NCBI RefSeq assembly: GCF_001625015.1
Contig: NZ_LVWJ02000014.1
Coordinates: 620,001-684,000 of the forward strand
Reading direction: 5' to 3'
Length of the DNA: 64,000 nucleotides
From: Lewinella sp. 4G2
GTDB lineage: Bacteria > Bacteroidota > Bacteroidia > Chitinophagales > Saprospiraceae
Position 1 is the stretch's first letter. Each line of letters begins with the position of its first letter. The notes below the pieces were generated by a model. That model was not told the DNA's origin and ran no database searches. It saw only the letters and a list, made by a program, of their open reading frames with translations. This document shows, piece by piece, positions 1 through 64,000 of this stretch. The translations under genes were made by a program, and so were the position numbers.

Positions 1-1463
1 AGCTGATCTCCGCCACCCGCAACGGGGAAACGATCGAACCTTTCGAGAAGAGTAGCCGAAGCCTGACGACCTTTTACCTCGGCTCCAAAGAGGAAACCCT
101 CCCGCCCGGAGAGTACACTTACGTATTTAACTATACGAGTGCGGATCAGATCTACTTCATGGAGTTCATCGACGAGATCCGGTGGCACCACATCGATACG
201 GATGGGAAACTACCCGTTGAGAAAGCCGACATCACCGTCCGCTTTACGGCCGGCACCAACATCCTGGGCGCCGACTGCTACGCGGGCCGGGAGGGCAGTA
301 ACGATGACGCCTGCACTGTGGTGACGGATCGCAACAAGGTCACCTTCACCGCCACTCGCCCCCTGCCCGCCGGTGAGGGGATGACGATCGGGGTGAGCGC
401 CCCCAAAGGCACTTTCGCCCGCCCGGCACTACCGACGCCACTGCAGCAAAAGGGCACCCTGTACGTCGTCCTGGCGGGTTTACTGACGGCTATCGCTTAC
501 GCATACACCAGTTGGAACCGCCACGGCCGTGACCCGATTGGGCCGGAAGTCACCCACGAATTTTACCCGCCGGAGGGCGTCTCCCCCGCCTCGGCCTTTC
601 ACTTGCTGAACAGCCATCAACACGGGAGCCTGGTTACCGCATCTCTGACGGCGCTGGCCATTGACGGATACATCAAGATTGAAGAACGAAAAGAGGACGG
701 ATTCCTCGGCCTCGGTAAAAAGGAGTACTTCGCCCTACTCCAAACGGATGAAGTCCCGACCGATAAGGACGTGCCGGCAGAGCAGTTCGCCCTCTACCAG
801 AAACTCTTCCAAAAATCCCGCATCATTGAGTTGGATGGAGATTACAACAAAGACCTCTACAAGGCGACCAAAGCCCACAACGACAGCATCCGCGAGCAGC
901 ACAAGGATTTCATCAAGGATGGAGCCAATGGCTGGAAGATCCTGCCCCTGGTGGGCATCTTCGTCGTCACCATTATTGCGGCAGTCCTGTTCATCAAAAC
1001 GGCGGACAGCATTGGGGTGGTGGCCTTTGGGATTAGCATCCCGTTGTTCTTCATCGTGCTGGGTCTCTACGCCTGGCTGATCCAACAGCCGAGCTACGGA
1101 AAGGTGGCCCTCAAGAACCGGCTCAAGGGTTTACGCAATTACCTCAAACTCTCCCGCCAGGACCGCGACGCCCTCGTGGATGCCCCGGAGATGACGGAGG
1201 AATATTTCCAGCAACTCCTCCCCTACGCCATCGCCTTCGGCCAGGATAACGACTGGGCCCACAACCTGACGACGGACCTGGCCAATACCGGCGAGCGGCA
1301 AATGAATGCCTATCCTTATTACATGACTGGCTTCACCAACCGTATGAATACCTCGTTCGCGGATACGGCCCACACGGCGACTTCCGGTGGCGGAGGCGGC
1401 GGTTCCTTTTCTGGGGGCGGCGGCTCCGTCGGCGGCGGCGGTGGCGGTGTTGGTGGCTTCTGA
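1..1463 (+). CDS. DUF2207 family membrane protein (5' end outside window)
   Basis: The frame is open from base 3 with no start codon, so the N-terminus (signal peptide and part of the DUF2207 domain) lies left of the window; about 486 residues are visible. The first 150 residues are an extracytoplasmic beta-rich region. A membrane helix follows near bases 465-505 (YVVLAGLLTAIAYAY), then a soluble part beginning HEFYPPEGVSPA, then two close helices near 945-1085. The last 25 residues are almost pure Gly/Ser (runs of GGGGG, ending GGVGGF). This order is typical of the YciQ/DUF2207 family, whose function is unknown; the Gly-rich tail is common in it. No partner gene is visible. Confidence is high for the family and nil for a biochemical role. 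Confidence 0.8.
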   Translation, partial: LISATRNGETIEPFEKSSRSLTTFYLGSKEETLPPGEYTYVFNYTSADQIYFMEFIDEIRWHHIDTDGKLPVEKADITVRFTAGTNILGADCYAGREGSNDDACTVVTDRNKVTFTATRPLPAGEGMTIGVSAPKGTFARPALPTPLQQKGTLYVVLAGLLTAIAYAYTSWNRHGRDPIGPEVTHEFYPPEGVSPASAFHLLNSHQHGSLVTASLTALAIDGYIKIEERKEDGFLGLGKKEYFALLQTDEVPTDKDVPAEQFALYQKLFQKSRIIELDGDYNKDLYKATKAHNDSIREQHKDFIKDGANGWKILPLVGIFVVTIIAAVLFIKTADSIGVVAFGISIPLFFIVLGLYAWLIQQPSYGKVALKNRLKGLRNYLKLSRQDRDALVDAPEMTEEYFQQLLPYAIAFGQDNDWAHNLTTDLANTGERQMNAYPYYMTGFTNRMNTSFADTAHTATSGGGGGGSFSGGGGSVGGGGGGVGGF

Positions 1464-1573
1464 TGGAGGCGCCTCTCTCTAACGTTGGATATGGGGCCGC
1501 TGGCCGCGGTTAATCTCCGGCGCTCAATACCGGTCGTCCCGAAGGGCCGGCCTACGTAGCGGTGGCACACCGT

Positions 1574-1747
1574 CAGGTGGCCCACTCTACTTTGCGACGG
1601 GTGCCCCACCCTACTTCGCGGCATTTGGCCCACTCTACTTTGCGTCAGGTGCCCCACTCTACTTTGCGACGGGTGGCCCACCCTACTTCGCGTCAGGTGG
1701 CCCACCCTACTCCGCGTCAGGTGGCCCCACCCCACCCTACTTCCCAG
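1574..1747. repeat. 24-bp tandem repeat, about seven units
   Basis: Six consecutive 24-bp units start at 1574, 1598, 1622, 1646, 1670 and 1694, followed by a seventh, longer and degenerate unit at 1718. The shared core is GTGGCCCACCCTACTTCGCG, with variation at a few fixed positions (CAGG/CGGG/CATT start; TTT/TTC before GCG). There are no unique spacers, so this is not a CRISPR array. It looks like a minisatellite and is probably length-variable between strains. Confidence 0.9.
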
Positions 1748-1837
1748 CATTCCACCCCTTTTTTCACGTAAGGAAATTGTGATACCGCTCTCCGTCCAAA
1801 ATTCGTGAACACTTCTAAAATGACCTGCTTAATCAAT

Positions 1838-1854
1838 GACCAACTAGGTTGGCC
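1838..1854. promoter_or_regulatory. inverted repeat upstream of the dioxygenase gene
   Basis: CCAAC-TAG-GTTGG (1840-1852), extended by partial pairing to 17 bp, lies 20-35 bp before the ATG at 1872. Position and symmetry suit an operator for a dimeric regulator, but a short chance palindrome is equally possible. Confidence 0.25.
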
Positions 1855-1871
1855 ATTTTAAGTATGCCGTC

Positions 1872-2648
1872 ATGATCCAAATCACGCCCCTCCAGCCTTT
1901 TGGCTGTTCAATTACCTCCGTCGATCTCCGTTCCGCCAGCGATCAGGAAGCACTGACCATTCGCAATGCCACCGCGACCCACGGCTTTGCGGTGATTCGT
2001 GACCAGCACGATCTGGGCGACACTTCCTTTGCTTCGTTCCTCCAGCAACTCGGCCCCTCCATGTTCACGAAGGGGGAGACGGCCGTGGCGGGCCACCCCT
2101 CCCTAAATTTGGTGACCAACGTCGGCCGCGATCGCCCGCCGCGTTCCGTCTGGCACACCGATACCAGCTACGTTCCCCAGCCGCCGGCCTTCACCGCGCT
2201 GCGGGTTATCCACGCGCCGGAGTCGGGTGGAGAAACCCTTATTGCCGACCAGCTAGCCGCCTACGATGAGCTTTCCGAGGACCTGAAAGCGAGGTTCAAA
2301 GAGTCCACCGTTCTGCACGGGGCTACCGGGGTCGACGACGATGCCTCCTGCCACCACCCCTTATTTCGGCGGCACTCGGAAACGGACCGTACCGCCATCT
2401 TCCTGTCTACCCCGCAGCGGTGCACGGCCATCTCCGGGGTTCCGGCGCAGGAGGCTGAGCAAATAATCAAGGACTTGTACGCTTTCGGTACCCAGGACCA
2501 ATTCGTCCACCGCCACGCCTGGAAAGCGGGCGACGTCCTGATTTGGGATAACCGCCGGACCCTGCACCGGGGCGATCACTCGGCCGTTATCGGTGATCGG
2601 GTGCTCCATCGTGGTATGGTCCGGGGAGAGGCGCCGCTACCCGTTTAG
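1872..2648 (+). CDS. TauD/TfdA-family Fe(II)/2-oxoglutarate dioxygenase
   Basis: 258 residues, the usual length of TauD-type non-heme iron oxygenases. The iron-binding H-x-D is at His95/Asp97 in VWHTDTSY, and the distal histidine is His232 in RRTLHRGDH. Arg243 or Arg247 (GDRVLHRGMVRG) would bind the 2-oxoglutarate carboxylate. These enzymes couple decarboxylation of 2-oxoglutarate to oxidation of a small molecule; the substrate cannot be read from sequence. The gene is convergent with mysD (114 bp between stops). It therefore sits beside a mycosporine pathway, in which a different 2OG oxygenase (MysH, phytanoyl-CoA dioxygenase type) is known to tailor products. A sunscreen-tailoring role is inference only; sulfonate or carnitine-like substrates are alternatives. 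Confidence 0.85.
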   Translation: MIQITPLQPFGCSITSVDLRSASDQEALTIRNATATHGFAVIRDQHDLGDTSFASFLQQLGPSMFTKGETAVAGHPSLNLVTNVGRDRPPRSVWHTDTSYVPQPPAFTALRVIHAPESGGETLIADQLAAYDELSEDLKARFKESTVLHGATGVDDDASCHHPLFRRHSETDRTAIFLSTPQRCTAISGVPAQEAEQIIKDLYAFGTQDQFVHRHAWKAGDVLIWDNRRTLHRGDHSAVIGDRVLHRGMVRGEAPLPV

Positions 2649-2693
2649 CAGCGCATCATCGGCCAGTTAAATAGGCTGCTCATCAATGGCTTG

Positions 2694-2710
2694 GGCGCTG
2701 CCGCGGGTGC
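2694..2710. repeat. 17-bp dispersed repeat, copy 1 (G variant)
   Basis: GGCGCTGCCGCGGGTGC in the 114-bp gap between the convergent dioxygenase and mysD stops. It is followed by AATGCAAGG, similar to the flank of the copy at 36516. Confidence 0.8.
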
Positions 2711-2762
2711 AATGCAAGGATCAAGTAAATAATGGAAGGGCCTGAACTCAGGGACAAAACCC

Positions 2763-3806
2763 TTAGCCTCGGTTAACCGCTGCGAGCCACATCCGTCGGG
2801 TCACCTCTCGTAGCTCAAGGTCCGCGGCTTCGAGCATGGTGGAGATCATACTCTTCTCACCAAACGACCAGAAAAGCCCCGCCTCCAGCAAATAGGGCAC
2901 CCCGGTGGATTGGTCAACCCGGAAATCGTAAAGGGAATAATCCCTACAGCCGAGGGCACGGTGCATCGTTAGCATCATGGTGCCTAACTGTTCCGTAAGA
3001 GCGTCATCTACTGCGGCGGGGCAGACGGCAGGCACGTTCTCCTTCGCCGATTGCCCGGCAACGTGACCATCCTCATCCGTGCGAAGCTTATCCTCCGCCA
3101 AACGGATGGGGTGCTCATCGTTTACCAGGTACTCAATGAAGGGCAGTACCCGCAGGGTGCCGTCCAACTCGATCACCGCGCCCCGGATCTCCCGGCCGGG
3201 AATGTATTTTTCTACGATTACCTCATCGTCGTACTGGCCCGCCAACCGCAGTGCCGCTTCCATTTCCGTAGGGTTTCGGACCAAAGTCAGCCCATCAGAA
3301 TTATCGGACTGGTTGGGCTTAACGATCAACGGGAAGCCCAGGGCGGACCAGTTTTTCTCCGCACGGGTATTGCTTCGCAGGTCGATCAGCAAACCCGGCG
3401 CCACCCGCACGCCCCGGTCGTTGGCAATCAATCGGGTAAGGTGCTTGTTCTGCGCTACGGTCAGCACCTCACTACCAGAACCCACCATCGGGTAGCCGAG
3501 GACATCCCCAAAAAGAGACCGGTAAGCCGTGAGGCCGGCGGGGCAGAACAGGTGGGGTACGACCAAGTCGATCTGCGGTAGACTTTGTAGGACTACGCTC
3601 AAATCCTGAGGTTCCGGTTGCGGTTCGGGGCTATCGCTCAGCGACCATTTCCCCGAAGGGTAAACGATCAAGAACAGCAGTTCGAAACCCACGGGTTGGA
3701 CGACCGAACTTGCGTAGAGCAGCGAGAGCTCGTAGAAGAACTCCAAGGTGGGTGACCCCATCACTTGCAGGGCGACCAATTTTGACGTGTCATGGTTAAT
3801 CTCCAC
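2763..3806 (-). CDS. mysD: MysD: D-Ala-D-Ala ligase-like ATP-grasp enzyme of mycosporine synthesis
   Basis: 347 residues with a D-Ala-D-Ala ligase fold. The N-terminal lobe ends with PQIDLVVPHLF. The ATP-grasp lysine lies in FPLIVKPNQSDNSDG (about residue 164) and the second strand is VIVEKYIPGREI. The C-terminal metal region reads YLLEAGLFWSFGEKS, so the Glu-x-Asn of true Ddl is altered, arguing against a cell-wall role. In known pathways MysD condenses mycosporine-glycine with a second amino acid (Ser in shinorine, Thr in porphyra-334) to give an iminomycosporine. It is the last gene of the operon and overlaps the mysC stop by 11 bp, which suggests translational coupling. Assignment rests on family features plus the unmistakable mysB/mysC neighbours; the amino acid used cannot be predicted. 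Confidence 0.88.
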   Translation of the reverse strand: MEINHDTSKLVALQVMGSPTLEFFYELSLLYASSVVQPVGFELLFLIVYPSGKWSLSDSPEPQPEPQDLSVVLQSLPQIDLVVPHLFCPAGLTAYRSLFGDVLGYPMVGSGSEVLTVAQNKHLTRLIANDRGVRVAPGLLIDLRSNTRAEKNWSALGFPLIVKPNQSDNSDGLTLVRNPTEMEAALRLAGQYDDEVIVEKYIPGREIRGAVIELDGTLRVLPFIEYLVNDEHPIRLAEDKLRTDEDGHVAGQSAKENVPAVCPAAVDDALTEQLGTMMLTMHRALGCRDYSLYDFRVDQSTGVPYLLEAGLFWSFGEKSMISTMLEAADLELREVTRRMWLAAVNRG

Positions 3807-5103
3807 CTACCTCCGCGATTTTACCAATGTTGAAATCGATGTGGGTCCAGTCTCTATCTTCAATGAGGCTGCGCAGCAACAGCATGGGAATCTGCACGTG
3901 GTTGATGAAGAAAAAAGGCAGCGGGTCCTCCCAGCTAAAGACGGCCTCTTTACCGCTCAGGATGCGGTTCAGGATGAATTCTACCTCTTCTATTCCCTCT
4001 GCCTTCCATAGGCGGTGAAGCTCGTGGTACCACCAGAAAGTGGGTTGGGTTCTGCTCAAGGGCCTCCATTCCTTTTCTCTTCTACTATCGCTTTCCCAGT
4101 ACGCCAACGCTGCCTCTGGTTGATCGTGAAACAGCGTGATGGCCGAGTGCGTGCGTGGATTACACTCGATGGGCATGACCTCCCCGTCGTCTCGAATGAT
4201 GAAGTCGAAAGAGGCCTGCCCCGTCCCGCCCAACTTACGGGCGAAGGTCTCCACCCAAGCGTGTACGTTGGGTAGATCAAGCATATCGTAGTTCACCTGA
4301 AAGGGTGACGAATCCGAGCAGATGTACAGCATCAGCTGGCCGTCCCTGATCGTAGAATGAGTACAAACCTCCCGGCCTTCGACGAATTCCTGGAGCACCC
4401 AGGGATGGTTCGGCGTAATGGGCAGGCCGGCAATTCGCTCGCGATATCCAGGGTGCGGCAACTTGCGCAGATCGAGCCGGAAGACCGGATCGTACTTGAT
4501 GCTCTTCAGGATGTACCGTTTACCCTCCGGGAACGAAAAATTGAGCAAGTCCTCCGTTGATTCAAAGCGGTGGGCCTCGGGGGCGGAAAGGCCAAAGGAT
4601 CGGCACATCTCCCCAAAGGCGAACTTATCGTCTAACGCTTCGATCACATCCTCATCAAAATGGAATACTTCCGCATACCGACTCAATTGGGGTTTAATGC
4701 GGGCGTCATGCAGCGCCGCAGCCGGGCTGGCTACGGGAACGACGAGGTCCACGTTTTCCTCAACGATGATGGATTCCAGGGCGCGGCCGTAGGCGCTGCT
4801 ATCACCGTTGGAGAATTTTGGAATCACGTGAAAGGCCGCAACGGACTCCGAAAAGCGCGTCCCACAGTACCGATAATCGGGTGTCTCTACGGCCACAACC
4901 CTATCTCCCAACGAATGAAACATCCTGGCCAATTGCAGGCACTTGGTCATCTTCCCACCGGTCAGCAGTACGGTTCTACCGGACGGGCGGACGGGCGGAC
5001 GTTCCCGGAACGACAACCTTACTACGGCCACCGCGGTCAGCAATGCTGCCGGCACGGCACAAAGCGTTAGTACGGCCAGCGCACCAAGTGTTTTAATCCT
5101 CAT
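3796..5103 (-). CDS. mysC: MysC: ATP-grasp ligase making mycosporine-glycine
   Basis: 435 residues. It starts with a hydrophobic segment (about residues 5-30), as remembered for cyanobacterial MysC. Family blocks follow: TGGKMTKCLQLAR, FHFDEDVIEALDDKFAF, RYILKSIKYD, LQEFVEGREVCTHST, and IECNPRTHSAITLFHD with the metal-binding Glu and Asn. The C-terminus, IDFNIGKIAEVGGD, closely resembles the end of the Anabaena homologue as I remember it. The enzyme phosphorylates 4-deoxygadusol and joins it to glycine. The gene lies 8 bp after mysB and overlaps mysD, so it is mid-operon. The N-terminal helix suggests membrane association. This is one of the two strongest calls in the operon. Confidence 0.93.
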   Translation of the reverse strand: MRIKTLGALAVLTLCAVPAALLTAVAVVRLSFRERPPVRPSGRTVLLTGGKMTKCLQLARMFHSLGDRVVAVETPDYRYCGTRFSESVAAFHVIPKFSNGDSSAYGRALESIIVEENVDLVVPVASPAAALHDARIKPQLSRYAEVFHFDEDVIEALDDKFAFGEMCRSFGLSAPEAHRFESTEDLLNFSFPEGKRYILKSIKYDPVFRLDLRKLPHPGYRERIAGLPITPNHPWVLQEFVEGREVCTHSTIRDGQLMLYICSDSSPFQVNYDMLDLPNVHAWVETFARKLGGTGQASFDFIIRDDGEVMPIECNPRTHSAITLFHDQPEAALAYWESDSRREKEWRPLSRTQPTFWWYHELHRLWKAEGIEEVEFILNRILSGKEAVFSWEDPLPFFFINHVQIPMLLLRSLIEDRDWTHIDFNIGKIAEVGGD

Positions 5104-5111
5104 GGCGGCGC

Positions 5112-5924
5112 TTAACTAATCCGTCGGATTAAAGTGAGCCCATCGCGGATGGGGAGCAACACCTGTTCCACGCGCTGGTCCTGATTAACCATATCGTTGA
5201 AGTGAATCAGCGCCTCACCGTTCTCGCTCACTTTTTCACGGGCGTATACTTGGCCTTGGTACAGTGTGTTGTCCACGCAGATTAAGCCGCCAACCGGTAC
5301 GAGGTCGTGGTCAAGCAGGGTTTGGAAGTAGTTCAGGTAGCCTTGTTTATCGGCGTCGATGAAGACCAGGTCAAAGCGCTGTCCTTCAGCAACGAGTTCA
5401 TCGAGGGTATCGGAGGCTGGCCCGACGCGGATGCTCACTTTCTTCCCGGCGGGGCTGGCCCGTAGGTGGCGCTCGGCGAAGCCGGCCGCAAAAGCGTCGT
5501 ATTCACAGGCAATCAACTGGCCATCCGCAGGCAGTGCCTCCGCCATAGCTAACGAAGCGTAACCGGTAAACGACCCGATCTCTAGGATTCTTTTCGCCCC
5601 GGAGATCGCCACCAGTAGCCGCAGGAACTGCCCTTCCAATTTACCGGAGACCATTTCCTGTTCCAGCTCCAGGGAAGTTTGCCCCGCATCGAATGCCGCT
5701 TTCCAATTGATGGCGCGCGTAGCCGTTTCCAGTGCCTCCAAAGATGCCGACGGCGCCGTAGAGCTCCGCTCCAGGTAATCTTCCAGCGGGGCGGCGAGCG
5801 AATGGCAGCGACCTAGAGCCGCCAACCAGTTCGCTTCGGTCGCAGTGGCTACCATATTCTCGTGGAGGCTTTCTATTTCCGCTGCCAGAATGGAATGCGG
5901 GGTAACGGGGCGAGCAGTTAGCAT
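5112..5924 (-). CDS. mysB: MysB: SAM-dependent O-methyltransferase of mycosporine synthesis
   Basis: About 270 residues from the ATG at 5924. An ATG at 6002 is also open but would overlap the HAD gene by 62 bp; the chosen start gives the N-terminus MLTARPVTPHSILAAEI, which fits known MysB proteins. It is a class I (caffeoyl-CoA type) methyltransferase: SAM motif ILEIGSFTGYASLAMAEALP, acidic metal motif FIDADKQGYLNYF, then GLICVDNTLYQGQVY and the closing VLLPIRDGLTLIRR. In the pathway it methylates desmethyl-4-deoxygadusol to 4-deoxygadusol. It starts 17 bp after the HAD stop and ends 8 bp before mysC. Confidence 0.92.
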   Translation of the reverse strand: MLTARPVTPHSILAAEIESLHENMVATATEANWLAALGRCHSLAAPLEDYLERSSTAPSASLEALETATRAINWKAAFDAGQTSLELEQEMVSGKLEGQFLRLLVAISGAKRILEIGSFTGYASLAMAEALPADGQLIACEYDAFAAGFAERHLRASPAGKKVSIRVGPASDTLDELVAEGQRFDLVFIDADKQGYLNYFQTLLDHDLVPVGGLICVDNTLYQGQVYAREKVSENGEALIHFNDMVNQDQRVEQVLLPIRDGLTLIRRIS

Positions 5925-5940
5925 CGGCGGAAGGTTTGCT

Positions 5941-6624
5941 TTAGGCGGAAAAATAGTCGCGGATCGGGATGCTCTCGGCGGAAGCGTAAACGGCATCGGC
6001 AATGTTATCTACCGGCGTTCCCCGGTGGTTCTCCCCGAGGGTAGCAATGGTGTAGATGCCGGCGCCCTTAGCGGAAAGGATGGAGTTGATGGAATCCTCT
6101 ACCGCCACGCAGTCGTCTGCTTTTACCCCGAAGTGCTTCAGCGCCGCCTGGTAGATATCCGGTGCGGGCTTACCCTGGGGCGCGTCCTCAGCGTGGAAAA
6201 TGTGGTCGAAATCATCAGCGGAAAGTCTCTCGCCCGCCGCCGTCAACAGGGCTCCCGTGTTGTCTTTCGACGTTGAGGTAACCCAGGCAACTTTCGCGCC
6301 GGACTTCTTTGCAGCCCGGATCAGGTCGACTACACCGGGCCGGGGCGATACTTTTTGATCTACGATCGACTTACCGGCCAGGTCCGTCTTACTGGTGTGG
6401 ATCTTGTTGATTGTATCCTCGGATAGCTCCTGCCCCGTCGAAGCGGCCAGGGTTTCCAAGCGGTGGATACCCCCGCTCGTCTGCAGTAGCTTTTTGTAAG
6501 TGGGCAAGGTCCAGTGCCAGTTCAAGCCCTGGTCTTTAAGTGCCTGGTTGTAGGCCTGGCGCTGGAGCTCCGAAGTCTCGGACACAACCCCGATGGACCC
6601 AATGAAGAGTACGGATGGTTTCAT
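5941..6624 (-). CDS. HAD-superfamily protein without motif I aspartates, inside the mys operon
   Basis: 227 residues, close to beta-phosphoglucomutase/CbbY-type HAD proteins in layout. Motif II (AWVTSTS), motif III (QGKPAPDIYQAAL) and motif IV (CVAVEDSINSI) are intact. Motif I should read L-F-D-x-D-G-(T/V), but reads LFIGSIGVV: residue 8 is Ile and residue 10 Ser. Both the nucleophile and the acid/base aspartate are therefore missing, while the following S/E-T-S-E-L-Q-R-Q-A helix is well kept. The gene is co-directional between mysA (69 bp) and mysB (17 bp), so it is part of the operon. A phosphatase acting on a phosphorylated cyclitol would be expected here, but without motif I a binding, regulatory or scaffold role is more likely. 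The motif may characterise a natural subfamily rather than a recent mutation. Confidence 0.85.
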   Translation of the reverse strand: MKPSVLFIGSIGVVSETSELQRQAYNQALKDQGLNWHWTLPTYKKLLQTSGGIHRLETLAASTGQELSEDTINKIHTSKTDLAGKSIVDQKVSPRPGVVDLIRAAKKSGAKVAWVTSTSKDNTGALLTAAGERLSADDFDHIFHAEDAPQGKPAPDIYQAALKHFGVKADDCVAVEDSINSILSAKGAGIYTIATLGENHRGTPVDNIADAVYASAESIPIRDYFSA

Positions 6625-6693
6625 TAGTTAAGTAGTTATAGAGGTGATGAGATTCCCGCGCAAAAGCGCAGTATTTTTCGCTAAACAGGATGG

Positions 6694-8409
6694 TTAAGAA
6701 ACCGTGGCAATAGCCGGTTTTTTGATCGGTTCGAAGTGGCCGGTTACCGAAGGATTTTCCAGGCCAACTTCGTGGCAGTGCGCTTCTACACCCAGTCCCT
6801 GGCGGGGGAACAATTCACATAGTTGTTGGTAATCGGCGAGTGCGGAAGCGAGGTCTTCCCGGGTAAGTTCATTGAGGTAGCCACAGGTACCAATGCCTCC
6901 TTTCGGTAGCGGAGCGGCTAGGTTGCCACCGCGTTTCTGCGTCACGCGCTCCTGTGCTTCGAAGATCAGGTCGCTTTCCTCCAGAACGGGGTGCCAGAGA
7001 CTAAGCTCGAAGTTGCTGATCAAGCGCATGATCCGGTCCCGTTCCTCGGCGGTGATCCACCCCTGCAGGTAGCTGAGGTAGGCGCCGAATCCCATCCCAC
7101 AACCCACGGCGTGGCCGTGTAGCATGCCCGATGGAATTTCGAAGCCCGGCGACCAGGTATGCCCGTACGCATGGGGGCGGCACTGGTGGGTTTCGTAAAG
7201 GTTACCGTACTCCGCCTCCACGTAACTCCGCATCGCGGCGGAGAGCACCCGGTTCCCCCGTTCCTTCAGGTCTGCGGAATTGGTATCCGCGCCAAAGTGG
7301 GTATCCACCAGCGCGAAGCCGGTTTCCTCCAGCAATTCAAATAGGGCCAGGTCCTTTACGACGGCCATCTTAATGATCTCGGCGACGCCGTGCCGCATCC
7401 ACCCCTTGCGCAAGGAGCGGAAGAAGGTCCGGTCCGTGATGGTCATCACGGGCGCGTGGTAAGCGCCGAACAGGTTTTTGTAGCCGTGCCCGTCGCAGCA
7501 GGTACGGGGGGAAGGCCCGGCATCAATTCCAGCAACAATTGAGGTGGCCAGCATCACGTAGGGGGTATTTCGGTGGTACAGGGCGCAGGCCAGGCCGGCG
7601 GTATCCGCCAGTACTCCACCTCCGACTACCAGGACCGGCTCCTCGCGGGATACACCGGCATTCTTGAAATCACCGAGGAGTAGTTCGACCATTCTGATGC
7701 CCTTATCCACTTCCATGGCGCGGTACACCAGCTTGGTCAGTTTGATCCCGTGGTAAGCAAAGTAAGCGTTAATCTCCTCACCGTAGTGCTCTTCCACATT
7801 GGCATCGACGACGCTCACGCAGCGGCCCAGTGGTTGGTAAAGCTTCAGCAGTACGTCACTCTCGAAGTTCAGTACGTCCTCGGTGATGAGGATTTCGGTC
7901 ATGGCTGACGTCGACATCACGGCTTCGATGCGCTGCCCGTCGCCTTCGTAGGTGACCTGACCCGAAGAATTACGGTAGCTCGAGGTGGGGTAGATCGCGT
8001 GTGGATCCTCCTCTTCCAGCCGGGAGAAAAGTTGCTCGTAGAACTCCCGCTTCCCCCCTTTCAGCAATAGCTTCTTAAGGGCATTTTGGCCGTTTGGTCC
8101 CGTTCGCACGTCAGCGGCGAACCGTTCCCACGTGAGTAGCTCGGTGGGTGTCAGGTTGGCCGCAAGCCTGGTGAGTAGCGTAAACAACTTGCCTACGGGC
8201 ATCGCGTAGACCGTCTTCAGTTGCCGCAGCGCGGATACGGATTCAACGCCGAGACCGGCAGCGCTACTGCTGTGAGAGAAGCCCTCAGAAAAGGCATCGG
8301 CCTGGCGAAGCAGCTCGACCAAAACACGAAAGCTATTGCTCTCTAACGTTGATTGTAGTGACTCGGGAGTAGGTAATTGTTTAAAGGCGCTGGCAATTCT
8401 TGTAAGCAA
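6694..8409 (-). CDS. mysA: MysA: sedoheptulose 7-phosphate cyclase (DDGS-type) with N-terminal extension
   Basis: 571 residues against about 410 for typical members; the extra 150-160 residues are N-terminal and not recognised. The cyclase domain begins near STSAMTEILITEDV. It has the NAD-binding VLVVGGGVLADTAGLACALY, then PYVMLATSIVAGIDAGPSP, YKNLFGAYHAPV, GVAEIIKMAVVKD and the metal histidine region AYGHTWSPGFE with a later MLHGHAVG. Family members cyclise sedoheptulose 7-phosphate to desmethyl-4-deoxygadusol, 2-epi-5-epi-valiolone or 2-epi-valiolone. Sequence alone does not settle the subtype, but mysB and mysC downstream point to desmethyl-4-deoxygadusol. The only start between the upstream stop (8425) and the first internal ATG is TTG at 8409, so the exact N-terminus is uncertain. 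First gene of the operon. Confidence 0.87.
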   Translation of the reverse strand: MLTRIASAFKQLPTPESLQSTLESNSFRVLVELLRQADAFSEGFSHSSSAAGLGVESVSALRQLKTVYAMPVGKLFTLLTRLAANLTPTELLTWERFAADVRTGPNGQNALKKLLLKGGKREFYEQLFSRLEEEDPHAIYPTSSYRNSSGQVTYEGDGQRIEAVMSTSAMTEILITEDVLNFESDVLLKLYQPLGRCVSVVDANVEEHYGEEINAYFAYHGIKLTKLVYRAMEVDKGIRMVELLLGDFKNAGVSREEPVLVVGGGVLADTAGLACALYHRNTPYVMLATSIVAGIDAGPSPRTCCDGHGYKNLFGAYHAPVMTITDRTFFRSLRKGWMRHGVAEIIKMAVVKDLALFELLEETGFALVDTHFGADTNSADLKERGNRVLSAAMRSYVEAEYGNLYETHQCRPHAYGHTWSPGFEIPSGMLHGHAVGCGMGFGAYLSYLQGWITAEERDRIMRLISNFELSLWHPVLEESDLIFEAQERVTQKRGGNLAAPLPKGGIGTCGYLNELTREDLASALADYQQLCELFPRQGLGVEAHCHEVGLENPSVTGHFEPIKKPAIATVS

Positions 8410-8611
8410 AACAGTGAATTTAGGTTAGGATAATTGTGGGTCACAAAGCCCTCGCAATACATAATTGCGGGCCTAACTGAAGTCGCTGCAGAAAGTTTAT
8501 CGACAGTTTTTCCCAACAATTGGATCGCGTGATTAACAATATCACTACGAGAATCCTGCAATTATTCATACTGATTGGCGGCTTCTCGTACCATGATTTC
8601 AGATCCATTCG

Positions 8612-8628
8612 GGCGCTGCCGCAGGTGC
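8612..8628. repeat. 17-bp dispersed repeat, copy 2 (A variant)
   Basis: GGCGCTGCCGCAGGTGC in the mysA/Ddl-PASTA divergent spacer. Its last bases run into a small perfect hairpin. Confidence 0.85.
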
Positions 8629-8880
8629 CACATTGTGTGGCAAGAACGCAAAAGGATGCCCTGACGAATCATTCGCCTGCGCCCTAAAATTGGGTATCAG
8701 AAATCAATGTTGGCGCTAGCTGACGGTGTACCCACCCAGTCCAATATTAGCTCCCTCGCCGGGCACCAGATCCAACAATGCCCTCACCCTAAAGGACTAC
8801 TAAACGGCTCTAACTCCAGCGCATCCTCCCCCCACCCCTACGGATACTAAACCAATAAAACACGTCCCGCCCCCGCGCGT

Positions 8881-8888
8881 TACCTTCG
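8881..8888 (+). promoter_or_regulatory. -7 promoter element of the Ddl-PASTA gene
   Basis: TACCTTCG, one base off the Bacteroidota -7 consensus TAnnTTTG, 36 bp before the ATG at 8924. No obvious -33 TTG. Confidence 0.4.
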
Positions 8889-8923
8889 TGGCTGCTTTTC
8901 ATCACTCCCGTAGCCGGTAGCTC

Positions 8924-11900
8924 ATGCGCATCAAAGTAGGCATCTTTTTCGGCGGCCCCAGCCGCGAACGTGAAATCTCTTTCGCCGGCGGGCGGACGGT
9001 CTACGACAACTTGGATAAGGCCCTCTTCGAGCCCGTCCCCATCTTCGTGGATAGCCACCGCAAGTGGCACCTGCTGGACTGGCAGTACCTCTACCGGGGC
9101 ACGATCCGCGACTTCTTCCCACCCATCGACCTGGCACCCGCGTCAGCGCATGGGTTCCAAGTGTACCAGGAAAGCTTGGGGCCTTTGGATGAGCTCAGCC
9201 TCGAAGCCATGGGCAAGAAAATCGGCCGCCGCCTCCGCCGCCACGAACTGCCGGAACTGATCGACGTCGCTTTCCTCGCCCTCCACGGCGAATACGGGGA
9301 GGATGGCCAACTCCAAAAAGAACTCGAATACGCGGGCATCCCCTACACCGGCTCCGGCGTGGAGGCCAGCGAGATCGGAATGGACAAGGCCGTCCAGAAA
9401 CAATTAATGCAGGCAGAAGGCTTCCCTTCCCCGCCCATCCTCGTCATCGAAAACGGTGATTTCGACGGGCGCCAAGTCCAGGAACACTACTACGCTGCGG
9501 AGCAGGAGATTGGCTGGCCCATGGTCGTGCGCCCCGCCCGACAGGGCAGCTCCATCGGGGTGGCTATCCTTAAAGAATCCGACGGGCTGGAAGGCTTCGA
9601 GCGCGCCGTTAACGCGGCCTTCTTCCGGGAGCTCCTCCCCCTCAATGAATACGAGGCCCGCGATGAATTTGAGCGCCTCGAATACGTCCGCAACCTCAGC
9701 GATCTGCGCGACGGCGTGGCCTTCCCCATGGACGCCAAACGGGGCGAACGGGAGATCACCCTCTACACCCCCGACGAACTTTTCGACTACCTCGAAACCG
9801 CCGTGGCCGACCCGGCCGGCTACCCCCTCGTCGTGTTTACCGGCCACCAGTCCGAGGAACGTGTCATCGTGGAAGGTTTCATCGACGGCAAGGAGTTTTC
9901 CACCATCGTGCTGCGGACGCCCGATGGCCGCGCCGTCGCCCTCCCCCCCACCGAGATCGTCAAGCCCAGCAGCGAGCTCTTCGATTACCGCTCCAAGTAT
10001 ATGCCCGGCCGCAGCCGCAAGGTTACGCCGATCGATCTGCCGACCGAACGCATCCAGGCCATCCGCGCCGAGTGTGAGCGGCTCTACGAAACCCTCGGCT
10101 TCCACGTGTACGCACGCATCGATGGTTTCCACACCAAGAGCGGGGAGATCTTCCTCAACGACCCGAACACCACGTCGGGGATGATGCCCTCCAGTTTCTT
10201 TTTCCACCAGGCGGCGGAGATCGGCCTCAACCCCAGTCAGTTCCTCACCTTCATCATTCGCCAGTCTTTGCGCGAACGCGGGTCCGGAGCAAAGGGGATG
10301 GAGGTCGCCCAGGAGTTGGGGACCGCGCTCGACGCAGCGATGGACGCCGCCAAGTCCGCCGCCAACGTCAAGGAGAAAATTGGGGTGATCCTCGGTGGCC
10401 CCAGCTTCGAACGCCACATCAGCGTAGAGTCCGGCCGCAACGTTTTTGAGAAACTGGCGTCGAGCGAAGGCTACCGCCCCATCCCCCTCTTCCTGGAAGC
10501 CACCGGTAAGGGGACTGGCCGCGACGCCTACCAACTGCACCAGCTACCGATCAACCTATTATTAAAGGACAACGCCGACGACATCCGCGACAAGCTGCGC
10601 CACTCCCGCGAGCACGCCGTCATCGCCGAGATCCGGGATGCCTGCGAAGACATTACCGACCGGTACGCGGACCGCGATGTCGTTTTCCACCCCGAACAGA
10701 TTGAGTGGAAGGACCTGCCCCGCCTCGTTGATGGCGCCTTCATCGCCCTCCACGGCCGGCCGGGAGAGGACGGGCAAATCCAGTCCATCCTCGAACCACT
10801 GGGGATCTACTACAATGGCTCCGGCATCGCCAGCAGCCGCGTGACGATTGATAAGTTCGCCACCCTCCGCACTCTCCAGAAAGCAGGATTACCCGTCACC
10901 GAACAGTGGCTCGCCCCCGTTGCGGAATTTCGCGCGGACGAGATGGCTTTCTACGACCAGGTGGAGCAGCGCTTTGGCTACCCCCTCATCGCCAAACCGG
11001 TGGATGACGGCTGTAGCTCCGCCGTCGTCCTCATCAAGGACCGGCAGGAACTCATCGCCTATACCCACCTGACCTTCCGCCCGGCCGGCCTCAACGAACG
11101 GGCCGCCCGCAAGGAGTTAAAGGTCAACGCCAAAGATGAGTGGCCGAGTGGCAAGGAAACCATCCTCTTCGAACGGGCCATCACCGCTGAGGGGGCCGCA
11201 AAGTTCCTGGAGATTACCGGTGGCATGCTCACGCACTACGGGGTGGACGGAGAAGTCCGTTACGAAGTATTCGAACCCAGTGAGACGCTGGCTGGCGGAG
11301 AGATCCTCAGCCTCGAGGAGAAGTTCCTGGCCGGAGAAGGGCAAAACCTGACGCCCGCCCGCCTGGGGACGGACCAACACAGCTACGCCATGATCGCCGG
11401 CCAGGTGAAGGCCGACCTCGAAAAGGCCGCCCGCGCCGTCGCCGTGGAGGGGTACTGCCGCATCGATGCTTTCGTGCGAATCCAACCCGACGGTACGGCC
11501 GTTACGGTACCCATCGAGGTGAACAGTTTGCCGGGGATGACGCCGGCTACGGCCATCTTCCACCAGGCCGCCCTGGCCGGGTACCAACCGGCGGAGTTTA
11601 TTGCCCGCATCCTCGCCTACGGGAAGTCCCGGCGGGATCGGTCGCTGGCCGCGAAAAAGCCCGTTACCCCTACTCCAGCTGCCGCTACTACGGCCGCTAC
11701 CATAATTCCTACCGCTGAGGCTCAGTCCTCCGTATCCGCCCCATCTACCGGTGCGCTTCCTACGGACCCGGCACCTGCGGCAGCGCCCACCGCCGGAGGC
11801 AGTAACGCGGCAAAATTGTCCGGTGCTGCAGCAGTAGCAACGTCCGGAACCGTTTACGATAAATTAATGGCGGATGAACCGACCGCCACTACCCCCGCTA

Positions 11901-12745
11901 CCCCCGCTACGCCCATGACCGCCGATGCACCCGTTAAAACTGGCTTCGTACCCAGTACCCTGGCCCTCCTGAAGAGTGGCTACCTGTGGAAGAACATTGC
12001 CGCAATGTTGCTCTTCTTCCTGCTTTGTTTCTTCGTGGTCAAGTACGGCATCCAGGCGTACACGAGCCACGGGGCCAGCCTCGAACTGCCCGATTTCGTG
12101 GAGATGCAACGCGCGGACGCCGAAGCCCTCGCCGATGACCTCGGCCTCAAACTCAAATTTGAAAAGGGCGCTTTCGACCCCAGCCGCCCACCGGGGACGG
12201 TGACGCGGCAGCACCCCAAGGCGGGCGCCGGCGTGAAGCGGAACCGCAGCATCTACCTCACCATCCTCACGGACGAGGCGCCGATGATCAAACTACCGCC
12301 ATTGACGGGCGAATACGACTATACACAGTACACGACCCGCCTTTCGCGGATGGGCGAGATCTCCTCCAAGATCCGCGAACAGGTGTACGACGGCAAGCAG
12401 GAAGAAAACACGATTCTCCACTTCTTCTACGGCGACCAAAAGATCACCGAGGATGACCTGAAAGGGGGCCGTGTAGAAGTGCCGAAAGGTGCTGAGTTGG
12501 AGTTCGTCGTGACCGTCCGGGAAACCGGCGAGGTGAAGGTGCCCAGCCTCCGCTGCAAGACCTTTGGCGAGGTAGAATTCTTGCTCGATGGCTCCGACCT
12601 CATCGTCGGGAACATCTACGGCAACGTAGCCAGCCGGAGTGATGCATACGTCGTGCGCGTAGAACCCAGTGAGGGCACGATGGTGCCGGTGGGTTCCAAA
12701 TTCAACGTTTACCTCTCCGATAGCCGGCCCGCCAATTGTGACTAA
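8924..12745 (+). CDS. double D-Ala-D-Ala ligase / membrane helix / PASTA fusion protein
   Basis: 1273 residues. Module 1 (about 1-450) and module 2 (about 484-905) each have a Ddl layout: GGPSREREIS and GGPSFERHIS, ALHGEYGEDGQ and ALHGRPGEDGQ, GSGVEASEIGMDK and GSGIASSRVTIDK. Module 2 keeps the metal motif EVNSLPGMT; module 1 reads NDPNTTSGMM and has Arg for the usual ATP-site Lys (VVRPARQGSS). A Pro/Ala/Thr linker (906-1015) precedes one membrane helix (about 1025-1047, AAMLLFFLLCFFVV). The C-terminus has a clear PASTA domain (about 1052-1113), a diverged one, and a third starting VKVPSLRCK. The ligase part would be cytosolic and PASTA periplasmic, where PASTA domains commonly bind peptidoglycan fragments. 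In many Bacteroidota, ddl sits next to a PASTA membrane protein, so a gene fusion plus ddl duplication is plausible. Which module is active is unknown. Confidence 0.85.
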   Translation: MRIKVGIFFGGPSREREISFAGGRTVYDNLDKALFEPVPIFVDSHRKWHLLDWQYLYRGTIRDFFPPIDLAPASAHGFQVYQESLGPLDELSLEAMGKKIGRRLRRHELPELIDVAFLALHGEYGEDGQLQKELEYAGIPYTGSGVEASEIGMDKAVQKQLMQAEGFPSPPILVIENGDFDGRQVQEHYYAAEQEIGWPMVVRPARQGSSIGVAILKESDGLEGFERAVNAAFFRELLPLNEYEARDEFERLEYVRNLSDLRDGVAFPMDAKRGEREITLYTPDELFDYLETAVADPAGYPLVVFTGHQSEERVIVEGFIDGKEFSTIVLRTPDGRAVALPPTEIVKPSSELFDYRSKYMPGRSRKVTPIDLPTERIQAIRAECERLYETLGFHVYARIDGFHTKSGEIFLNDPNTTSGMMPSSFFFHQAAEIGLNPSQFLTFIIRQSLRERGSGAKGMEVAQELGTALDAAMDAAKSAANVKEKIGVILGGPSFERHISVESGRNVFEKLASSEGYRPIPLFLEATGKGTGRDAYQLHQLPINLLLKDNADDIRDKLRHSREHAVIAEIRDACEDITDRYADRDVVFHPEQIEWKDLPRLVDGAFIALHGRPGEDGQIQSILEPLGIYYNGSGIASSRVTIDKFATLRTLQKAGLPVTEQWLAPVAEFRADEMAFYDQVEQRFGYPLIAKPVDDGCSSAVVLIKDRQELIAYTHLTFRPAGLNERAARKELKVNAKDEWPSGKETILFERAITAEGAAKFLEITGGMLTHYGVDGEVRYEVFEPSETLAGGEILSLEEKFLAGEGQNLTPARLGTDQHSYAMIAGQVKADLEKAARAVAVEGYCRIDAFVRIQPDGTAVTVPIEVNSLPGMTPATAIFHQAALAGYQPAEFIARILAYGKSRRDRSLAAKKPVTPTPAAATTAATIIPTAEAQSSVSAPSTGALPTDPAPAAAPTAGGSNAAKLSGAAAVATSGTVYDKLMADEPTATTPATPATPMTADAPVKTGFVPSTLALLKSGYLWKNIAAMLLFFLLCFFVVKYGIQAYTSHGASLELPDFVEMQRADAEALADDLGLKLKFEKGAFDPSRPPGTVTRQHPKAGAGVKRNRSIYLTILTDEAPMIKLPPLTGEYDYTQYTTRLSRMGEISSKIREQVYDGKQEENTILHFFYGDQKITEDDLKGGRVEVPKGAELEFVVTVRETGEVKVPSLRCKTFGEVEFLLDGSDLIVGNIYGNVASRSDAYVVRVEPSEGTMVPVGSKFNVYLSDSRPANCD
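11771..11787. repeat. 17-bp dispersed repeat inside the Ddl-PASTA linker
   Basis: GCACCTGCGGCAGCGCC, the reverse orientation of the intergenic copies at 2694 and 8612, read in frame as A-P-A-A-A-P from residue 950 within the Pro/Ala/Thr linker. Confidence 0.85.
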
Positions 12746-12916
12746 GTAGCTGACCATTAGGCATAAAGGTTGGTTGGACCCGTTTTGACGCCAATAAGTT
12801 GGCACTGATATCCGAACCGATGATGGTTTATGAGAAGCACTGGGGAAGACCATAAAAGGTCTGTCCCCACAAATTATTCTCCGAGCCCCGGCGTTGTATA
12901 CCCCCAAGAACAGAAC

Positions 12917-15406
12917 ATGATTACAAGATTACTCGCTACGACGGCCCTGTTTATTTTGGCGCTGACCAGCCTTGCGGCCCAGTTCACCATCCAGCCGCTC
13001 GGCGGATACGACACGCCCGGGAGTGATGCTCAAGGAACACCGGTGGAAAAGGTCGATTGCCAACCGATAGACGAAACCGCCTTCACCTTGCTCCGGCCCG
13101 GAGCGTCGCTGGAGCGGCTGATTCAGCCGGACACCTTCAACCTTGAAGGCCCCATCACCTACGCCTGCCAGGGCTGTAACGTGGCGGCGGGTGGCCAGGC
13201 CCTTTTGCGCCGGGATACGCTGATCTACACCGCCAATGCGGACGTGGAAGAAGTGGCCGACACCCTCATCGTACAGGGTTGCGGAAGCGATGGCGAATGT
13301 GGCGAAGAGACGGTGATTGTTATCGTCGTCCAGCGAGAAGGCCGCACCGTCAACCTGCCCACGCAAACCGCGCAACCAGGGCAGAAAATCAACGTAAGCG
13401 GGCCGGCTGATGACTTTGCGCGCAAGGCTTTCTGCCGCTCCATCGAAAACTGCGCGCCGGATTACCTCGGCCGCGACCAACGTTTCTTCTTCATCAATAG
13501 CCAGGCGGAAAGCAACGATTTTGCCTACACGGCCGCGCGCTACGGTGGTACGGATGCCGTGTGCATTCAACTCTGCACTGCATTTGGTTTGTGCGACACT
13601 TACCGTACGGAGATCAACATCAACCGTCCCAGCCTGGGCCTCCCCTTCGTGGATGATTTTAGTGAAGATAACTTCCGCCCGGACGCCAGCTTGTGGCAGG
13701 ACCGGGACGTGCTGATCAACCGGACCTTTGCCCAGCAGCCGCCATCGGTAGGGGTAGCGACCTTTGACGCCGTCGCGTCGGATGGAGCAGCCTACGCTAT
13801 TTCCGGCAGCAACCGGCCGGCCGTCCGGGACTACCTTACTTCCGCGCCCCTCAAAATGAACGGGCAGGATGGTGCGGCCCTCAGCTTCTTTTTGCAACCC
13901 CGTGGTTTGGGTAACCGGCCTGAGCGACAGGACAGCTTCGTCGTCCAATTCTTGCACCCGGAGGGTGATTTCCGCACGGTCCTGGGCGTTGGCGGCCGCT
14001 CCACTACGGAGCCGAGCACGGTCCCCCTCCCCTTCGAGCCCTACCTCATTATGCTCGACGCTGACTACCTCTATGACGGTTTTACCTTCCGTTTTGCCAA
14101 CAAGAGTAGCGAACGAGGAGCGGTAGACATGTGGCACCTCGACTACGTCAAACTGGCCCGGGAAGACAATGATATCACTACGGATGATTTGGCGCTGACG
14201 CAGGTGCCGGGTTCGGTACTGGGGCCACTTACGAGCCTCCCGTTGCGCCACTTCCAGGCGGCGGACGATAACCTGGTAGCTCCGGGGATCGAAGTTGGAG
14301 TATTCAACGTATCCGACGGAGCCATTGAACTCTCCAGCGGAAAGGAAAGTGAGATCACGGTCCTGACGCCGGATTTCAACGTAGTTGCCCTCGGCAACCT
14401 CCAGAATGCGGACGTCACGAACCTCCCCAATAGTTTTCCTTCCCTGACGACCGTTGACCGGCCACTGAACGAAAATTGGACCGGGCTCAGCGCAGTGGAG
14501 AATTACCTGAATGGCCTGCCGCTTACGGAAGAGCCCGTAATTCTGGATACCCGCTTCACCCTCTCCCCGGCGGGTGGTGCTGAATCCAGCTCGCCCGGCT
14601 TCTTGAAAACCCGCGAAAACAACGAACTCTCCACACTCACGATTCTGGACGAGTACATGGCTTACGACGATGGCTCCGCCGAAGCGACCATTGAGTTGAC
14701 GGAGGGGACGGTCACGCTCCAACGTTACGTCGCGTACGTGGAGGATGAACTGCGCGGCATTCAAGTGCGCATCCCCCGGGGCCTGGCCAGTTTCGGTAAC
14801 CAGCAACTGCGGTTGGTCGTCTACTCCGGAGACGCGGAGCCGGACGAACTGATTTACAGCGAAGATTTTGACATCGTCGTACCGGAAGACATCCTGCGCG
14901 ACTCCCTCGAAGGGTTCACGACCTACATTTTTGATACACCGTTCCCCCTTACCGAAGGCGTATTCTTTGTGGGGTGGGAACAGCAGCGGAGTACCGTCCC
15001 CGTCGGAATTGGCTACGACCGAAATACGGCGCCCGCAGCGGGCACGCAATGGTTCAACTTTGGTAGCGGTTGGCGGCAACTGGCCGGCAGCGTCTCGGGT
15101 GCTTTGATGCTCCGCCCTCTGCTGGGTGGTTTCGAAGGCTTTACAACTAGCACACCGGATACGGAACTAGCTACCTCACTCATTGAAGTGTTCCCTAACC
15201 CTACCGACGGTGAACTACGCATCCGCCCAACGGGTGATCTACAATTGAACAACCTGCAATTGCAGCTATTCAGCGCGACGGGCGCTTTATTGCAATCTGC
15301 CACTGGTGTGGATCGTCTCGACCTGCGGAGTTACCCGGCCGGTCTCTACCTGCTGGAGGTGACGGACGGTGCGCGGCGCAGCCAACACAAGATCATCCGC
15401 CAGTAA
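12917..15406 (+). CDS. large secreted protein with T9SS type A sorting domain
   Basis: 829 residues from the ATG at 12917; the longer open frame adds 29 residues before an obvious signal peptide, MITRLLATTALFILALTSLAAQ. The body has no domain I can name: Cys-rich segments around residues 60-90 (CQGCN, CGSDGECGEE) and 165-210 (CRSIENC, CIQLCTAFGLCD), then beta-rich stretches. The last 80 residues are a classical T9SS C-terminal sorting domain: IEVFPNPTDGELRI, a middle LQLFSATGALL, and a final GLYLLEVTDGARRSQHKIIRQ. It should be exported by Sec, then by the type IX system, and anchored or released at the cell surface. The substrate or partner is unknown. It may be transcribed with the Ddl-PASTA gene (171-bp gap) or alone. 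Confidence 0.85.
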   Translation: MITRLLATTALFILALTSLAAQFTIQPLGGYDTPGSDAQGTPVEKVDCQPIDETAFTLLRPGASLERLIQPDTFNLEGPITYACQGCNVAAGGQALLRRDTLIYTANADVEEVADTLIVQGCGSDGECGEETVIVIVVQREGRTVNLPTQTAQPGQKINVSGPADDFARKAFCRSIENCAPDYLGRDQRFFFINSQAESNDFAYTAARYGGTDAVCIQLCTAFGLCDTYRTEININRPSLGLPFVDDFSEDNFRPDASLWQDRDVLINRTFAQQPPSVGVATFDAVASDGAAYAISGSNRPAVRDYLTSAPLKMNGQDGAALSFFLQPRGLGNRPERQDSFVVQFLHPEGDFRTVLGVGGRSTTEPSTVPLPFEPYLIMLDADYLYDGFTFRFANKSSERGAVDMWHLDYVKLAREDNDITTDDLALTQVPGSVLGPLTSLPLRHFQAADDNLVAPGIEVGVFNVSDGAIELSSGKESEITVLTPDFNVVALGNLQNADVTNLPNSFPSLTTVDRPLNENWTGLSAVENYLNGLPLTEEPVILDTRFTLSPAGGAESSSPGFLKTRENNELSTLTILDEYMAYDDGSAEATIELTEGTVTLQRYVAYVEDELRGIQVRIPRGLASFGNQQLRLVVYSGDAEPDELIYSEDFDIVVPEDILRDSLEGFTTYIFDTPFPLTEGVFFVGWEQQRSTVPVGIGYDRNTAPAAGTQWFNFGSGWRQLAGSVSGALMLRPLLGGFEGFTTSTPDTELATSLIEVFPNPTDGELRIRPTGDLQLNNLQLQLFSATGALLQSATGVDRLDLRSYPAGLYLLEVTDGARRSQHKIIRQ

Positions 15407-15499
15407 TACGAGCTTGTTTCCCGATCAATTTTACCCGAATGCCGCGGCCGCTAATCTAAAGCAGCCATCAGGCGTTCTCTCGAAAAAATAGATACCACT

Positions 15500-15799
15500 A
15501 TGGACGCAACGATCCAGGAACTGAAAGAAAGAGAAGCGGGAGATAAGAAGGACTACGTCCTGCTAGACGTGCGTGAAGATTACGAGCGCAGTGAATTCAA
15601 CATTGGCGGTGTCCACGTACCGCTGGGCGACCTCATGGGTTCCCTAGATAAATTGGCCCCCCATAAGGACGAAGAGATCATCGTTTACTGCCGTAGTGGT
15701 AAGCGTTCGGCGATGGCCGCCCAGTTGTTGGGTCAGTCCGGCTTCAGCAATGTCCGTAACCTGGAAGGAGGGATGTTGGCGTGGCTGCGGGAGGCTTAG
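15500..15799 (+). CDS. rhodanese-like domain protein
   Basis: 99 residues, a single stand-alone rhodanese domain. The active-site loop is VYCRSGKRS with Cys64 as the sulfur-carrying nucleophile; the CH2 motif region reads EGGMLAWL. Single-domain rhodaneses of this size accept persulfide sulfur and pass it on to thiols, but the specific partner cannot be read. Cytoplasmic, no signal peptide. It ends 2 bp before the convergent SPOR gene stop, so no terminator separates them. Confidence 0.88.
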   Translation: MDATIQELKEREAGDKKDYVLLDVREDYERSEFNIGGVHVPLGDLMGSLDKLAPHKDEEIIVYCRSGKRSAMAAQLLGQSGFSNVRNLEGGMLAWLREA

Positions 15800-15801
15800 A
15801 G

Positions 15802-16389
15802 CTAGCGTTTGACGACGCGGGCGTCGAAGCCTTTTCTTTTGAGTTGGGCAACGAGTTCGTTAGCGTCAGCTTCCGTGGCGCGGCGACCGACAACCGCCAT
15901 GGCGTAAGCGCCACCCGTTGATTTTTGAACGATGCTTTCCCCGAAGCCGGCCTTCTTCAGCTTTTTGACCTGATTCTCCGCGTTGAGGAGTTGGCGAAAG
16001 CTACCCGCCTGCACGGTGTACGCGCCGGCGCGGTCGGCCAGCACTTCGCGGGTTACGTCATTGTCCATGCCGGAGAGTTCCACGTCTTCATCGGCGTCCA
16101 TGAAGTTGGTAGCGTCAGTTCCGTCTGCGGTGACGACCTGGGATTCCGGTACGCGCTGAAAGTAGGTATCCAGATCGGGCTCCGAAGCCTCGGCTTCCGT
16201 TGAATTACCCGTTGCGGGAGGAGGTGCTGTCCGCAGTTGATTTTGCGCAACGGCCCGGTCGGCTACCATTGCCGTAGTGGCGTAACCGGGGCCGGATGGG
16301 GCCGTCGTCAGTGCAGCGTACAGTAAGTAAGCCAGCGTACCGAGACAGACGACCAGAATGATGGGGATGAGGATGGGCGTATTCCGCAT
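15802..16389 (-). CDS. membrane-anchored SPOR-domain protein
   Basis: 195 residues. An N-terminal membrane helix (residues 5-28, ILIPIILVVCLGTLAYLLYAAL) anchors it with the bulk in the periplasm. A low-complexity acidic linker follows, then a C-terminal SPOR domain (about 120-195, starting YTVQAGSFRQLLNAENQVKKLKKAGF and ending KRKGFDARVVKR). SPOR domains bind denuded glycan strands of septal peptidoglycan, so a role in division or cell-wall remodelling is likely. The stop nearly touches that of the rhodanese gene. Confidence 0.8.
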   Translation of the reverse strand: MRNTPILIPIILVVCLGTLAYLLYAALTTAPSGPGYATTAMVADRAVAQNQLRTAPPPATGNSTEAEASEPDLDTYFQRVPESQVVTADGTDATNFMDADEDVELSGMDNDVTREVLADRAGAYTVQAGSFRQLLNAENQVKKLKKAGFGESIVQKSTGGAYAMAVVGRRATEADANELVAQLKRKGFDARVVKR

Positions 16390-16551
16390 GGGGCAAAAGT
16401 TAAAATTCGGCGAATTATCTGCCGGAGCGCAATAATCGGGACGAAGACGGTATTATTGTGAACACGTACGAAAAACGGATTGCACTTCTGTTTCGTTTTC
16501 CGTGCGATCAAGAATTGTTTAAGTGTTTGCTTTTTGGAAAGACCGTTTTCG

Positions 16552-16581
16552 GAGGCGCCCAACAGGGCGCCTCTTTTTTTT
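16552..16581 (+). terminator. Rho-independent terminator with no upstream gene
   Basis: GAGGCGCCC-aaca-GGGCGCCTC stem (16552-16573, with one junction base) followed by eight T. The nearest upstream plus-strand gene ends at 15799, beyond an oppositely oriented gene, so this probably ends a short unannotated transcript. Confidence 0.85.
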
Positions 16582-16692
16582 GTCCGCTCACAAAGGCTCC
16601 CAACATGATATTGGGCCACAATTCATACAAACTTAGGCCCAAAGCTACTTACTCCCGGACTCAATTCCTGTTTACACACGGGCTGCCCCCGC

Positions 16693-16700
16693 TACCTTTG
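16693..16700 (+). promoter_or_regulatory. -7 promoter element of fni
   Basis: TACCTTTG, an exact match to the Bacteroidota TAnnTTTG consensus, 77 bp before the ATG at 16777. The -33 region (TTTAC near 16671) is weak. Confidence 0.5.
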
Positions 16701-16776
16701 GCGCCGAAACCATATTGGGCAGGCAGTGTTTGGGGCTGCGTTGACCCCTCCCACGTTAAATCTTTCCGTAGCAGTT

Positions 16777-17817
16777 ATGTCCAAAACCGTTTTAGAAGAC
16801 CCCACCGCCGCGACCCGCAAGGAAGACCACATCGAATTGGCGTTCCGTTCGCAGGTGACGGGTTTGGACGAGCGCTTCGATTACGAACCCATGCTCGCCG
16901 CTCACCCGGCCCCCGGCTCGCTGGAGGCCGTGGCCTTCGGGAAGCAAACCATGGCCGCCCCGCTCTGGGTGAGTAGCATGACGGGAGGTACGGAGAAGGC
17001 GCTCACCATCAACCATAACCTGGCGCGAGCCTGTAACGAGTTTGGTTTGGGGATGGGCCTAGGCTCCTGCCGCCCTCTGCTTTACGACCATGACCGGCTC
17101 CAGGATTTCGACGTGCGGCCCCTCACCGGCCCGGACGTCCCTCTATACGGGAACCTGGGGGTAGCGCAGATCGAAACCTTGCTGGATCGGGGCCACCTAG
17201 GTAACATCACCCAGTTGGTCAGCACCCTGCAGTTGGATGGTTTGATCATCCACGTCAACCCACTGCAGGAGGCGATGCAGCCGGAAGGGGATGTGTTTCG
17301 GGATACCCCACTCAACATCGTCAAGGCAACACTGGAGGGCTTGCCCGACTTACCCATCATCGTAAAGGAGGTAGGGCAAGGAATGGGCCCCGCCAGTCTC
17401 AAGTCCTTACTAGAACTCCCCTTACTCGCCGTCGATACTGCCGCTGGTGGTGGGACCAACTTCAGTAAACTGGAACTCTTCCGCAGTGACGAGTTGCGGC
17501 GCGCTGCCTACGAACCCCTCGTCAAGGTGGGCCACGGCGCCCGGGAGATGGTGGAAATGGTTAACCACATCGCCATTAATGAGGACGGTAGCCTCAATGA
17601 AGACATCAAAACGCAGCACTTAATCATCAGTGGCGGCGTCAAGGATTTTCTGGAGGGGTACTACCTAACTGAGCGGTCCGTACTTCCGGCCATCTACGGG
17701 CAGGCGTCTGCCTTCTTGAAGTTTGCCCGGGAGGATTATGCGACGCTGCAGCGTTACGTGGCCACTCAGATCAGAGGCTTGGAATTAGCGAATGCCTACC
17801 TTCGCATCCGCATTTGA
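16777..17817 (+). CDS. fni: type II isopentenyl-diphosphate delta-isomerase (FMN-dependent)
   Basis: 346 residues from the ATG at 16777; an upstream in-frame codon at 16726 would add 17 residues unlike the family. N-terminus TRKEDHIELAFRSQV is typical. Other family blocks are VSSMTGGTEKALTINHNLA, GLGMGLGSCRPLL, YGNLGVAQ, LIIHVNPLQEAMQPEGD, PIIVKEVGQGMG and VDTAAGGGTNFSKLE (flavin phosphate region). It interconverts isopentenyl and dimethylallyl diphosphate using reduced FMN. The next gene encodes HMG-CoA reductase, so the two form a small mevalonate-pathway operon (80-bp gap). Confidence 0.93.
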   Translation: MSKTVLEDPTAATRKEDHIELAFRSQVTGLDERFDYEPMLAAHPAPGSLEAVAFGKQTMAAPLWVSSMTGGTEKALTINHNLARACNEFGLGMGLGSCRPLLYDHDRLQDFDVRPLTGPDVPLYGNLGVAQIETLLDRGHLGNITQLVSTLQLDGLIIHVNPLQEAMQPEGDVFRDTPLNIVKATLEGLPDLPIIVKEVGQGMGPASLKSLLELPLLAVDTAAGGGTNFSKLELFRSDELRRAAYEPLVKVGHGAREMVEMVNHIAINEDGSLNEDIKTQHLIISGGVKDFLEGYYLTERSVLPAIYGQASAFLKFAREDYATLQRYVATQIRGLELANAYLRIRI

Positions 17818-17897
17818 GCCCGTAGCATCGACCGACTTCAAACCTACTTCCGCCCCCAATAATTAGGGTTCGACCAACAGCAAAAGCAGCACCGATA

Positions 17898-19220
17898 GTG
17901 GCACAAGACCAACAACGGATCAACGGTTTCAGCAAGTTCAGTAAGGAACAACGCCGGCAGTGGCTAGCCGAACAATTTCTGGAGGACGGCGCGGCCGGCA
18001 CCCTGGCTAAGTTTGACTTTTCGGACGAGGAAGTCCAACGAGTGTTTGATGGCTTCAGCGAGAATACTGTCGCCAACTTCCCCCTGCCCTACGGGGTGGC
18101 CCCCAACTTCGTGGTGAACGGCCGGACCTACGTCGTCCCAATGGTCACCGAGGAATCCAGCGTAGTGGCCGCGGCGAGTGCGGCGGCAAAATACTGGATG
18201 ACCCGGGGTGGGTTCAAGACGGAGATCGTCGCTACGGAAAAACTCGGCCAATTGCACTTTCGGTGGTCCGGCAGCCCGGAGCGTCGCTCTGCGCTCCTGT
18301 CCGAACTCTGTACCCGCGTCAGCGCCCAAACGAAGGAACTGACGGCCCGCATGGAAAGCCGGGGGGGAGGCGTACGCGGCATTACCTGGAAGCACCTACC
18401 CGAAGTGGCCGACGATTGTTACCAACTGCTCGTCAAATTTGGAACGGCGGATAGCATGGGGGCCAATTTTATCAATACCGTGCTCGAGGCTTACGGACAG
18501 GAGTTGCGCCGTTGGGCGACGACCAGCCCGAGTTTGCGGGAGAGTGAGCGGGATCTGGAAGTCATCATGGCTATCCTAAGTAACCACACCCCGAACTGTA
18601 TCGTCCGCGCCTGGGTAAGTTGCCCGATTGCCGACATGGCGTTGCCCGTGAACGGCGTGGACCCGCACGATTTTGCCCGCCGCTTCCGCTACGCCGTGGA
18701 GATTGCCCGGCAGGACCCGTACCGCGCCGTGACCCACAACAAGGGCATCATGAATGGCATCGATGCCGTCGTGATCGCCACCGGCAATGACTTCCGTGCC
18801 GTAGAAGCCGCCGCCCACGCCTTTGCGGCCCAGGACGGTACGTACCGCAGTCTGAGCCGGTGCCGGATCGAGCACGACCACTTCCATTTTGAACTGTCGT
18901 TGCCCCTGGCCCTCGGTACCGTAGGTGGCCTGACGAAACTGCACCCCCTTGCCAAGCTATCGCTGGATTGCCTCGGCCAGCCCAGCGCGCCGGAACTGAT
19001 GAGCGTGATCGCGGCAGCTGGGCTGGCGCAGAATTTTGCGGCCGTTCGGAGCCTCGTTACGACGGGCATCCAAAAGGGGCACATGAAGATGCACCTGCAA
19101 AATATCCTGACTGAGTTTGCGGCCACGCCTAAGGAAAGGGAAGCTACCGTAGCCCATTTTGCGGACCGCACCGTTAGCTACGCCGGCGTGCGGACTTTCC
19201 TGGAAACGGTGAGGACTTAG
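17898..19220 (+). CDS. mvaA: hydroxymethylglutaryl-CoA reductase, class II
   Basis: 440 residues. The start is GTG at 17898, directly after an in-frame TAG, so no longer form is possible. Class II features are VTEESSVVAAAS (catalytic Glu near residue 85), DSMGANFINTVLE, the catalytic Lys in HNKGIMNGIDAV, and the catalytic His near the end in GHMKMHLQNIL. It reduces HMG-CoA to mevalonate (or the reverse) in the cytoplasm. Together with fni it indicates a mevalonate rather than MEP route to isoprenoids. The stop overlaps the stop of the convergent pseudouridine synthase gene by 4 bp. Confidence 0.92.
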   Translation: MAQDQQRINGFSKFSKEQRRQWLAEQFLEDGAAGTLAKFDFSDEEVQRVFDGFSENTVANFPLPYGVAPNFVVNGRTYVVPMVTEESSVVAAASAAAKYWMTRGGFKTEIVATEKLGQLHFRWSGSPERRSALLSELCTRVSAQTKELTARMESRGGGVRGITWKHLPEVADDCYQLLVKFGTADSMGANFINTVLEAYGQELRRWATTSPSLRESERDLEVIMAILSNHTPNCIVRAWVSCPIADMALPVNGVDPHDFARRFRYAVEIARQDPYRAVTHNKGIMNGIDAVVIATGNDFRAVEAAAHAFAAQDGTYRSLSRCRIEHDHFHFELSLPLALGTVGGLTKLHPLAKLSLDCLGQPSAPELMSVIAAAGLAQNFAAVRSLVTTGIQKGHMKMHLQNILTEFAATPKEREATVAHFADRTVSYAGVRTFLETVRT

Positions 19221-19804
19221 GGTTGAGTAAACGCCGCCACCTCGCGGACTTCACCTGAGGCCAGGTCGCCCAATTGAATGCCCCCAATGCGGACCCGAAC
19301 GAGCCGGATAACCGGGTGGCCGACCGCCGCCAGCATCTTCCGCACCTGCCGGTACTTCCCCTCCCGGAGGGTGACGGCAACCCAGGTAGCCGGGCCGTGG
19401 TTGGACTGGTGTTCCCGCCGAGGAGGGAAGGAGAATTCGGGCGCCGGCTCCAGTTTGCGGACGGCGCAGTGCAGCGTCCGGTATTTCTTGCCGCTAAAGC
19501 CGATCTCTACACCTTCCCGAATTTGGCGTAGAGCATCCTCATTTAATTCGCCCAGTACCCGTGCGTAATATTCCTTTTCGACGCCGGCGGAGCGGATGCG
19601 TTCGCTTTCCTTACCATCCGTCGTGAGTAGGAGTAGCCCTTCGGAATTCTCGTCCAGCCGGCCGATGGCCATGGTGCCGGGGGCAAAGTCGTAGAGTTCC
19701 CCCAGCATCCGTTTGTTCTTGCGCTTGGTGTGCTGGTGGGTGAACTGGGAGAGGACTGAGTGGGGCTTGTTGAGGAGGTAGTGGTGGTGGGTTTTGGGGT
19801 TCAT
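19217..19804 (-). CDS. pseudouridine synthase, RsuA/RluE type
   Basis: 195 residues, without the N-terminal S4 domain of RsuA, which fits the short RluE-type enzymes. The catalytic motif is AIGRLDENSEGLLLLTTDG, with Asp in GRLD as the nucleophile. The second signature is EGKYRQVRKMLAAVGHPVIRLVRVRIG near the C-terminus. These enzymes isomerise one uridine in 23S or 16S rRNA; RluE targets 23S rRNA, but the exact site is not predictable here. The gene is single, convergent with mvaA, with overlapping stops. Confidence 0.88.
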   Translation of the reverse strand: MNPKTHHHYLLNKPHSVLSQFTHQHTKRKNKRMLGELYDFAPGTMAIGRLDENSEGLLLLTTDGKESERIRSAGVEKEYYARVLGELNEDALRQIREGVEIGFSGKKYRTLHCAVRKLEPAPEFSFPPRREHQSNHGPATWVAVTLREGKYRQVRKMLAAVGHPVIRLVRVRIGGIQLGDLASGEVREVAAFTQP

Positions 19805-19891
19805 GCAGAGAAGCTAAAGCGAATAAAACGCGTAATGGGCAGGTGTACCTTTCCCAAAAGTAGCCAGTGACACCCTTTACCCTCCACCAAA

Positions 19892-21730
19892 TCACAGCAC
19901 AATGAGGCCGGGGTAATGCGCCCGAAAAAATGCATCCTGCTCCGCTTCCAGAAAGAGGATGCCGTAGGTCGTCAAATGGAAGCGGGCTTCCCCTACCGAG
20001 CTAAGCGCTTCGTTCGCCAGCTTGATGATGCCGGGCTGGCGGAGGGGGCCGTCATCCAGCATCAGGTTGCCGTAGCGGCTTCCGCCGAAATCGAAACCAA
20101 ATTCATCCACGGGCGGCGCGGTGGGGGTGGCCCGCAGTTGAATATCAACGATATCCGTCGGGGTGAACTGGCCCCGCGAGATAGCCGCTAGCCGCTCCAA
20201 AAATACCTTCCTCCCACCAGGCAGGTTGGCGCCATTGTAGTTGATGCTGACCATCACCCTTGGGTAATACCAAAGTACGTGGAGCCGGGAGTACACGTCA
20301 GCGTCGAGCCAGCGTGTCTCCGCGGCATTCTGTTCCGTCGTACTAAGGTGGTTCAGTAGGCCGATCGAATCCATTTGGCCGAGGAAACGACGTAAGTTTT
20401 TCGGGCTAAGGTCATTATCGTAGCTGCCCGTTCCCTTGAGGGAGATGTCGCTACTGGCGGCCCCCAACTCATTGTACTCCGGCTGGGTTAAGAGACGCAA
20501 CGCAAAGTATTCGGTACGGCCTTCCGCGCCGGGGTCGGCCGGTGCGAGGAAAGCCAAGCGGTAGCGGGAGGCCCGGTCCGCCAAAAAATGGTTGATACCC
20601 GTCAGCATACTGGGGTTTGGCACGAAGCGAGCTACGGTGTCCAGCGGGTCATCGGCCAAATTGGGTGGGAAGGCCAGATTGTAAGCGTAGCGGTCTTCCC
20701 CAACCGTAAAGGAGACCCGACCCGAATCCACAAGACCGGTGCTGGTCTCGTCGGTCGCTACCTTGATCAGCTCCACCCGTAGTTCCGTGAAGTCAAAATC
20801 GGGTACTAGACCTCGCAGCGAATCGTAAACCGCGCGGTAGGCCAATTTTGGGTCCGTCGGCAACTCGTCAGTTCGGAAGCGAACGGCGGATTCTCCCAGG
20901 CTCAGGAATTCAAAGAAATCTACCAGCTCATTTGGCTGTTCTTCCGAAAGCAGGATGGCCTCCGGGTGTAGCAATTCCCGGCGGACGAGGTGATTAACGA
21001 GCAGGCGTTCTTCCCCCTTCAATTGATTGATATTGTCTTCGGTCAACGTCCGTTTCACCGCGAAGGCTAGCAAGTCCATCTCCGTGGGTAGGTCCTCGCC
21101 CGTCAGCCGGTTTTTGATGGCGGCGTGGGTAGCCTTGGAGGTGAGGCCAATCCGGAATAGCGTCTCGTTGAGTCGCGTCCGGGTTTTGCCAAATAGGCTG
21201 AATTCGTGGCCCAGGTAATCGTAGACCGTGAAGCGCTCGTCATCCTCAGCGTACGGGGCGGGCGGCGGGTGGGCCGTCCAGGAGTTTTCGACGGAGTCCG
21301 TCGCCTCAATCGCTCGCTCAATCTGGCGGCCGGGAGAGTCGGCGAGCAGCCGGCCCAGCGTAGTGTCGGGGGAGGTGCTGAAATCCTGGTTAGGGTCGGA
21401 GAGGTAGGCCCTGGCCTTGGTCCCGGTGGCACCGATCCGAAAGAACCTGTCCTTCCGCATGGCCTGGCCAATCAGGGATAGCAGATGGGTCTTCGGCCCA
21501 ACCGTGCCCCCTTGCACTTTGGTGCCCAATTCCTGGGAGGTGGGGAGGGGATCGTTGCGCAGTCTTTCCAGCAGCCAATCTTGTCCGCCGGGGGTCAGCA
21601 GTTCGGTTTGCCGTACGCGTTCGAACAGGTCGTACGCACTCGGTTCAGATTGCTCCTGGGCGGATAAAAAGTTTTGGCTCACCAGCAGCAGTAGCAGTAG
21701 CAGTAGGGTGAGTAGGTGAAAACGTCTCAT
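19892..21730 (-). CDS. secreted protein of unknown function
   Basis: About 612 residues from the ATG at 21730, placing a leucine-rich signal peptide at the N-terminus (MRRFHLLTLLLLLLLLVSQNF, then SAQ). An upstream in-frame start at 21802 would add 24 residues before it and is less likely. The poly-Leu tract is encoded by near-identical CTG repeats and may slip. I recognise no domain in the rest; it is charged, mostly helical at first (DLFERVRQTELL), with a beta-rich middle, no lipobox and no T9SS tail. It is divergent from hisF. A periplasmic or cell-surface location is inferred from the signal peptide only. Confidence 0.7.
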   Translation of the reverse strand: MRRFHLLTLLLLLLLLVSQNFLSAQEQSEPSAYDLFERVRQTELLTPGGQDWLLERLRNDPLPTSQELGTKVQGGTVGPKTHLLSLIGQAMRKDRFFRIGATGTKARAYLSDPNQDFSTSPDTTLGRLLADSPGRQIERAIEATDSVENSWTAHPPPAPYAEDDERFTVYDYLGHEFSLFGKTRTRLNETLFRIGLTSKATHAAIKNRLTGEDLPTEMDLLAFAVKRTLTEDNINQLKGEERLLVNHLVRRELLHPEAILLSEEQPNELVDFFEFLSLGESAVRFRTDELPTDPKLAYRAVYDSLRGLVPDFDFTELRVELIKVATDETSTGLVDSGRVSFTVGEDRYAYNLAFPPNLADDPLDTVARFVPNPSMLTGINHFLADRASRYRLAFLAPADPGAEGRTEYFALRLLTQPEYNELGAASSDISLKGTGSYDNDLSPKNLRRFLGQMDSIGLLNHLSTTEQNAAETRWLDADVYSRLHVLWYYPRVMVSINYNGANLPGGRKVFLERLAAISRGQFTPTDIVDIQLRATPTAPPVDEFGFDFGGSRYGNLMLDDGPLRQPGIIKLANEALSSVGEARFHLTTYGILFLEAEQDAFFRAHYPGLIVL

Positions 21731-21809
21731 CTTAGGGGTTCGATGTCCCAATAAAGATAAGGGCAAATGCACAGGGGTCAACCCTCCTGCCAGCCGTACC
21801 ATTGTTCAC

Positions 21810-21817
21810 TAACTTTG
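21810..21817 (+). promoter_or_regulatory. -7 promoter element of hisF
   Basis: TAACTTTG, an exact Bacteroidota -7 match, 95 bp before the hisF ATG. Its last base is also the first base of a 17-bp repeat copy (21817-21833), so transcription would start inside the repeat. Confidence 0.45.
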
Positions 21818-21833
21818 CACCTGCGGCAGCGCC
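21817..21833. repeat. 17-bp dispersed repeat overlapping the hisF promoter
   Basis: GCACCTGCGGCAGCGCC immediately downstream of the -7 box, so probably within the first transcribed bases of the hisF mRNA. Confidence 0.85.
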
Positions 21834-21838
21834 GTATT

Positions 21839-21894
21839 TAGTCGGGTAGTAGCGTAGTCAGGTAGTACCGCCTAACTACGCTACTACCCGACTA
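21839..21894. repeat. perfect 20-bp inverted repeat in the hisF leader
   Basis: Arms 21839-21858 and 21875-21894 are exact reverse complements, built from TAGTCGGG, TAGTAGC and GTAGT, with a 16-nt loop. The right arm ends 18 bp before the hisF ATG, so the RNA hairpin would sit directly upstream of the start. It shares more than 20 bp of near-identical sequence with the palindrome region at 27911-27972. Confidence 0.9.
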
Positions 21895-21912
21895 CCCCAC
21901 TAATTACTACCC

Positions 21913-22671
21913 ATGCTTGCCAAACGCATCATACCCTGCCTCGACATTAAGGACGGGCGCACCGTGAAGGGCGTCAATTTCGTCAACCTGCGGGATGCGG
22001 GGGACCCGGTGGAGCTCGGTGCCAAGTACAGCTTGGCCGGGGCGGATGAGCTGGTGTTCCTGGACATCACGGCCACCCACGAACGCCGCAAAACGCTGGC
22101 GGATCTGGCCCGGGATATTGCCCGCCACCTCAATATTCCCTTCACCATCGGCGGCGGCATCAAGGCACTGGAGGACGTCGATGTATTGCTAAACGCCGGG
22201 GCGGATAAGGTAGCCGTCAACAGCGCCGCTGTGCGCCGGCCGGAACTGATCGACGAATTGGCGTATGCGTTTGGTAACCAATTCGTAGTCGCTGCCGTAG
22301 ATGCCAAGTTTACGGACGGGCAGTGGGTCGTTTACCTCGCAGGAGGAAGGATCCCCACGGAGCGAAGACTATTCGAATACGTAAAGGAGGCACAGGAGCG
22401 GGGAGCGGGTGAGATCCTGTTTACGAGTATGGACCACGACGGCACGAAAGCCGGTTTCGCCAACGAAGCGCTGGCCGAAATGAGCGACCTACTGAGTATC
22501 CCCATCATCGCCAGCGGCGGCGCGGGGAGCAAGGAGGACTTCAAAGACGTTTTCACCAAAGGCAAGGCCGACGCCGGCTTGGCGGCCAGTATTTTCCACT
22601 TCGGTGAGGTGGGGATTGGCGAGTTGAAGACCTACCTGGCGGGAGAAGGGGTACCGGTGCGGTTGGTTTGA
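21913..22671 (+). CDS. hisF: imidazole glycerol phosphate synthase, cyclase subunit HisF
   Basis: 252 residues, normal length. It is a TIM barrel with the first catalytic Asp in [19 protein letters not shown] (Asp11) and the second in VVAAVDAKF. Phosphate-binding loops are [13 protein letters not shown] and [10 protein letters not shown]. It closes the imidazole ring using ammonia from HisH, giving imidazole glycerol phosphate and AICAR. No other his gene is in the window, so it is separated from the rest of the pathway. The leader holds a strong hairpin and a repeat copy. Confidence 0.96.
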
Positions 22672-22844
22672 GGGTACGGAAGAACAAAGAATTCGGAGCC
22701 GTGCTCAACTACTCGTTTGGCCCCGAGAAATATGTCCAGACACAAGTTCGGTACGGAGAACTAAGCGAATGAAGGCGAATGGGTAGCCACGGGACGCCAC
22801 AAGTCCTGTAATTATCTACCTTAAGGCACGCTAGAAGTCGCAAC

Positions 22845-24116
22845 ATGCCTTTCCCCACCCGCCACAAAATGGTCGCCGGCACTTTCCTGCTGGCCCTCAT
22901 CGTCCTGTTTGATCGCATCATGATCTCCGTGGCAAAGGACCCGGTAGCGGCGGACCTCGGCCTTTCGGACAAAGAGATGGGTTGGGTACTGGCCATTTTT
23001 GCCTTGGGGTACGCCCTCTTTCAGGCCCCGGCCGGGGCGGCGGCGGATCGCTTTGGGCCCCGTAAGGTGCTGACGGCGGTAGTGAGCCTGTGGTCCATCT
23101 TCACCGCGTTGACGGGGGCCGCCTGGGGATTCATCAGCCTGCTGGTCGTTCGCTTCATCTTCGGGGTGGGGGAAGCGGGGGCCTTCCCGAGCATGGCGCG
23201 GGCCATCTACAGTTGGATCCCGCTGGGCGAGCGGGGAATCGTGAACGGCATCAACTTCAGCGGCGGACGGATCGGGGCGGCCATCGCTCTGCCGGTAGTA
23301 GCCGTACTGATCGACAATTTTGGTTGGCGGATGAGCTTCGTGATCCTTGGCGCCGTCGGGGTGCTCTGGGCCATCGGCTGGTACTGGTGGTTCCGGGACG
23401 AGCCGGCCGACCACAACAGCGTGCCCGCGGCGGAGTTGGCCTACATTCAGGAGAACGTTGAAGAAAAGGTCACCACGCCCGGGCCGGGGATATCCACCGG
23501 TCAGCTCTTTGGTAGCGGGAATATGTGGTTACTGATGGGGCAGTATTTCGGTAGCAATTTCACCTTCTTCTTTACGCTGACTTGGTTGTTCCCCTACCTG
23601 AAATCCACCTATTCACTCGATTTTGCGGATACGGGTTTCTACGCCGCCGCCCCCCTGCTGGCCGGCGCGCTGGGCAACTGGGCAAGCGGTTTCCTGGTGG
23701 ACGCGCTGTACAAGCGGACCTCGCTGAGCCTATCCCGTAAGATCCCGGCCATGATCGGTTTCACCCTGGCGGCAGTTGGCGTACTGGCCAGTGTAGCTCA
23801 GGCGGACGTTACCCTCGCCGTCGTTTGGCTCAGTATTGCCGTCTTCGGTGCCGACATGACGCTCAGCCCGAGCTGGGCGGCCTGCGTGGACATTGGCCGC
23901 CGGAGTGCCGGCACGGTGTCGGGCACGATGAATATGGCCGGCAACCTGGGCAGTTTCTTCACGGCGCTTGCCTTTCCGTATCTGGTGGAGGGCTTTGGTT
24001 CTGCCCAACCCTTTTTCTACGTCGCGGCGGCACTGAGCGCGCTCGCCATTGTCCTTTGGTTCTTCGTGGATCTTTCCCAACCCATTATCGCTGCCCCCCA
24101 AACCGAGCAACTATGA
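22845..24116 (+). CDS. MFS transporter, sugar-acid/hexuronate-like
   Basis: 423 residues with about 12 membrane helices. The first helix pair and loop have AGAAADRFGPRKVL, the MFS motif between helices 2 and 3. GVGEAGAFPSMARAIYSWIP resembles the helix-4/5 signature of the anion:cation symporter group (ExuT, GudP, sialic-acid-like carriers). A substrate of sugar or sugar acid type fits, supported by the two downstream isomerase genes. Its stop codon overlaps the next start as ATGA, so the operon is tight. The exact substrate is not readable. Confidence 0.85.
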   Translation: MPFPTRHKMVAGTFLLALIVLFDRIMISVAKDPVAADLGLSDKEMGWVLAIFALGYALFQAPAGAAADRFGPRKVLTAVVSLWSIFTALTGAAWGFISLLVVRFIFGVGEAGAFPSMARAIYSWIPLGERGIVNGINFSGGRIGAAIALPVVAVLIDNFGWRMSFVILGAVGVLWAIGWYWWFRDEPADHNSVPAAELAYIQENVEEKVTTPGPGISTGQLFGSGNMWLLMGQYFGSNFTFFFTLTWLFPYLKSTYSLDFADTGFYAAAPLLAGALGNWASGFLVDALYKRTSLSLSRKIPAMIGFTLAAVGVLASVAQADVTLAVVWLSIAVFGADMTLSPSWAACVDIGRRSAGTVSGTMNMAGNLGSFFTALAFPYLVEGFGSAQPFFYVAAALSALAIVLWFFVDLSQPIIAAPQTEQL

Positions 24117-24655
24117 TTAAAAGAGCAGAATTAGAAGCCGTTTGCGCCGAAGCACTGGCCCTCATCGAGCAATCCGGCATTCCCATCAACGATGCCGACC
24201 GGGCGAAGATCACGGCGGCGGATTTTGGCCTTTCGCGGCTGCGGCAGGAGGGGATCGAAATCCTGACGATGTACGAAACCGACCGGGCGGCGGGGAAGAT
24301 CCTCGTCCTTTTGCCCAACCAGACCGAGCCCGAACACTGGCACCCCAGCCAGGGGGACAACCCCGGTAAGGAAGAGATCATCCGCGCCGTTTGGGGAGAC
24401 CTTTACTTCTACGTTGAGGGGGAAGACAATATGAAGAAAGGGTTCATCCCCGAAGGAAAGGAAGCCGTTTACACCCTCCGCCACGAGATCGACTTGCAGC
24501 CGGGTGACCAATTGGTCTTCCCGCCGGATACCCCGCACTGGTTCCAGGCGGGCCCACGGGGGGCGGTGATGTTTTCCTTTTCCACTAAGGTCGTCGACAC
24601 CCTGGATGGGTTTACGGACCCGGCCATCCAGCGGGCTACGGTGATTGAGGATTGA
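24113..24655 (+). CDS. D-lyxose isomerase-like cupin enzyme
   Basis: 180 residues from the ATG at 24113, which overlaps the transporter stop (ATGA); a longer upstream reading in this frame lies inside the transporter gene and is rejected. The cupin metal site is visible: EHWHPSQGDNPGKEEIIR carries two His and a Glu, and PDTPHWFQAG has the last His. VWGDLYFYVEGE and SFSTKVVDTLDGFTDP match the D-lyxose ketol-isomerase family, which converts D-lyxose to D-xylulose and often also acts on mannose. In this operon it would start catabolism of the imported sugar. Confidence 0.83.
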   Translation: MIKRAELEAVCAEALALIEQSGIPINDADRAKITAADFGLSRLRQEGIEILTMYETDRAAGKILVLLPNQTEPEHWHPSQGDNPGKEEIIRAVWGDLYFYVEGEDNMKKGFIPEGKEAVYTLRHEIDLQPGDQLVFPPDTPHWFQAGPRGAVMFSFSTKVVDTLDGFTDPAIQRATVIED

Positions 24656-24676
24656 ATCCCCATTCCCATTTCTCTG

Positions 24677-24693
24677 GCACCTGCGGCAGCGCC
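24677..24693. repeat. 17-bp dispersed repeat between the two isomerase genes
   Basis: GCACCTGCGGCAGCGCC, 36 bp before the ATG at 24730, followed by TATATTG. Exact copy. Confidence 0.85.
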
Positions 24694-24729
24694 TATATTG
24701 ATAAACAAGCAACTAAACATATACCAACC

Positions 24730-25695
24730 ATGAAGCAATCCATCATCACTGCCTTTCTGGGGCAAACCCGCGACCGATTTTCCGAATACCACCAACCAAC
24801 GGAGTTAGAGCAACGGTTACAGACCGTCCAGCAAATACCCGGCGTGACGGGGGTGGAGGTCGTTTTTCCGTACGAGACCGGGGGCGCTGCCGCGGAGTGC
24901 AAGGCGATGGTGCAAGCGGCAGGACTTGAGTTTGCGGCCATTAACGCTAACATCAAGAAAGAACCGCAATTCGTGCCCGGAGCGCTTAGCCGGCCCAACG
25001 CGGATATCCGCAAGCAAGCCGTGCAGATCATTAAGAACGCCAAGGATTTTGCCCTTGAGGTTGGGGCGCCGCTGGTGAGTTGCTGCCCGCTTTCTGACGG
25101 TTGGGACAACCTCTTCCAGGTGGACTACCCAAAAGCATGGCGCAATATGGCGGACGCACTGGCGGAGGCGGCCGACTACCGGGCCGAGGAAATGCCCCTC
25201 TTCGTGGAGTACAAGATCAACGAAACCCGCGTCAACTGCCAACTCGACTCCTGCGCGAAAACCATCCTGATGCTGAAGGACGTCGGTGTACCCCAAATGG
25301 GCGTTACCGTAGACTTCGGCCACTCCCTCCTCGCCAAGGAAAACCCCGCCCAGGTACTCGCCCTCTGCGAACAGACGGACACGGATTACTACCTCCACAC
25401 GAACGATAATGACCACTACTTTGACTGGGACCTCGTGGCCGGCAGCCGGAACTTCCTGCACACCGTGGAATTCTTCTTCTGGGCCAAGGAATTTGGTTAC
25501 AACAAATACTTCACCGCCGACGCCAGCCCGCGCATCTTCGACATGGTCGATTTCTTCACCGAGCACGCCGCCATGAAAACCGCCATCTGGAACATGGTGG
25601 AACAATTGGACCGCGACAAATACCGCAAATTGATGGCCGAGGAACGGTACTCGGACCTGATGAAGCTCGTCCGCCAAGAGATCTACAAGCTCTGA
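24730..25695 (+). CDS. sugar phosphate isomerase/epimerase family TIM-barrel protein
   Basis: 321 residues from the ATG at 24730; upstream in-frame codons would cross the repeat copy. It looks like a xylose-isomerase-like TIM barrel (AP endonuclease 2 fold): candidate metal ligands lie in PLFVEYKINE (Glu), GVTVDFGHS (Asp, His), LHTNDND and KYFTADASP. Such enzymes isomerise or epimerise free or phosphorylated sugars with a divalent metal. It is third gene of the transporter/lyxose isomerase operon, followed by a strong terminator. The substrate is unknown; L-rhamnose/L-ribulose-type or lyxose-derived sugars are reasonable guesses. Confidence 0.78.
   Translation: MKQSIITAFLGQTRDRFSEYHQPTELEQRLQTVQQIPGVTGVEVVFPYETGGAAAECKAMVQAAGLEFAAINANIKKEPQFVPGALSRPNADIRKQAVQIIKNAKDFALEVGAPLVSCCPLSDGWDNLFQVDYPKAWRNMADALAEAADYRAEEMPLFVEYKINETRVNCQLDSCAKTILMLKDVGVPQMGVTVDFGHSLLAKENPAQVLALCEQTDTDYYLHTNDNDHYFDWDLVAGSRNFLHTVEFFFWAKEFGYNKYFTADASPRIFDMVDFFTEHAAMKTAIWNMVEQLDRDKYRKLMAEERYSDLMKLVRQEIYKL
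24883..24900. repeat. near copy of the 17-bp repeat in the TIM-barrel gene
   Basis: GGCGCTGCCGCGGAGTGC, the consensus with one extra A. It encodes G-A-A-A-E-C in a normal part of the protein, so it may be chance. Confidence 0.3.
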
Positions 25696-25720
25696 TCGAA
25701 AGCCCCCTCTTAGCAATGCA

Positions 25721-25756
25721 AAGCCCGCGACGGAATGGTTCCGTCGCGGGCTTTTT
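25721..25756 (+). terminator. strong terminator after the sugar operon
   Basis: Perfect 15-bp stem AAGCCCGCGACGGAA / TTCCGTCGCGGGCTT with a TGG loop and T5. It lies between convergent genes and is the end of the plus-strand operon. Confidence 0.93.
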
Positions 25757-25785
25757 CGTGGTAGCCAATTGGCTAAAGGATTGAA

Positions 25786-27891
25786 TTAGAAGATCTGAAT
25801 ATCCCCTTCTTCGGAGATCATCAACGGCCGCTCGGTATGATTCGCCTCGATGGAATTATCATCGATGTGCACCACCCGCTCGGCAACGCCACGGCTGTTG
25901 ATGTCTTCCGAGCCATTCTCCAGACGCAGGACACCCCGGGGGCAAACGGCGGAACAAACGCCACAGCCAACACAGCTGGAGCGGACGATGTCCTGCCCCT
26001 TCTGGGCGTAAGCCCGTACGTCGATACCCATTTCGCAGTAGGTGGAGCAGTTGCCACAGCTGATGCACTGGCCTCCGTTCGTTGTGATGCGGAAGCGACT
26101 CTGGAAGCGCTGCACCAAACCGAGATAAGCGGCCAGGGGGCAGCCGAAACGGCACCATACCCGGTTACCCATGAGGGGGTAAAAACCGGTACCGACCACA
26201 CCAGCGAAGCCCGCCCCGATCAGAAAACCGTACCATTTCTGGACGGCTCCCGTGTTACCGAACAGGTAAGCGTCGCTCCCCGTACCGAGCGTCCACAGGT
26301 TGAGGGCAACGATGGCCACCCCAACCCCAATGGCCAGGGAGATACCGAGCCGGCTGATCTCCATCCGGTTCTTGAGGTAGCTGAATAAGGTGAAGGCGAT
26401 ACCCGCCAGCAGAAGAACGGTGAAGACGATTAGGAAGGTCGAGCGGGTAAACCAGTAATCATTATTTGGCAGGAAGGAGTAGATCGTGGCGGCCGTCATC
26501 AGCGTAGCGAAGACGAGGACGCCGTTGATGATGAGGCGCTCGAATTTCCAGGCACGTAGGGACTTATCCGACAGCTGGCGCCAGGGGTCACCCATCGTTT
26601 CGGCGAGGCCGCCACAGCCACAGACCCAACTGCAGTACCAGCGTTTCCCGACGAGGTGGACCATCAGGGGCACGCCGACAATCACGAGGAGGATACCCCA
26701 GAAGAGCATGAACATCCCCAAACTGCCGGGAGAATTGATGAAGCCGTCGATGGACCAACTGTAGAAGAAGTCGTAATCCAGCGGCCAGATATTCTTGAAG
26801 TCGTACCAGGGCTGGTTCAGCGCTACGAGGATCTCGGGGATCATGAACGCAAAGGCCAACTGGAAGAAGAGGACGGAGATCGTCCGGATGATCTGGTACT
26901 TATTGTGGCGGTACTTGGAGATCATCCGTACCCCCATCACGACCATGATCGTGCAGTACATCAGGCCGTAGAGGAACCACTGGCTGGCTTCCCCGCCGGT
27001 ATCCTTGCCGCTGAAGAATTGGTAGATCCCTTCACTGATGGGGCTCACCATGGCTACCCAGGCGATGATGTGGTGGCTCGCCCAGTAGAGCAGGACGTAG
27101 AAGCCAATGAAGTAGATGCCAGCAAAGATGCCGAGGTAGCCGCTGAAGCCTTCCGGCCCGGCATCCCGCGCGTCGCGCCCGAAGGAATGTTGGGCGAACA
27201 GCACGATGGCGATGATGATCAGACCCACCAGCGCCGTAGCTGCCGGCCAGACGTACTTACCGTCCATGTAGTAAAAGCCGTAGGCCAGTACGCCGAGGGT
27301 AGTGGCGGCGAGGAAGAAGCTCCGCCAGCCCAGGTCCAGCCCCTTGGTGAGGGGGTTGTGGTAGATGTGGTCGTGCTTGATCCCTTCGGGAGCGCTGAAT
27401 TTGGGGATGATGTAGAGTAAGCCTCCCAATGCGGCCATACCAAAGGTCAGCAGGAAGAAGAGCCAGGGGGTATTGGAGACGGGGCCCGTCGCGCCATTTT
27501 TAATCCATCCCGTAAGTTGAGATTTGAACTGCCATTCGGGTAACTCCACTTCCCATTTCTGCTTGCCTTCGGGAATACCAACGTCATTTAGGGTAGCATC
27601 CACATCGGCGCGGGCCTGGTAGAATACTTGCTTGAGGGCTTTCTCAGCCGAGAAGGTAGAGGAGTAGCTTTCTTCAAAGAGTCCGTAACGCTCACCAGCA
27701 TTCCGCAGGGCATCCTGGTGCATTTGCCCGATCTCCGGTGCATCATCCTTAGCAAAATTGGCCACCAGGTCGTCGGCGTTGAATGTATAATTATCCAGAC
27801 CCAACATGAAGGTGAAAACCAACAGGGACAGCGCAAACAGCCCGAGGCCGAGGTACTGAAGACCGGTTTTTTTGGTGGAGGTGGAAGGCAT
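25786..27891 (-). CDS. multi-helix membrane polyferredoxin (NapH/NosR-like 4Fe-4S protein)
   Basis: 701 residues with about 12-13 membrane helices. A periplasmic-side domain comes first (residues 30-130), then helices, then the CxxxCxC motif WYCSWVCGCGGLAE typical of NapH/NosR/CcoG-type proteins, a second motif WCRFGCPLAAYLG, and two ferredoxin clusters, CISCGNCSTYCEMG and CVGCGVCSAVCPRG, near the C-terminus. The protein should carry electrons across or along the inner membrane. The neighbouring minus-strand gene encodes a pyridine-nucleotide flavoprotein, so NAD(P)H-to-quinone or NAD(P)H-to-periplasm electron transfer is likely. No denitrification genes are near. The acceptor is unknown. Confidence 0.82.
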   Translation of the reverse strand: MPSTSTKKTGLQYLGLGLFALSLLVFTFMLGLDNYTFNADDLVANFAKDDAPEIGQMHQDALRNAGERYGLFEESYSSTFSAEKALKQVFYQARADVDATLNDVGIPEGKQKWEVELPEWQFKSQLTGWIKNGATGPVSNTPWLFFLLTFGMAALGGLLYIIPKFSAPEGIKHDHIYHNPLTKGLDLGWRSFFLAATTLGVLAYGFYYMDGKYVWPAATALVGLIIIAIVLFAQHSFGRDARDAGPEGFSGYLGIFAGIYFIGFYVLLYWASHHIIAWVAMVSPISEGIYQFFSGKDTGGEASQWFLYGLMYCTIMVVMGVRMISKYRHNKYQIIRTISVLFFQLAFAFMIPEILVALNQPWYDFKNIWPLDYDFFYSWSIDGFINSPGSLGMFMLFWGILLVIVGVPLMVHLVGKRWYCSWVCGCGGLAETMGDPWRQLSDKSLRAWKFERLIINGVLVFATLMTAATIYSFLPNNDYWFTRSTFLIVFTVLLLAGIAFTLFSYLKNRMEISRLGISLAIGVGVAIVALNLWTLGTGSDAYLFGNTGAVQKWYGFLIGAGFAGVVGTGFYPLMGNRVWCRFGCPLAAYLGLVQRFQSRFRITTNGGQCISCGNCSTYCEMGIDVRAYAQKGQDIVRSSCVGCGVCSAVCPRGVLRLENGSEDINSRGVAERVVHIDDNSIEANHTERPLMISEEGDIQIF

Positions 27892-27926
27892 ATTCTAGTT
27901 TTTTTGTAGAGTAGTTGGGTAGTAGC

Positions 27927-27972
27927 GTAGTCTGGTAGTCGGGTAGTACGTACTACCCGACTACCAGACTAC
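27927..27972. repeat. 46-bp perfect palindrome
   Basis: Positions 27927-27949 and 27950-27972 are exact reverse complements with no loop, composed of GTAGTC, TGGTAGTC and GGGTAGTA words. It is preceded at 27911 by a further GTAGTTGGGTAGTAGC tract closely matching the hisF leader. It sits in the 89-bp gap between the flavoprotein and polyferredoxin genes (same strand), 35 bp upstream of the latter's start. Confidence 0.93.
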
Positions 27973-27980
27973 CAGACTAG

Positions 27981-29369
27981 TTACTTGGAAGCTCCAGCAG
28001 AGACGAACGCCCTTGAATTCTTCTTCCCGAAGCCGAGGAAACGGAGGACATTATTCAGGCCGCGTTTCTTCTCCAGCCGCAGCTGCTTACCGGTTTGCTG
28101 GTTGTAGAGGGCGACGACTTCGTGCTCGTACTCTTTGTAGAATTCAGGGTCGAAATTGGCCATGCCGAGGTCCTGCAGGACGGTCTCTACGTGGGCGCCG
28201 TCCAGGATCCATTTTTCGCAGACTTCGTGTCGGTAGCGGATGCCCATCAGGTTGAATCCACGGATCTGCCCCGTACTGGCTTCGTAGTTGATGCGGATGG
28301 CCTTTTCGCCATCCGGGTGCTCCCAGTAGAGGCTGGCCAGACCGTCGCGGCCGTGGGCGGGCACTTCGCCGTAGACCTGGTACTCGAGGTCGATGAACTT
28401 GGCGGAGTTGAACCATACGCCGGGGTCGTAGGCCGTCCGGCGGCCCAGGATGTTGTAGGCGACGGTTTCCCCCATCATGCGCCCGGTGTACCAGATGGCT
28501 TCGATGGGCCGACGGCCGGCGCGGGGCTCGCGGAGTTCGGCGCAGTCCCCAATGGCGTAGACATCCGGGGCGGACGTTTGCAGGTAGTTATCCACCTTGA
28601 TGCCGCGGCCGAGTTCAAGGCCGTCGGCATCCCGCAAAAAGTCAATGTTGGGGTGTACGCCGGCGGTGAGGCCGACGAACTGGGCTTCGATGGTCTCCCC
28701 ACCCTTAGTGGTGATAGAGCCAGCCGCACCGGTTCCGTCGTCGTGGATGGTATCCAGCTCCGTATCGTGGCGCAGATCGATGTGGTGGCTCTTGATGTGG
28801 CGGCTCACCATCTGGCTTTCCTCCGGTGGCAGGGCGTTGGACCAGTAAGAGCTCTCCCGGACCAGCAACTTGACGGGAATCTGCCGGCTGTGCAGCATCT
28901 CCGCGAGCTCGATGCCGATGAGGCCGCCACCGACTACGACGGCCTGCTTAATGGCATCCGTGTGGTCTTCGAGGTATTCCAGGTCCTGGGCGGAGACCAT
29001 CCCGCCGACGCGCTCGAGGTCCTGCCCCGGCCAGCCGAATTTGTTCCAGGTGGAGCCGGTGGCGAGGATGAGTTTATCGTAGGCCATCGTGGTGCCGCCG
29101 CCGAATTGCAGTTGCTTTTTGTCCGTCAGGACACGCTCCACGTAGGCCCGCTTCAGGTCGATGCGGTTCTTTTCCCAGAAGAAGGGTTCGTAGGGCATGA
29201 GGTCCTCCATTCGCTGGTGGCCCATGTAGACGTACATCAGGGCGGTGCGGGAGAAGAAGTAGTCGGTTTCGGCGGAGATCAGGGTGATGCGGACGTCGTC
29301 GTCCAGCTTACGGAGCCAGCGGGCGGCCGTGACGCCGGCAATTCCATTTCCAATGATCGCTACGTGCAT
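27981..29369 (-). CDS. FAD-dependent pyridine nucleotide oxidoreductase
   Basis: 462 residues from the ATG at 29369, which gives the canonical N-terminus MHVAIIGNGIAGVTAARWL (FAD Rossmann motif); the longer frame to 29447 adds 26 unlikely residues. The NAD(P) motif is AVVVGGGLIGIELAEML, and the second FAD motif TSAPDVYAIGDCAEL. The fold resembles rubredoxin/nitrite-reductase-type NAD(P)H oxidoreductases. It has a C-terminal region of about 100 residues (EVCEKWILDGAHVETVLQDL onward) that ends in a basic tail. It probably feeds electrons to the membrane polyferredoxin just downstream. Confidence 0.85.
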   Translation of the reverse strand: MHVAIIGNGIAGVTAARWLRKLDDDVRITLISAETDYFFSRTALMYVYMGHQRMEDLMPYEPFFWEKNRIDLKRAYVERVLTDKKQLQFGGGTTMAYDKLILATGSTWNKFGWPGQDLERVGGMVSAQDLEYLEDHTDAIKQAVVVGGGLIGIELAEMLHSRQIPVKLLVRESSYWSNALPPEESQMVSRHIKSHHIDLRHDTELDTIHDDGTGAAGSITTKGGETIEAQFVGLTAGVHPNIDFLRDADGLELGRGIKVDNYLQTSAPDVYAIGDCAELREPRAGRRPIEAIWYTGRMMGETVAYNILGRRTAYDPGVWFNSAKFIDLEYQVYGEVPAHGRDGLASLYWEHPDGEKAIRINYEASTGQIRGFNLMGIRYRHEVCEKWILDGAHVETVLQDLGMANFDPEFYKEYEHEVVALYNQQTGKQLRLEKKRGLNNVLRFLGFGKKNSRAFVSAGASK

Positions 29370-29597
29370 GCGGATAAAGCTTAAGGTCGTTCGGATATAC
29401 TGCCTCCAAACTACGGAAGCACCGGTTAAATTCAGGAATATGGGCAAATCTTGTTAGGCCCGGCCCGTTCATTCACCCGGAAGTCTGGTAAAAGTGTAGG
29501 ATTGCCGACCCCCGGCGGTTGCATAAATCGCCCGTTCGGTGATCAATTTGTCCTCAGTTTGCTTTCGCTTCACTCGCGTGGTGTATCGCCGAGCCCT

Positions 29598-29605
29598 TAC
29601 CTTTG
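29598..29605 (+). promoter_or_regulatory. -7 promoter element of glyA
   Basis: TACCTTTG, exact Bacteroidota -7 match, 49 bp before the ATG at 29654. No good -33 TTG at the usual spacing. Confidence 0.45.
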
Positions 29606-29653
29606 CGCCTAAGCTAACAACCACCGCCGCCGCGCGGTATAAATACTGGGATA

Positions 29654-30943
29654 ATGGGAAGAGATACCGCCGTTTTCAACCTCATCAACGAAGAGCTCGA
29701 GCGCCAGCGCAACGGCATTGAGTTGATCGCCTCCGAAAACTTCACCTCCGCCGCCGTCATCGAAGCGATGGGCAGTTGCCTGACCAATAAGTACGCCGAA
29801 GGCTACCCCGGTAAGCGCTACTACGGTGGTTGCGAAGTGGTAGACCAGGTAGAACAACTCGCCATCGACCGCCTCTGCGAACTATTCGGTGCGGAATACG
29901 CCAACGTGCAGCCCCACTCTGGCGCTCAGGCCAACGCGGCCGTCTTTCTCGCCTGCCTCAAGCCCGGTGATAAGACCCTCGGTTTTAGCCTTGCGCACGG
30001 CGGCCACCTGAGCCACGGACACCCGGCCAACTTTTCCGGAAAGCACTTCGAGGCTCACTTCTACGGCGTCGAGGAAGCCACCGGTTTGGTGGATATGGAT
30101 AAGGTCGCCGAAAAGGCCCGCGAAGTCCAACCAAAAATGATCATCTGTGGTGCCTCGGCCTACTCCCGCGACTGGGATTACGCCCGCTTCCGCGAGATCG
30201 CCGACGAGGTCGGTGCCATCCTCCTCGCCGACATCGCTCACCCCGCCGGCCTCATCGCCGCCGGTTTACTGAACGATCCCCTACCCCACTGCCACATCGT
30301 GACGTCCACTACCCACAAGACTCTCCGTGGCCCCCGCGGTGGCATCATCATGATGGGTAAGGATTTTGATAATCCCTTCGGCAAGAAGTTCAAGAGTGGC
30401 AAACTCTACAAAATGAGCCGTTTGCTCAACGGCGCCGTCTTCCCCGGCATGCAGGGTGGCCCGTTGGAGCACGTTATTGCGGCTAAAGCGGTTGCCTTCG
30501 GCGAAAGCCTGACGGACGAGTGGAAGGCCTACGGCAAGCAGGTCATCGCCAACGCCCAGGCGATGGCGCAAGCGCTCGTCGATAAAGGGTACCACATCAT
30601 CTCCGGTGGCACCGACAACCACTCCATGCTCATCGATCTCTCCAACAAGGACGTGACCGGTACCCAGGCGGAGGACGCGCTCAACGCCGCCCACATCACC
30701 CTCAACAAGAACATGGTGCCCTTCGACAAGAAGACAGCCATGAACCCCTCCGGCATCCGGATCGGTACGGCGGCGGTAACCACCCGTGGCTTTACGGAAG
30801 CCGACTGCGTGAAGACGGTGGAGTGGATCGACCGAATCATCAACGACGTGGAAAATGAGGAAGTGATCGCTGCAGTGCGTGAGGAAGTGCACGCGTTTAT
30901 GCAGAATTTCCCGCTGTACGAAAAGGCGGCGGTTATGGCGTAA
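29654..30943 (+). CDS. glyA: serine hydroxymethyltransferase
   Basis: 429 residues, normal length for the bacterial enzyme. It opens with the family block [14 protein letters not shown]. The PLP lysine is Lys222 in [13 protein letters not shown]; the PLP-binding Asp and His are in LADIAHPAG. Other blocks are [14 protein letters not shown] and [20 protein letters not shown]. The enzyme interconverts serine and glycine with tetrahydrofolate as one-carbon carrier, in the cytoplasm. It is monocistronic, with its own -7 box and a strong terminator. It also supplies glycine, which mycosporine-glycine synthesis needs, although the genes are 20 kb apart. Confidence 0.97.
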
Positions 30944-30962
30944 TGGCCTATTCTTCTCCAAT

Positions 30963-31000
30963 AAAAATCCCCGCGCGACAATCGTCACGCGGGGATTTTT
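30963..31000. terminator. bidirectional terminator between glyA and the Uma2 gene
   Basis: AAAAATCCCCGCG / CGCGGGGATTTTT perfect 13-bp arms around a 12-nt loop. It has A-run and T-run flanks, so it can end both convergent transcripts. Confidence 0.93.
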
Positions 31001-31008
31001 CGTAGGTG

Positions 31009-31611
31009 CTATTTAAAGACTACACCCAAGTCGATTTCCAGATCCGGGAAAACAGTACTCGTTAGCGTATCCAGTATATTGAGGGGACGCAGGCCGATAA
31101 ACTTTCCGGCCTCGTTCAGGACGAAAACGTGGAGGGTATCTTCTCCCGGGTAGACGACCCAGTATTCCAGCACGCCGGCTTCTTCGTATAGTTCGTACTT
31201 CTCCCGTACTTCGCGCTTTGGATTGCCGGGGGAGAGTATTTCCACGACAAGGTCGGGGGCGCCGTTACAACCTTGCTGATCGAGCTTGCTCTCATCACAT
31301 ACCACGCATAGATCGGGTTGGACGACAGTGTCGGGCTTACCTTTTTTATTCGTGATTGGTAAGCGAACATCGAACGGGGCACTAAAAAGCGTGCACCCCG
31401 AATTTTTCAAGTACTGGTACAGCTCACCTTGTAATACCGAGGATATTTCTTGATGTCTTCGATTTGGAGCGGGGAGAAGCTCCATGGGGATTCCGCGATA
31501 CAACTCTACCCGCTCGGGAAACGTCCACGACATATAATCCTGGTAGGTATAGTAGCCGTTAGGATCGAGGTCACTAAAACTAGTAATCTTGGCACTCGTT
31601 GTAGCTTGCAT
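31009..31611 (-). CDS. Uma2 family protein (PD-(D/E)XK nuclease-like)
   Basis: 200 residues, usual for Uma2 (DUF820) proteins. The fold has the restriction-endonuclease-like core: PNRRHQEISSVLQGEL, then the acidic VVQPDLCVVCDE and PDLVVEILSPGNPKREVREKYELYEEAGV, where Asp, Glu and Lys would be the catalytic set. The end reads EYWVVYPGEDTLHVF. Uma2 proteins are found in many paralogous copies in cyanobacteria and Bacteroidota, and a role in DNA processing is suspected but unproven. Single gene, convergent with glyA. Confidence 0.85.
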   Translation of the reverse strand: MQATTSAKITSFSDLDPNGYYTYQDYMSWTFPERVELYRGIPMELLPAPNRRHQEISSVLQGELYQYLKNSGCTLFSAPFDVRLPITNKKGKPDTVVQPDLCVVCDESKLDQQGCNGAPDLVVEILSPGNPKREVREKYELYEEAGVLEYWVVYPGEDTLHVFVLNEAGKFIGLRPLNILDTLTSTVFPDLEIDLGVVFK

Positions 31612-31672
31612 CAGCGGGTAATTTGGTTAGTCAATATACAAACGTTTCCGCCCTAACTCAAAGTTTGCCACC

Positions 31673-32890
31673 TTGCTTTACCTCCATGTTCCCTTTTGCA
31701 AGCAGGCCTGCTCTTACTGCAATTTCCACTTCAGTACGAGTATGAAGACACGACCGGGAGTGCTGGAGGGAATGCACAAGGAATTAAAACTTCGACGCCA
31801 CGAGCTATCAGAGGACCAAGTCCCTTCGATCTACTTCGGCGGCGGTACGCCGAGCCTACTCACTGATGAAGAACTATCGGCCTTTTTCCAGGTATTTGAA
31901 GATGCAAGCTATTTAGCTGCACTGCTGCCTCCGGCGGTGGGCGCTCACGCAGGTGCCATGGAATTGGATAAGAGCGGAGCGGGACCGGTAGAGATCACCC
32001 TCGAAGCCAATCCTGACGACCTCGACGAAAGGACCATCCAAACCCTCGCCGCCTCCCCCGTCAACCGGCTGAGTATCGGTATCCAATCTTTCTTTGAGGC
32101 CGACCTTCAATTCATGAACCGGGCCCACAACGCCGCCGAAGCCCGCACCGCCGTGGAAAAAGTAAACCGGGCGGGCTTCCACGACGTGAGTATCGACCTC
32201 ATCTACGGCGGCCAGACCACCACCGACGAGATGTGGGCCGAAAACCTCCGCATCGCCACCGACCTCGGTGTGACCCACATCTCCGCCTACGCCCTAACGG
32301 TAGAACCCCGGACCGCCCTCGGCGTCCAGGTAGAAAAAGGGAAGGTCGCCGGCACGGATGACGCCAAGTTCGAACGCCACTTCGATATGCTCGTCGATCA
32401 CCTCACCGGCCACGGCTACCGCCACTACGAAGTAAGCAACTTCTGCCTTCCGGGCCACGCCTCCAAACACAACTCCGGCTACTGGTCCGGCCAGCCCTAC
32501 CTGGGGATCGGCCCCGGCGCCCACGGCTTTGATGGGGACCGCGTCCGCCGCTGGAACGTCAGTAACAACGCCGCCTACGCTAAAGCCCTGGCGGAAATCT
32601 CTACACCGGAAGACCTAGCCGCCGCCGAGGGTTTCCTCTACGAAACGGAAACCCTGACCGACCGGGACCGGTACAACGAGTACATCATGACCGCCCTGCG
32701 GCGTGACGAAGGCGTCCAACTCACCGAACTACAACGCTTGTTCGGGGCAAAGGCCGTCCCCTACTTCGCCAAAAGCCAGGAGGGCAACGTTGCGGCGGGC
32801 CTGTTTCAGGACGTCAGCCAGGGCCACTACCGCCTCTCCCGGGCCGGCATCATGCGGGCTGACGGTATTGCGGCGGATGGGTTCCAATAG
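31673..32890 (+). CDS. hemW: radical SAM protein HemW (heme chaperone, coproporphyrinogen oxidase-like)
   Basis: 405 residues. The start is TTG at 31673 because no ATG or GTG occurs between the upstream stop (31628) and the conserved N-terminus MLYLHVPFCKQACSYCNFHF, which holds the CxxxCxxC cluster motif. HemW-typical blocks are IYFGGGTPSLL, EITLEANPDDL, RLSIGIQSF, SIDLIYGGQTTT, ISAYALTVE, YEVSNF and YLGIGPGAHGF. An insertion of roughly 20-25 residues (about 80-104, Ala/Gly-rich, including a degenerate 17-bp repeat) precedes VEITLEANP. HemW binds heme and is thought to deliver it to respiratory proteins. Confidence 0.92.
   Translation: MLYLHVPFCKQACSYCNFHFSTSMKTRPGVLEGMHKELKLRRHELSEDQVPSIYFGGGTPSLLTDEELSAFFQVFEDASYLAALLPPAVGAHAGAMELDKSGAGPVEITLEANPDDLDERTIQTLAASPVNRLSIGIQSFFEADLQFMNRAHNAAEARTAVEKVNRAGFHDVSIDLIYGGQTTTDEMWAENLRIATDLGVTHISAYALTVEPRTALGVQVEKGKVAGTDDAKFERHFDMLVDHLTGHGYRHYEVSNFCLPGHASKHNSGYWSGQPYLGIGPGAHGFDGDRVRRWNVSNNAAYAKALAEISTPEDLAAAEGFLYETETLTDRDRYNEYIMTALRRDEGVQLTELQRLFGAKAVPYFAKSQEGNVAAGLFQDVSQGHYRLSRAGIMRADGIAADGFQ
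31940..31956. repeat. degenerate 17-bp dispersed repeat inside hemW
   Basis: GGCGCTCACGCAGGTGC, 15 of 17 identical to the consensus (CA instead of GC in the middle), in a hemW insertion and read as G-A-H-A-G-A. Could be chance, but its location in an extra segment is suggestive. Confidence 0.4.
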
Positions 32891-32983
32891 TTAACACCTC
32901 CCAAACGGCCGTTCACTTCCTCGGCGGGGGAACTAACTTTCCAGCGTCGACGCTCCCTCAAGTCCGGAAGTAACCCATTGCGT

Positions 32984-34078
32984 ATGCCCACCTGTTTGAC
33001 CCGCCCCCTGCTCTTTCTCTGCTGTTTACTGGCATTAGGGCTCACCATTTCCTGCAAAGAAGAACCACCTCAAAGACAAATCATCACCTATAACGGGCCG
33101 GCAGCGCCGATCCTGGCTAAAAAGTCCCCCGGCCCGCAGGGCATTGTTCGGGACATCTTGGAAACCAGCACGGGCGGGGTTTATCTCCTCAGCTTCAACG
33201 GCCTCTTTCTGCGGGACGGCGACGACTATAAAGCCGTAGCAACCAGCAGTAGACCTAACTCAAGTGACTTTACCGCGCTGAATGAAATTCCAGCCCTAAA
33301 GCAAAGCGGACAGGACTCGACCCAGCAAACTGCCACCCGCTTTTTCGCTGGTTTGGAAGATCAGAACGGTACCCTCTGGTTCGGCTCCATCGGAGAAGGA
33401 CTCTTTCGCTTTGAGAACGACACCTGGACCAGATTCACCACCAATGACGGGCTCGCCGGCAATGAAGTAACCGCCCTCTACGAAGCTTCGGATGGCACCA
33501 TTTGGGTAGGCACGCTCAGCGGACTGAGCCGGTACGATGGTATCACCTTCATCAACTTCACCTCGCCCGAGTACAAAGGGCTGCGGGAGATCAATGCCAT
33601 CAGCGAAGACCAAAGTGGTGATCTATGGTTGGGCACGGTCGACGGCGTTTTCGTGTACGATGGCAAAACATTCAGCCCATTTCTAATGGAACCCGACGCC
33701 TATCCGGATCAAAACGAAAGGCAAGCCTACACCAACGTTCGGAGCATCCTCCACGACCGGGAGGGGCGGGCCTGGATCGCAGGCCGCAACGGGCTCTGGC
33801 GTTGCAGCGGTGAAGACTGCACATCAATCCTAAAACCATTCACCGGGTATCTGCATCAAGACGAGGCGGGCAACCTCTACGTCGGCCACGAACGGGAGGC
33901 GGATTCCGGTTGGGCCATCTCCCGTTTTGCCAGAGAGGATTTGGATCTTCCCAACCCAGCAGCAGAGATCGTAGCCACGGACCTCATCATGATTTTCGGT
34001 ATCCAATCATTCCCGGATGAGGTGTTGTACGGGACGGTCCGGGGCATCAAAAGCTTCCCTCTGGCAGAGGAGGACTAG
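32984..34078 (+). CDS. lipoprotein with regulator-propeller (two-component sensor-type) repeats
   Basis: 364 residues from the ATG at 32984 (a TTG two codons upstream is also open). The signal peptide ends with a lipobox, GLTISC, so the mature protein is lipid-anchored. The body consists of beta-propeller repeats of the kind found in the periplasmic part of Bacteroidota hybrid two-component sensors: LWFGSIGEGLFRFENDTW, IWVGTLSGLSRYDG, LWLGTVDGVFVYDGKTF, AWIAGRNGLWRC. No kinase or transmembrane output part follows, so it is a stand-alone propeller, perhaps a sensor partner or binding protein. Downstream and upstream genes give no further hint. Confidence 0.8.
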   Translation: MPTCLTRPLLFLCCLLALGLTISCKEEPPQRQIITYNGPAAPILAKKSPGPQGIVRDILETSTGGVYLLSFNGLFLRDGDDYKAVATSSRPNSSDFTALNEIPALKQSGQDSTQQTATRFFAGLEDQNGTLWFGSIGEGLFRFENDTWTRFTTNDGLAGNEVTALYEASDGTIWVGTLSGLSRYDGITFINFTSPEYKGLREINAISEDQSGDLWLGTVDGVFVYDGKTFSPFLMEPDAYPDQNERQAYTNVRSILHDREGRAWIAGRNGLWRCSGEDCTSILKPFTGYLHQDEAGNLYVGHEREADSGWAISRFAREDLDLPNPAAEIVATDLIMIFGIQSFPDEVLYGTVRGIKSFPLAEED

Positions 34079-34132
34079 GCGAATGGAATCAGGGTAAGGA
34101 CTAGGATTGATTTAGCTAGTAGCTGTGGGCGC

Positions 34133-34963
34133 TTAATATCGTTTATTGTTGTCCAGATTTTTGCGGATCAACTTATCCTGCGTCCGTTTGGGGAGGCGGC
34201 GGACGAGTTTGGCCATCCACCCTTTTTTCATGACCAATTGGTCGGGGCGCGGCCGGTCTTTTTCCAGGGCGGTACGGATGGCCGTGGCGATCACTTCCGG
34301 CTCCAGCCCGCCGGCGTTGGCCTTCTGGGTGTAGTCCTCCAAACGGCCGAGCATTTCTTCGTAGCGGTTACCGACGTAGGCTTCCGTTTGGACGGCGCCT
34401 TTCCCCCAAATAGGTGTCTTCACCGGGCCCGGGGCGATGGAGATCACGTCGATTCCGTAGGGCATGAGTTCGCGGCGCATCCCGTCCGTAATGGCCTCCA
34501 CGGCAAATTTACTGGCGGAATAAATGCTGGTGAACGGGGAGGAGAGGTAGCCCGACACGCTCGATACGTTGATGATCTTCACGTTCTCCCTCCCGGCTTC
34601 CCGGGCGGCGTGCAATAAGGGCAAGGCTTCCTGGCAGACGGCCAGTAGTCCGAAAACATTCACGTCGAATTGCTTCCGGTACTGGGCTTCGTCCAGCGTT
34701 TCGAGTGGCCCGGTCACGGCAATCCCGGCATTATTGACCACGGCGTGCAATTCCCCCTTAGCCTGGATCCTGGCAATACCGGCGCGGATGGCGGCCCGGT
34801 CCGTCACGTCGAATACCAAACCGGTGAAGGCGGAGTGCTTTTCCAGCTCCCCAAAGTCCCCGGCCTTGCGGGCGGAGCCGTAAACGGTATGCCCGGCTTC
34901 CAATAGGGCTTCCGCGGTGCTACGTCCGATTCCAGTGGATACGCCGGTGATGAGTATGGTCAT
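34133..34963 (-). CDS. short-chain dehydrogenase/reductase (SDR)
   Basis: 276 residues, classical SDR. The cofactor motif is TGVSTGIG at residues 6-13, the structural NNAG is in AVVNNAGIAV, and the catalytic Ser, Tyr and Lys are in INVSSVSGYLSSPFTSIYSASKF. Arg after the second strand (SARKAG) suggests NADP(H) preference. The C-terminal 60 residues are basic, which may mediate membrane or partner contact. The substrate is unknown. It reads away from the DUF819 gene's end; a 17-bp repeat copy lies about 50 bp upstream of its start. Confidence 0.88.
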   Translation of the reverse strand: MTILITGVSTGIGRSTAEALLEAGHTVYGSARKAGDFGELEKHSAFTGLVFDVTDRAAIRAGIARIQAKGELHAVVNNAGIAVTGPLETLDEAQYRKQFDVNVFGLLAVCQEALPLLHAAREAGRENVKIINVSSVSGYLSSPFTSIYSASKFAVEAITDGMRRELMPYGIDVISIAPGPVKTPIWGKGAVQTEAYVGNRYEEMLGRLEDYTQKANAGGLEPEVIATAIRTALEKDRPRPDQLVMKKGWMAKLVRRLPKRTQDKLIRKNLDNNKRY

Positions 34964-35013
34964 TTGCTTACGTTTTGTTTTTGCCTCTCTTCCCCCGCCT
35001 TTCCCTTTTCATC

Positions 35014-35030
35014 GCACCTGCGGCAGCGCC
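35014..35030. repeat. 17-bp dispersed repeat upstream of the SDR gene
   Basis: GCACCTGCGGCAGCGCC, 51 bp upstream of the minus-strand SDR start at 34963. Followed by a wordy tract (CTAAAATCTAAAATCC). Confidence 0.85.
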
Positions 35031-35076
35031 GGAGAAACTGTCTAAAATCTAAAATCCAACCTCTAAAGTCTGGTTG

Positions 35077-36453
35077 CTACCCCGCCGCCAAGCGCATCAT
35101 CTCCGCGCAAAGAATCGCGCCGTAAGTACCCAGCGCGTACCCCAGCACCGCCATGATGGCCCCCACGGGCGCCAGGGCCGGCGAGAAAACACTGGCCACG
35201 ACGGGAGCAGACGCGGCCCCACCCACGTTGGCCTGGCTGCCCACCGCGACGTAGAAAAAGGGCGCCCGGATGAGCTTGGCCACCAGTAGCAGAATGACGA
35301 CGTGCACGATCATCCAGATCGCGCCAATGGCGAAGAGGCCGAGGTTGGAAAAGATGTCGCCAATGTTCATTTGCATACCGATCGTAGCGACCAGGATGTA
35401 GATCGCAACGGAAGCCCAACGGCTGGCCCCGACGCCCTCCAAACGGCGGGCGGGCGTGAAACTGAGGGCAAAACCGATGGTAGTGGCGATGACGATGAGC
35501 CAGAAAAAACCACTCTTCAGGGTCGTCAAACGGAGATCCTCCAACACTTGAGCATACTGGCCGAAGAAGGGGGCTAAGACATCCGAACCCCAGTGCGCCA
35601 GGGCAACGCCACCGAAGGCCACACCCAACATTTGGAAGGTGGAGGTGGCCGTTGGTTCCCGCTTCACCGTGGCGGCGTAGGATTCTACCTTACTGGTGAG
35701 TTCGGTGATGGCGGAACTGTCCGCCTTCAGCCATCGGTCCACTTTTGCTGCCCGGCCGGCGCCGAAAAGCAAGAAGCCCATCCAGATATTGGCGACAAGA
35801 ACGTCGACGATGATCATCTGCCCGAAGATGCCGGTCGGCACCTCGTAGATCTCCTTCATCGCCGCCTGGTTGGCGCCGCCGCCAATCCAAGATCCGGCAA
35901 TAGTTGAGAGCCCCCGCCAAAGTTGTTCCGGGTCCAGACCGATCAGATCGGGGAAGAGGTAGGTGATGATTAGCAGCGCAATCGGCCCGCCGATAACAAT
36001 ACTAAAAGTCGCCGCCAAAAACATCACGATGGCCCGCCAGCCGAGGTTGAGGATACCCTTGATGTCGATATTGATACACAGCAAAATCAGCGACGCCGGC
36101 AGCAGGTAGCGGCTGGCCATGAAGTAGAGGTTGCTGTGGCCTTTGTATTTGCTGAATTCGTCAACGTCCAAGCCTTGGCTTTCAATGTATTGGTTGATCT
36201 CACCGTAGCTCATCCCGTCCAGACTCGTCAAGCCAATTTGCCCCGCCAGCTCCGGCGCGTACCAATCGTAAGCTATCAAACCGAGCGGCCAGTGCAGCAG
36301 GGCAGGCACGAAATAGCACAGCAGCAGCGCCGGCACGTAGGTGTAAAATTTCTTCCAGAACGGGGTCTCGCTACTGGCCGAAGTGAAGATCAGCGCGAGG
36401 ACGATCAGCAGCAGCCCGAAGACAATGGCATCATTGGTAAAAAAGGGTTCCAT
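35077..36453 (-). CDS. DUF819 family integral membrane protein
   Basis: 458 residues with about 11-12 hydrophobic helices. Family-typical glycine-rich stretches are GSWIGGGANQAAMKEIYEV and VGSQANVGGAASAPVVAS, the latter in the C-terminal third, resembling the two re-entrant-like motifs of DUF819 (YjcL) proteins. A periplasmic-length hydrophilic loop (about residues 75-105) separates early helices. The family is suspected to be transporters but has no assigned substrate. Monocistronic minus-strand gene; a 17-bp repeat copy lies about 60 bp before the start. Confidence 0.87.
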   Translation of the reverse strand: MEPFFTNDAIVFGLLLIVLALIFTSASSETPFWKKFYTYVPALLLCYFVPALLHWPLGLIAYDWYAPELAGQIGLTSLDGMSYGEINQYIESQGLDVDEFSKYKGHSNLYFMASRYLLPASLILLCINIDIKGILNLGWRAIVMFLAATFSIVIGGPIALLIITYLFPDLIGLDPEQLWRGLSTIAGSWIGGGANQAAMKEIYEVPTGIFGQMIIVDVLVANIWMGFLLFGAGRAAKVDRWLKADSSAITELTSKVESYAATVKREPTATSTFQMLGVAFGGVALAHWGSDVLAPFFGQYAQVLEDLRLTTLKSGFFWLIVIATTIGFALSFTPARRLEGVGASRWASVAIYILVATIGMQMNIGDIFSNLGLFAIGAIWMIVHVVILLLVAKLIRAPFFYVAVGSQANVGGAASAPVVASVFSPALAPVGAIMAVLGYALGTYGAILCAEMMRLAAG

Positions 36454-36515
36454 GCGGTCCGGAAGAAATAGTCAGTGAGTAAAAGCGCGTACAGTGCGCC
36501 CGGCCAAAATACAGA

Positions 36516-36532
36516 GGCGCTGCCGCGGGTGC
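36516..36532. repeat. 17-bp dispersed repeat between DUF819 and parC
   Basis: GGCGCTGCCGCGGGTGC followed by AAGG, 63 bp upstream of the minus-strand DUF819 start. Confidence 0.85.
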
Positions 36533-36645
36533 AAGGTAATGGGGAGAAACAGGACCGCAAGTAAGCCGTTAGACCTGGCTATCTAACAATGGACGGACCA
36601 CTAAAACCAAGGATAAAACAAACAAAAAAGTACGGAACAAACATT

Positions 36646-36675
36646 TTGTTAGCTCATTTCTCTGGTGTATCTTCG
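36646..36675 (+). promoter_or_regulatory. promoter of parC (-33 TTG and -7 TATCTTCG)
   Basis: TTG at 36646-36648, 19-bp spacing, then TATCTTCG at 36668-36675, one base off consensus. The ATG follows 34 bp later at 36710. This is the most complete Bacteroidota-type promoter in the window. Confidence 0.55.
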
Positions 36676-36709
36676 CAGGCCCCGAGTAGGGATAATCAGC
36701 AGCAGATAA

Positions 36710-39364
36710 ATGACGGAAGAAACGCCCCACACCAACGAGGAAAATCAGGGCGGGCAGGCCCCGGAAGATAACATCATCACCCTCACTGGAATGTACGAGG
36801 ATTACTTCCTCGATTACGCCTCCTACGTGATCCTGGAACGGGCCGTTCCCACCATCGAAGATGGCCTCAAGCCGGTACAACGCCGGATCCTCCACGCCCT
36901 TAACGAAATGCACGACGGCCGCTATCACAAGGTGGCCAACGTGATCGGCCAGACGATGCAGTACCACCCCCACGGGGACGCTGCCATTGGCGACGCACTC
37001 GTCAATATGGGCCAAAAGGACCTCCTCATCGACCCCCAGGGCAACTGGGGTAATACGCTGACGGGCGACCGCGCCGCCGCCAGCCGCTACATCGAGGCCC
37101 GCCTGACGAAGTTTGCGACCGAAGTCGTCTTCAACCCCCAAACCACGGAGTGGCAAACCAGCTACGACGGGCGGAAGAAGGAACCCATCAACCTGCCGGT
37201 CAAATTCCCCCTCTTGCTCGCTCAGGGTACGGAAGGGATCGCCGTCGGTCTGAGTACGCGGATCCTGCCCCACAACTTCCAGGAGCTCTGTAAGGAATCC
37301 ATCAAGATCCTGCAGGGGAAGAAACCCCGGCTCTACCCGGACTTCCCCACCGGAGGCACCATCGACGTCAGCGATTATAACTGGGGCAAGCGGGGCGGCA
37401 AAGTGAAGATTCGCGCCACGATCGAGAAGATCGATAACAAGTTCGTCGCCGTCCGCGAACTCCCGTACGGGATGACGACCACTTCGCTGATTGAGTCCAT
37501 CATCAAGGCCAACGATAAGGGGAAGATCAAGATCAAAAAGGTGCAGGACAATACTGCTGCCGAGGTGGAGATCCTCATCGAGTTGTCTCCCGGCATCAGC
37601 CCGGACGTCACCATCGACGCCCTGTACGCTTTCACCAATTGCGAGTTGTCCGTCAGCCCCAACGCCTGTATCATCATGAATGGGGATAAGCCCTACTTCG
37701 TGTCGGTACTGGACATCCTGCAGCACATCACGCTGCAGACCAAGGCGCTGCTGAAGATGGAGCTGGACATCAAGCAGAAGGAACTGGAGGAAAAATTGCA
37801 CTTCGCCAGCCTCGAAAAGGTCTTCATCCGCGAACGGATCTACCGCGATATCGAAGAAGCAGGTGACTTCACCGAAGTGCTCGACCTCATCCGGGCCGGC
37901 CTTGAAAAGTATTTCCTCGAGCCCAGCTCCAAGAAGAAGCGCGGTGACAAACGCATCCCCCTGCTGCGTGACATCACGGAGGACGACATCGTCCGCCTCA
38001 CCGAGATTCGCATCAAGCGTATCTCCAAGTACAATTCCTTCAAAGCGGACGAACGCATCGCCGCGCTGGAAGAAGAGTTAAAGCAGGTAAAATTTGACCT
38101 GGAGCATCTCACCGAATACACCATCGCCTGGTACGAAGATTTGCTGAAGAAGTACGGCAAGGGCCGCGACCGCAAGACCAAGTTAGACGTATTCGAAAAG
38201 GTCAAGGTAGCCGCCGTAGCTGCCAACAACGCCAAGCTCTACGTGGACCGGAAGGAAGGCTTCGTCGGGATGGGCCTCAAAAAAGAAGAGTTCGTCACGG
38301 AGTGTTCCGATATCGACGACGTGATCATCATCCGCAAGGATGGCGTGCTGACCGTCACGAAGATCTCCGATAAAACATTTGTGGGTAAGAACATCATCCA
38401 CGTAGCCGTCTGGAAACGGGGAGATGAACGGACCACCTACAATATGCTTTACCTCGACGGTAAGACCGGCCGGACGATGGGCAAACGCTTCAACGTACGT
38501 TCCATCACCCGCGATCGGGAGTACCACCTCACGAAGGGAGCCAAAGGGTCCAAACTCCTTTACTTCAGCGCTAACCCCAATGGGGAGGCCGAACTAGTGA
38601 ACGTACTCCTCAGCCCCGCTTCCAAAGCGCGGGTAAAGGACTTCGACTTTGATTTCGCCGAACTGGCCATCAAGGGCCGGAGCTCCGGTGGCAACATCGT
38701 TACCCGCTACCCCGTCCGCAAAGTGACGCTGAAGGAAGCCGGAAAATCCACCCTTGGCGCCATCAAGATCTGGATGGATGAAGTAAGTGGCCGCCTCAAT
38801 ACGGAAGAGCGGGGGCAGTTCATCGGTGGCTTTGACACCGGAGACCTCATCCTCGTCATCAATAAGGACGGCAGCTACGAACGCGAAGAACTGGACATGA
38901 ACCGCAAGTACGACCCGAAAGGCGTCTGGTTCATTGGCAAGTACGACGAGGATATGGTCGTCTCCGCCGTCTATTATGAAGGGGAACGTGGCTACACCCT
39001 GGTAAAGCGTTTTCAGATCGAGACCAGCTCGCCGGGCCAATCCTTCCAGTTCATTTCCGACAGTCGCACCTCGAAACTCTACTACGCAACGGTACACCCG
39101 AACCCCGAGGTGGAGGTTTCTTACCGGGTTAAGCGGGCAACGGAATCCAAGGTCGTCCAACTGGCTGACTTCATCGACGTCAAGGGCTGGAAGTCACTTG
39201 GCAATCGCCTCCACGAGGGTAAACTTACTTCGGTAAAGGAACTCAACGAACCCTTCGTACCCACGGTAAAGGAGCCGGCGGCGAAGGCCAAGCGCGGCAG
39301 CACTAAACCAGCGGGTGGCGACGACGAGAAATTGCGGCCGGGGCAGACGATTGAGTTGTTTTAG
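36710..39364 (+). CDS. parC: DNA topoisomerase IV subunit A (ParC, Bacteroidota type)
   Basis: 884 residues. The winged-helix domain begins YEDYFLDYASYVILERAVPTIEDGLKPVQRRIL. The quinolone region reads HPHGDAAIGDALVNMGQ. The catalytic tyrosine is Tyr127 in AAASRYIEARLT. A long coiled-coil follows (around 340-480, LDIKQKELEEKL and ERIAALEEELKQVKFDLEHL), then a C-terminal beta-pinwheel (YVDRKEGFVGMGLKK and repeats). Without a canonical GyrA box, it is best called ParC rather than GyrA. It decatenates daughter chromosomes with ParE, which is not in the window. The tail beyond residue 860 is basic and low-complexity. Confidence 0.9.
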   Translation: MTEETPHTNEENQGGQAPEDNIITLTGMYEDYFLDYASYVILERAVPTIEDGLKPVQRRILHALNEMHDGRYHKVANVIGQTMQYHPHGDAAIGDALVNMGQKDLLIDPQGNWGNTLTGDRAAASRYIEARLTKFATEVVFNPQTTEWQTSYDGRKKEPINLPVKFPLLLAQGTEGIAVGLSTRILPHNFQELCKESIKILQGKKPRLYPDFPTGGTIDVSDYNWGKRGGKVKIRATIEKIDNKFVAVRELPYGMTTTSLIESIIKANDKGKIKIKKVQDNTAAEVEILIELSPGISPDVTIDALYAFTNCELSVSPNACIIMNGDKPYFVSVLDILQHITLQTKALLKMELDIKQKELEEKLHFASLEKVFIRERIYRDIEEAGDFTEVLDLIRAGLEKYFLEPSSKKKRGDKRIPLLRDITEDDIVRLTEIRIKRISKYNSFKADERIAALEEELKQVKFDLEHLTEYTIAWYEDLLKKYGKGRDRKTKLDVFEKVKVAAVAANNAKLYVDRKEGFVGMGLKKEEFVTECSDIDDVIIIRKDGVLTVTKISDKTFVGKNIIHVAVWKRGDERTTYNMLYLDGKTGRTMGKRFNVRSITRDREYHLTKGAKGSKLLYFSANPNGEAELVNVLLSPASKARVKDFDFDFAELAIKGRSSGGNIVTRYPVRKVTLKEAGKSTLGAIKIWMDEVSGRLNTEERGQFIGGFDTGDLILVINKDGSYEREELDMNRKYDPKGVWFIGKYDEDMVVSAVYYEGERGYTLVKRFQIETSSPGQSFQFISDSRTSKLYYATVHPNPEVEVSYRVKRATESKVVQLADFIDVKGWKSLGNRLHEGKLTSVKELNEPFVPTVKEPAAKAKRGSTKPAGGDDEKLRPGQTIELF

Positions 39365-39712
39365 AGGGTTGGTTACTGCAGTACTCGGAGCCGGGGAAAC
39401 GGGAGCCGGCAGCCGGTAGTCTGACGTTTACGTCAGGCGGGTGCAAGGTTTTAGCTAAGGCAAGGGTTTTGGTCAACAGATAAAAGCTTGGTAGGACAAC
39501 GCGACCAGAGGTTACGTACTGGGTTCCGTAGCCGGTAGTCTGACGTTTACGTCAGGCAGGTGCAAGGCCTCAAATGAGGCAAGGATTTTGAGCAACAGAG
39601 AAAAGCTTGGTGGGAGGACGCGACCGGAGGTCACGCACCGGGTTACCTAGCCCGACCTGGAGGTCGGGAGCCAGGAGGTCGGGAGCCGGAAGGAGTCGCT
39701 CCGGGAGCCAAC
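39365..39712. other. convergent intergenic region with repeats and stem-loops
   Basis: 348 bp between the parC stop and the EnvC-like gene stop. No gene seen. It consists largely of a 119-bp direct duplication (39412-39649) and, downstream, a perfect 7-bp hairpin CCCGACC-tgga-GGTCGGG (about 39652-39669) with further GGTCGGGAGCC repeats. It may serve as terminator for both genes. Confidence 0.6.
39412..39649. repeat. 119-bp direct repeat, two units
   Basis: Unit 1 (39412-39530) and unit 2 (39531-39649) align at a constant 119-bp offset: GCCGGTAGTCTGACGTTTAC begins both, and AAAAGCTTGGT recurs at 39482 and 39601. Each holds the stem CTGACGT-TT-ACGTCAG. Unit 2 adds GCCTCA-aa-TGAGGC. Differences are scattered substitutions, as in diverged RNA or terminator duplications. 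Confidence 0.9.
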
Positions 39713-40903
39713 CTAATTCAACCAAACCTCCGGGTTCAGCACCGCCTTCCCCCGCCACAACTCAAAGTGCAAGGGGCTACCATCCGCCGCGGTGAGGCCG
39801 AGTTGTTGGCCAGTCTTGAGGGTTGCCCCACTCTTTACCTGTGGGAACTCCAGATTGGAATAGACGGAATAAAAACCGCCGTGGCTCATCAGCAGCATGT
39901 AGCGGCCGCCGCCCTGATTGCTGATCTCCACTACCCTGCCCTCGAAGATGGCGGAAACGCGCGATTGCTTCCCGCCCTGAATGTCCACCCCCTGACTATT
40001 AACCATGATGGAGGGAACGTCCGGGTGGGGTTGGCGACCAAACTTTTTAACGATGCGCCCCTCCACGGGCCAACCGAGGCGCCCCTTTCGGTTGATGATC
40101 TTCCCCCCGACGGGAGTGGTCTTTGCGGCGGTGCCGGTACGGCGAGTACTGGTGCTTGCCCTTGGCTTTGTTTTGCGGGCCACGTCCTTATTGATGGCGC
40201 TCGTCACCTGGCGGCGGAGGGTGGCGGCCATGGCTTCCTGACGCTTCACCTTTTTGAGCAACGCGCGCTCACTGACGGATAGCTTACTGACGATCCTGTC
40301 CTGAATTTTGAGCTCCTGGGTGAGGATGGCGCCCTGGTCCGCCGTAGAGGTGAGGAGAGAATCTCGATATTCCCGCTCGGCCCGGAGGGCGTTCACCCGC
40401 CCGGAAAGTTGATCCTTCGTCTGGCGGATGATCCGGGCCTGGCGGGTACGGTAAGCCCGGTACTGGCGCAAGTAGATAGCTCTCCGAAAAGCGTCGTTGA
40501 TGCCCTTGGCGTTGAAGAGGAAGGTCATCCACCCATCCAGCAGGCGGGCCCGGTTGGCGGCGCGGAGGGTGGAGGCGTATTCGTCCACTATCCCCTGCAG
40601 GTCATCAGTAAGGGAGGCTACGGCGGTGCTGTCGCGGTAGAGCCGTTGTTCGGTGATCAGGGATTCTTCCTCCAGCGTGGCGATGAGTTCCTGCCGTTGG
40701 GCGATCTGGGTTTTCAGCTGGCCGGCTTGCGTCAGGGCGGCACCCTTGCGGGACTGCGTCGCCTTCAGTTCCCTACCGGTACGCTTAAGTTCTCGCTCGA
40801 TTCTTTGCTTACGCTGCTGTAGGTCGGACTGGGCGGCGAGCTTACTTCCCACGGGGAGAAGCAGCAGTAGCAACAATACGTATAGTGGCGTGGCAAATTT
40901 CAT
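39713..40903 (-). CDS. EnvC-like murein hydrolase activator (coiled coil plus LytM domain)
   Basis: 396 residues with a signal peptide (LYVLLLLLLLPVGSKLAAQ). A long coiled coil (about 25-245, heavy in Lys/Arg/Glu) is followed by a basic Thr/Arg linker and a C-terminal LytM/M23 domain (about 275-396). The first zinc motif, normally N-x-G/H-x-G-x-D, reads NSQGVDIQGG, so its His is missing. SHGGFYSVYSNL and LHFELWRGKAVLNPEVWL keep their frame. Like E. coli EnvC, the domain is probably a non-hydrolytic activator of an amidase. Bacteroidota EnvC homologues have this length. Convergent with parC. Confidence 0.87.
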   Translation of the reverse strand: MKFATPLYVLLLLLLLPVGSKLAAQSDLQQRKQRIERELKRTGRELKATQSRKGAALTQAGQLKTQIAQRQELIATLEEESLITEQRLYRDSTAVASLTDDLQGIVDEYASTLRAANRARLLDGWMTFLFNAKGINDAFRRAIYLRQYRAYRTRQARIIRQTKDQLSGRVNALRAEREYRDSLLTSTADQGAILTQELKIQDRIVSKLSVSERALLKKVKRQEAMAATLRRQVTSAINKDVARKTKPRASTSTRRTGTAAKTTPVGGKIINRKGRLGWPVEGRIVKKFGRQPHPDVPSIMVNSQGVDIQGGKQSRVSAIFEGRVVEISNQGGGRYMLLMSHGGFYSVYSNLEFPQVKSGATLKTGQQLGLTAADGSPLHFELWRGKAVLNPEVWLN

Positions 40904-41002
40904 CGCGCCACGAAGATCAACTTTTTGACCGACACTGCCGGGCCGGAATTGACTGCCCGGCGAGCCCCTCCTTTACCGTCAGAGTAGTGAGTTAAAGAAT
41001 AA

Positions 41003-41036
41003 TTGAGTGAGCTCTCCGTTCATTCGTTTAACTTTG
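41003..41036 (+). promoter_or_regulatory. promoter of the phosphoesterase gene
   Basis: TTG at 41003-41005, then 23 bp, then TAACTTTG (41029-41036), an exact -7 match. It lies after the upstream in-frame codon at 41007 and before the ATG at 41058, which supports the shorter protein. Confidence 0.5.
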
Positions 41037-41057
41037 CAATTCAAAGCACTTCAAATA

Positions 41058-41891
41058 ATGAACAGACGCAAATTTTTGAAAGCCGGTGCTACCCTTTCCG
41101 CTACCGGTTTGCTGGCCGGGCTTTACGCCTGGAAGGTGGAGCCTTACTGGTTGGAGTTCGTCCACCGCAAAATGCCCATTGCGCATCTGCCCGCCAGCCT
41201 CCGTGGTAAGACCCTCTTACAGATCAGCGACATGCACGTGGGCGACCGTTTTGACTTTCAGTACATCATCAACGCATTCAACGACGCGAGTAAATTGGAC
41301 CCCGCCATCGTCGTCTATACGGGCGATTTTGTTTCCTACGACGGGCCACAGCAACTCGAACAACTGAAAACGGTAATGGAAAATGCCGTCCACGGTAGCG
41401 TGGCTACCCTTGGCATCCTTGGTAACCACGACTACGGTAAGAATTGGCAGGAGCCCGAGGTGGACGTCAAGATCACGAAACTCCTGGAAGAGGCGGGCGT
41501 CACCGTGCTCCGTAACGCGAAGGCTAACGTGGAGGGCCTCACCATCACCGGCCTGGATGATCTCTGGGGAACCAACTACGAACCCGGCCCCATCCTCAGT
41601 AGCCTGGACAAGCAATCTGCCAACCTCGTCCTGTGCCACAACCCGGACGTGTGTGACCAAGACGTTTGGCACGATTATCAGGGGTGGATCCTTTCCGGCC
41701 ATACCCACGGTGGGCAGTGTAAACCACCTTTTCTACCGCCGCCACTGCTGCCCGTTGAGAACCGCCGGTACACCAGTGGCTATTTTGATCTGGAGGATGG
41801 CCGCCACCTTTACATCAACCGGGCCTTGGGCTGCAGCTTTCCGGTGCGGTTCAACGTACGGCCGGAGATCACGGTCTTTGAGTTGGCGTAG
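41058..41891 (+). CDS. Tat-exported calcineurin-like metallophosphoesterase
   Basis: 277 residues from the ATG at 41058; the promoter and N-terminus favour this over an in-frame start at 41007. MNRRKFLKAGATLSATGLLAG is a twin-arginine signal with a membrane stretch. The metal-binding set is complete: ISDMHVGD (D-x-H), YTGDFVSYDG (GD), LGILGNHDYGKN (GNHD), VLCHNPD (H), and GHTHGGQ (GHxH). This is the YaeI/YkuE-type family, some members of which cleave lipid or sugar pyrophosphate. Folded enzyme with bound metal would cross the membrane, which fits Tat. The substrate is not known. Confidence 0.9.
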   Translation: MNRRKFLKAGATLSATGLLAGLYAWKVEPYWLEFVHRKMPIAHLPASLRGKTLLQISDMHVGDRFDFQYIINAFNDASKLDPAIVVYTGDFVSYDGPQQLEQLKTVMENAVHGSVATLGILGNHDYGKNWQEPEVDVKITKLLEEAGVTVLRNAKANVEGLTITGLDDLWGTNYEPGPILSSLDKQSANLVLCHNPDVCDQDVWHDYQGWILSGHTHGGQCKPPFLPPPLLPVENRRYTSGYFDLEDGRHLYINRALGCSFPVRFNVRPEITVFELA

Positions 41892-42160
41892 CCTAGTCTC
41901 AGGAGACACGTCACTTAGTCCTGACGGCCGCGCTTGTAATTCTCCCAAGTTTTGAACGGGTGGGCATACTTGAACGAGGCTCCAGCACGGTTAATAGCTC
42001 CCCTTCCGATTCTGCTATTACACTGCTAAATATGAAACGCCTATCACGTCTCTCCTATCCTTTGGACCACGCAGCAGCAGTGAAGCTAGAGGGGCCGGGG
42101 GAGAGGAATAAACAACGTCATGTATAGCAGTGGATTCTGCTACCGTAACTTGGCCCTACC

Positions 42161-44095
42161 ATGCGCAGCTTCCTTCCCCTCTTCCTACTGGCCTTCATTC
42201 TCGGATGCGATACTCCCGGTTTGGTGACGCCGGTGGGTGGCTCGGATTACGGAGACCTCATTGCGGCAGCGGAGCAGGCGGAGCGAAAGGGAGACCTCAA
42301 CGCCGCCGCCACGGCCTACCGCCAGGCTTTCGACCTCAAGCCCCGGCAAACGGACGTAGCCTTCAAGGCCGCCGAACTCTTCACCAAGGCCCGCAACTAC
42401 GGCGAGGCAGCGGAAGCCTACGGGTTAATCCCCAAGGACGACGCCCAGTTCCCCTTACTTGGCCTCCGCCACGGAAGGGCCGTCAAGCAGGACGGGCGGC
42501 CCCTGGAAGCCGAGCGCATCTTAACCACTTTTCAGGCGCGGTACAATGGTTCGGACCGGAACATCATCAGTGAGATCGTCAACAATGAACTGGCCGGTCT
42601 GCGATTGGCCAACGGCAACTCCAGCTCCACCCCTGGCACCGTTGAGCATTTGGGTAACCGCATCAATACGGCCGGCAACGAAACCAGCCCGGCCCCACTG
42701 GCGAGTGACCAACTGCTCTTCGCCAGCGCTCAGGGTGGGCAGAACCGTCTCCTGGCCAGTCTACCCAGCGGTACGGACTGGCAGCGCGCGACTGCTCCCA
42801 GCGGCTTCCCCGTCATCGAAGGCGGTCAGTTTGGGAGCGGAACCTTTGCCAGTGACGGCTCTACCTACTTCTTCACCATTTGCAGTACCTCCCGCCGGAG
42901 TGAAAACAATCGCTGCGTGGTCTTCCGAACCAAGCGGCGGGGGAATGGTAGCTGGGGACCACCCGTACGGCTGAGTTCCATCGTCAACGCAGACGGGGCG
43001 ACCAATGCAGACCCGGCGGCCGTCACACTGCCCGACGGGCGGCAGCGGCTCTTTTTCGTTAGCGACCGGCCCGGTGGGCGGGGCGGGACGGACATCTACG
43101 TAACCGAACAAGTTGAACTGGCGGACGAAGCTACTTTCAGTACCCCTACCCTGCTTCCCCCATCGATCAACAGTACCGCGGAGGAGGCAAGTCCCGTCTA
43201 TGACGCCGCTACTAATACACTGTATTTCGCCAGTAAAGGGCACCCCGGCCTGGGCGGATTCGATCTATTCCGCAGCGAAGTGCAGAACGAAGTTTACGGG
43301 GACCCTACTAACCTCGGCGTGCCCATCAATTCTCCGGCGGACGACCGGGGGATGACGGTGCCTAAACCTGCGGGCACTACCTACCTTTCCAGCAACCGCG
43401 CCTTCCCGCCCGCAAAGCGAGGAACGACGGACGATGACCTGTTTCGACTTTCGCTCGGGGCGGGGTCACCCATGCTTACGGGGGTGGTCTACGATGAAAG
43501 TAACCGCCAGGCGCTCACGGGCGTGGAGGTGATCCTGTATCAGGTCCTCTCCGGAGGGCGCGAACAAGAGCTTCAAAGGAAGACTTATGGCACGGCTGGC
43601 TATTCGTTACCGCTTAGCCCTGGTACGAGTTACCGAATCGCCCTGCGTAGGTCCGGGTTTGCCCAGGCAGATTACCGGGTCCGGACGGACGATGAAGGTA
43701 CAGCTACCTACGGCCGGCCCGTCTACCTTCGCCCGACCGGTTCTTCCGGTAGTGGTTCCGACGGAAGCCAGCAGTCCGATCCGGGATTTGGGGGTGGCAC
43801 TCCTTTACCCGATCCGGACATGACACCTGCGGCAGCGCCCCAGGTCGCGTACCGTATTCAGATCAGTGCGACGAAGCGATTTGACCCCAACGAATCACGG
43901 TACACCGCGGTGAAGGAGGTGGCGGAACTTCGCACTGAAGCTATTCCCGGTCGGGATCTGAAACGAATAACGGTGGGGTACTACGATAACCTCAGTATCG
44001 CCCGCTCCGCGCTGGAGGAGGTAAAGTTGGCCGGTTTCCCGGATGCTTTCGTCGTTCGCTACGACTACGGGAAGCGTTTTGGCCGGGTGAAGTGA
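42161..44095 (+). CDS. PorE-like lipoprotein: TPR, PD40 propeller, CRD-like domain, SPOR
   Basis: 644 residues. The lipobox is AFILGC after a short signal. TPR-like helices occupy about 30-140 (AEQAERKGDLNAAATAYRQAF). A WD40-like/PD40 propeller follows (about 165-430, with LFFVSDRPGGRGGTDIYVTE and LYFASKGHPGLGGFDLFRSE), then a carboxypeptidase-regulatory-like domain (LTGVVYDESNRQALTGVEV), a Ser/Gly/Pro linker, and a C-terminal SPOR-like domain (VAYRIQISATKRFD, ending DAFVVRYDYGKRFGRVK). T9SS PorE has TPR, propeller, CRD and an OmpA-like domain; here a SPOR domain stands in its place, also a peptidoglycan binder. A T9SS or cell-envelope anchoring role is inferred. Confidence 0.8.
   Translation: MRSFLPLFLLAFILGCDTPGLVTPVGGSDYGDLIAAAEQAERKGDLNAAATAYRQAFDLKPRQTDVAFKAAELFTKARNYGEAAEAYGLIPKDDAQFPLLGLRHGRAVKQDGRPLEAERILTTFQARYNGSDRNIISEIVNNELAGLRLANGNSSSTPGTVEHLGNRINTAGNETSPAPLASDQLLFASAQGGQNRLLASLPSGTDWQRATAPSGFPVIEGGQFGSGTFASDGSTYFFTICSTSRRSENNRCVVFRTKRRGNGSWGPPVRLSSIVNADGATNADPAAVTLPDGRQRLFFVSDRPGGRGGTDIYVTEQVELADEATFSTPTLLPPSINSTAEEASPVYDAATNTLYFASKGHPGLGGFDLFRSEVQNEVYGDPTNLGVPINSPADDRGMTVPKPAGTTYLSSNRAFPPAKRGTTDDDLFRLSLGAGSPMLTGVVYDESNRQALTGVEVILYQVLSGGREQELQRKTYGTAGYSLPLSPGTSYRIALRRSGFAQADYRVRTDDEGTATYGRPVYLRPTGSSGSGSDGSQQSDPGFGGGTPLPDPDMTPAAAPQVAYRIQISATKRFDPNESRYTAVKEVAELRTEAIPGRDLKRITVGYYDNLSIARSALEEVKLAGFPDAFVVRYDYGKRFGRVK
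43823..43839. repeat. 17-bp dispersed repeat in the PorE-like linker
   Basis: ACACCTGCGGCAGCGCC, 16 of 17, read in frame as T-P-A-A-A-P (residues 555-560) in the linker before the SPOR domain. Confidence 0.75.
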
Positions 44096-44161
44096 TGGGA
44101 TGCGACAATTGGCGGTAGAACTCTCCCCGGCCCGCGGTCGTTTTCCAGGAAACAACTAGCC

Positions 44162-44476
44162 ATGGCTGACAATCAAAAATTAAGCTTCAAGGAACTTATC
44201 AATTCCGACACCCCCGTACTGATCGACTTTTTCGCGAACTGGTGTGGACCGTGTAAGGCGTACAGCCCGATCCTCCAGCAATTGAAAAAAGATATGGGTG
44301 ACGATATGCGCCTCGTGAAGATCGACGTGGACCGCAACGAGGCCATCGTACAAAAACTGGGCATCCAGGCGATGCCGACGACCATCATTTTCCAGAACGG
44401 AGAGATCAAGTTTCGGGAGGCGGGCGTGCAGTCCATCGGGGTACTGAAGGCTGCCATCGAGCCCCTGATTGCCTAA
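44162..44476 (+). CDS. trxA: thioredoxin
   Basis: 104 residues. The redox motif is FANWCGPCKAY with Cys28 and Cys31; the cis-Pro loop is QAMPTTIIF and the C-terminal helix GVLKAAIEPL. Cytoplasmic, no signal. It reduces disulfides in target proteins with thioredoxin reductase. It lies 66 bp after the PorE-like gene and 48 bp before the sodium symporter gene, so transcription may be shared. Bacteroidota have several thioredoxins, so this is one of a family. Confidence 0.92.
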   Translation: MADNQKLSFKELINSDTPVLIDFFANWCGPCKAYSPILQQLKKDMGDDMRLVKIDVDRNEAIVQKLGIQAMPTTIIFQNGEIKFREAGVQSIGVLKAAIEPLIA

Positions 44477-44524
44477 ACAGGGTGCCGCCGCCGGTAGTGG
44501 CGTGATTTGCTATCTTGGGGCCCA

Positions 44525-46069
44525 ATGAATGAATCATTAAGCCCCGGCCTCATCGTCGGCATCATCGTTGCGTACTTCGCCGTCCTGATTGGAATTTCGT
44601 GGTGGACGAGCCGCAACGAGAGCGACAACGAGAGCTTTTTCCTCGGTGGCCGCAAGTCTCCGTGGCCCCTCGTGGCAGTGGGGATGATCGGGGCCAGCCT
44701 TTCGGGGGTGACCTTCATCTCCATTCCGGGCGCCGTGGGTGCCGGGGGAACGAACCAAGCCTTCAGCTACATGCAGGTAGTTTTCGGCTACTTGTTAGGC
44801 TACGTTTTCATTGCTTTGGTGCTGCTGCCCCTTTACTATAAGCTGGGCCTGACGAGTATTTACGAATACCTCAAGGAGCGGCTGGGGCCGCACTCCTACA
44901 AGGTGGGCGCCTTCTATTTTCTGCTATCCCGAACGGTGGGGGCGGCCTTCCGGCTCTTCCTGGTGGCCGTGGTGCTGCAGGAATTCGTGACCGGCCCCTT
45001 CGGCATCCCGTTCTTCGGCACGGTGGCCATCACGATCATTTTGATCTGGCTGTATACGTTTAAGGGGGGCATCCGCACCATTGTCTATACGGATACCCTG
45101 CAGACCGTCTGTATGCTGCTGGCCGCCGGCCTGACGGTGTACTACATCGGTGACGCGTTGGAAACTGATCTCGGTGGATTGGTGAGCCTGGTCCAGAATA
45201 GCGATTACGATCAACTCTTCTTCTTCGAGGGTGGCTGGACGGACCCCAACAACTTCTTCAAGCAGTTCTTCAGTGGCGCCCTGATCACGATCGTGATGAC
45301 GGGCCTCGACCAGGACATGATGCAGAAGAACCTGAGCATGCCCACGTTTCGGGATGCCCAGAAGAATATGGCGGCGTTCAGCTTCGTGCTGATCTTCGCC
45401 AATTTCCTCTTTCTCGCCCTCGGCGCCCTGCTGTACATCTACGCCAACAACGTGGGGCTGGCCATTCCGGAGGCCTCCGATCAACTTTACCCCAGCATTG
45501 CGCTGCGGAACCTGCCGGCTACGGCGGGCATTGTTTTCGTGCTCGGCCTTATTGCCGCAGCCTACTCCAGCGCCGATAGTGCACTGACGGCGCTGACGAC
45601 ATCCTTCTGCGTCGACTTCCTGGGTATGAATGAGGCCGGTGCGGACCAGGGGGCGGCGGGCAAACGCCAGCGCCTGTACGTCCACATTGGTTTTTCGGTG
45701 CTTCTGCTGGTCGTCATCATGAGTTTTAGCCTAATTGCTAACCGGGCGGTGATCAACTCCCTATTCAAGGCGGCGGGCTATACCTACGGGCCGCTACTGG
45801 GGCTCTTCGCTTTTGGCCTGTTTACGCGCTTACAGATCCGGGAAACCATTGAGGTTGGTGGTTTCAAGGTCCCCGCGCTCGTGCTGGTTTGCCTCGCCGC
45901 GCCGGTGCTTTCGATGCTGACGGACAAGTTTTCCGCGACGTTGCTGGGTGGCTTTCAGTTCGGGTTTCTCATCCTCGCCTTCAACGGCCTGCTTACCTTT
46001 TTGGGTCTCGTGGCCCTCAGTGATTTTTCCACGTTGGCCGAGCCACCCGAAGTGCTTGATCGGGACTGA
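44525..46069 (+). CDS. sodium:solute symporter (SSS family)
   Basis: 514 residues from the ATG at 44525 (an upstream TTG at 44507 adds only six residues). About 13 membrane helices in the LeuT-fold arrangement. The family sequence around helix 1-2 reads ESFFLGGRKSPWPLVAVGMIGASLSGVTFISIPG, with the sodium-binding region; helices 8-9 carry LGLIAAAYSSADSALTALTTSF, where Ser/Thr coordinate sodium. It imports a small solute (sugar, amino acid or organic acid) driven by sodium; the substrate is not predictable. Confidence 0.9.
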   Translation: MNESLSPGLIVGIIVAYFAVLIGISWWTSRNESDNESFFLGGRKSPWPLVAVGMIGASLSGVTFISIPGAVGAGGTNQAFSYMQVVFGYLLGYVFIALVLLPLYYKLGLTSIYEYLKERLGPHSYKVGAFYFLLSRTVGAAFRLFLVAVVLQEFVTGPFGIPFFGTVAITIILIWLYTFKGGIRTIVYTDTLQTVCMLLAAGLTVYYIGDALETDLGGLVSLVQNSDYDQLFFFEGGWTDPNNFFKQFFSGALITIVMTGLDQDMMQKNLSMPTFRDAQKNMAAFSFVLIFANFLFLALGALLYIYANNVGLAIPEASDQLYPSIALRNLPATAGIVFVLGLIAAAYSSADSALTALTTSFCVDFLGMNEAGADQGAAGKRQRLYVHIGFSVLLLVVIMSFSLIANRAVINSLFKAAGYTYGPLLGLFAFGLFTRLQIRETIEVGGFKVPALVLVCLAAPVLSMLTDKFSATLLGGFQFGFLILAFNGLLTFLGLVALSDFSTLAEPPEVLDRD

Positions 46070-46184
46070 CCACAGCTTCGCCGCGGTACGGCGCCCTTAC
46101 TTTAGCCATCGGGCTTTTGCTAAAGATTCCCCCTCCGTCCTATGCCCCGTGGCTGTATCTTGCGCGCCCTAACCGAAAATTTCT

Positions 46185-47186
46185 ATGTCTAAACTGACCG
46201 CAGCCATCACGGGCGTCCACGGCTATCTACCCGATTACATCCTGACGAACGCAGAGTTGGCCACCATCGTAGACACGAACGACGAGTGGATCACGACGCG
46301 CACAGGCATCAAGGAGCGGCGGATTCTGAAGGGTGAAGAGATGGGTACCTCGAAGATGGTCATCCCCGCCATCGAGGGCCTGTTGGAGAAGACGGGCACG
46401 AAGCCCGAGGACGTAGAACTGATCATTTGCGCCACCGTTACGGGTGATTCGATCTTCCCGGACACGGCCAATACGGCGGCCTACCACACGGGCTGTGTAA
46501 ACGCCTTTGGCTTTGACATCAACGCAGCCTGCAGCGGCTTTCTCTACGCGCTCTCCGTTGGCGCCAAGATGGTCGAAGGCGGTACGCACAAGAAGGTAAT
46601 TGTGGTGGGTGCGGATAAGATGTCCTCCATCGTCGACTACACCGACCGCACGACTTGCGTCATTTTTGGCGATGGCGCGGGTGCGGTGCTATTGGAACCG
46701 AATCACGACGGTCTTGGGGTGTTGGACTACGAGCACCGGGGTGACGGCAGCGGGGAGAAATACCTCTATTTAGTTGCGGGAGGGAGCCGGAAACCGGCCA
46801 CGGTGGATTCCGTCATGGCCCGGGAACACTTCGTGCGCCAAAACGGTGCCCCCGTATTCAAAGCGGCCGTATCGGGCATGACCAGCATGGTCGGCGAAGT
46901 AATGGGCCGCAATAACCTGACGGCGGAGAACCTGGATTGGCTCGTCCCCCACCAGGCCAACATCCGCATCATCCAAGCCATTTCCCGGATGGCCGACCTG
47001 CCAATGGAGAAGGTGATGGTCAACATCCAGAAGTACGGCAACACGACGGCGGGCACCCTGCCCCTCTGTCTGTGGGACTACGAGAATCAGTTGAAGAAAG
47101 GTGATAACCTGGTACTCACGGCCTTTGGCGGTGGATTTACTTGGGGTGCGCTTTACCTGAAGTGGGCCTACGATGGCCAGGCTTAA
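46185..47186 (+). CDS. fabH: 3-oxoacyl-[ACP] synthase III (FabH-type)
   Basis: 333 residues. The nucleophile Cys116 lies in DINAACSGFLYAL; the catalytic His is in WLVPHQANIRII and Asn in YGNTTAGTLPLCL. N-terminus GVHGYLPDYILTNAELATIVDTNDEWI is typical. The enzyme condenses acetyl-CoA (or branched acyl-CoA) with malonyl-ACP to start fatty acid synthesis. Many Bacteroidota have two or more FabH paralogues, so this may be the one for anteiso or iso starters. Single gene, no fab cluster nearby in the window. Confidence 0.92.
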   Translation: MSKLTAAITGVHGYLPDYILTNAELATIVDTNDEWITTRTGIKERRILKGEEMGTSKMVIPAIEGLLEKTGTKPEDVELIICATVTGDSIFPDTANTAAYHTGCVNAFGFDINAACSGFLYALSVGAKMVEGGTHKKVIVVGADKMSSIVDYTDRTTCVIFGDGAGAVLLEPNHDGLGVLDYEHRGDGSGEKYLYLVAGGSRKPATVDSVMAREHFVRQNGAPVFKAAVSGMTSMVGEVMGRNNLTAENLDWLVPHQANIRIIQAISRMADLPMEKVMVNIQKYGNTTAGTLPLCLWDYENQLKKGDNLVLTAFGGGFTWGALYLKWAYDGQA

Positions 47187-47340
47187 TGGAGTACATTATG
47201 GTCTAAAACAGCGCCCCATCCGTTATCATACACTTGTAGATAATCCAGCGCTCAGCACTGAACACCAACAGTATTCCGCCGTTTCGCTACCAGAACTAAA
47301 CGATCCCTTTAGCGGCTAGCCGCTAGGATACCCCCTGGTA

Positions 47341-48117
47341 ATGAATCGGGACAACATCGACCGTAAAGAACTGCTCGAAAAATACCTGCTTGGCCTCACC
47401 GACCAGGAGCAGGCGGAGTACGTCGAAAAGCAACTGCAGGAAGACCCTACCATGGTGGAGGATCTGGCGGAATTGCGGTCCAAGATGTCCACCTACCTCA
47501 ACGAACAGGGATTTACGGAGCAACCCGCCCGATCGATGCGTTCCCTGAGAGATTTTCAGGATCTCGACCACGAGATGATCACCGCCATGACGCGGCGGAA
47601 CCACCACCTCAGTATCTGGCGAATGGCCCTGAGCGCGGTTTGCCTCCTGCTGTTGTTCACCACTGGCTATCTGTTCCGGGAGAACCAGAACTTCCGCCTG
47701 GAAGTGGCGCGGGAGCAAGCCCTCCACGCTCAGGACGAGGCCAGCAACCGGAAAAAATTGGAAGCCCTCCGGGGTAAGGCCATCGTTTGGGATAGTCTTC
47801 ACACCCAAACGATAGCTTCGGCCAACGGCGACGTGCTCGTCCATTTTCTCGCGGACGACCAGGTGACCTTTCTGGATCTCTCCCACCTGGATAGCTTGCA
47901 GCAGGATGAGTATTACTTCTTGCAACTTAATGGAAAGGATAGCAATCACGGTATCGATCCCATCACTGATAGTTCCCGCCATTCGCTCATTCCGATTCTG
48001 GAAGACGTGAGCACGATCAGTGTATACCGGGGTACACCGGAAGCCGGTGTCCCACCCCACCCGGAAAAATTGGTCTCCGTGGTTGACTTCCCTCTGTCTC
48101 GGGGAGCGCAGAAGTAG
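47341..48117 (+). CDS. anti-sigma-factor-like membrane protein
   Basis: 258 residues. The N-terminus (DRKELLEKYLLGLTDQEQAEYVEKQLQEDPTMVEDLAEL) resembles the cytosolic anti-sigma domain of RskA-type proteins, lacking a zinc HxxxCxxC motif. One membrane helix (about 101-116, MALSAVCLLLLFTTGYLF) is followed by an extracytoplasmic part of about 140 residues starting with a coiled coil. Such proteins hold an ECF sigma factor and release it after cleavage of the outer part. No sigma factor gene is adjacent in the window, so the partner is unknown. Confidence 0.7.
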   Translation: MNRDNIDRKELLEKYLLGLTDQEQAEYVEKQLQEDPTMVEDLAELRSKMSTYLNEQGFTEQPARSMRSLRDFQDLDHEMITAMTRRNHHLSIWRMALSAVCLLLLFTTGYLFRENQNFRLEVAREQALHAQDEASNRKKLEALRGKAIVWDSLHTQTIASANGDVLVHFLADDQVTFLDLSHLDSLQQDEYYFLQLNGKDSNHGIDPITDSSRHSLIPILEDVSTISVYRGTPEAGVPPHPEKLVSVVDFPLSRGAQK

Positions 48118-48459
48118 TCGGGCAGTTCTCTTATACAAAGGCTAGTAAAGTGGCGTCCGCATTCTGTACGGGTAAGGAGCTTGGATGCTCACGTAGCTGC
48201 TTACCAGTTTCCTTTCTCCGTAAGTGCACAGCGTAGTAGTCTATTTGCTGGGAGGCCAAAAAATGGAGTATGAAAATCGGAATTTCGTGTTCCACCATCG
48301 ATATGCTTGAATTACGGGCGCAGTCGTCGAAAATCTGGGTGAGTAATTGGTTAAGCCACTGGCATTTACGTTATTTGGACTTTCCAATGAGTATGCATTA
48401 GCCAAGAGAACAGTATTACCGGAAATATTTCTACTTCAGCTCCCTTAACTTTTCACTTT

Positions 48460-48552
48460 ATGACAATGCTCTACATTCTTCTCGTCGCCTGTGTAATTGG
48501 CGGTAGTTTTAGTTTGTCCTCCGCACTTATCGATGGTTCACGTCGCTTCTAA
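48460..48552 (+). CDS. possible 30-residue hydrophobic small protein
   Basis: ATG at 48460, stop TAA at 48550-48552. The product begins MTMLYILLVACVIGGSFSL and continues SSALIDGSRRF, a single membrane-spanning helix with a short basic tail, as in many real small membrane proteins. A hairpin follows 56 bp later, which could end its transcript. No Shine-Dalgarno, which is normal here. Frames this short appear by chance, so confidence is low. Confidence 0.3.
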   Translation: MTMLYILLVACVIGGSFSLSSALIDGSRRF

Positions 48553-48607
48553 ATAGGTTCAGCGTTTTCACTTGCATTGCGGAATGCATCCTTGAATTAC
48601 AATCCAT

Positions 48608-48640
48608 ACGGCCTTCCATTCAATCTGAATGGAAGGCCGT
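48608..48640. terminator. hairpin upstream of the cyclase-like gene
   Basis: ACGGCCTTCCATTCA-atc-TGAATGGAAGGCCGT, perfect 15-bp stem with a short T-rich tail (TCTGTTT). Likely ends transcription from the left (the small frame or the anti-sigma-like gene). Confidence 0.65.
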
Positions 48641-48757
48641 TCTGTTTGGGTAGCTCGCGCGTTTGAATAGGTGTACCTTTATTCTGCGTAAGACCCAGCA
48701 CCGTTTGCGCTCCTATTTTGCCTATTCCCCCGCCATCGTAGCGGGTAGTTTTCCCGT

Positions 48758-51700
48758 ATGCAACCATTGATCCCACCATTTATTCAGCAGCGCTTACTCG
48801 ACGGCCACCTCTCCGGTGAGATCGAAGCCTTTACGCTGAACGTGGATCTGTCCGGTTTCACCCCGCTAACGGAGGAACTCATGAAGGAGGGCGTCAGCGG
48901 AGCGGAAAATCTATCCAAGATCCTGAATGAGGTATTCGAGCCACTGGTATCACTCGTGTACGCGCACGGCGGGATCATCCCTTACTTCGCCGGGGATGCG
49001 TTTACGGCGGTCTTCCCCCTCCAACTTAGCCGGATCCACGCTCAGCAGATCTTGCAATTAACGGATGAAGTCCGTAGCATCTTTTCGAGCCGCAAAAACA
49101 TCTTTGGGGGCAAGTACCGCATTGGCATCAAGGCAGGCGTCGCCGCCGAGAAGGTGAGTTTCGGAATTGTGGGTGATGACCTGAAAGCCTTTTACTTTCG
49201 GGGCCCAGCAATTAAAGCTGCTACCACCGCGCAAAGCAAAGCCGAGGAGGGCGGCGTTGTCCTTTCGGATAAAATGAATGCACTGCTGGAAGGTCAGGAA
49301 GTGATCACCCAAGAAATTTCTACCGGCTTCTTCCGCGTAGTGGGAGAGTTCAGTTTTGAGTTGGACACCACGCTTTTCATGCACCCACTCACCCTTCCGG
49401 AAGTGAGTACGGACGTGGCCGGATCCTTCCTGCCGGCGGAGGTTGTCCGCTACGATCAGGCGGGAGAGTTTCGGACAGTGGTCTCCGTGTTTCTCTCCTT
49501 TGAGGCTATCCATACCCACCAGCAACTCGACCGTTTTGCCGCGGCCGTCCTTAAGCAGGTCAGTGATTTTGGTGGCTACTTTAAGGAGGTCGACTTTGGG
49601 GACAAGGGTTCCGTCATGGTCATCTTCTTTGGTGCGCCGGTATCCTACGAAAACATTACCGTCCGCGCCCTCGAGTTTGCCCTGACGGTACGGACGGAGT
49701 TAGAAGAGTTGCGGGATACCCTGGAGACGAACTTCCGGTTCCGGATTGGAATGACGGTTGGCACCGCCTTCACCGGTATCGTTGGTGGGAAGGAAAGGGC
49801 CCAGTACGCTTGCGTGGGCAACCGCGTCAACCTCGCCGCCCGCATCATGAGTGCGGCCGATTGGCAGGACATCCTCGTGGACGATGAACTAGGGAATACT
49901 CCCCACTTCCGCTACAAATTGAAGGGGAACACCAGTTACAAGGGCATCGCTGAACCCGTCCCCACCTTCTCTTTGCAAGGCCGGAAGCAAGCACTCGGCA
50001 AACCCAACTACGGCAACCGCCTGGTGGGCCGGGAGGCGGAGATCCAGCAGTTATTGGCATTCGCTCAACCCATTTTCGCCGGCAAGATGGCTGGCGTAGC
50101 CTACGTGCTCGGGGAAGCCGGCATCGGTAAGAGCCGACTGACCTTTGAGGTCCGCCGCCAACTCAACGATAGGGAACCGGTGAATTGGCTACTGGCGTCG
50201 TCGGATCAGATTTTACGCAAGCCCTTCAACTCCTTCATCTACCTCCTACACCGGATGTTCCGGCAAAGCCAGGAGCTAGGAGCTGCCCAAAACCAGCGGC
50301 GCTTTCAATTCCGGCTCAACCAGATCCGCCAGGGCTTACGGAACGCAAATTCGGATTTAGCGCCCGGCATACTGGAGGAACTGGATCGCACGCAGAGTGT
50401 ACTCGCCGCCCAGATCGGTATTCCCCTCCCCCATAGTTTGTGGACGCAGCTCAACGCCCAGGGCAGGTACCAGAACACTATCGCTGCTCTCGTCAACTTA
50501 TTACGTGCCGAAGCCATTCTGGCACCCACCGTGCTGGAGTTAGAGGATATTCACTGGATGGACGAGGATAGCCACACCGTTATCCAGCGGTTGATCCGCC
50601 AGTCCACGAACCTTCCTATCCTGATCGTTGCCACCTCCCGGGCGGATGACAACGGGAATTACTCCCACCTCAAAGAGGGGGAAACGGAGCGGGCCGCCAG
50701 TGTCGGTTCCCTGAGGGTAGAGCTCACGGCTCTTTCCGAAGAAGCCGTTAGAAATATGGCCGAGGCCACCCTCGGCGCACCCATTGCGGATGAAACCCTG
50801 GCCACCCTGCTGCGGACTACCAACAGCAACCCCTTTTACCTCGAGCAGGTGCTGGAGTATTTCCGCGAGAATGAATTGCTGTCCACCGACGATCAGGGCG
50901 TCCTGAACTTGACGGACGAAAGCATCAAACTCTCCTCCAGTATCTCGTCCATCCTTACGGCAAGGATTGACCGCTTATCGGACATGGTTCGGGAAACCGT
51001 AAAGGCCGCCGCGGTAATCGGCCGGGAATTCGACCTTCCGGTCCTGACGGAAGTCCTGCGGGAGGAAACCGGCCTGGACTCCGACGAGGAGTTGGCGGAA
51101 CTGCTCCGCGAACAGATCAGCATCGCCGAGCGGGGGCAGATCTGGAGCGCGATGAGCGAGCTCCGCTACATCTTCCGCCACAGCCTGCTGCGGGAGGCCG
51201 TGTACAGCATGCAGCTCACCACGCGGCTGCAGCAACTGCACCACCAGATCGCCAACGTCATTGAACGGTTGTACCAAGATTCGCTGGAGGAACGGTTCGT
51301 GGATCTCGCCTTTCACTACGAGCACGCCGGCAACAAGGAAAAAACTATTGAATACCTCGGCAAGGCGGCTAACTACGCCCGGTCCAACTACCAGAACCAA
51401 CAGGCCCTGGATCTATACGCTCGCTTAATTGAGAAATTCACCAACTCGCCGAACTACGAACTGACCGTCAACACCCACCTCAACCAGGGTAAGGTGCTGG
51501 AGATCGTCGGGCGGTGGGACGAAGCCGAGCGGACCTACACCGAGGCACAGCGGATCGCGAAAAGCAGCCGGGACATCGTTCTCCTCGGCCGCGCCAACAA
51601 TCACCTGGGCCGGCTTTTCACCTTTAAGGGGGAGTACGAAAAAGCGATGGACTACCTTAAGATTGCCGCCAGCCTTTTTGAATCGGTGGACGATATCTTG

Positions 51701-52822
51701 GGTATCGCCAAGGCTTACACGAGCATGGGCAACCTCTACTTCCGGACGGCCAATTACCAGGAGGCACTCAAGCACTACAACCAGTCGCTCGACCAGGGTT
51801 TTAGCCAGGCGGGTATCTCCAGTTCGGCCGAGACCATCAGTCACCTCGGGCTTACCCACATGAACCTGGGCAATTTCGGGGAGGGGATCGGTATCATTGA
51901 GAATCAAATCCCCCTCCACCAAGCCAACCAGGACAACATGGGCTTGGCCAACCTGTACACCAACCTCGGGATCATCTACTTTGAGAGCGGGAACTACGAC
52001 AAGGCGAAAGAGAACCACTACGCTGGTCTCGAATTGGCCCGCGAGCTTGGTATCAAAAGATTACAGGCCATCGGCTTTGGTAGCCTCGGCAGCGTCTACG
52101 AAAAAGAAGGGAACTACGAAGAAGCCGTGGATCTTTTCACCAAGGATCTCCTGATCTGCAACGAGTTAGGCGATCTGCAAGGCATCGCCGTAACCGAAGG
52201 TCTCATTGGTGATATCAATTCCGTCATGGGTAATTTCACCGTGGCGATCCAGCACCTGGATCATTCTCTGGCCATCTGCCGGGAACTGGGATACCGCAAG
52301 GGCATCGCCAAGGCAGTCAATACCCTCGGCGATATCTACTTCCTGCAAAAGCAGTACGACATCTCCGTTATGTATTACGACCAGGCCATCGAGGTAGCCC
52401 GGAATACGAACAACAAGCTCGTGCTGGTCTCCTCCCTCGAGGAAAAAGGGCGGGTACTACTGGCCAGCAACCAATTGGGCGAACTCGAGGAATTGGTGAC
52501 TGAGACCAGGGCGATCGCCAAGGAACTGGGCAACCCCGACTTACTGCACGTAACCCGATTGCTGGAAGCGCGCTCCCTCACCGCCATTGACCCCCAAAAA
52601 TTCGGGGAGAGTTGCGAGATGATCCGCGAATTACTCGCCAGGCCGGAACTTGAAGAGGACATCCGCGCCGAATGCTACCTGATCCTTTACCGCCTGAGTG
52701 GAGGCCTGGATAAGGAATCCGGCAACAACGCCCTGAACTTGTACGAGATGCTTTACGCGACCACCCCAAAGTTCATCTTCCGCAAGAATAAGGAGGATCT
52801 CCGCAGGGAATTGGAGAGATAA
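48758..52822 (+). CDS. soluble adenylyl cyclase-like protein: two cyclase domains, NTPase, TPRs
   Basis: 1354 residues. Class III cyclase-like domain 1 (about 20-190) keeps both metal aspartates: Asp30 in NVDLSGFTPLTEEL and Asp80 in FAGDAFTAVFP. Domain 2 (about 235-400) has RIGMTVGTAFTGIVGG and YACVGNRVNLAARIM but lacks an obvious metal Asp in its first strand (VVSVFLSFEAIH). A large AAA-like NTPase follows, with Walker A GEAGIGKS (452-459) and LELEDIHWMDEDS as Walker B region. About ten TPR units cover 860-1300 (e.g. EKTIEYLGKAANYARSNYQNQQAL). Order and lengths match mammalian soluble adenylyl cyclase. It may make cAMP in response to a cytosolic signal; bicarbonate sensing is untested. Stand-alone gene. 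Confidence 0.85.
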   Translation: MQPLIPPFIQQRLLDGHLSGEIEAFTLNVDLSGFTPLTEELMKEGVSGAENLSKILNEVFEPLVSLVYAHGGIIPYFAGDAFTAVFPLQLSRIHAQQILQLTDEVRSIFSSRKNIFGGKYRIGIKAGVAAEKVSFGIVGDDLKAFYFRGPAIKAATTAQSKAEEGGVVLSDKMNALLEGQEVITQEISTGFFRVVGEFSFELDTTLFMHPLTLPEVSTDVAGSFLPAEVVRYDQAGEFRTVVSVFLSFEAIHTHQQLDRFAAAVLKQVSDFGGYFKEVDFGDKGSVMVIFFGAPVSYENITVRALEFALTVRTELEELRDTLETNFRFRIGMTVGTAFTGIVGGKERAQYACVGNRVNLAARIMSAADWQDILVDDELGNTPHFRYKLKGNTSYKGIAEPVPTFSLQGRKQALGKPNYGNRLVGREAEIQQLLAFAQPIFAGKMAGVAYVLGEAGIGKSRLTFEVRRQLNDREPVNWLLASSDQILRKPFNSFIYLLHRMFRQSQELGAAQNQRRFQFRLNQIRQGLRNANSDLAPGILEELDRTQSVLAAQIGIPLPHSLWTQLNAQGRYQNTIAALVNLLRAEAILAPTVLELEDIHWMDEDSHTVIQRLIRQSTNLPILIVATSRADDNGNYSHLKEGETERAASVGSLRVELTALSEEAVRNMAEATLGAPIADETLATLLRTTNSNPFYLEQVLEYFRENELLSTDDQGVLNLTDESIKLSSSISSILTARIDRLSDMVRETVKAAAVIGREFDLPVLTEVLREETGLDSDEELAELLREQISIAERGQIWSAMSELRYIFRHSLLREAVYSMQLTTRLQQLHHQIANVIERLYQDSLEERFVDLAFHYEHAGNKEKTIEYLGKAANYARSNYQNQQALDLYARLIEKFTNSPNYELTVNTHLNQGKVLEIVGRWDEAERTYTEAQRIAKSSRDIVLLGRANNHLGRLFTFKGEYEKAMDYLKIAASLFESVDDILGIAKAYTSMGNLYFRTANYQEALKHYNQSLDQGFSQAGISSSAETISHLGLTHMNLGNFGEGIGIIENQIPLHQANQDNMGLANLYTNLGIIYFESGNYDKAKENHYAGLELARELGIKRLQAIGFGSLGSVYEKEGNYEEAVDLFTKDLLICNELGDLQGIAVTEGLIGDINSVMGNFTVAIQHLDHSLAICRELGYRKGIAKAVNTLGDIYFLQKQYDISVMYYDQAIEVARNTNNKLVLVSSLEEKGRVLLASNQLGELEELVTETRAIAKELGNPDLLHVTRLLEARSLTAIDPQKFGESCEMIRELLARPELEEDIRAECYLILYRLSGGLDKESGNNALNLYEMLYATTPKFIFRKNKEDLRRELER

Positions 52823-52877
52823 TTTTAAAGGGTGTGCACCCGCAAAACTCCGTGCGGCACTGTAATCAACAATTAAC

Positions 52878-53612
52878 TTAATCGATTTGCTGCAACATGG
52901 CCAATTGACCCCCGAATGCCCGGCGGAGCAACTCTGGCGTAAATACCTCTTCCGTCTTCCCGTAGCCAATCAGGCGTTGGTTAAGGAGGATCACGTGATC
53001 AAAGTAATCCGGCACCGCCTGTAAGTCGTGGTGAACGATCATCAGCGTCTTCCCCGCCGCCGAAAGGCGGCGCAGCACTTCAATGATCTTCTCCTCCGTG
53101 GGAATGTCCACCCCAACGAAGGGCTCATCCAGAAACAGAATATCCGCCTGTTGCGCGAGGGCCCGGGCCAGGAAGGTCCGCTGCTGCTGGCCACCGGATA
53201 GTTCTCCGATTTGTCGGTGTTGGAGGTCCAGGATGCCCAACTCTCGCATTGCTTCCTCGGCCAGCTTACGATCCGCTTCGTTGAGCCGTTGGAAGACCCG
53301 CTTGTGGGGATACCTACCCATCAGAACAACGTCCCGCACCGTAGTGGGGAAGGTGAAGTCAATCTCACTCCGCTGTGGTACGTAGACGACCCGGCGGCGG
53401 ACGTCGGCCACGTCCTTTCCCAGAATTTCCACCCTACCGGTATAGTCATCGATCAGGCCCAGCATGGACTTCAGCAAGGTCGACTTACCGGAGCCGTTTG
53501 GCCCCAAGATGCCGTAGCGATGGCCTTCCTCGATCTCCAGGAAAATGTTGCTCAACACGCGTTTGCGGTCGTAGGAAACGGAGAGGTCGGCAACGGAAAT
53601 AGCGGTGGCCAC
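52878..53612 (-). CDS. ABC transporter ATP-binding protein, metal-ion type
   Basis: 244 residues. Walker A GPNGSGKST (about 38-46), signature LSGGQQQRTFLARAL, Walker B DILFLDEPFVGVD and switch His in MIVHHDL. YVPQRSEIDFTFPTTVRDVVLMGRYPH is characteristic of the zinc/manganese/iron (ZnuC/MntB/SitB) subfamily. The permease and binding-protein genes are not in the window, so the ATPase appears orphaned or paired elsewhere. Convergent with the cyclase-like gene; a minus-strand terminator separates it from the lipoprotein gene upstream. Confidence 0.9.
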   Translation of the reverse strand: MATAISVADLSVSYDRKRVLSNIFLEIEEGHRYGILGPNGSGKSTLLKSMLGLIDDYTGRVEILGKDVADVRRRVVYVPQRSEIDFTFPTTVRDVVLMGRYPHKRVFQRLNEADRKLAEEAMRELGILDLQHRQIGELSGGQQQRTFLARALAQQADILFLDEPFVGVDIPTEEKIIEVLRRLSAAGKTLMIVHHDLQAVPDYFDHVILLNQRLIGYGKTEEVFTPELLRRAFGGQLAMLQQID

Positions 53613-53636
53613 GGGATCAGGGGTTTGGGCGGAAAG

Positions 53637-53674
53637 AAAAATCCGCCGACGCTAAGGTAGCGCCGGCGGATTTA
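53637..53674 (-). terminator. terminator after the lipoprotein gene (minus strand)
   Basis: On the minus strand: AAATCCGCCGGCGCTA-cct-TAGCGTCGGCGGATTT (one mismatch) followed by TTTCTTTCC. It ends the gene at 53710-54294 before the ABC gene. Confidence 0.88.
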
Positions 53675-53709
53675 ATGGTTTCAGACTGACTACGCACGTA
53701 GCCTCGACT

Positions 53710-54294
53710 TTATTCGGGGGCGATCACGCCACGGATGTTCCAGTTAATCCTTTCGGCATTACCCGTTAATTCACTTAGGCTGGTCCATTCGTTCCCGATG
53801 CGGACTCGGTCGCCGTTAGGGTTAAAGCGAAGGCCGGCGTCACAGCCAACTGATACCTGGCGGTTTCCGCGCTCAATTCCCGTTTCAATGGCGATCCAGA
53901 TACCCTGGTTACCCAGTGTCAACGGAGTGGTGAGGCGGTGCTCGAAAAAGGCGCCAGCTACATTTACCCTTTGCGTCAGGTCCGGTGATTCGTAAAGAAC
54001 GCCGCCGGGTTCGCGTTCGTTATCACCTTCAGCGTAGATAAATACCTTGGTGGAAGGTGGGATATCGGCCAGAAAAACCTCCACTTCACTTAGCTGCCGG
54101 CCGGCAAAGTCATCTACCAGATCAGCGGGGAAGAAAGCGGCGAACATACCCGCATCAATGGAAGGTGCGGTATCGTTACGATCGTCGTAATTCAGGGTTT
54201 CTACAACAATGGAATCTTCGTCATCGTCACAGCCGGTGAAGGACAATACGGCGAGGCTTAGAAGCAGGAAGAAAGGAAGGCGAAGGGTTTTCAT
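53710..54294 (-). CDS. lipoprotein of unknown function
   Basis: 194 residues. Signal peptide with lipobox LSFTGC, then an acidic run DDDEDS, typical of Bacteroidota lipoproteins that stay in or are exported across the outer membrane. The mature part is beta-rich with FAAFFPADLVDDFAGRQLSEVEVFLADIPPSTKVFIYAEGD and GIWIAIETGIERGNRQVSVGCDAG. It resembles the short jelly-roll-like segments often found in secreted Bacteroidota proteins (compare the pattern in the T9SS cargo at 12917, GIQVRIPRGL...LVVYSGDAEPDEL). No function assigned. Monocistronic. Confidence 0.75.
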   Translation of the reverse strand: MKTLRLPFFLLLSLAVLSFTGCDDDEDSIVVETLNYDDRNDTAPSIDAGMFAAFFPADLVDDFAGRQLSEVEVFLADIPPSTKVFIYAEGDNEREPGGVLYESPDLTQRVNVAGAFFEHRLTTPLTLGNQGIWIAIETGIERGNRQVSVGCDAGLRFNPNGDRVRIGNEWTSLSELTGNAERINWNIRGVIAPE

Positions 54295-54443
54295 AATTCG
54301 TGTTTTTTCGTTGGTTCCAAAGTTCGGAGTAAAGACAGTCAGGTAAAAGCGCTGGTTGATAAGTTGTTCTTAAAGTTTGTTGGCATTGTGTGAAGGTGGT
54401 GGATGGTAGTTGTCCTCTCCCCAAACCCATTACCTTCACCCGG

Positions 54444-55769
54444 GTGAACCGCGAAATCCTCAAGCTCGCCATCCCCAACATTCTTTCGAACCTCAGCGTG
54501 CCCCTGCTTTCGAGCTACGACACCGCGTTGATGGGCAACCTGAGTGGCACCCACATTGCGGCGGTTGGGTTGGGAAGTATGGCCTTCAACTTCGTGTACT
54601 GGAACTTCGGTTTTCTGCGGATGAGCACCACGGGGCTCACCGCACAAGCCTACGGGCGGGAGGACCACCGGGAACAGCAGACCCTCCTCAAACGCAGTTT
54701 GCTGCTGGCCGTACTCTTCTCTACGGCCCTGGTCTTACTGCAGTATCCCCTGGCGGAGTTAACGGCCTGGCTACTCAACATCCGGCCGGACCAATCCGAG
54801 TTAGTCGACACTTACTTCTACATCCGCATCTTCGCGGCCCCGGCGGCGCTGTTACAAATGGTCCTCTTCGGGTGGTTCTTCGGGCGGCAGAATGCGCTGT
54901 ACCCATTGTTGCTCACCTTCTTCGTCAATGGTGCCAACATTGGCTTGAGTACCTACTTCGTCACCACCCTCGGCTGGGGGATAGCCGGTGTGGCCTGGGG
55001 CACGGTCGGCGCACAGTACCTCGGGCTTGCTCTTGCGTTCGTCCTGCTGTTCCTGGAACTACGCAAGGTCCGGGCGGAGGTAAAACGGTTAGGGAAAGAA
55101 ATCACCCAACGGGCGGGTGCCCTCACCGAAGGCCTCGCTGCCTTCCTGAAGATCAACCGGGACATCTTCATTCGGACCCTCTGCCTCACGCTCAGTTTCG
55201 CCTTCTTCTACAACCGGGCCAATGCGCTGGACGTCGGCACGGCCGTTGTTGCCGGGAACGTCATCCTGCTCCAACTCGTCAACTGGCTGAGCTACGGCGT
55301 GGACGGTTTTGCCTTCGCCGCCGAGAGTTTAGTGGGCAAATACCACGGTGCCAACGACCGTCCGCAACTGATCGTCGCCACCAAAAAGATATTCGCCTGG
55401 GGGATGGGCCTGGCCGCCCTGTACGCCGTGATCTACGGATTTGGCCAGGAGCATTTATTACAATTATTCGCCCCCGAATCCACCTCCGCGGATACCCTCG
55501 CCGCTGCGCTTACCTATTTGCCACTGCTGGTCGCCTTCTGTCTACTCGCCACGCCGTGCTACTTACTGGATGGCATTTACATTGGCCTTACCGCCTCTAC
55601 GGCCATGCGCCAAACCATGCTACTGGCCTTCGCTGGATACCTGGCGAGTTACTGCCTGGTGGGGCAGCACTTGGGCAACTGGGGTTTGTGGGGGAGCCTG
55701 CTGTTCTTCATGGTATTGCGGGCGGTGGTGCAGGCCTGGTGGTTGCGGAGTGGGCGGGTTGGTTTTTGA
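54444..55769 (+). CDS. MATE family efflux transporter (DinF-like)
   Basis: About 441 residues from GTG at 54444; the frame is open to a GTG at 54390, but a -7-like TACCTTCA at 54431 lies between, and MNREILKLAIPNILSNLSVPLLSSYDTALMG is the family N-terminus. Twelve predicted helices in two halves, second half starting near FLKINRDIFIRTLCLTLSFAFF. The DinF-like group exports cationic drugs or organic compounds in exchange for sodium or protons. No regulator gene is adjacent. Confidence 0.88.
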   Translation: MNREILKLAIPNILSNLSVPLLSSYDTALMGNLSGTHIAAVGLGSMAFNFVYWNFGFLRMSTTGLTAQAYGREDHREQQTLLKRSLLLAVLFSTALVLLQYPLAELTAWLLNIRPDQSELVDTYFYIRIFAAPAALLQMVLFGWFFGRQNALYPLLLTFFVNGANIGLSTYFVTTLGWGIAGVAWGTVGAQYLGLALAFVLLFLELRKVRAEVKRLGKEITQRAGALTEGLAAFLKINRDIFIRTLCLTLSFAFFYNRANALDVGTAVVAGNVILLQLVNWLSYGVDGFAFAAESLVGKYHGANDRPQLIVATKKIFAWGMGLAALYAVIYGFGQEHLLQLFAPESTSADTLAAALTYLPLLVAFCLLATPCYLLDGIYIGLTASTAMRQTMLLAFAGYLASYCLVGQHLGNWGLWGSLLFFMVLRAVVQAWWLRSGRVGF

Positions 55770-56026
55770 GCTGGTGGGTCTGGCAACTCTGATTTGCTAT
55801 CAACCCGGCCGATCCAAGAACCTCCAGTTGTCGCTGCGCTCGGACTGGAGTCCGCTTGGAGAACCTGAGATTTTTTTCACCGGGATAAGATTCTAATGCG
55901 CTTGAACCGGCCATTGCGCCACAAGCGCAGCGCTGGCGATATGGTTCATCAAGCGCCCGGTCTTTAACGCCAATCTGGCCGCTTGGAGAGCCTGAGAGTA
56001 GTTTAGTAAAGCCTACTTTTGCCCCC

Positions 56027-57436
56027 ATGCTACCAACTTCCATTCAGGCTACCCGGGAGGCCATCGCTGCGGGCCGGACATCCACCGTCGAGATCGTCAA
56101 AGCTTACCTCGCCGCGATTGAGGACCAGCGCTACCTGAACATCTACGTGGAGGTTTTCGGCGACGAAGCGCTCCGCGAAGCAGCCCGCCAGGATGAGGCG
56201 CTGACGCAGGGTGCCAAGCTGGGGAAATTAGCCGGGGTCGTCGTCAGTATCAAGGATGTGCTCTGTTACCAGGGGCACGGGGTGAGCGCCGGATCGGCCA
56301 TGTTAGAGAACTTCGTCAGCCCCTACAACGCAACGGCCATTCAACGGCTGCTCGAGGAGGACGCCATCATCATCGGCCGCACCAATTGCGATGAGTTCGC
56401 CATGGGCTCCGGCAACGAAAACAGCCATTACGGGCCCACCCGTAACGCAGCGGACGTCGCCCGCGTACCCGGTGGCAGTTCCGGTGGGGCGGCCGTTTCC
56501 GTGCAGGCGGGGACCTGCCTCGTCGCAGTCGGGTCCAGTACCGGAGGGTCGGTCCGCCAACCTGCTTCCTTTTGCGGCGTCTACGGTTTCAAACCTACTT
56601 ACGGGCGGATCAGCCGCCACGGCCTCATCGCTTACGGGTCCAGTTTTGATTCCATTGGTTTCCTGGCGCACAACGTGCAGGATATTTCTCTGCTGTTGGA
56701 GGTGACCGCCGGCGCGGACACCAAAGACTCCACGGCCCCCAATAAGCCCGTCCTCCCCTACGCGAAGGCGGCCCCCGACCGGGAGCCCCAGAGCATTGTC
56801 TACTTCGCCGAACTGCTCGAGAGTGATGCCCTCGACGATGCCGTGAAGGAAAGCATGCAGGCAACGATCGACAAGCTGAAGGGGCTGGGTCACACGCTCA
56901 TTCCCGCCAAGTTCTCCTACTTCGATTACGTCGTCCCCACCTATTATGTCCTCACCACCGCCGAGGCCAGCAGCAACCTCAGCCGGTTCGACGGGATGCG
57001 CTACGGCCACCGTAGCCCGGACGCGGAGGACCTCCAGGAAACCTACACCCGCTCCCGTACCGAAGGCTTCGGCGCCGAAGTACAGCGGCGAATCCTCCTC
57101 GGCACCTTCGTCCTCAGCAGTGGATACTACGATGCTTATTACGGCAAGGCCCAAAAAGCCCGCCGCCTGATTCGCGACCAATTACAGGGCATCCTCGATG
57201 CGCACGACTTCATCCTCATGCCCGTTAGCCCCAGCCTACCCTGGCCAGTCGGGGAACGGGTGGACGACCCGGTGGCCAATTACCTGGCGGATGTCTATAC
57301 CGTCCTGGCCAACCTCGCTGGTCTCCCCGCCATCGCCATCCCCGCCGGCACGGCCGGTCACCTCCCCGTAGGCTTCCAATTGATGGCGGACCAGTGGGAG
57401 GAGAATAAGTTGCTGCGGTTTGTGAAGGGACTTTAG
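56027..57436 (+). CDS. gatA: aspartyl/glutamyl-tRNA amidotransferase subunit A
   Basis: 469 residues. Amidase-signature triad: Lys in LAGVVVSIKDVLC, the Ser of the loop VGSSTGGSVRQPASFCG, and the nucleophile Ser in VPGGSSGGAAVSV. In many GatA proteins the loop is GSDTGGS, here Asp is Ser, a mild variation. The enzyme releases ammonia from glutamine and, with GatB and GatC, amidates Glu-tRNA(Gln) or Asp-tRNA(Asn). gatB and gatC are not in the window, which is common in Bacteroidota. Its start lies after a 257-bp spacer holding a short direct repeat (55852 and 55979). Confidence 0.93.
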   Translation: MLPTSIQATREAIAAGRTSTVEIVKAYLAAIEDQRYLNIYVEVFGDEALREAARQDEALTQGAKLGKLAGVVVSIKDVLCYQGHGVSAGSAMLENFVSPYNATAIQRLLEEDAIIIGRTNCDEFAMGSGNENSHYGPTRNAADVARVPGGSSGGAAVSVQAGTCLVAVGSSTGGSVRQPASFCGVYGFKPTYGRISRHGLIAYGSSFDSIGFLAHNVQDISLLLEVTAGADTKDSTAPNKPVLPYAKAAPDREPQSIVYFAELLESDALDDAVKESMQATIDKLKGLGHTLIPAKFSYFDYVVPTYYVLTTAEASSNLSRFDGMRYGHRSPDAEDLQETYTRSRTEGFGAEVQRRILLGTFVLSSGYYDAYYGKAQKARRLIRDQLQGILDAHDFILMPVSPSLPWPVGERVDDPVANYLADVYTVLANLAGLPAIAIPAGTAGHLPVGFQLMADQWEENKLLRFVKGL

Positions 57437-57507
57437 GAGTTGCAAGTATCAAGTAGCGAGTTGCGAGTATCACCACTTGCAACTCGTTACTTGCAACTCG
57501 CTACTCG
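57437..57507. repeat. inverted repeats filling the gatA/OmpA convergent gap
   Basis: The 71-bp gap is built from words GAGTTGC, AAGTA and AGTAGCG and their complements, for example AGTAGCGAGTTGC facing GCAACTCGCTACT. It would fold into a long, imperfect hairpin on either strand and probably terminates both convergent genes. Confidence 0.85.
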
Positions 57508-58221
57508 CTACTCCGGTACGGAGAGCGTTCCCTCCTTCGCTTTCCGAGTAAGTGCCTCAGTACCCTTGATGCCGAGCACGACACGACGATTCTGAGCGCG
57601 GCCGGCATCGGTTTCGTTCGTGGCGACGGGGCGGGTTTCCCCGAAGCCCTGGGTGATCATGCGGCGGCGGGCGATGCCATCTTGGGCGAGATAATCAGCC
57701 ACCGCGGCGGCTCTTTTTTGGCTGAGTTCCAGGTTGTAGGCTTCCGATCCTTTGCTGTCCGTATGCCCGTCGATGGTGATGTCCGTATCCGGGTAACGGT
57801 TCATGATCTTGGCCATGCGGTCGAGTTCGGCGCGGCTGTTGGCCGTCAGGGCCGTGGAATTAAATTCGAAGAGGACCCCGCCGCCGAAGGTGACGTTGAT
57901 GGATTCCGTGACGGTTTCGCCCGTTTCCGGGTCTACGGTGGTGGTGGTTTCTACGACGGCGCCGGGCACTTCTTCCTGGATCTCCTGGGCTTGCTTATCC
58001 ATGTAGCGGCCCACGATGGCGCCGGCCGTTCCGCCGATCACGCTGCCGATGACGACGCCCTTCTTACCGTCTCCGCCCTTCTTGCCGATGGCACCGCCGA
58101 TCACGCCGCCGGTCGTTCCACCGATAACGGCTCCCTTGGCGGTGCGGGAGGTATTACAGCCCGTAGCGGCAAACAGGGCAGCACAGAGTAGGAGGATGAA
58201 AATGTAGTTTACTGCTTTCAC
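57508..58221 (-). CDS. OmpA-family lipoprotein with glycine zipper
   Basis: 237 residues. Lipobox AATGC after the signal peptide. A Gly-rich zipper follows (about 30-70, AVIGGTTGGVIGGAIGKKGG and VIGSVIGGTAGAIVG), able to pack in a membrane. An OmpA_C-like peptidoglycan-binding domain is C-terminal (about 112-215), with FEFNSTALTANSRAELDRMAKIM, DITIDGHTDSKGSEAYNLELSQKRA and GFGETRPVATNETDAGRAQNRRV. Typical of Bacteroidota Pal/YiaD-like proteins linking the outer membrane to the cell wall. Confidence 0.93.
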   Translation of the reverse strand: MKAVNYIFILLLCAALFAATGCNTSRTAKGAVIGGTTGGVIGGAIGKKGGDGKKGVVIGSVIGGTAGAIVGRYMDKQAQEIQEEVPGAVVETTTTVDPETGETVTESINVTFGGGVLFEFNSTALTANSRAELDRMAKIMNRYPDTDITIDGHTDSKGSEAYNLELSQKRAAAVADYLAQDGIARRRMITQGFGETRPVATNETDAGRAQNRRVVLGIKGTEALTRKAKEGTLSVPE

Positions 58222-58315
58222 GTTGGTTGGTTTTAATGCACTATTGAACAGGAATTCATTAGCCCCAAACCCTCGCTTAAGTCCACTTGTTTGTTACGGT
58301 CAGCCTCCCAAAACG

Positions 58316-59797
58316 TTAATCTTCACCCACTAATTCCGCGGTGATCTTGGCCGAGAGGAGGCACAAGGGTACGCCCCCACCCGGGTGCACGGAGCCACCC
58401 AGGAAGTAGAGGCCATCCACGTCACTACTAAAGTTCTTGTGGCGCAGAAAGGCCGCCATGGTGTTATTCGAGCTCGTTCCGTACAGCGCTCCCTGGTGGC
58501 TTCCCGTCAGGCTTTCAATTTCGGGTGGGGTGACGATCCGCTCTTCCACGATGTGGTTTTCCAAGGTATTTTCTGGCGCTGCCGCGGGTGCGAGCAACTG
58601 TTGGTTGAGCCGCGTAAGGACCCGCTGACGCAGACCCTCCACCCAGGACGACCAATCCTGACCGGTATCGGCCGGCGCATTGACCATGACGAACCAGTTC
58701 TCTCCGCCGGCAGGTGCATCCTTGGTAACGATCTTGCTGCTGACGTTGACGTAGATGGTAACGTCGTCCGCCAGGCGGCCCGCTTCTAGCTCGTCGAATT
58801 CCTTTTTGTAGTCGTCCGCGAAGAAGATGTTGTGGACCCCGAGTTCGCCGAAGGTGCGGTCCACGCCCCAGTAGAAGATCACGGCGCTGGTGGATTTCTG
58901 TTGACTGAGGGTCCGCTTTGGCTTTTTGGCCCCGGTTAACAACTTATCGTAGGCGAGCCACACGTCCATATTGCAGATGGCGGCGTCCGTGGCGACCGGT
59001 CCTTGGTGCGTCTCGATCCCGACTACGCACCCGCGTGAGCGCCTAATCTGCGTAACGGGCGTGTTGAAATGGTAGCGCACCCCGAGCCGTTTGCCGAGTT
59101 CGTAGATGCGCTGGCTGATGTCGAACATGCCCCCTTTGGGCAGGTAAGCGCCGAAGTGGTGCTCGAAGTGGGGAATCATGGAGAGCAGCCCCGGCGCTTT
59201 GTAGGGATTGGAGCCGTTGTAGGTGGCGAAGCGGTTGAAGAGTTGGACGAGTTTGGGGTGGCCGAGATCGCGCTCGTGGACGGCGTTCATGCTTTTGAAC
59301 AGATCCAGCCCGGGAATTTTGAGCATGGCCCCTGCGACGCCCCAGTCGAGCCAGGTCTCCGATTTATGGAGCGATTTTTCGAGGAAGGTGCGGCCGGTGG
59401 TCTCGTATTTGTGCGCGGCAGCAGCCATGAAGTCGCGGATGCGCTGGGCGTCCACCCCGAAGGTTTCCGCGGCCCGCTCGGCCAATTGTTCGGTATCGGA
59501 AGGGGCAACGAAGGTGGTTCCATCCCGCCACCAGTAGTGGCAAACGTTGGGTAAGCGGACGTACTCGAAGTGGTCTTTGGGGTCCTCGCCGGCCAGTTCG
59601 AAGAGCTCGTCCACGTACTGGGGCATCGTGAACAGGGACGGGCCAAAATCGAAGCGGTACTCGCCGAGTGAAAATTGGGAAAGTTTGCCGCCGGGCCCGG
59701 CGCTGCGTTCGTAGACGTCGACCTCGTGGCCGGCAACGGCGAGGCGGACGGCGGCGGCGAGGCCGGCGATCCCGGCTCCGATGATGGTGGTGTGCAT
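58316..59797 (-). CDS. crtD: phytoene desaturase-family oxidoreductase, probably CrtD-type
   Basis: 493 residues. FAD motif MHTTIIGAGIAGLAAAVRLAVAG, then family blocks PGGKLSQFSLG, YRFDFGPSLFTMPQYVDELF, LFNRFATYNGSNPYKAPGLLSMIPH and C-terminal DGLYFLGGSVHPGGGVPLCLLSAK. These fit the Bacteroidota branch that includes 1-hydroxycarotenoid 3,4-desaturase (CrtD, making myxol/saproxanthin-type carotenoids) better than CrtI phytoene desaturase, as far as memory allows. No crtB, crtI, crtY or crtZ lies nearby. An A-P-A-A-A-P insertion from the 17-bp repeat is at residues 403-408. Confidence 0.8.
   Translation of the reverse strand: MHTTIIGAGIAGLAAAVRLAVAGHEVDVYERSAGPGGKLSQFSLGEYRFDFGPSLFTMPQYVDELFELAGEDPKDHFEYVRLPNVCHYWWRDGTTFVAPSDTEQLAERAAETFGVDAQRIRDFMAAAAHKYETTGRTFLEKSLHKSETWLDWGVAGAMLKIPGLDLFKSMNAVHERDLGHPKLVQLFNRFATYNGSNPYKAPGLLSMIPHFEHHFGAYLPKGGMFDISQRIYELGKRLGVRYHFNTPVTQIRRSRGCVVGIETHQGPVATDAAICNMDVWLAYDKLLTGAKKPKRTLSQQKSTSAVIFYWGVDRTFGELGVHNIFFADDYKKEFDELEAGRLADDVTIYVNVSSKIVTKDAPAGGENWFVMVNAPADTGQDWSSWVEGLRQRVLTRLNQQLLAPAAAPENTLENHIVEERIVTPPEIESLTGSHQGALYGTSSNNTMAAFLRHKNFSSDVDGLYFLGGSVHPGGGVPLCLLSAKITAELVGED
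58575..58591. repeat. 17-bp dispersed repeat inside the carotenoid desaturase gene
   Basis: GGCGCTGCCGCGGGTGC on the plus strand; on the coding strand it reads A-P-A-A-A-P (403-408), in a region likely to be a surface loop before a predicted helix. Confidence 0.85.
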
Positions 59798-59806
59798 GGG
59801 CCGGGG

Positions 59807-60067
59807 TTATTTCTTTTTATATGCGTCTTTACGATCGCTGACTTTGACAATAGTGATTACCAGAACGTCATTTTCGATACTATAAATCACCCGAAACTTT
59901 CCTACTCGGATGCGATACAAATCACTGTTCCCTGATAATTTTATGCTTCCATGTGGTTTTGGATCTTCCTGCAGTTTATCGATAGCTGATTCTAACCGCT
60001 TCCGCTGTTTATCAGCAATTTTATTAAGTGCTTTTCTAGCGGATGGTTTAAGCTCAATACTATACAT
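59807..60067 (-). CDS. RelE/ParE-family toxin
   Basis: 86 residues from the ATG at 60067, MYSIELKPSARKALNKIADKQ; a longer in-frame reading starts inside the antitoxin gene and is rejected. The RelE fold is seen in the N-terminal strand and helix, SDLYRIRVGKFRVIYSI (RNA-binding/catalytic strand) and a final VVKVSDRKDAYKKK. It probably cleaves mRNA on the ribosome or inhibits gyrase, depending on subtype. The start overlaps the antitoxin stop by 8 bp, the standard arrangement, with the antitoxin first. Confidence 0.87.
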   Translation of the reverse strand: MYSIELKPSARKALNKIADKQRKRLESAIDKLQEDPKPHGSIKLSGNSDLYRIRVGKFRVIYSIENDVLVITIVKVSDRKDAYKKK

Positions 60068-60302
60068 CCTGTTCAGCTTTCTCCTGCTGTCGGTTCTTCG
60101 ATTCCTCCAAAAATTCATTCCAGGAAATAGTGGGCTCTCCGTCAGCAAGTATGGCACGCGCCTCCAACGCATCGAGTATGTCCTCCAAAAGGTCACGATG
60201 CTTTTCAATGTCGAAAACTACCGAGGTTCGGTAGCCCTCCGCATCGCAGATGTAAGTAACTCCGTCAATGTTGTCTCTTTCCGAATAAGGCATGGCATTC
60301 AA
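60060..60302 (-). CDS. antitoxin partner of the RelE-type toxin
   Basis: 80 residues, acidic, with MPYSERDNIDGVTYICDAEGYRTSVVFDIEKHRDLLEDILDAL; the N-terminus may bind DNA and the C-terminus (ISWNEFLEESKNRQQ) would embrace the toxin. Overlap with the toxin gene and its position upstream in the same strand define it as the antitoxin. The family is not certain; RelB- or Phd-like types are possible. The start may be Met at 60293. Confidence 0.8.
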   Translation of the reverse strand: MNAMPYSERDNIDGVTYICDAEGYRTSVVFDIEKHRDLLEDILDALEARAILADGEPTISWNEFLEESKNRQQEKAEQDV

Positions 60303-60401
60303 TTTTCGTCCTCAACTAACGGTAAGTTAGGTACTTAGTTGTAAAGCCGGCTCCCCGAAGAAACTGCCATCAACCTTTCAAAACGTAGTACGTTTCCACC
60401 C

Positions 60402-60824
60402 AAGCGACCCCGCCCTACCCCACCGCTTGCTGCTCGTTGGCAAGAGGAAAGTCCGGGCAACATAGGGCACCACGCCGGCTAACGGCCGGGGGCCGAGGAG
60501 GAATCCGAAGGCTACGGAAAGTGCCACAGAAAGCTATACCGCCTCCAAGGACTACCTAGGCCGCGGAGGTAAGGGTGAAAACGTGCGGTAAGAGCGCACG
60601 GCCGGCCGCGGTAACGTGGTTGGTGGGTAAACCCCGTGGGTTGAAATACCACGCAGTGTTGTTGGCTCCGGCCTACCGTCGGCTCCGGCGGTCCCGACTC
60701 GTTCGGGTGCAATACGGGTAGGTAGATCGAGCCGTCGGGCAACTGGCGGCCTAGATAAATGGTGGGGCTCTCCTCCTTCGCAGGGGGGGACGACAGAACC
60801 CGGCTTATCGGGGCGGGGGCGCTT
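60402..60824 (+). ncRNA. rnpB: RNase P RNA, bacterial class A
   Basis: The conserved 5' core GAGGAAAGTCCGGGCAACAT is at 60445 and the 3' core ACAGAACCCGGCTTAT at about 60793. P1 closes the molecule: AAGCG-a-CCCCGCCC (60402-60415) pairs with GGGCGGGG-g-CGCTT (60811-60824), one mismatch. The RNA is about 423 nt, typical. It is the catalytic RNA that trims tRNA 5' ends with the RnpA protein. The T-run at 60822-60829 directly after P1 serves as terminator. Confidence 0.96.
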
Positions 60825-60829
60825 TTTTT

Positions 60830-60909
60830 AGTCTGTAGTCTATAGTCTGTAGTCTATAGTCTGCAGTAATCTGGAATGCTACAGACTATAGACTATAGAC
60901 TACAGACTG
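60830..60909. repeat. inverted repeat of TAGTCTG/TATAGTC words after rnpB
   Basis: A left arm of AGTCTGTAGTC and TATAGTC words (60830-60863) and a right arm (about 60883-60909) that is its reverse complement, missing one TAGTCTG unit. The right arm ends 3 bp before the ATG at 60913, so the hairpin, if transcribed, would hide the start. Confidence 0.9.
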
Positions 60910-60912
60910 CTT

Positions 60913-61275
60913 ATGAATTGGGAAGCCGACTTCGAGTTTCAACGCGTTCGCCACCTCATCAAGGAGAAGTTTGACCGGCCGGCACTGCCGGATATGAATG
61001 CGCTGTTATTCCTCATCGGGGTGCAGGAGCTGGGCCGGTGGCAACAGAGCTTTGAAAAAGAAGAGAAGCAGGATTTGATGCACATTGCCGTCTGCCGGCT
61101 GATGAGCTACGACGGGCACTACGAGTTCGTGGGGCGAGACGATGATGGTTGGCCCCACTACAAGCTCATCTCCAAGATTCCACCCAGCAGTTTGGCGGAA
61201 CAGGAGGCGACCCTCAAGCAACACATCGTGACCTACTTCAACGAACTGGAGGAAGAGGAAGGGTTGCTGGGGTAA
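60913..61275 (+). CDS. conserved hypothetical protein next to rnpB
   Basis: 120 residues, acidic, helical: FEFQRVRHLIKEKFDRPALPDMNALLFLIGVQELGR and EEKQDLMHIAVCRLMSYDGHYEFVGRDDDGWPHYKLI. The length and layout recall a small Bacteroidota protein family of unknown function that I cannot name with certainty. Cytosolic. There is no signal, no motif for catalysis. Its short upstream gap is entirely the hairpin repeat. Confidence 0.75.
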   Translation: MNWEADFEFQRVRHLIKEKFDRPALPDMNALLFLIGVQELGRWQQSFEKEEKQDLMHIAVCRLMSYDGHYEFVGRDDDGWPHYKLISKIPPSSLAEQEATLKQHIVTYFNELEEEEGLLG

Positions 61276-61307
61276 ATGAACCGACTTTATAAAAGGTCCC
61301 CCCGTCT

Positions 61308-61315
61308 TACCTTTG
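61308..61315 (+). promoter_or_regulatory. -7 promoter element of the first cyclophilin gene
   Basis: TACCTTTG, an exact consensus match, 25 bp before the ATG at 61340. It supports that start over the in-frame codon at 61313. Confidence 0.5.
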
Positions 61316-61339
61316 TCCCCGTTAAAACTGATACTGACC

Positions 61340-61972
61340 ATGCGTAAACTACTCTTCCTCTTACTCTTCGCGGCCTTCTTCACTGGCTGTGAAAGTGGCT
61401 CCGAAAACATCCTCATCAAGACGAATCTGGGTGACATTGAGGTCCGACTGTTCGACGAGAGGCCGAAGCACCGGGATAACTTCAGGAAGCTGGTGGCGGA
61501 AGGGTACTACGACGGCATGTTGTTCCACCGCGTCATCCCCAACTTCATGGTACAGGGTGGTGACCCTAACAGTAAGACGGCCCGGCCCGGCCAACCCCTC
61601 GGTGGTGGCGGCCCCGGTTACACCATTGATGCGGAACTCGGCTCCCCCCACATCCGGGGTGCGCTCGCGGCGGCCCGGACGAATAACCCCGCCAAGGCTT
61701 CTTCCGGATCTCAATTCTACATCGTGACGGGGCAGAAGCAGAGCCCCGCTACCCTCGATCAATTCCAAACGATCAAGAATATCACCTACAGCCCGGAGCA
61801 GCGGGAAGCGTACACCACCATTGGTGGCCGCCCCGATCTGGATATGGACTACACCGTATTTGGTGAGGTCGTCAGTGGGATGGACGTTGTCGACAAGATC
61901 TCCGCCATGGCTACCGACGGCCAGGCGCGCCCGAATGAAGACGTTGTGATGGAAAGCGTCACCTTTAAGTAG
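61340..61972 (+). CDS. cyclophilin-type peptidyl-prolyl isomerase lipoprotein
   Basis: 210 residues from the ATG at 61340. The lipobox AAFFTGC gives a lipid-anchored periplasmic protein. The cyclophilin domain has FHRVIPNFMVQGGDP (catalytic Arg in HRVI), GALAAARTNNPAKASSGSQFYIV, and the closing MDYTVFGEVVSGMDVVDKI. It speeds cis/trans isomerisation of prolyl bonds in secreted proteins. A second, related cyclophilin follows 119 bp downstream, so the pair looks like a tandem duplication. Confidence 0.93.
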   Translation: MRKLLFLLLFAAFFTGCESGSENILIKTNLGDIEVRLFDERPKHRDNFRKLVAEGYYDGMLFHRVIPNFMVQGGDPNSKTARPGQPLGGGGPGYTIDAELGSPHIRGALAAARTNNPAKASSGSQFYIVTGQKQSPATLDQFQTIKNITYSPEQREAYTTIGGRPDLDMDYTVFGEVVSGMDVVDKISAMATDGQARPNEDVVMESVTFK

Positions 61973-62091
61973 GACACCTTTGAGAATTCTTCCGGTTTGA
62001 CGGAGAGTCTCTCCCTTACGCCCCTCAATTAACAAGTTCCAGGTTCAGCCGTAGCCGTTGGTTACCGGCGCAACTTCTGAAAAATATACCC

Positions 62092-62970
62092 GTGAAAAGA
62101 TTTCTCCCCCTGCTTCTGATCTCCTTTCTATTCACCTACTGTTCTGCTCCCAAGCCGGCGTTCACCATTCCGACGCGATCGGCAAAGGCGCTGGACTACG
62201 TGGAGTTCGCCAACAATAGTGAAGAGGCAGTGTCTTACGCCTGGGACTTCGGTGATGGCACCACCAGCACGGAAGCTAACCCTACCCACCGCTACTACAA
62301 AAGTGGCAACTTCATGGTGACGCTGGCCGCCACCAACGAGAAGGGTAAAACCAAAACAATCACCCAAAATTTAGTCGTGAGCGCACCCAAAGAATGTCTG
62401 ATCCGGATCGAAACGCCCCTGGGCGAAATGATTGCCCGCCTATCCGATGCTACCCCCAAGCACCAGGATAACTTCGTAAAACTCGTGGAGGAGAATTTCT
62501 ACGATGGCCTCCTATTCCACCGCGTTATCGATGGCTTCATGCTACAGGGCGGAGACCCACAGAGTAAGGACGCCGGCCCCAACGCCCGCCTTGGCTCCGG
62601 TGGCCCCGGTTACCAGATCGATGCGGAATTTGTGGACTCGCTCGCCCACGTCAAGGGTGCCCTCGCGGCGGCCCGGACGAACAACCCCGCCAAGCGGTCC
62701 AGTGGCTCCCAGTTTTACATTGCTTCCGGTAAGCCGGTAACCGATGCGGATCTGAACCGCCAGGAAGGCGCAACCGGTGTCCGCTACCCAAGCGACATTC
62801 GTGCAGCCTACCTCGAGCGGGGTGGCGTTCCATTCTTAGACCAGGGTTACACCGTTTTTGGGATGGTCATTGAAGGCCTCGACGTAGTTGATAAGATCGC
62901 CGCGGTACAGACGGGCGCCGGTGACCGGCCGAAGGAGGACGTCACGATGAAGATCTCGATGATCCGGTAG
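62092..62970 (+). CDS. PKD-domain/cyclophilin lipoprotein
   Basis: 292 residues from GTG at 62092 (MKRFLPLLLISF signal, lipobox-like LFTYC). After the anchor comes a PKD domain (about 20-97), with YVEFANNSEEAVSYAWDFGDGTTSTEANPTHRY and SGNFMVTLAATN, then a cyclophilin domain (about 100-292) with FHRVIDGFMLQGGDP, GALAAARTNNPAKRSSGSQFYIA and YTVFGMVIEGLDVVDKI. Its sequence parallels the preceding cyclophilin, so it arose by duplication with a PKD gained or lost. PKD domains commonly mediate protein or polysaccharide binding, which may position the isomerase on a surface substrate. Confidence 0.92.
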   Translation: MKRFLPLLLISFLFTYCSAPKPAFTIPTRSAKALDYVEFANNSEEAVSYAWDFGDGTTSTEANPTHRYYKSGNFMVTLAATNEKGKTKTITQNLVVSAPKECLIRIETPLGEMIARLSDATPKHQDNFVKLVEENFYDGLLFHRVIDGFMLQGGDPQSKDAGPNARLGSGGPGYQIDAEFVDSLAHVKGALAAARTNNPAKRSSGSQFYIASGKPVTDADLNRQEGATGVRYPSDIRAAYLERGGVPFLDQGYTVFGMVIEGLDVVDKIAAVQTGAGDRPKEDVTMKISMIR

Positions 62971-62992
62971 TAACGGGTCAGCAATATTTACC

Positions 62993-63034
62993 CGCGGGCG
63001 GGCCGAAGCGATTTGGCTCGCCCGCGCTGTTTTT
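62993..63034 (+). terminator. terminator after the PKD-cyclophilin gene
   Basis: GCGGGCGGGCC / GGCTCGCCCGC stem with one bulge, 10-nt loop, then GCTGTTTTT. Confidence 0.85.
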
Positions 63035-63109
63035 GGTCGGAGCATAGGTTGGATTCGGTCGCCGGATTTTCCATCCGAAATACATTCGGGTGGGCAGTGT
63101 TGCAATTTA

Positions 63110-63117
63110 TATCTTCG
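63110..63117 (+). promoter_or_regulatory. -7 promoter element of the glucokinase gene
   Basis: TATCTTCG, one base off consensus, 41 bp before the ATG at 63158. Confidence 0.35.
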
Positions 63118-63157
63118 CGCTCACCAAGCGCCCGGCACTCACGTACAGAAAATAGAT

Positions 63158-63922
63158 ATGCAGCAGAACGTAATCCTAGGAATTGATGTAGGCGCTACCG
63201 GAATCAAGGGTGGTTTGGTGGACGTTGTAAATGGCAAAATGCTCACCGAGCGCCACCGCTTCGATACGCCATCCGGAGGTAAGCCGAAGGATATGGCCAA
63301 GGTCGTGAAGAAACTCGTCGACCACTTCGAATACGAAGGCGCCGTCGGGGTGGGTTTCCCAGCCGTAGTACGCCGGGGCACGGCTGCCTCAGCGGCGAAT
63401 ATTGACGATGCCTGGATCGGAACGAACATCGAGCAGATCTTCGCCGCCGCAACGGGCAACAGGTTCTTCGCCCTCAACGATGCGGATGCCGCCGGGATCG
63501 CTTCCATGCGCTTCGGGATCGGCCAACCTTTTATGGAGGACGGAACCGTCCTCATGATCACCATCGGTACCGGTTTGGGTGGCGCCCTCTTCGTAGACGG
63601 TGAATTGATGCCCAATCTGGAAATCGGACAGATCTTCCTACGCAACCAGAAGGTCATCGCGGAGAAGTTCATCAGCAATAAGGTCCGGCGCGATAACGAC
63701 ATGGGTTGGAAGGAATTCGGCAAGAAATTCAACAAGGTCTTGAGCCACGTAGATGGAATCTTCAATCCGGACCTGATCATTCTCGGAGGCGGCGCCAGCA
63801 AGCACTTCCTCGAGTACCAAAAGTACCTCAAGGCGTACGCGGACGTCAAGCCCGCCAAACTGATGAATACGGCGGGAACGATTGGCGCGGCACTCTACGC
63901 CGGCTTAAAGGTGAATAAGTAA
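63158..63922 (+). CDS. ppgK: ROK-family polyphosphate glucokinase
   Basis: 254 residues. The N-terminal ATP/phosphate motif is ILGIDVGATGIKGGLVD; GVGFPAVV, SAANIDDAWIG and ALNDADAAGIA (catalytic Asp) follow, then the phosphate loop MITIGTGLGGALFVDG. The zinc-binding Cys motif of other ROK kinases is missing, as in polyphosphate glucokinases (PpgK), and the length fits. The enzyme phosphorylates glucose using polyphosphate (and often ATP). GGGASKHFLEYQKYL is near the C-terminus. Single gene with its own terminator upstream. Confidence 0.88.
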   Translation: MQQNVILGIDVGATGIKGGLVDVVNGKMLTERHRFDTPSGGKPKDMAKVVKKLVDHFEYEGAVGVGFPAVVRRGTAASAANIDDAWIGTNIEQIFAAATGNRFFALNDADAAGIASMRFGIGQPFMEDGTVLMITIGTGLGGALFVDGELMPNLEIGQIFLRNQKVIAEKFISNKVRRDNDMGWKEFGKKFNKVLSHVDGIFNPDLIILGGGASKHFLEYQKYLKAYADVKPAKLMNTAGTIGAALYAGLKVNK

Positions 63923-63957
63923 GATCAACGAAGTGATTCGTGGGTACGGCCTTCGCC

Positions 63958-64000
63958 TTACCAGTAGACGCCCAGACCGGCGACAACAAACACGTGGTTG
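63958..64000 (-). CDS. C-terminus of a possible outer-membrane beta-barrel protein (5' end outside window)
   Basis: On the minus strand, the last codons read N-H-V-F-V-V-A-G-L-G-V-Y-W and stop TAA at 63958. An amphipathic strand closing with an aromatic residue is the usual last strand of outer-membrane barrels. Only 13 residues are visible, so this is tentative. Confidence 0.3.
   Translation of the reverse strand, partial: NHVFVVAGLGVYW

Follow-up and report, generated by a model that had tools for sequence, protein, structure and literature searches.

Results

Organization of the mys locus

The window analysed here, a stretch of 64,000 nucleotides from Lewinella sp. 4G2 (contig NZ_LVWJ02000014.1), carries five mys genes on the minus strand at positions 2763-8409, all with open and intact frames. 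A preliminary description of this DNA had proposed a five-gene minus-strand operon encoding a cyclase, a HAD protein, an O-methyltransferase, MysC and MysD, and our analysis bears this out. The features, in order of position, are:

1872-2648, plus strand: TauD/TfdA Fe(II)/2-oxoglutarate dioxygenase (PF02668, 183 bits), convergent with MysD; probable tailoring enzyme
2763-3806, minus strand: MysD, D-Ala-D-Ala-ligase-like second ligase; GTG start; Dala_Dala_lig_C, 81 bits
3796-5103, minus strand: MysC ATP-grasp ligase with C-terminal IDFNIGK; 46% identity to the Nostoc HK-01 protein
5112-5924, minus strand: MysB O-methyltransferase; Methyltransf_3, 196 bits; 51% identity to the Nostoc HK-01 protein
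5941-6624, minus strand: CbbY-type HAD-fold protein, predicted pseudophosphatase; DxD aspartates absent, GSIG instead
6694-8409, minus strand: long-type MysA sugar phosphate cyclase, DDGS relative; 571 aa, TTG start; GPSPRTCCDGHGYKN loop; N-terminal helical extension

The Pfam families matched in the operon are DHQ_synthase and DHQS_C, HAD families, Methyltransf_3 and Dala_Dala_lig_C. The methyltransferase ORF spans 5112-6002, but homologues favour the ATG at 5924 as its start (270 aa), so that the HAD gene is not overlapped; the MysC and MysD genes overlap by 11 nt. An Rfam search of window positions 1-20000 gave no match. Foreign base composition was considered and rejected, as the GC content of the five genes (0.555-0.579) matches that of the window (0.578).

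MysD is 40% identical to its counterpart in the Nostoc HK-01 mys cluster and 52% identical to the Nonlabens ligase. MysC has no Pfam match at E 0.001 but scores 383 bits against NF005315, for which the cut-off is 406. In a quick tree it falls with 37 other MysC proteins and apart from four other ATP-grasp proteins (support 100), forming one group with five Bacteroidota MysC proteins (SH-aLRT 99). The C-terminal family sequences noticed earlier in mysB and mysC hold across relatives, with P(I/L/V)RDG close to the C-terminus in 35 of 35 related MysB proteins and IDFNIGK similarly placed in 36 of 37 MysC relatives.

The cyclase is a long, divergent relative of DDGS

By sequence, the closest solved structure to the window cyclase is the characterised DDGS 5tpr (294 bits, against 174 bits for the ValA EEVS 4p53), with 40% identity over 368 aa. 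The protein is about 145 residues longer than standard MysA at its N-terminus and its loop is altered (GPSPRTC). An AF2 model (pLDDT 86.9, with low confidence at residues 305-315) has 5tpr as its best fold match. In a maximum-likelihood tree 5tpr joins the window cyclase and the long and mid-length relatives of the latter in a single clade (100/99), outside which lie ValA, three EEVS/EboD-like proteins (labelled EEVSlike in our trees, although they may be EboD) and five AroB proteins. The grouping with EEVS or DHQS enzymes that the preliminary description had named as contrary to its reading was thus not found, and on the tree and the residues we rejected an EEVS or DHQS identity. The protein is nonetheless the sister of the canonical DDGS group and not a member of it, which rules out canonical MysA; its assignment has to be amended to a long, divergent type.

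E344, H417 and H431, at the metal-ligand positions, are retained. Three positions, ValA L267/D281/H360 (E/A/T in 5tpr), reportedly matter (Kean et al., 2014); here the window cyclase has E400 and A414 as in 5tpr, and K492, which resembles neither 5tpr nor ValA. At R302 and K492 the cyclase departs from both DDGS and EEVS, and the two residues are present in all 64 long and all 8 mid-type sequences. These two residues and the position in a separate clade sister to DDGS are what one would expect if the long cyclase were a different C7-cyclitol synthase, and the operon made a related non-MAA or new-core metabolite decorated by MysB-D homologues. In a 2016 tree a clade near DDGS already bears the label 'DDGS?' and a warning that its activity may not be the same (PMC5133447, Figure 7 legend), which agrees with this explanation.

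The genomic survey bears on the same question from both sides. Among 31 long-cyclase genomes searched, none has canonical MysA, 12 have MysC together with full-length MysB, and 19 (17 cyanobacteria, one Pelagibacteraceae and one Puniceicoccaceae) have the long cyclase without MysC. A DUF6492 gene follows the long cyclase within 480 nt in 44 of 65 loci, so that the clade probably serves another pathway as well; this pairing and the 19 genomes without MysC favour a different synthase. Against it, the long cyclase and the other MysA types exclude each other in MysC genomes. True MysC was found in 31 of 292 cyanobacteria, accompanied by canonical MysA in 19, the mid type in 8, a divergent cyclase in one (G487) and only the long type in 3. 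None of the 28 with another cyclase type has a long one, although for some genomes scoring covered no more than 6 first-look candidates out of as many as 15, and a second cyclase may therefore have been missed. Since all three MysC genomes lacking another MysA have the long cyclase, it probably does the same job as the other types. Moreover, in all 8 loci with a mid-type cyclase, which shares the R and K, MysB and MysC are nearby, and the MysC proteins of long-type and mid-type cyanobacteria interleave in the quick tree (L139 with L179 and L183, SH-aLRT 98). Together with the DDGS-like E400 and A414, these observations make a different synthase unlikely in our judgement.

A HAD protein without its catalytic aspartates

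CbbY (4uat) is the closest structure to the HAD protein both by sequence (112 bits) and by fold (TM 0.87, 33% identity). It is probably not a phosphatase, however: in 18 of 18 cluster copies motif I has changed from DxD to GxI, and both catalytic aspartates are gone. The residue between Gly and Ile varies (Ser in 14, Gly in 3 and Ala in 1), so that no replacement nucleophile is conserved at that place. G9, I11 and G12 are invariant, and T116, K152, E176 and D177 are kept in 17 of 17, presumably as motif II (T/S), motif III (K) and motif IV (acidic, E176 and D177). Motif I of Cupriavidus CbbY reads FDVDGT, and the DxD is intact in five of the six plasmid HAD relatives inspected (from 24 matches) and in the two other HADs found in the Lewinella genome. 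From these patterns we predict that the HAD protein is a conserved pseudophosphatase, and we rejected an ordinary phosphatase as the first choice.

A working phosphatase or phosphomutase with unusual residues, trimming for example sedoheptulose 1,7-bisphosphate to supply the cyclase, would account for the invariant T116, K152, E176 and D177 and for the likeness to CbbY, which was solved with a ketose bisphosphate. We consider it improbable, given the uniform loss of the nucleophile (Asp to Gly) and of the second aspartate (Asp to Ile) and the retention of DxD in the HADs outside these clusters. The gene was not found in five of the six cyanobacterial long-type mys loci as fetched, so the core pathway seems to be independent of the putative pseudophosphatase.

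The convergent TauD/TfdA gene

The dioxygenase gene, on the opposite strand to the five mys genes, was not mentioned in the preliminary description, which also overlooked that the HAD protein lacks DxD and that the cyclase is of a divergent long type. Of 16 related non-cyanobacterial loci, 6 have it next to mys genes, as does L139; in the other 10, some of which are partial, it was not found. Given its occurrence in the six, it probably belongs to the cluster. H95, D97, H232 and R247 are invariant in 8 of 8 sequences, the first three presumably being the HxD...H iron ligands and R247 the 2-oxoglutarate arginine. A search for MysI found no Nostoc TauD in plasmids among 6 records at E 1e-25.

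Distribution and surroundings

True MysC occurs in 1 of 395 Bacteroidota genomes sampled, that of Lewinella sp. 4G2; within its order the count is 1 of 298 genomes, and no cyclase of the long kind was found in 20 congeners. In the trees the window cyclase, like MysC, groups with five other Bacteroidota. All 16 non-cyanobacterial MysC loci have MysA, HAD, MysC and MysD together, in varying order, and 15 also have MysB (L046 ends at a contig edge). Nonlabens antarcticus JCM 14068 has the order A-HAD-B-C-D, with no TauD found in the locus, and Aquimarina sp. U1-2 has the same kind of operon with TauD. A scan of genome contigs gave no actinobacterial mys cluster, and plasmids gave one MysC, from Nostoc.

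A Ddl-PASTA gene lies to the right of the operon; 20 of the 21 genus members, Lewinella sp. 4G2 among them, have this gene. In 17 flanks, fetched from part of the genomes with a match and including one of only 3.3 kb (L224), no mys, TauD or DUF2207 gene was seen. A 183-bit match in L228 is to an ORF lying 12-14 kb to the left of the window, and a different left-hand ORF has a 34-bit match in L225. Insertion of the operon into a conserved site was considered and dropped.

Such a sporadic distribution could reflect a silent or decaying acquisition that makes no product. All six reading frames are open, however, the active-site positions of the cyclase and TauD are kept, the HAD change is common to all copies seen and the GC content is that of the window, and we regard decay as very improbable.

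Discussion

We think it likely that this operon makes a mycosporine-like amino acid (MAA) sunscreen by a scheme leading from the long MysA to MysD. Gene content, family membership, phylogeny, the active-site residues of the cyclase, HAD and TauD, and co-occurrence are directly seen; from them we infer what each enzyme does, what is made, and how HAD and TauD contribute. The long MysA would convert sedoheptulose 7-phosphate to desmethyl-4-deoxygadusol, which MysB would methylate to 4-deoxygadusol; MysC would add glycine to give mycosporine-glycine, and MysD would attach a further amino acid, probably serine or threonine. The product is likely of the shinorine or porphyra-334 type and perhaps of the palythine type, as TauD may oxidise one amino-acid arm; our literature search found no product reported for the Lewinella cluster. 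As its catalytic aspartates are gone while the remaining motifs persist, the HAD protein most likely serves to bind, but not to hydrolyse, a phosphorylated intermediate or a sugar phosphate, perhaps in partnership with the cyclase. The reading of the preliminary description is thus supported by the cyclase tree, with three amendments: the cyclase is not canonical MysA, the HAD protein is probably no phosphatase, and a TauD gene should be added to the list.

We speculate, with considerable doubt, that the long type is a second kind of DDGS with an altered phosphate loop, and that a dedicated dead HAD attends this loop by holding or passing on the sugar phosphate. A pseudophosphatase would then take an active part in making sunscreens in Bacteroidota, Pseudomonadota, Planctomycetota and at least one cyanobacterium. 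If the sunscreen scheme is true, some Bacteroidota make MAAs, which would change the attribution of these compounds in mixed communities; a probable function could be assigned to an uncharacterised clade beside DDGS, and the HAD partner of MAA clusters, so far unexplained, would become open to tests as a pseudoenzyme. The claim is directly checkable, because N. antarcticus JCM 14068 and Aquimarina sp. U1-2 are named strains with the same kind of operon.

Compared with the cyanobacterial mysABCD cluster (Anabaena/Nostoc type; DDGS 5tpr), MysB, MysC and MysD are homologous over most of their length and the cyclase shares the core fold, whereas the Lewinella cyclase differs in its clade, N-terminal extension, R302 and K492, and HAD and TauD are added. 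Neither of the latter was found in the 15 other-type cyanobacterial loci fetched (6 canonical, 8 mid and G487; 11.7-18 kb each). HAD and TauD in MAA clusters are already known, though outside Bacteroidota: a 2025 GATOR-GC preprint reports HAD and TauD/TfdA beside a cyclase, an O-methyltransferase, an ATP-grasp and a Ddl-like ligase, as in Lewinella, in Actinomycetota, Pseudomonadota and Bacillota, and the string 'Bacteroid' does not occur in its text (PMC11888242). It states that Cyanobacteriota lack both, but both are present in L139 (Oscillatoria sp. CS-180). The preprint apparently leaves the lost HAD motif undiscussed, as its main text contains neither 'catalytic' nor 'phosphatase'. Unpublished work cited in the same preprint obtained shinorine, palythine and palythine-serine from a Rhodococcus operon with HAD and TauD. 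MysI of Nostoc sp. UHCC 0926 is likewise a TauD/TfdA dioxygenase of an MAA cluster, and is described as proposed to act on glycine at C3 to give a palythine-type intermediate (PMC10510106). The long and mid-type clade may be the 'DDGS?' clade of the 2016 tree and the second MysA clade (PMC10510106), both of which are uncharacterised and lie, as it does, near DDGS. Finally, the Lewinella HAD shares the fold and most motifs of CbbY, the xylulose-1,5-bisphosphate phosphatase whose 4uat structure is a D10N mutant, but it naturally lacks both aspartates of the DxD motif.

Results

The mys array and its surroundings

A tight minus-strand array of five genes for mycosporine-like amino acid (MAA) synthesis had been proposed in the preliminary description, and the open reading frames, profile scores and homologies bear this out.

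Predicted mys genes and the adjacent dioxygenase gene
1872-2648, convergent with MysD (114-nt gap): TauD/TfdA dioxygenase (TauD)
2763-3806, minus: MysD; Pfam Dala_Dala_lig_C
3796-5103, minus: MysC; no Pfam match; 383 bits to NF005315, slightly below its cut-off of 406 bits
5112-6002, minus: O-methyltransferase MysB; Pfam Methyltransf_3
5941-6624, minus: HAD protein; Pfam HAD families
6694-8409, minus: cyclase MysA; Pfam DHQ_synthase/DHQS_C

Identity to the plasmid cluster of Nostoc HK-01 is 40% across 368 aa for the cyclase, 51% for MysB, 46% for MysC and 40% for MysD. The C-terminal sequences earlier attributed to the MysB and MysC families are indeed family signatures, P(I/L/V)RDG occurring in 35/35 related MysB and IDFNIGK in 36 of 37 related MysC proteins. 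The GC content of the five genes (0.555-0.579) is level with that of the window (0.578), and the TauD gene stands at 0.625. The window also encodes a T9SS sorting domain along with a PorE-like protein; both are consistent with Bacteroidota, as are the nearest kin of its MysA and MysC. Judged from its sequence, the array is an intact predicted MAA operon of variant type, with a known core and an uncharacterised cyclase clade.

Other features of the window
1571-1732: a 24-bp unit (or 72-bp period) repeated about 6.7 times, between a DUF2207 gene and TauD
8924-12745, plus: 1273-aa protein combining a tandem pair of D-Ala-D-Ala ligase modules with PASTA domains at the C-terminus; relatives in 20 of 21 genus genomes, Lewinella sp. 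4G2 counted
39411-39652: second repeat, two copies of 119 bp
58316-59797, minus: carotenoid 3,4-desaturase CrtD, a pigment gene (564 bits, cut-off 500)

Type of the cyclase

Among solved structures the cyclase matches the DDGS 5tpr best (294 bits, residues 173-544), followed by the EEVS 4p53 (174 bits) and DHQS (at most 86 bits), and 5tpr is likewise the top fold match of its AF2 model (pLDDT 86.9). Upstream of residue 173 it carries 172 residues, as against 26 in most canonical MysA, and residues 1-135 are mostly helical in the model. In a maximum-likelihood tree of 64 rows the long clade (100/99) and the mid-length clade (95/99) are sisters (100/99), their joint sister being the canonical MysA group that includes 5tpr, and all three together leave out 4p53, three EEVS/EboD-like proteins and AroB (100/99); the root is unsure because some AroB branches are very long. 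The grouping with EEVS or DHQS that would have contradicted the earlier assignment as MysA is not seen, and the cyclase lies beside the canonical MysA clade, not within it. We aligned 64 long cyclases (61 of 65 related loci, two further loci, L171 and L172, and the window; four broken or partial sequences omitted). R302, D306 and K492 are present in 64/64, as are E400 and A414, which are identical to 5tpr; we take from Kean et al. 2014 that these last positions presumably separate DDGS from EEVS, and their numbers come from our own mapping on 4p53. The eight mid-length cyclases share R and K and have N instead of D306, and the 19 canonical ones read K, N and T at positions 302, 306 and 492.

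Distribution of the cyclase and MysC

The 65 loci came from one cyclase scan of GTDB species genomes, which is biased to close relatives because its patterns were the window's own peptides. MysC occurs in 16 non-cyanobacterial loci, all 16 with the HAD protein and MysD and six with TauD, several loci stopping at contig ends; MysB is missing from one (L046) for that reason. Their labels, many from MAGs and possibly wrong, are Nonlabens antarcticus, Aquimarina sp. U1-2, Flavobacteriaceae, Saprospiraceae, Cytophagales and Flammeovirgaceae in Bacteroidota, and Polaromonas, Haliea, Halioglobus, Rhodospirillaceae, Rhodospirillales, unclassified (alpha)proteobacteria and Planctomycetaceae elsewhere. 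Non-cyanobacterial long-cyclase loci without MysC belong to Pelagibacteraceae (L052-L055), Puniceicoccaceae (L057) and a truncated planctomycete locus (L037).

In the genus (20 other genomes searched) and the family (16 others), no cyclase match exceeded 97 bits, and these matches resemble AroB or EEVS/EboD-like proteins. True MysC was found only in Lewinella sp. 4G2 among 395 phylum genomes (six others at most 77 bits) and 298 order genomes (two others at 91 and 97 bits), and only in the seed, Nonlabens, among 299 genomes of its family. The window groups with five Bacteroidota in the MysA tree (support 96/84) and in a quick MysC tree (SH-aLRT 99), and a Flammeovirgaceae MAG (L034) falls apart from them. 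Because MysC is so rare and yet the window's proteins cluster in this way, we take the operon to be patchy, although a Bacteroidota lineage of it seems to exist.

Does the long cyclase replace MysA?

An even sample of the phylum to which G455 belongs gave 292 cyanobacterial genomes, of which 31 have true MysC (374 bits or more), four further matches being weaker (107-118 bits). Nineteen of the 31 carry a canonical MysA (scoring at least 594 bits against the 5tpr segment), eight a mid-length and one (G487) a divergent cyclase, the typing resting in some genomes on six first-look candidates only; the other three (G455, G463, G602) have the long type only, and no long cyclase was found in any of the 28. 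The long type also occurs in 3/261 genomes without MysC. The chance of three of three against none of 28 is 1 in 4,495, or 1 in 435 leaving out the seed G455, kinship among genomes not being allowed for. In 31 long-cyclase genomes hand-picked from the 65 loci, canonical MysA is absent, and MysC and full-length MysB co-occur in the same 12. In the tree, MysC sequences from cyanobacteria with the long and with the mid-length cyclase also intermix. This mutual exclusion, co-occurrence and intermixing supports functional replacement of MysA by the long cyclase.

The 19/31 long-cyclase genomes without MysC count against replacement. A DUF6492 gene follows the long cyclase within 480 nt in 44/65 loci, of which only L034 has MysC, and both observations suggest that the clade probably has a further use. 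Since so many genomes lack MysC, the long cyclase and DUF6492 may form a second, unknown pathway sharing the cyclase. The DUF6492 protein has about 340 aa (44 of loci L006-L066, e.g. L006:9643-10782), and the pairs occur in cyanobacteria, Pelagibacteraceae, Puniceicoccaceae and L034.

In G487 (L177), the neighbours of MysC are a weak MysB-like gene (80 bits) and a cyclase of about 420 aa that fits none of the canonical, mid-length and long types and may be a further MysA variant.

Discussion

The pathway is, according to the preliminary description, not known to be well described in Bacteroidota. No such cluster is apparent in the open-licence literature seen, and an earlier report elsewhere is possible. 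In the parts available, the Bacteroidetes/Flavobacteriaceae natural-product surveys PMC9248904 and PMC10734526 do not contain 'mycosporine-like amino acid', and the GATOR-GC preprint (PMC11888242) mentions mycosporine together with haloacid dehalogenase. HAD and TauD are already known as partners of MAA operons, but unexplained. Seven cluster relatives share 39-50% identity with the window's TauD, and H95, D97, H232 and R247 are kept in 8/8. By analogy with MysI (PMC10510106, in part) and with unpublished Rhodococcus work cited in the available text of PMC11888242, we infer that TauD would form a palythine-type product. The same text describes HAD and TauD as absent from Cyanobacteriota. We found neither in 15 cyanobacterial loci whose cyclase is not of the long type (six canonical, eight mid-length, G487) and both in 1/6 long-type loci; contrary to that statement, Oscillatoria sp. 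CS-180 carries HAD-TauD-MysB-MysC-MysD (L139:3735-8783), with its long MysA elsewhere (L006).

The most surprising point of the operon is the loss of catalytic residues from the HAD protein. Both other HADs matched in the Lewinella sp. 4G2 genome have an intact DxD, as do five of six plasmid controls examined out of 24 found. The sixth, from Roseobacter litoralis, reads GSIG, and no annotated mys gene lies within 8 kb of it; it stands alone between TrkH and L,D-transpeptidase on plasmid pROLI81 of strain B14 (L173:8001-8672). By sequence and by fold (AF2 pLDDT 92.7) the closest relative is CbbY, the nearest entry being a D10N mutant with xylulose 1,5-bisphosphate. Motif I is FDVDG in Cupriavidus CbbY, whereas the 18 cluster copies, partly non-independent since the three GGIG are close Haliea/Halioglobus relatives, read GSIG (14), GGIG (3) or GAIG (1), so that neither the catalytic aspartates nor a substitute nucleophile is kept. 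The remaining motifs are invariant in 17/17 copies. We therefore read the protein as a conserved putative pseudoenzyme that would bind a sugar phosphate, with a presumed partner, rather than turn it over.
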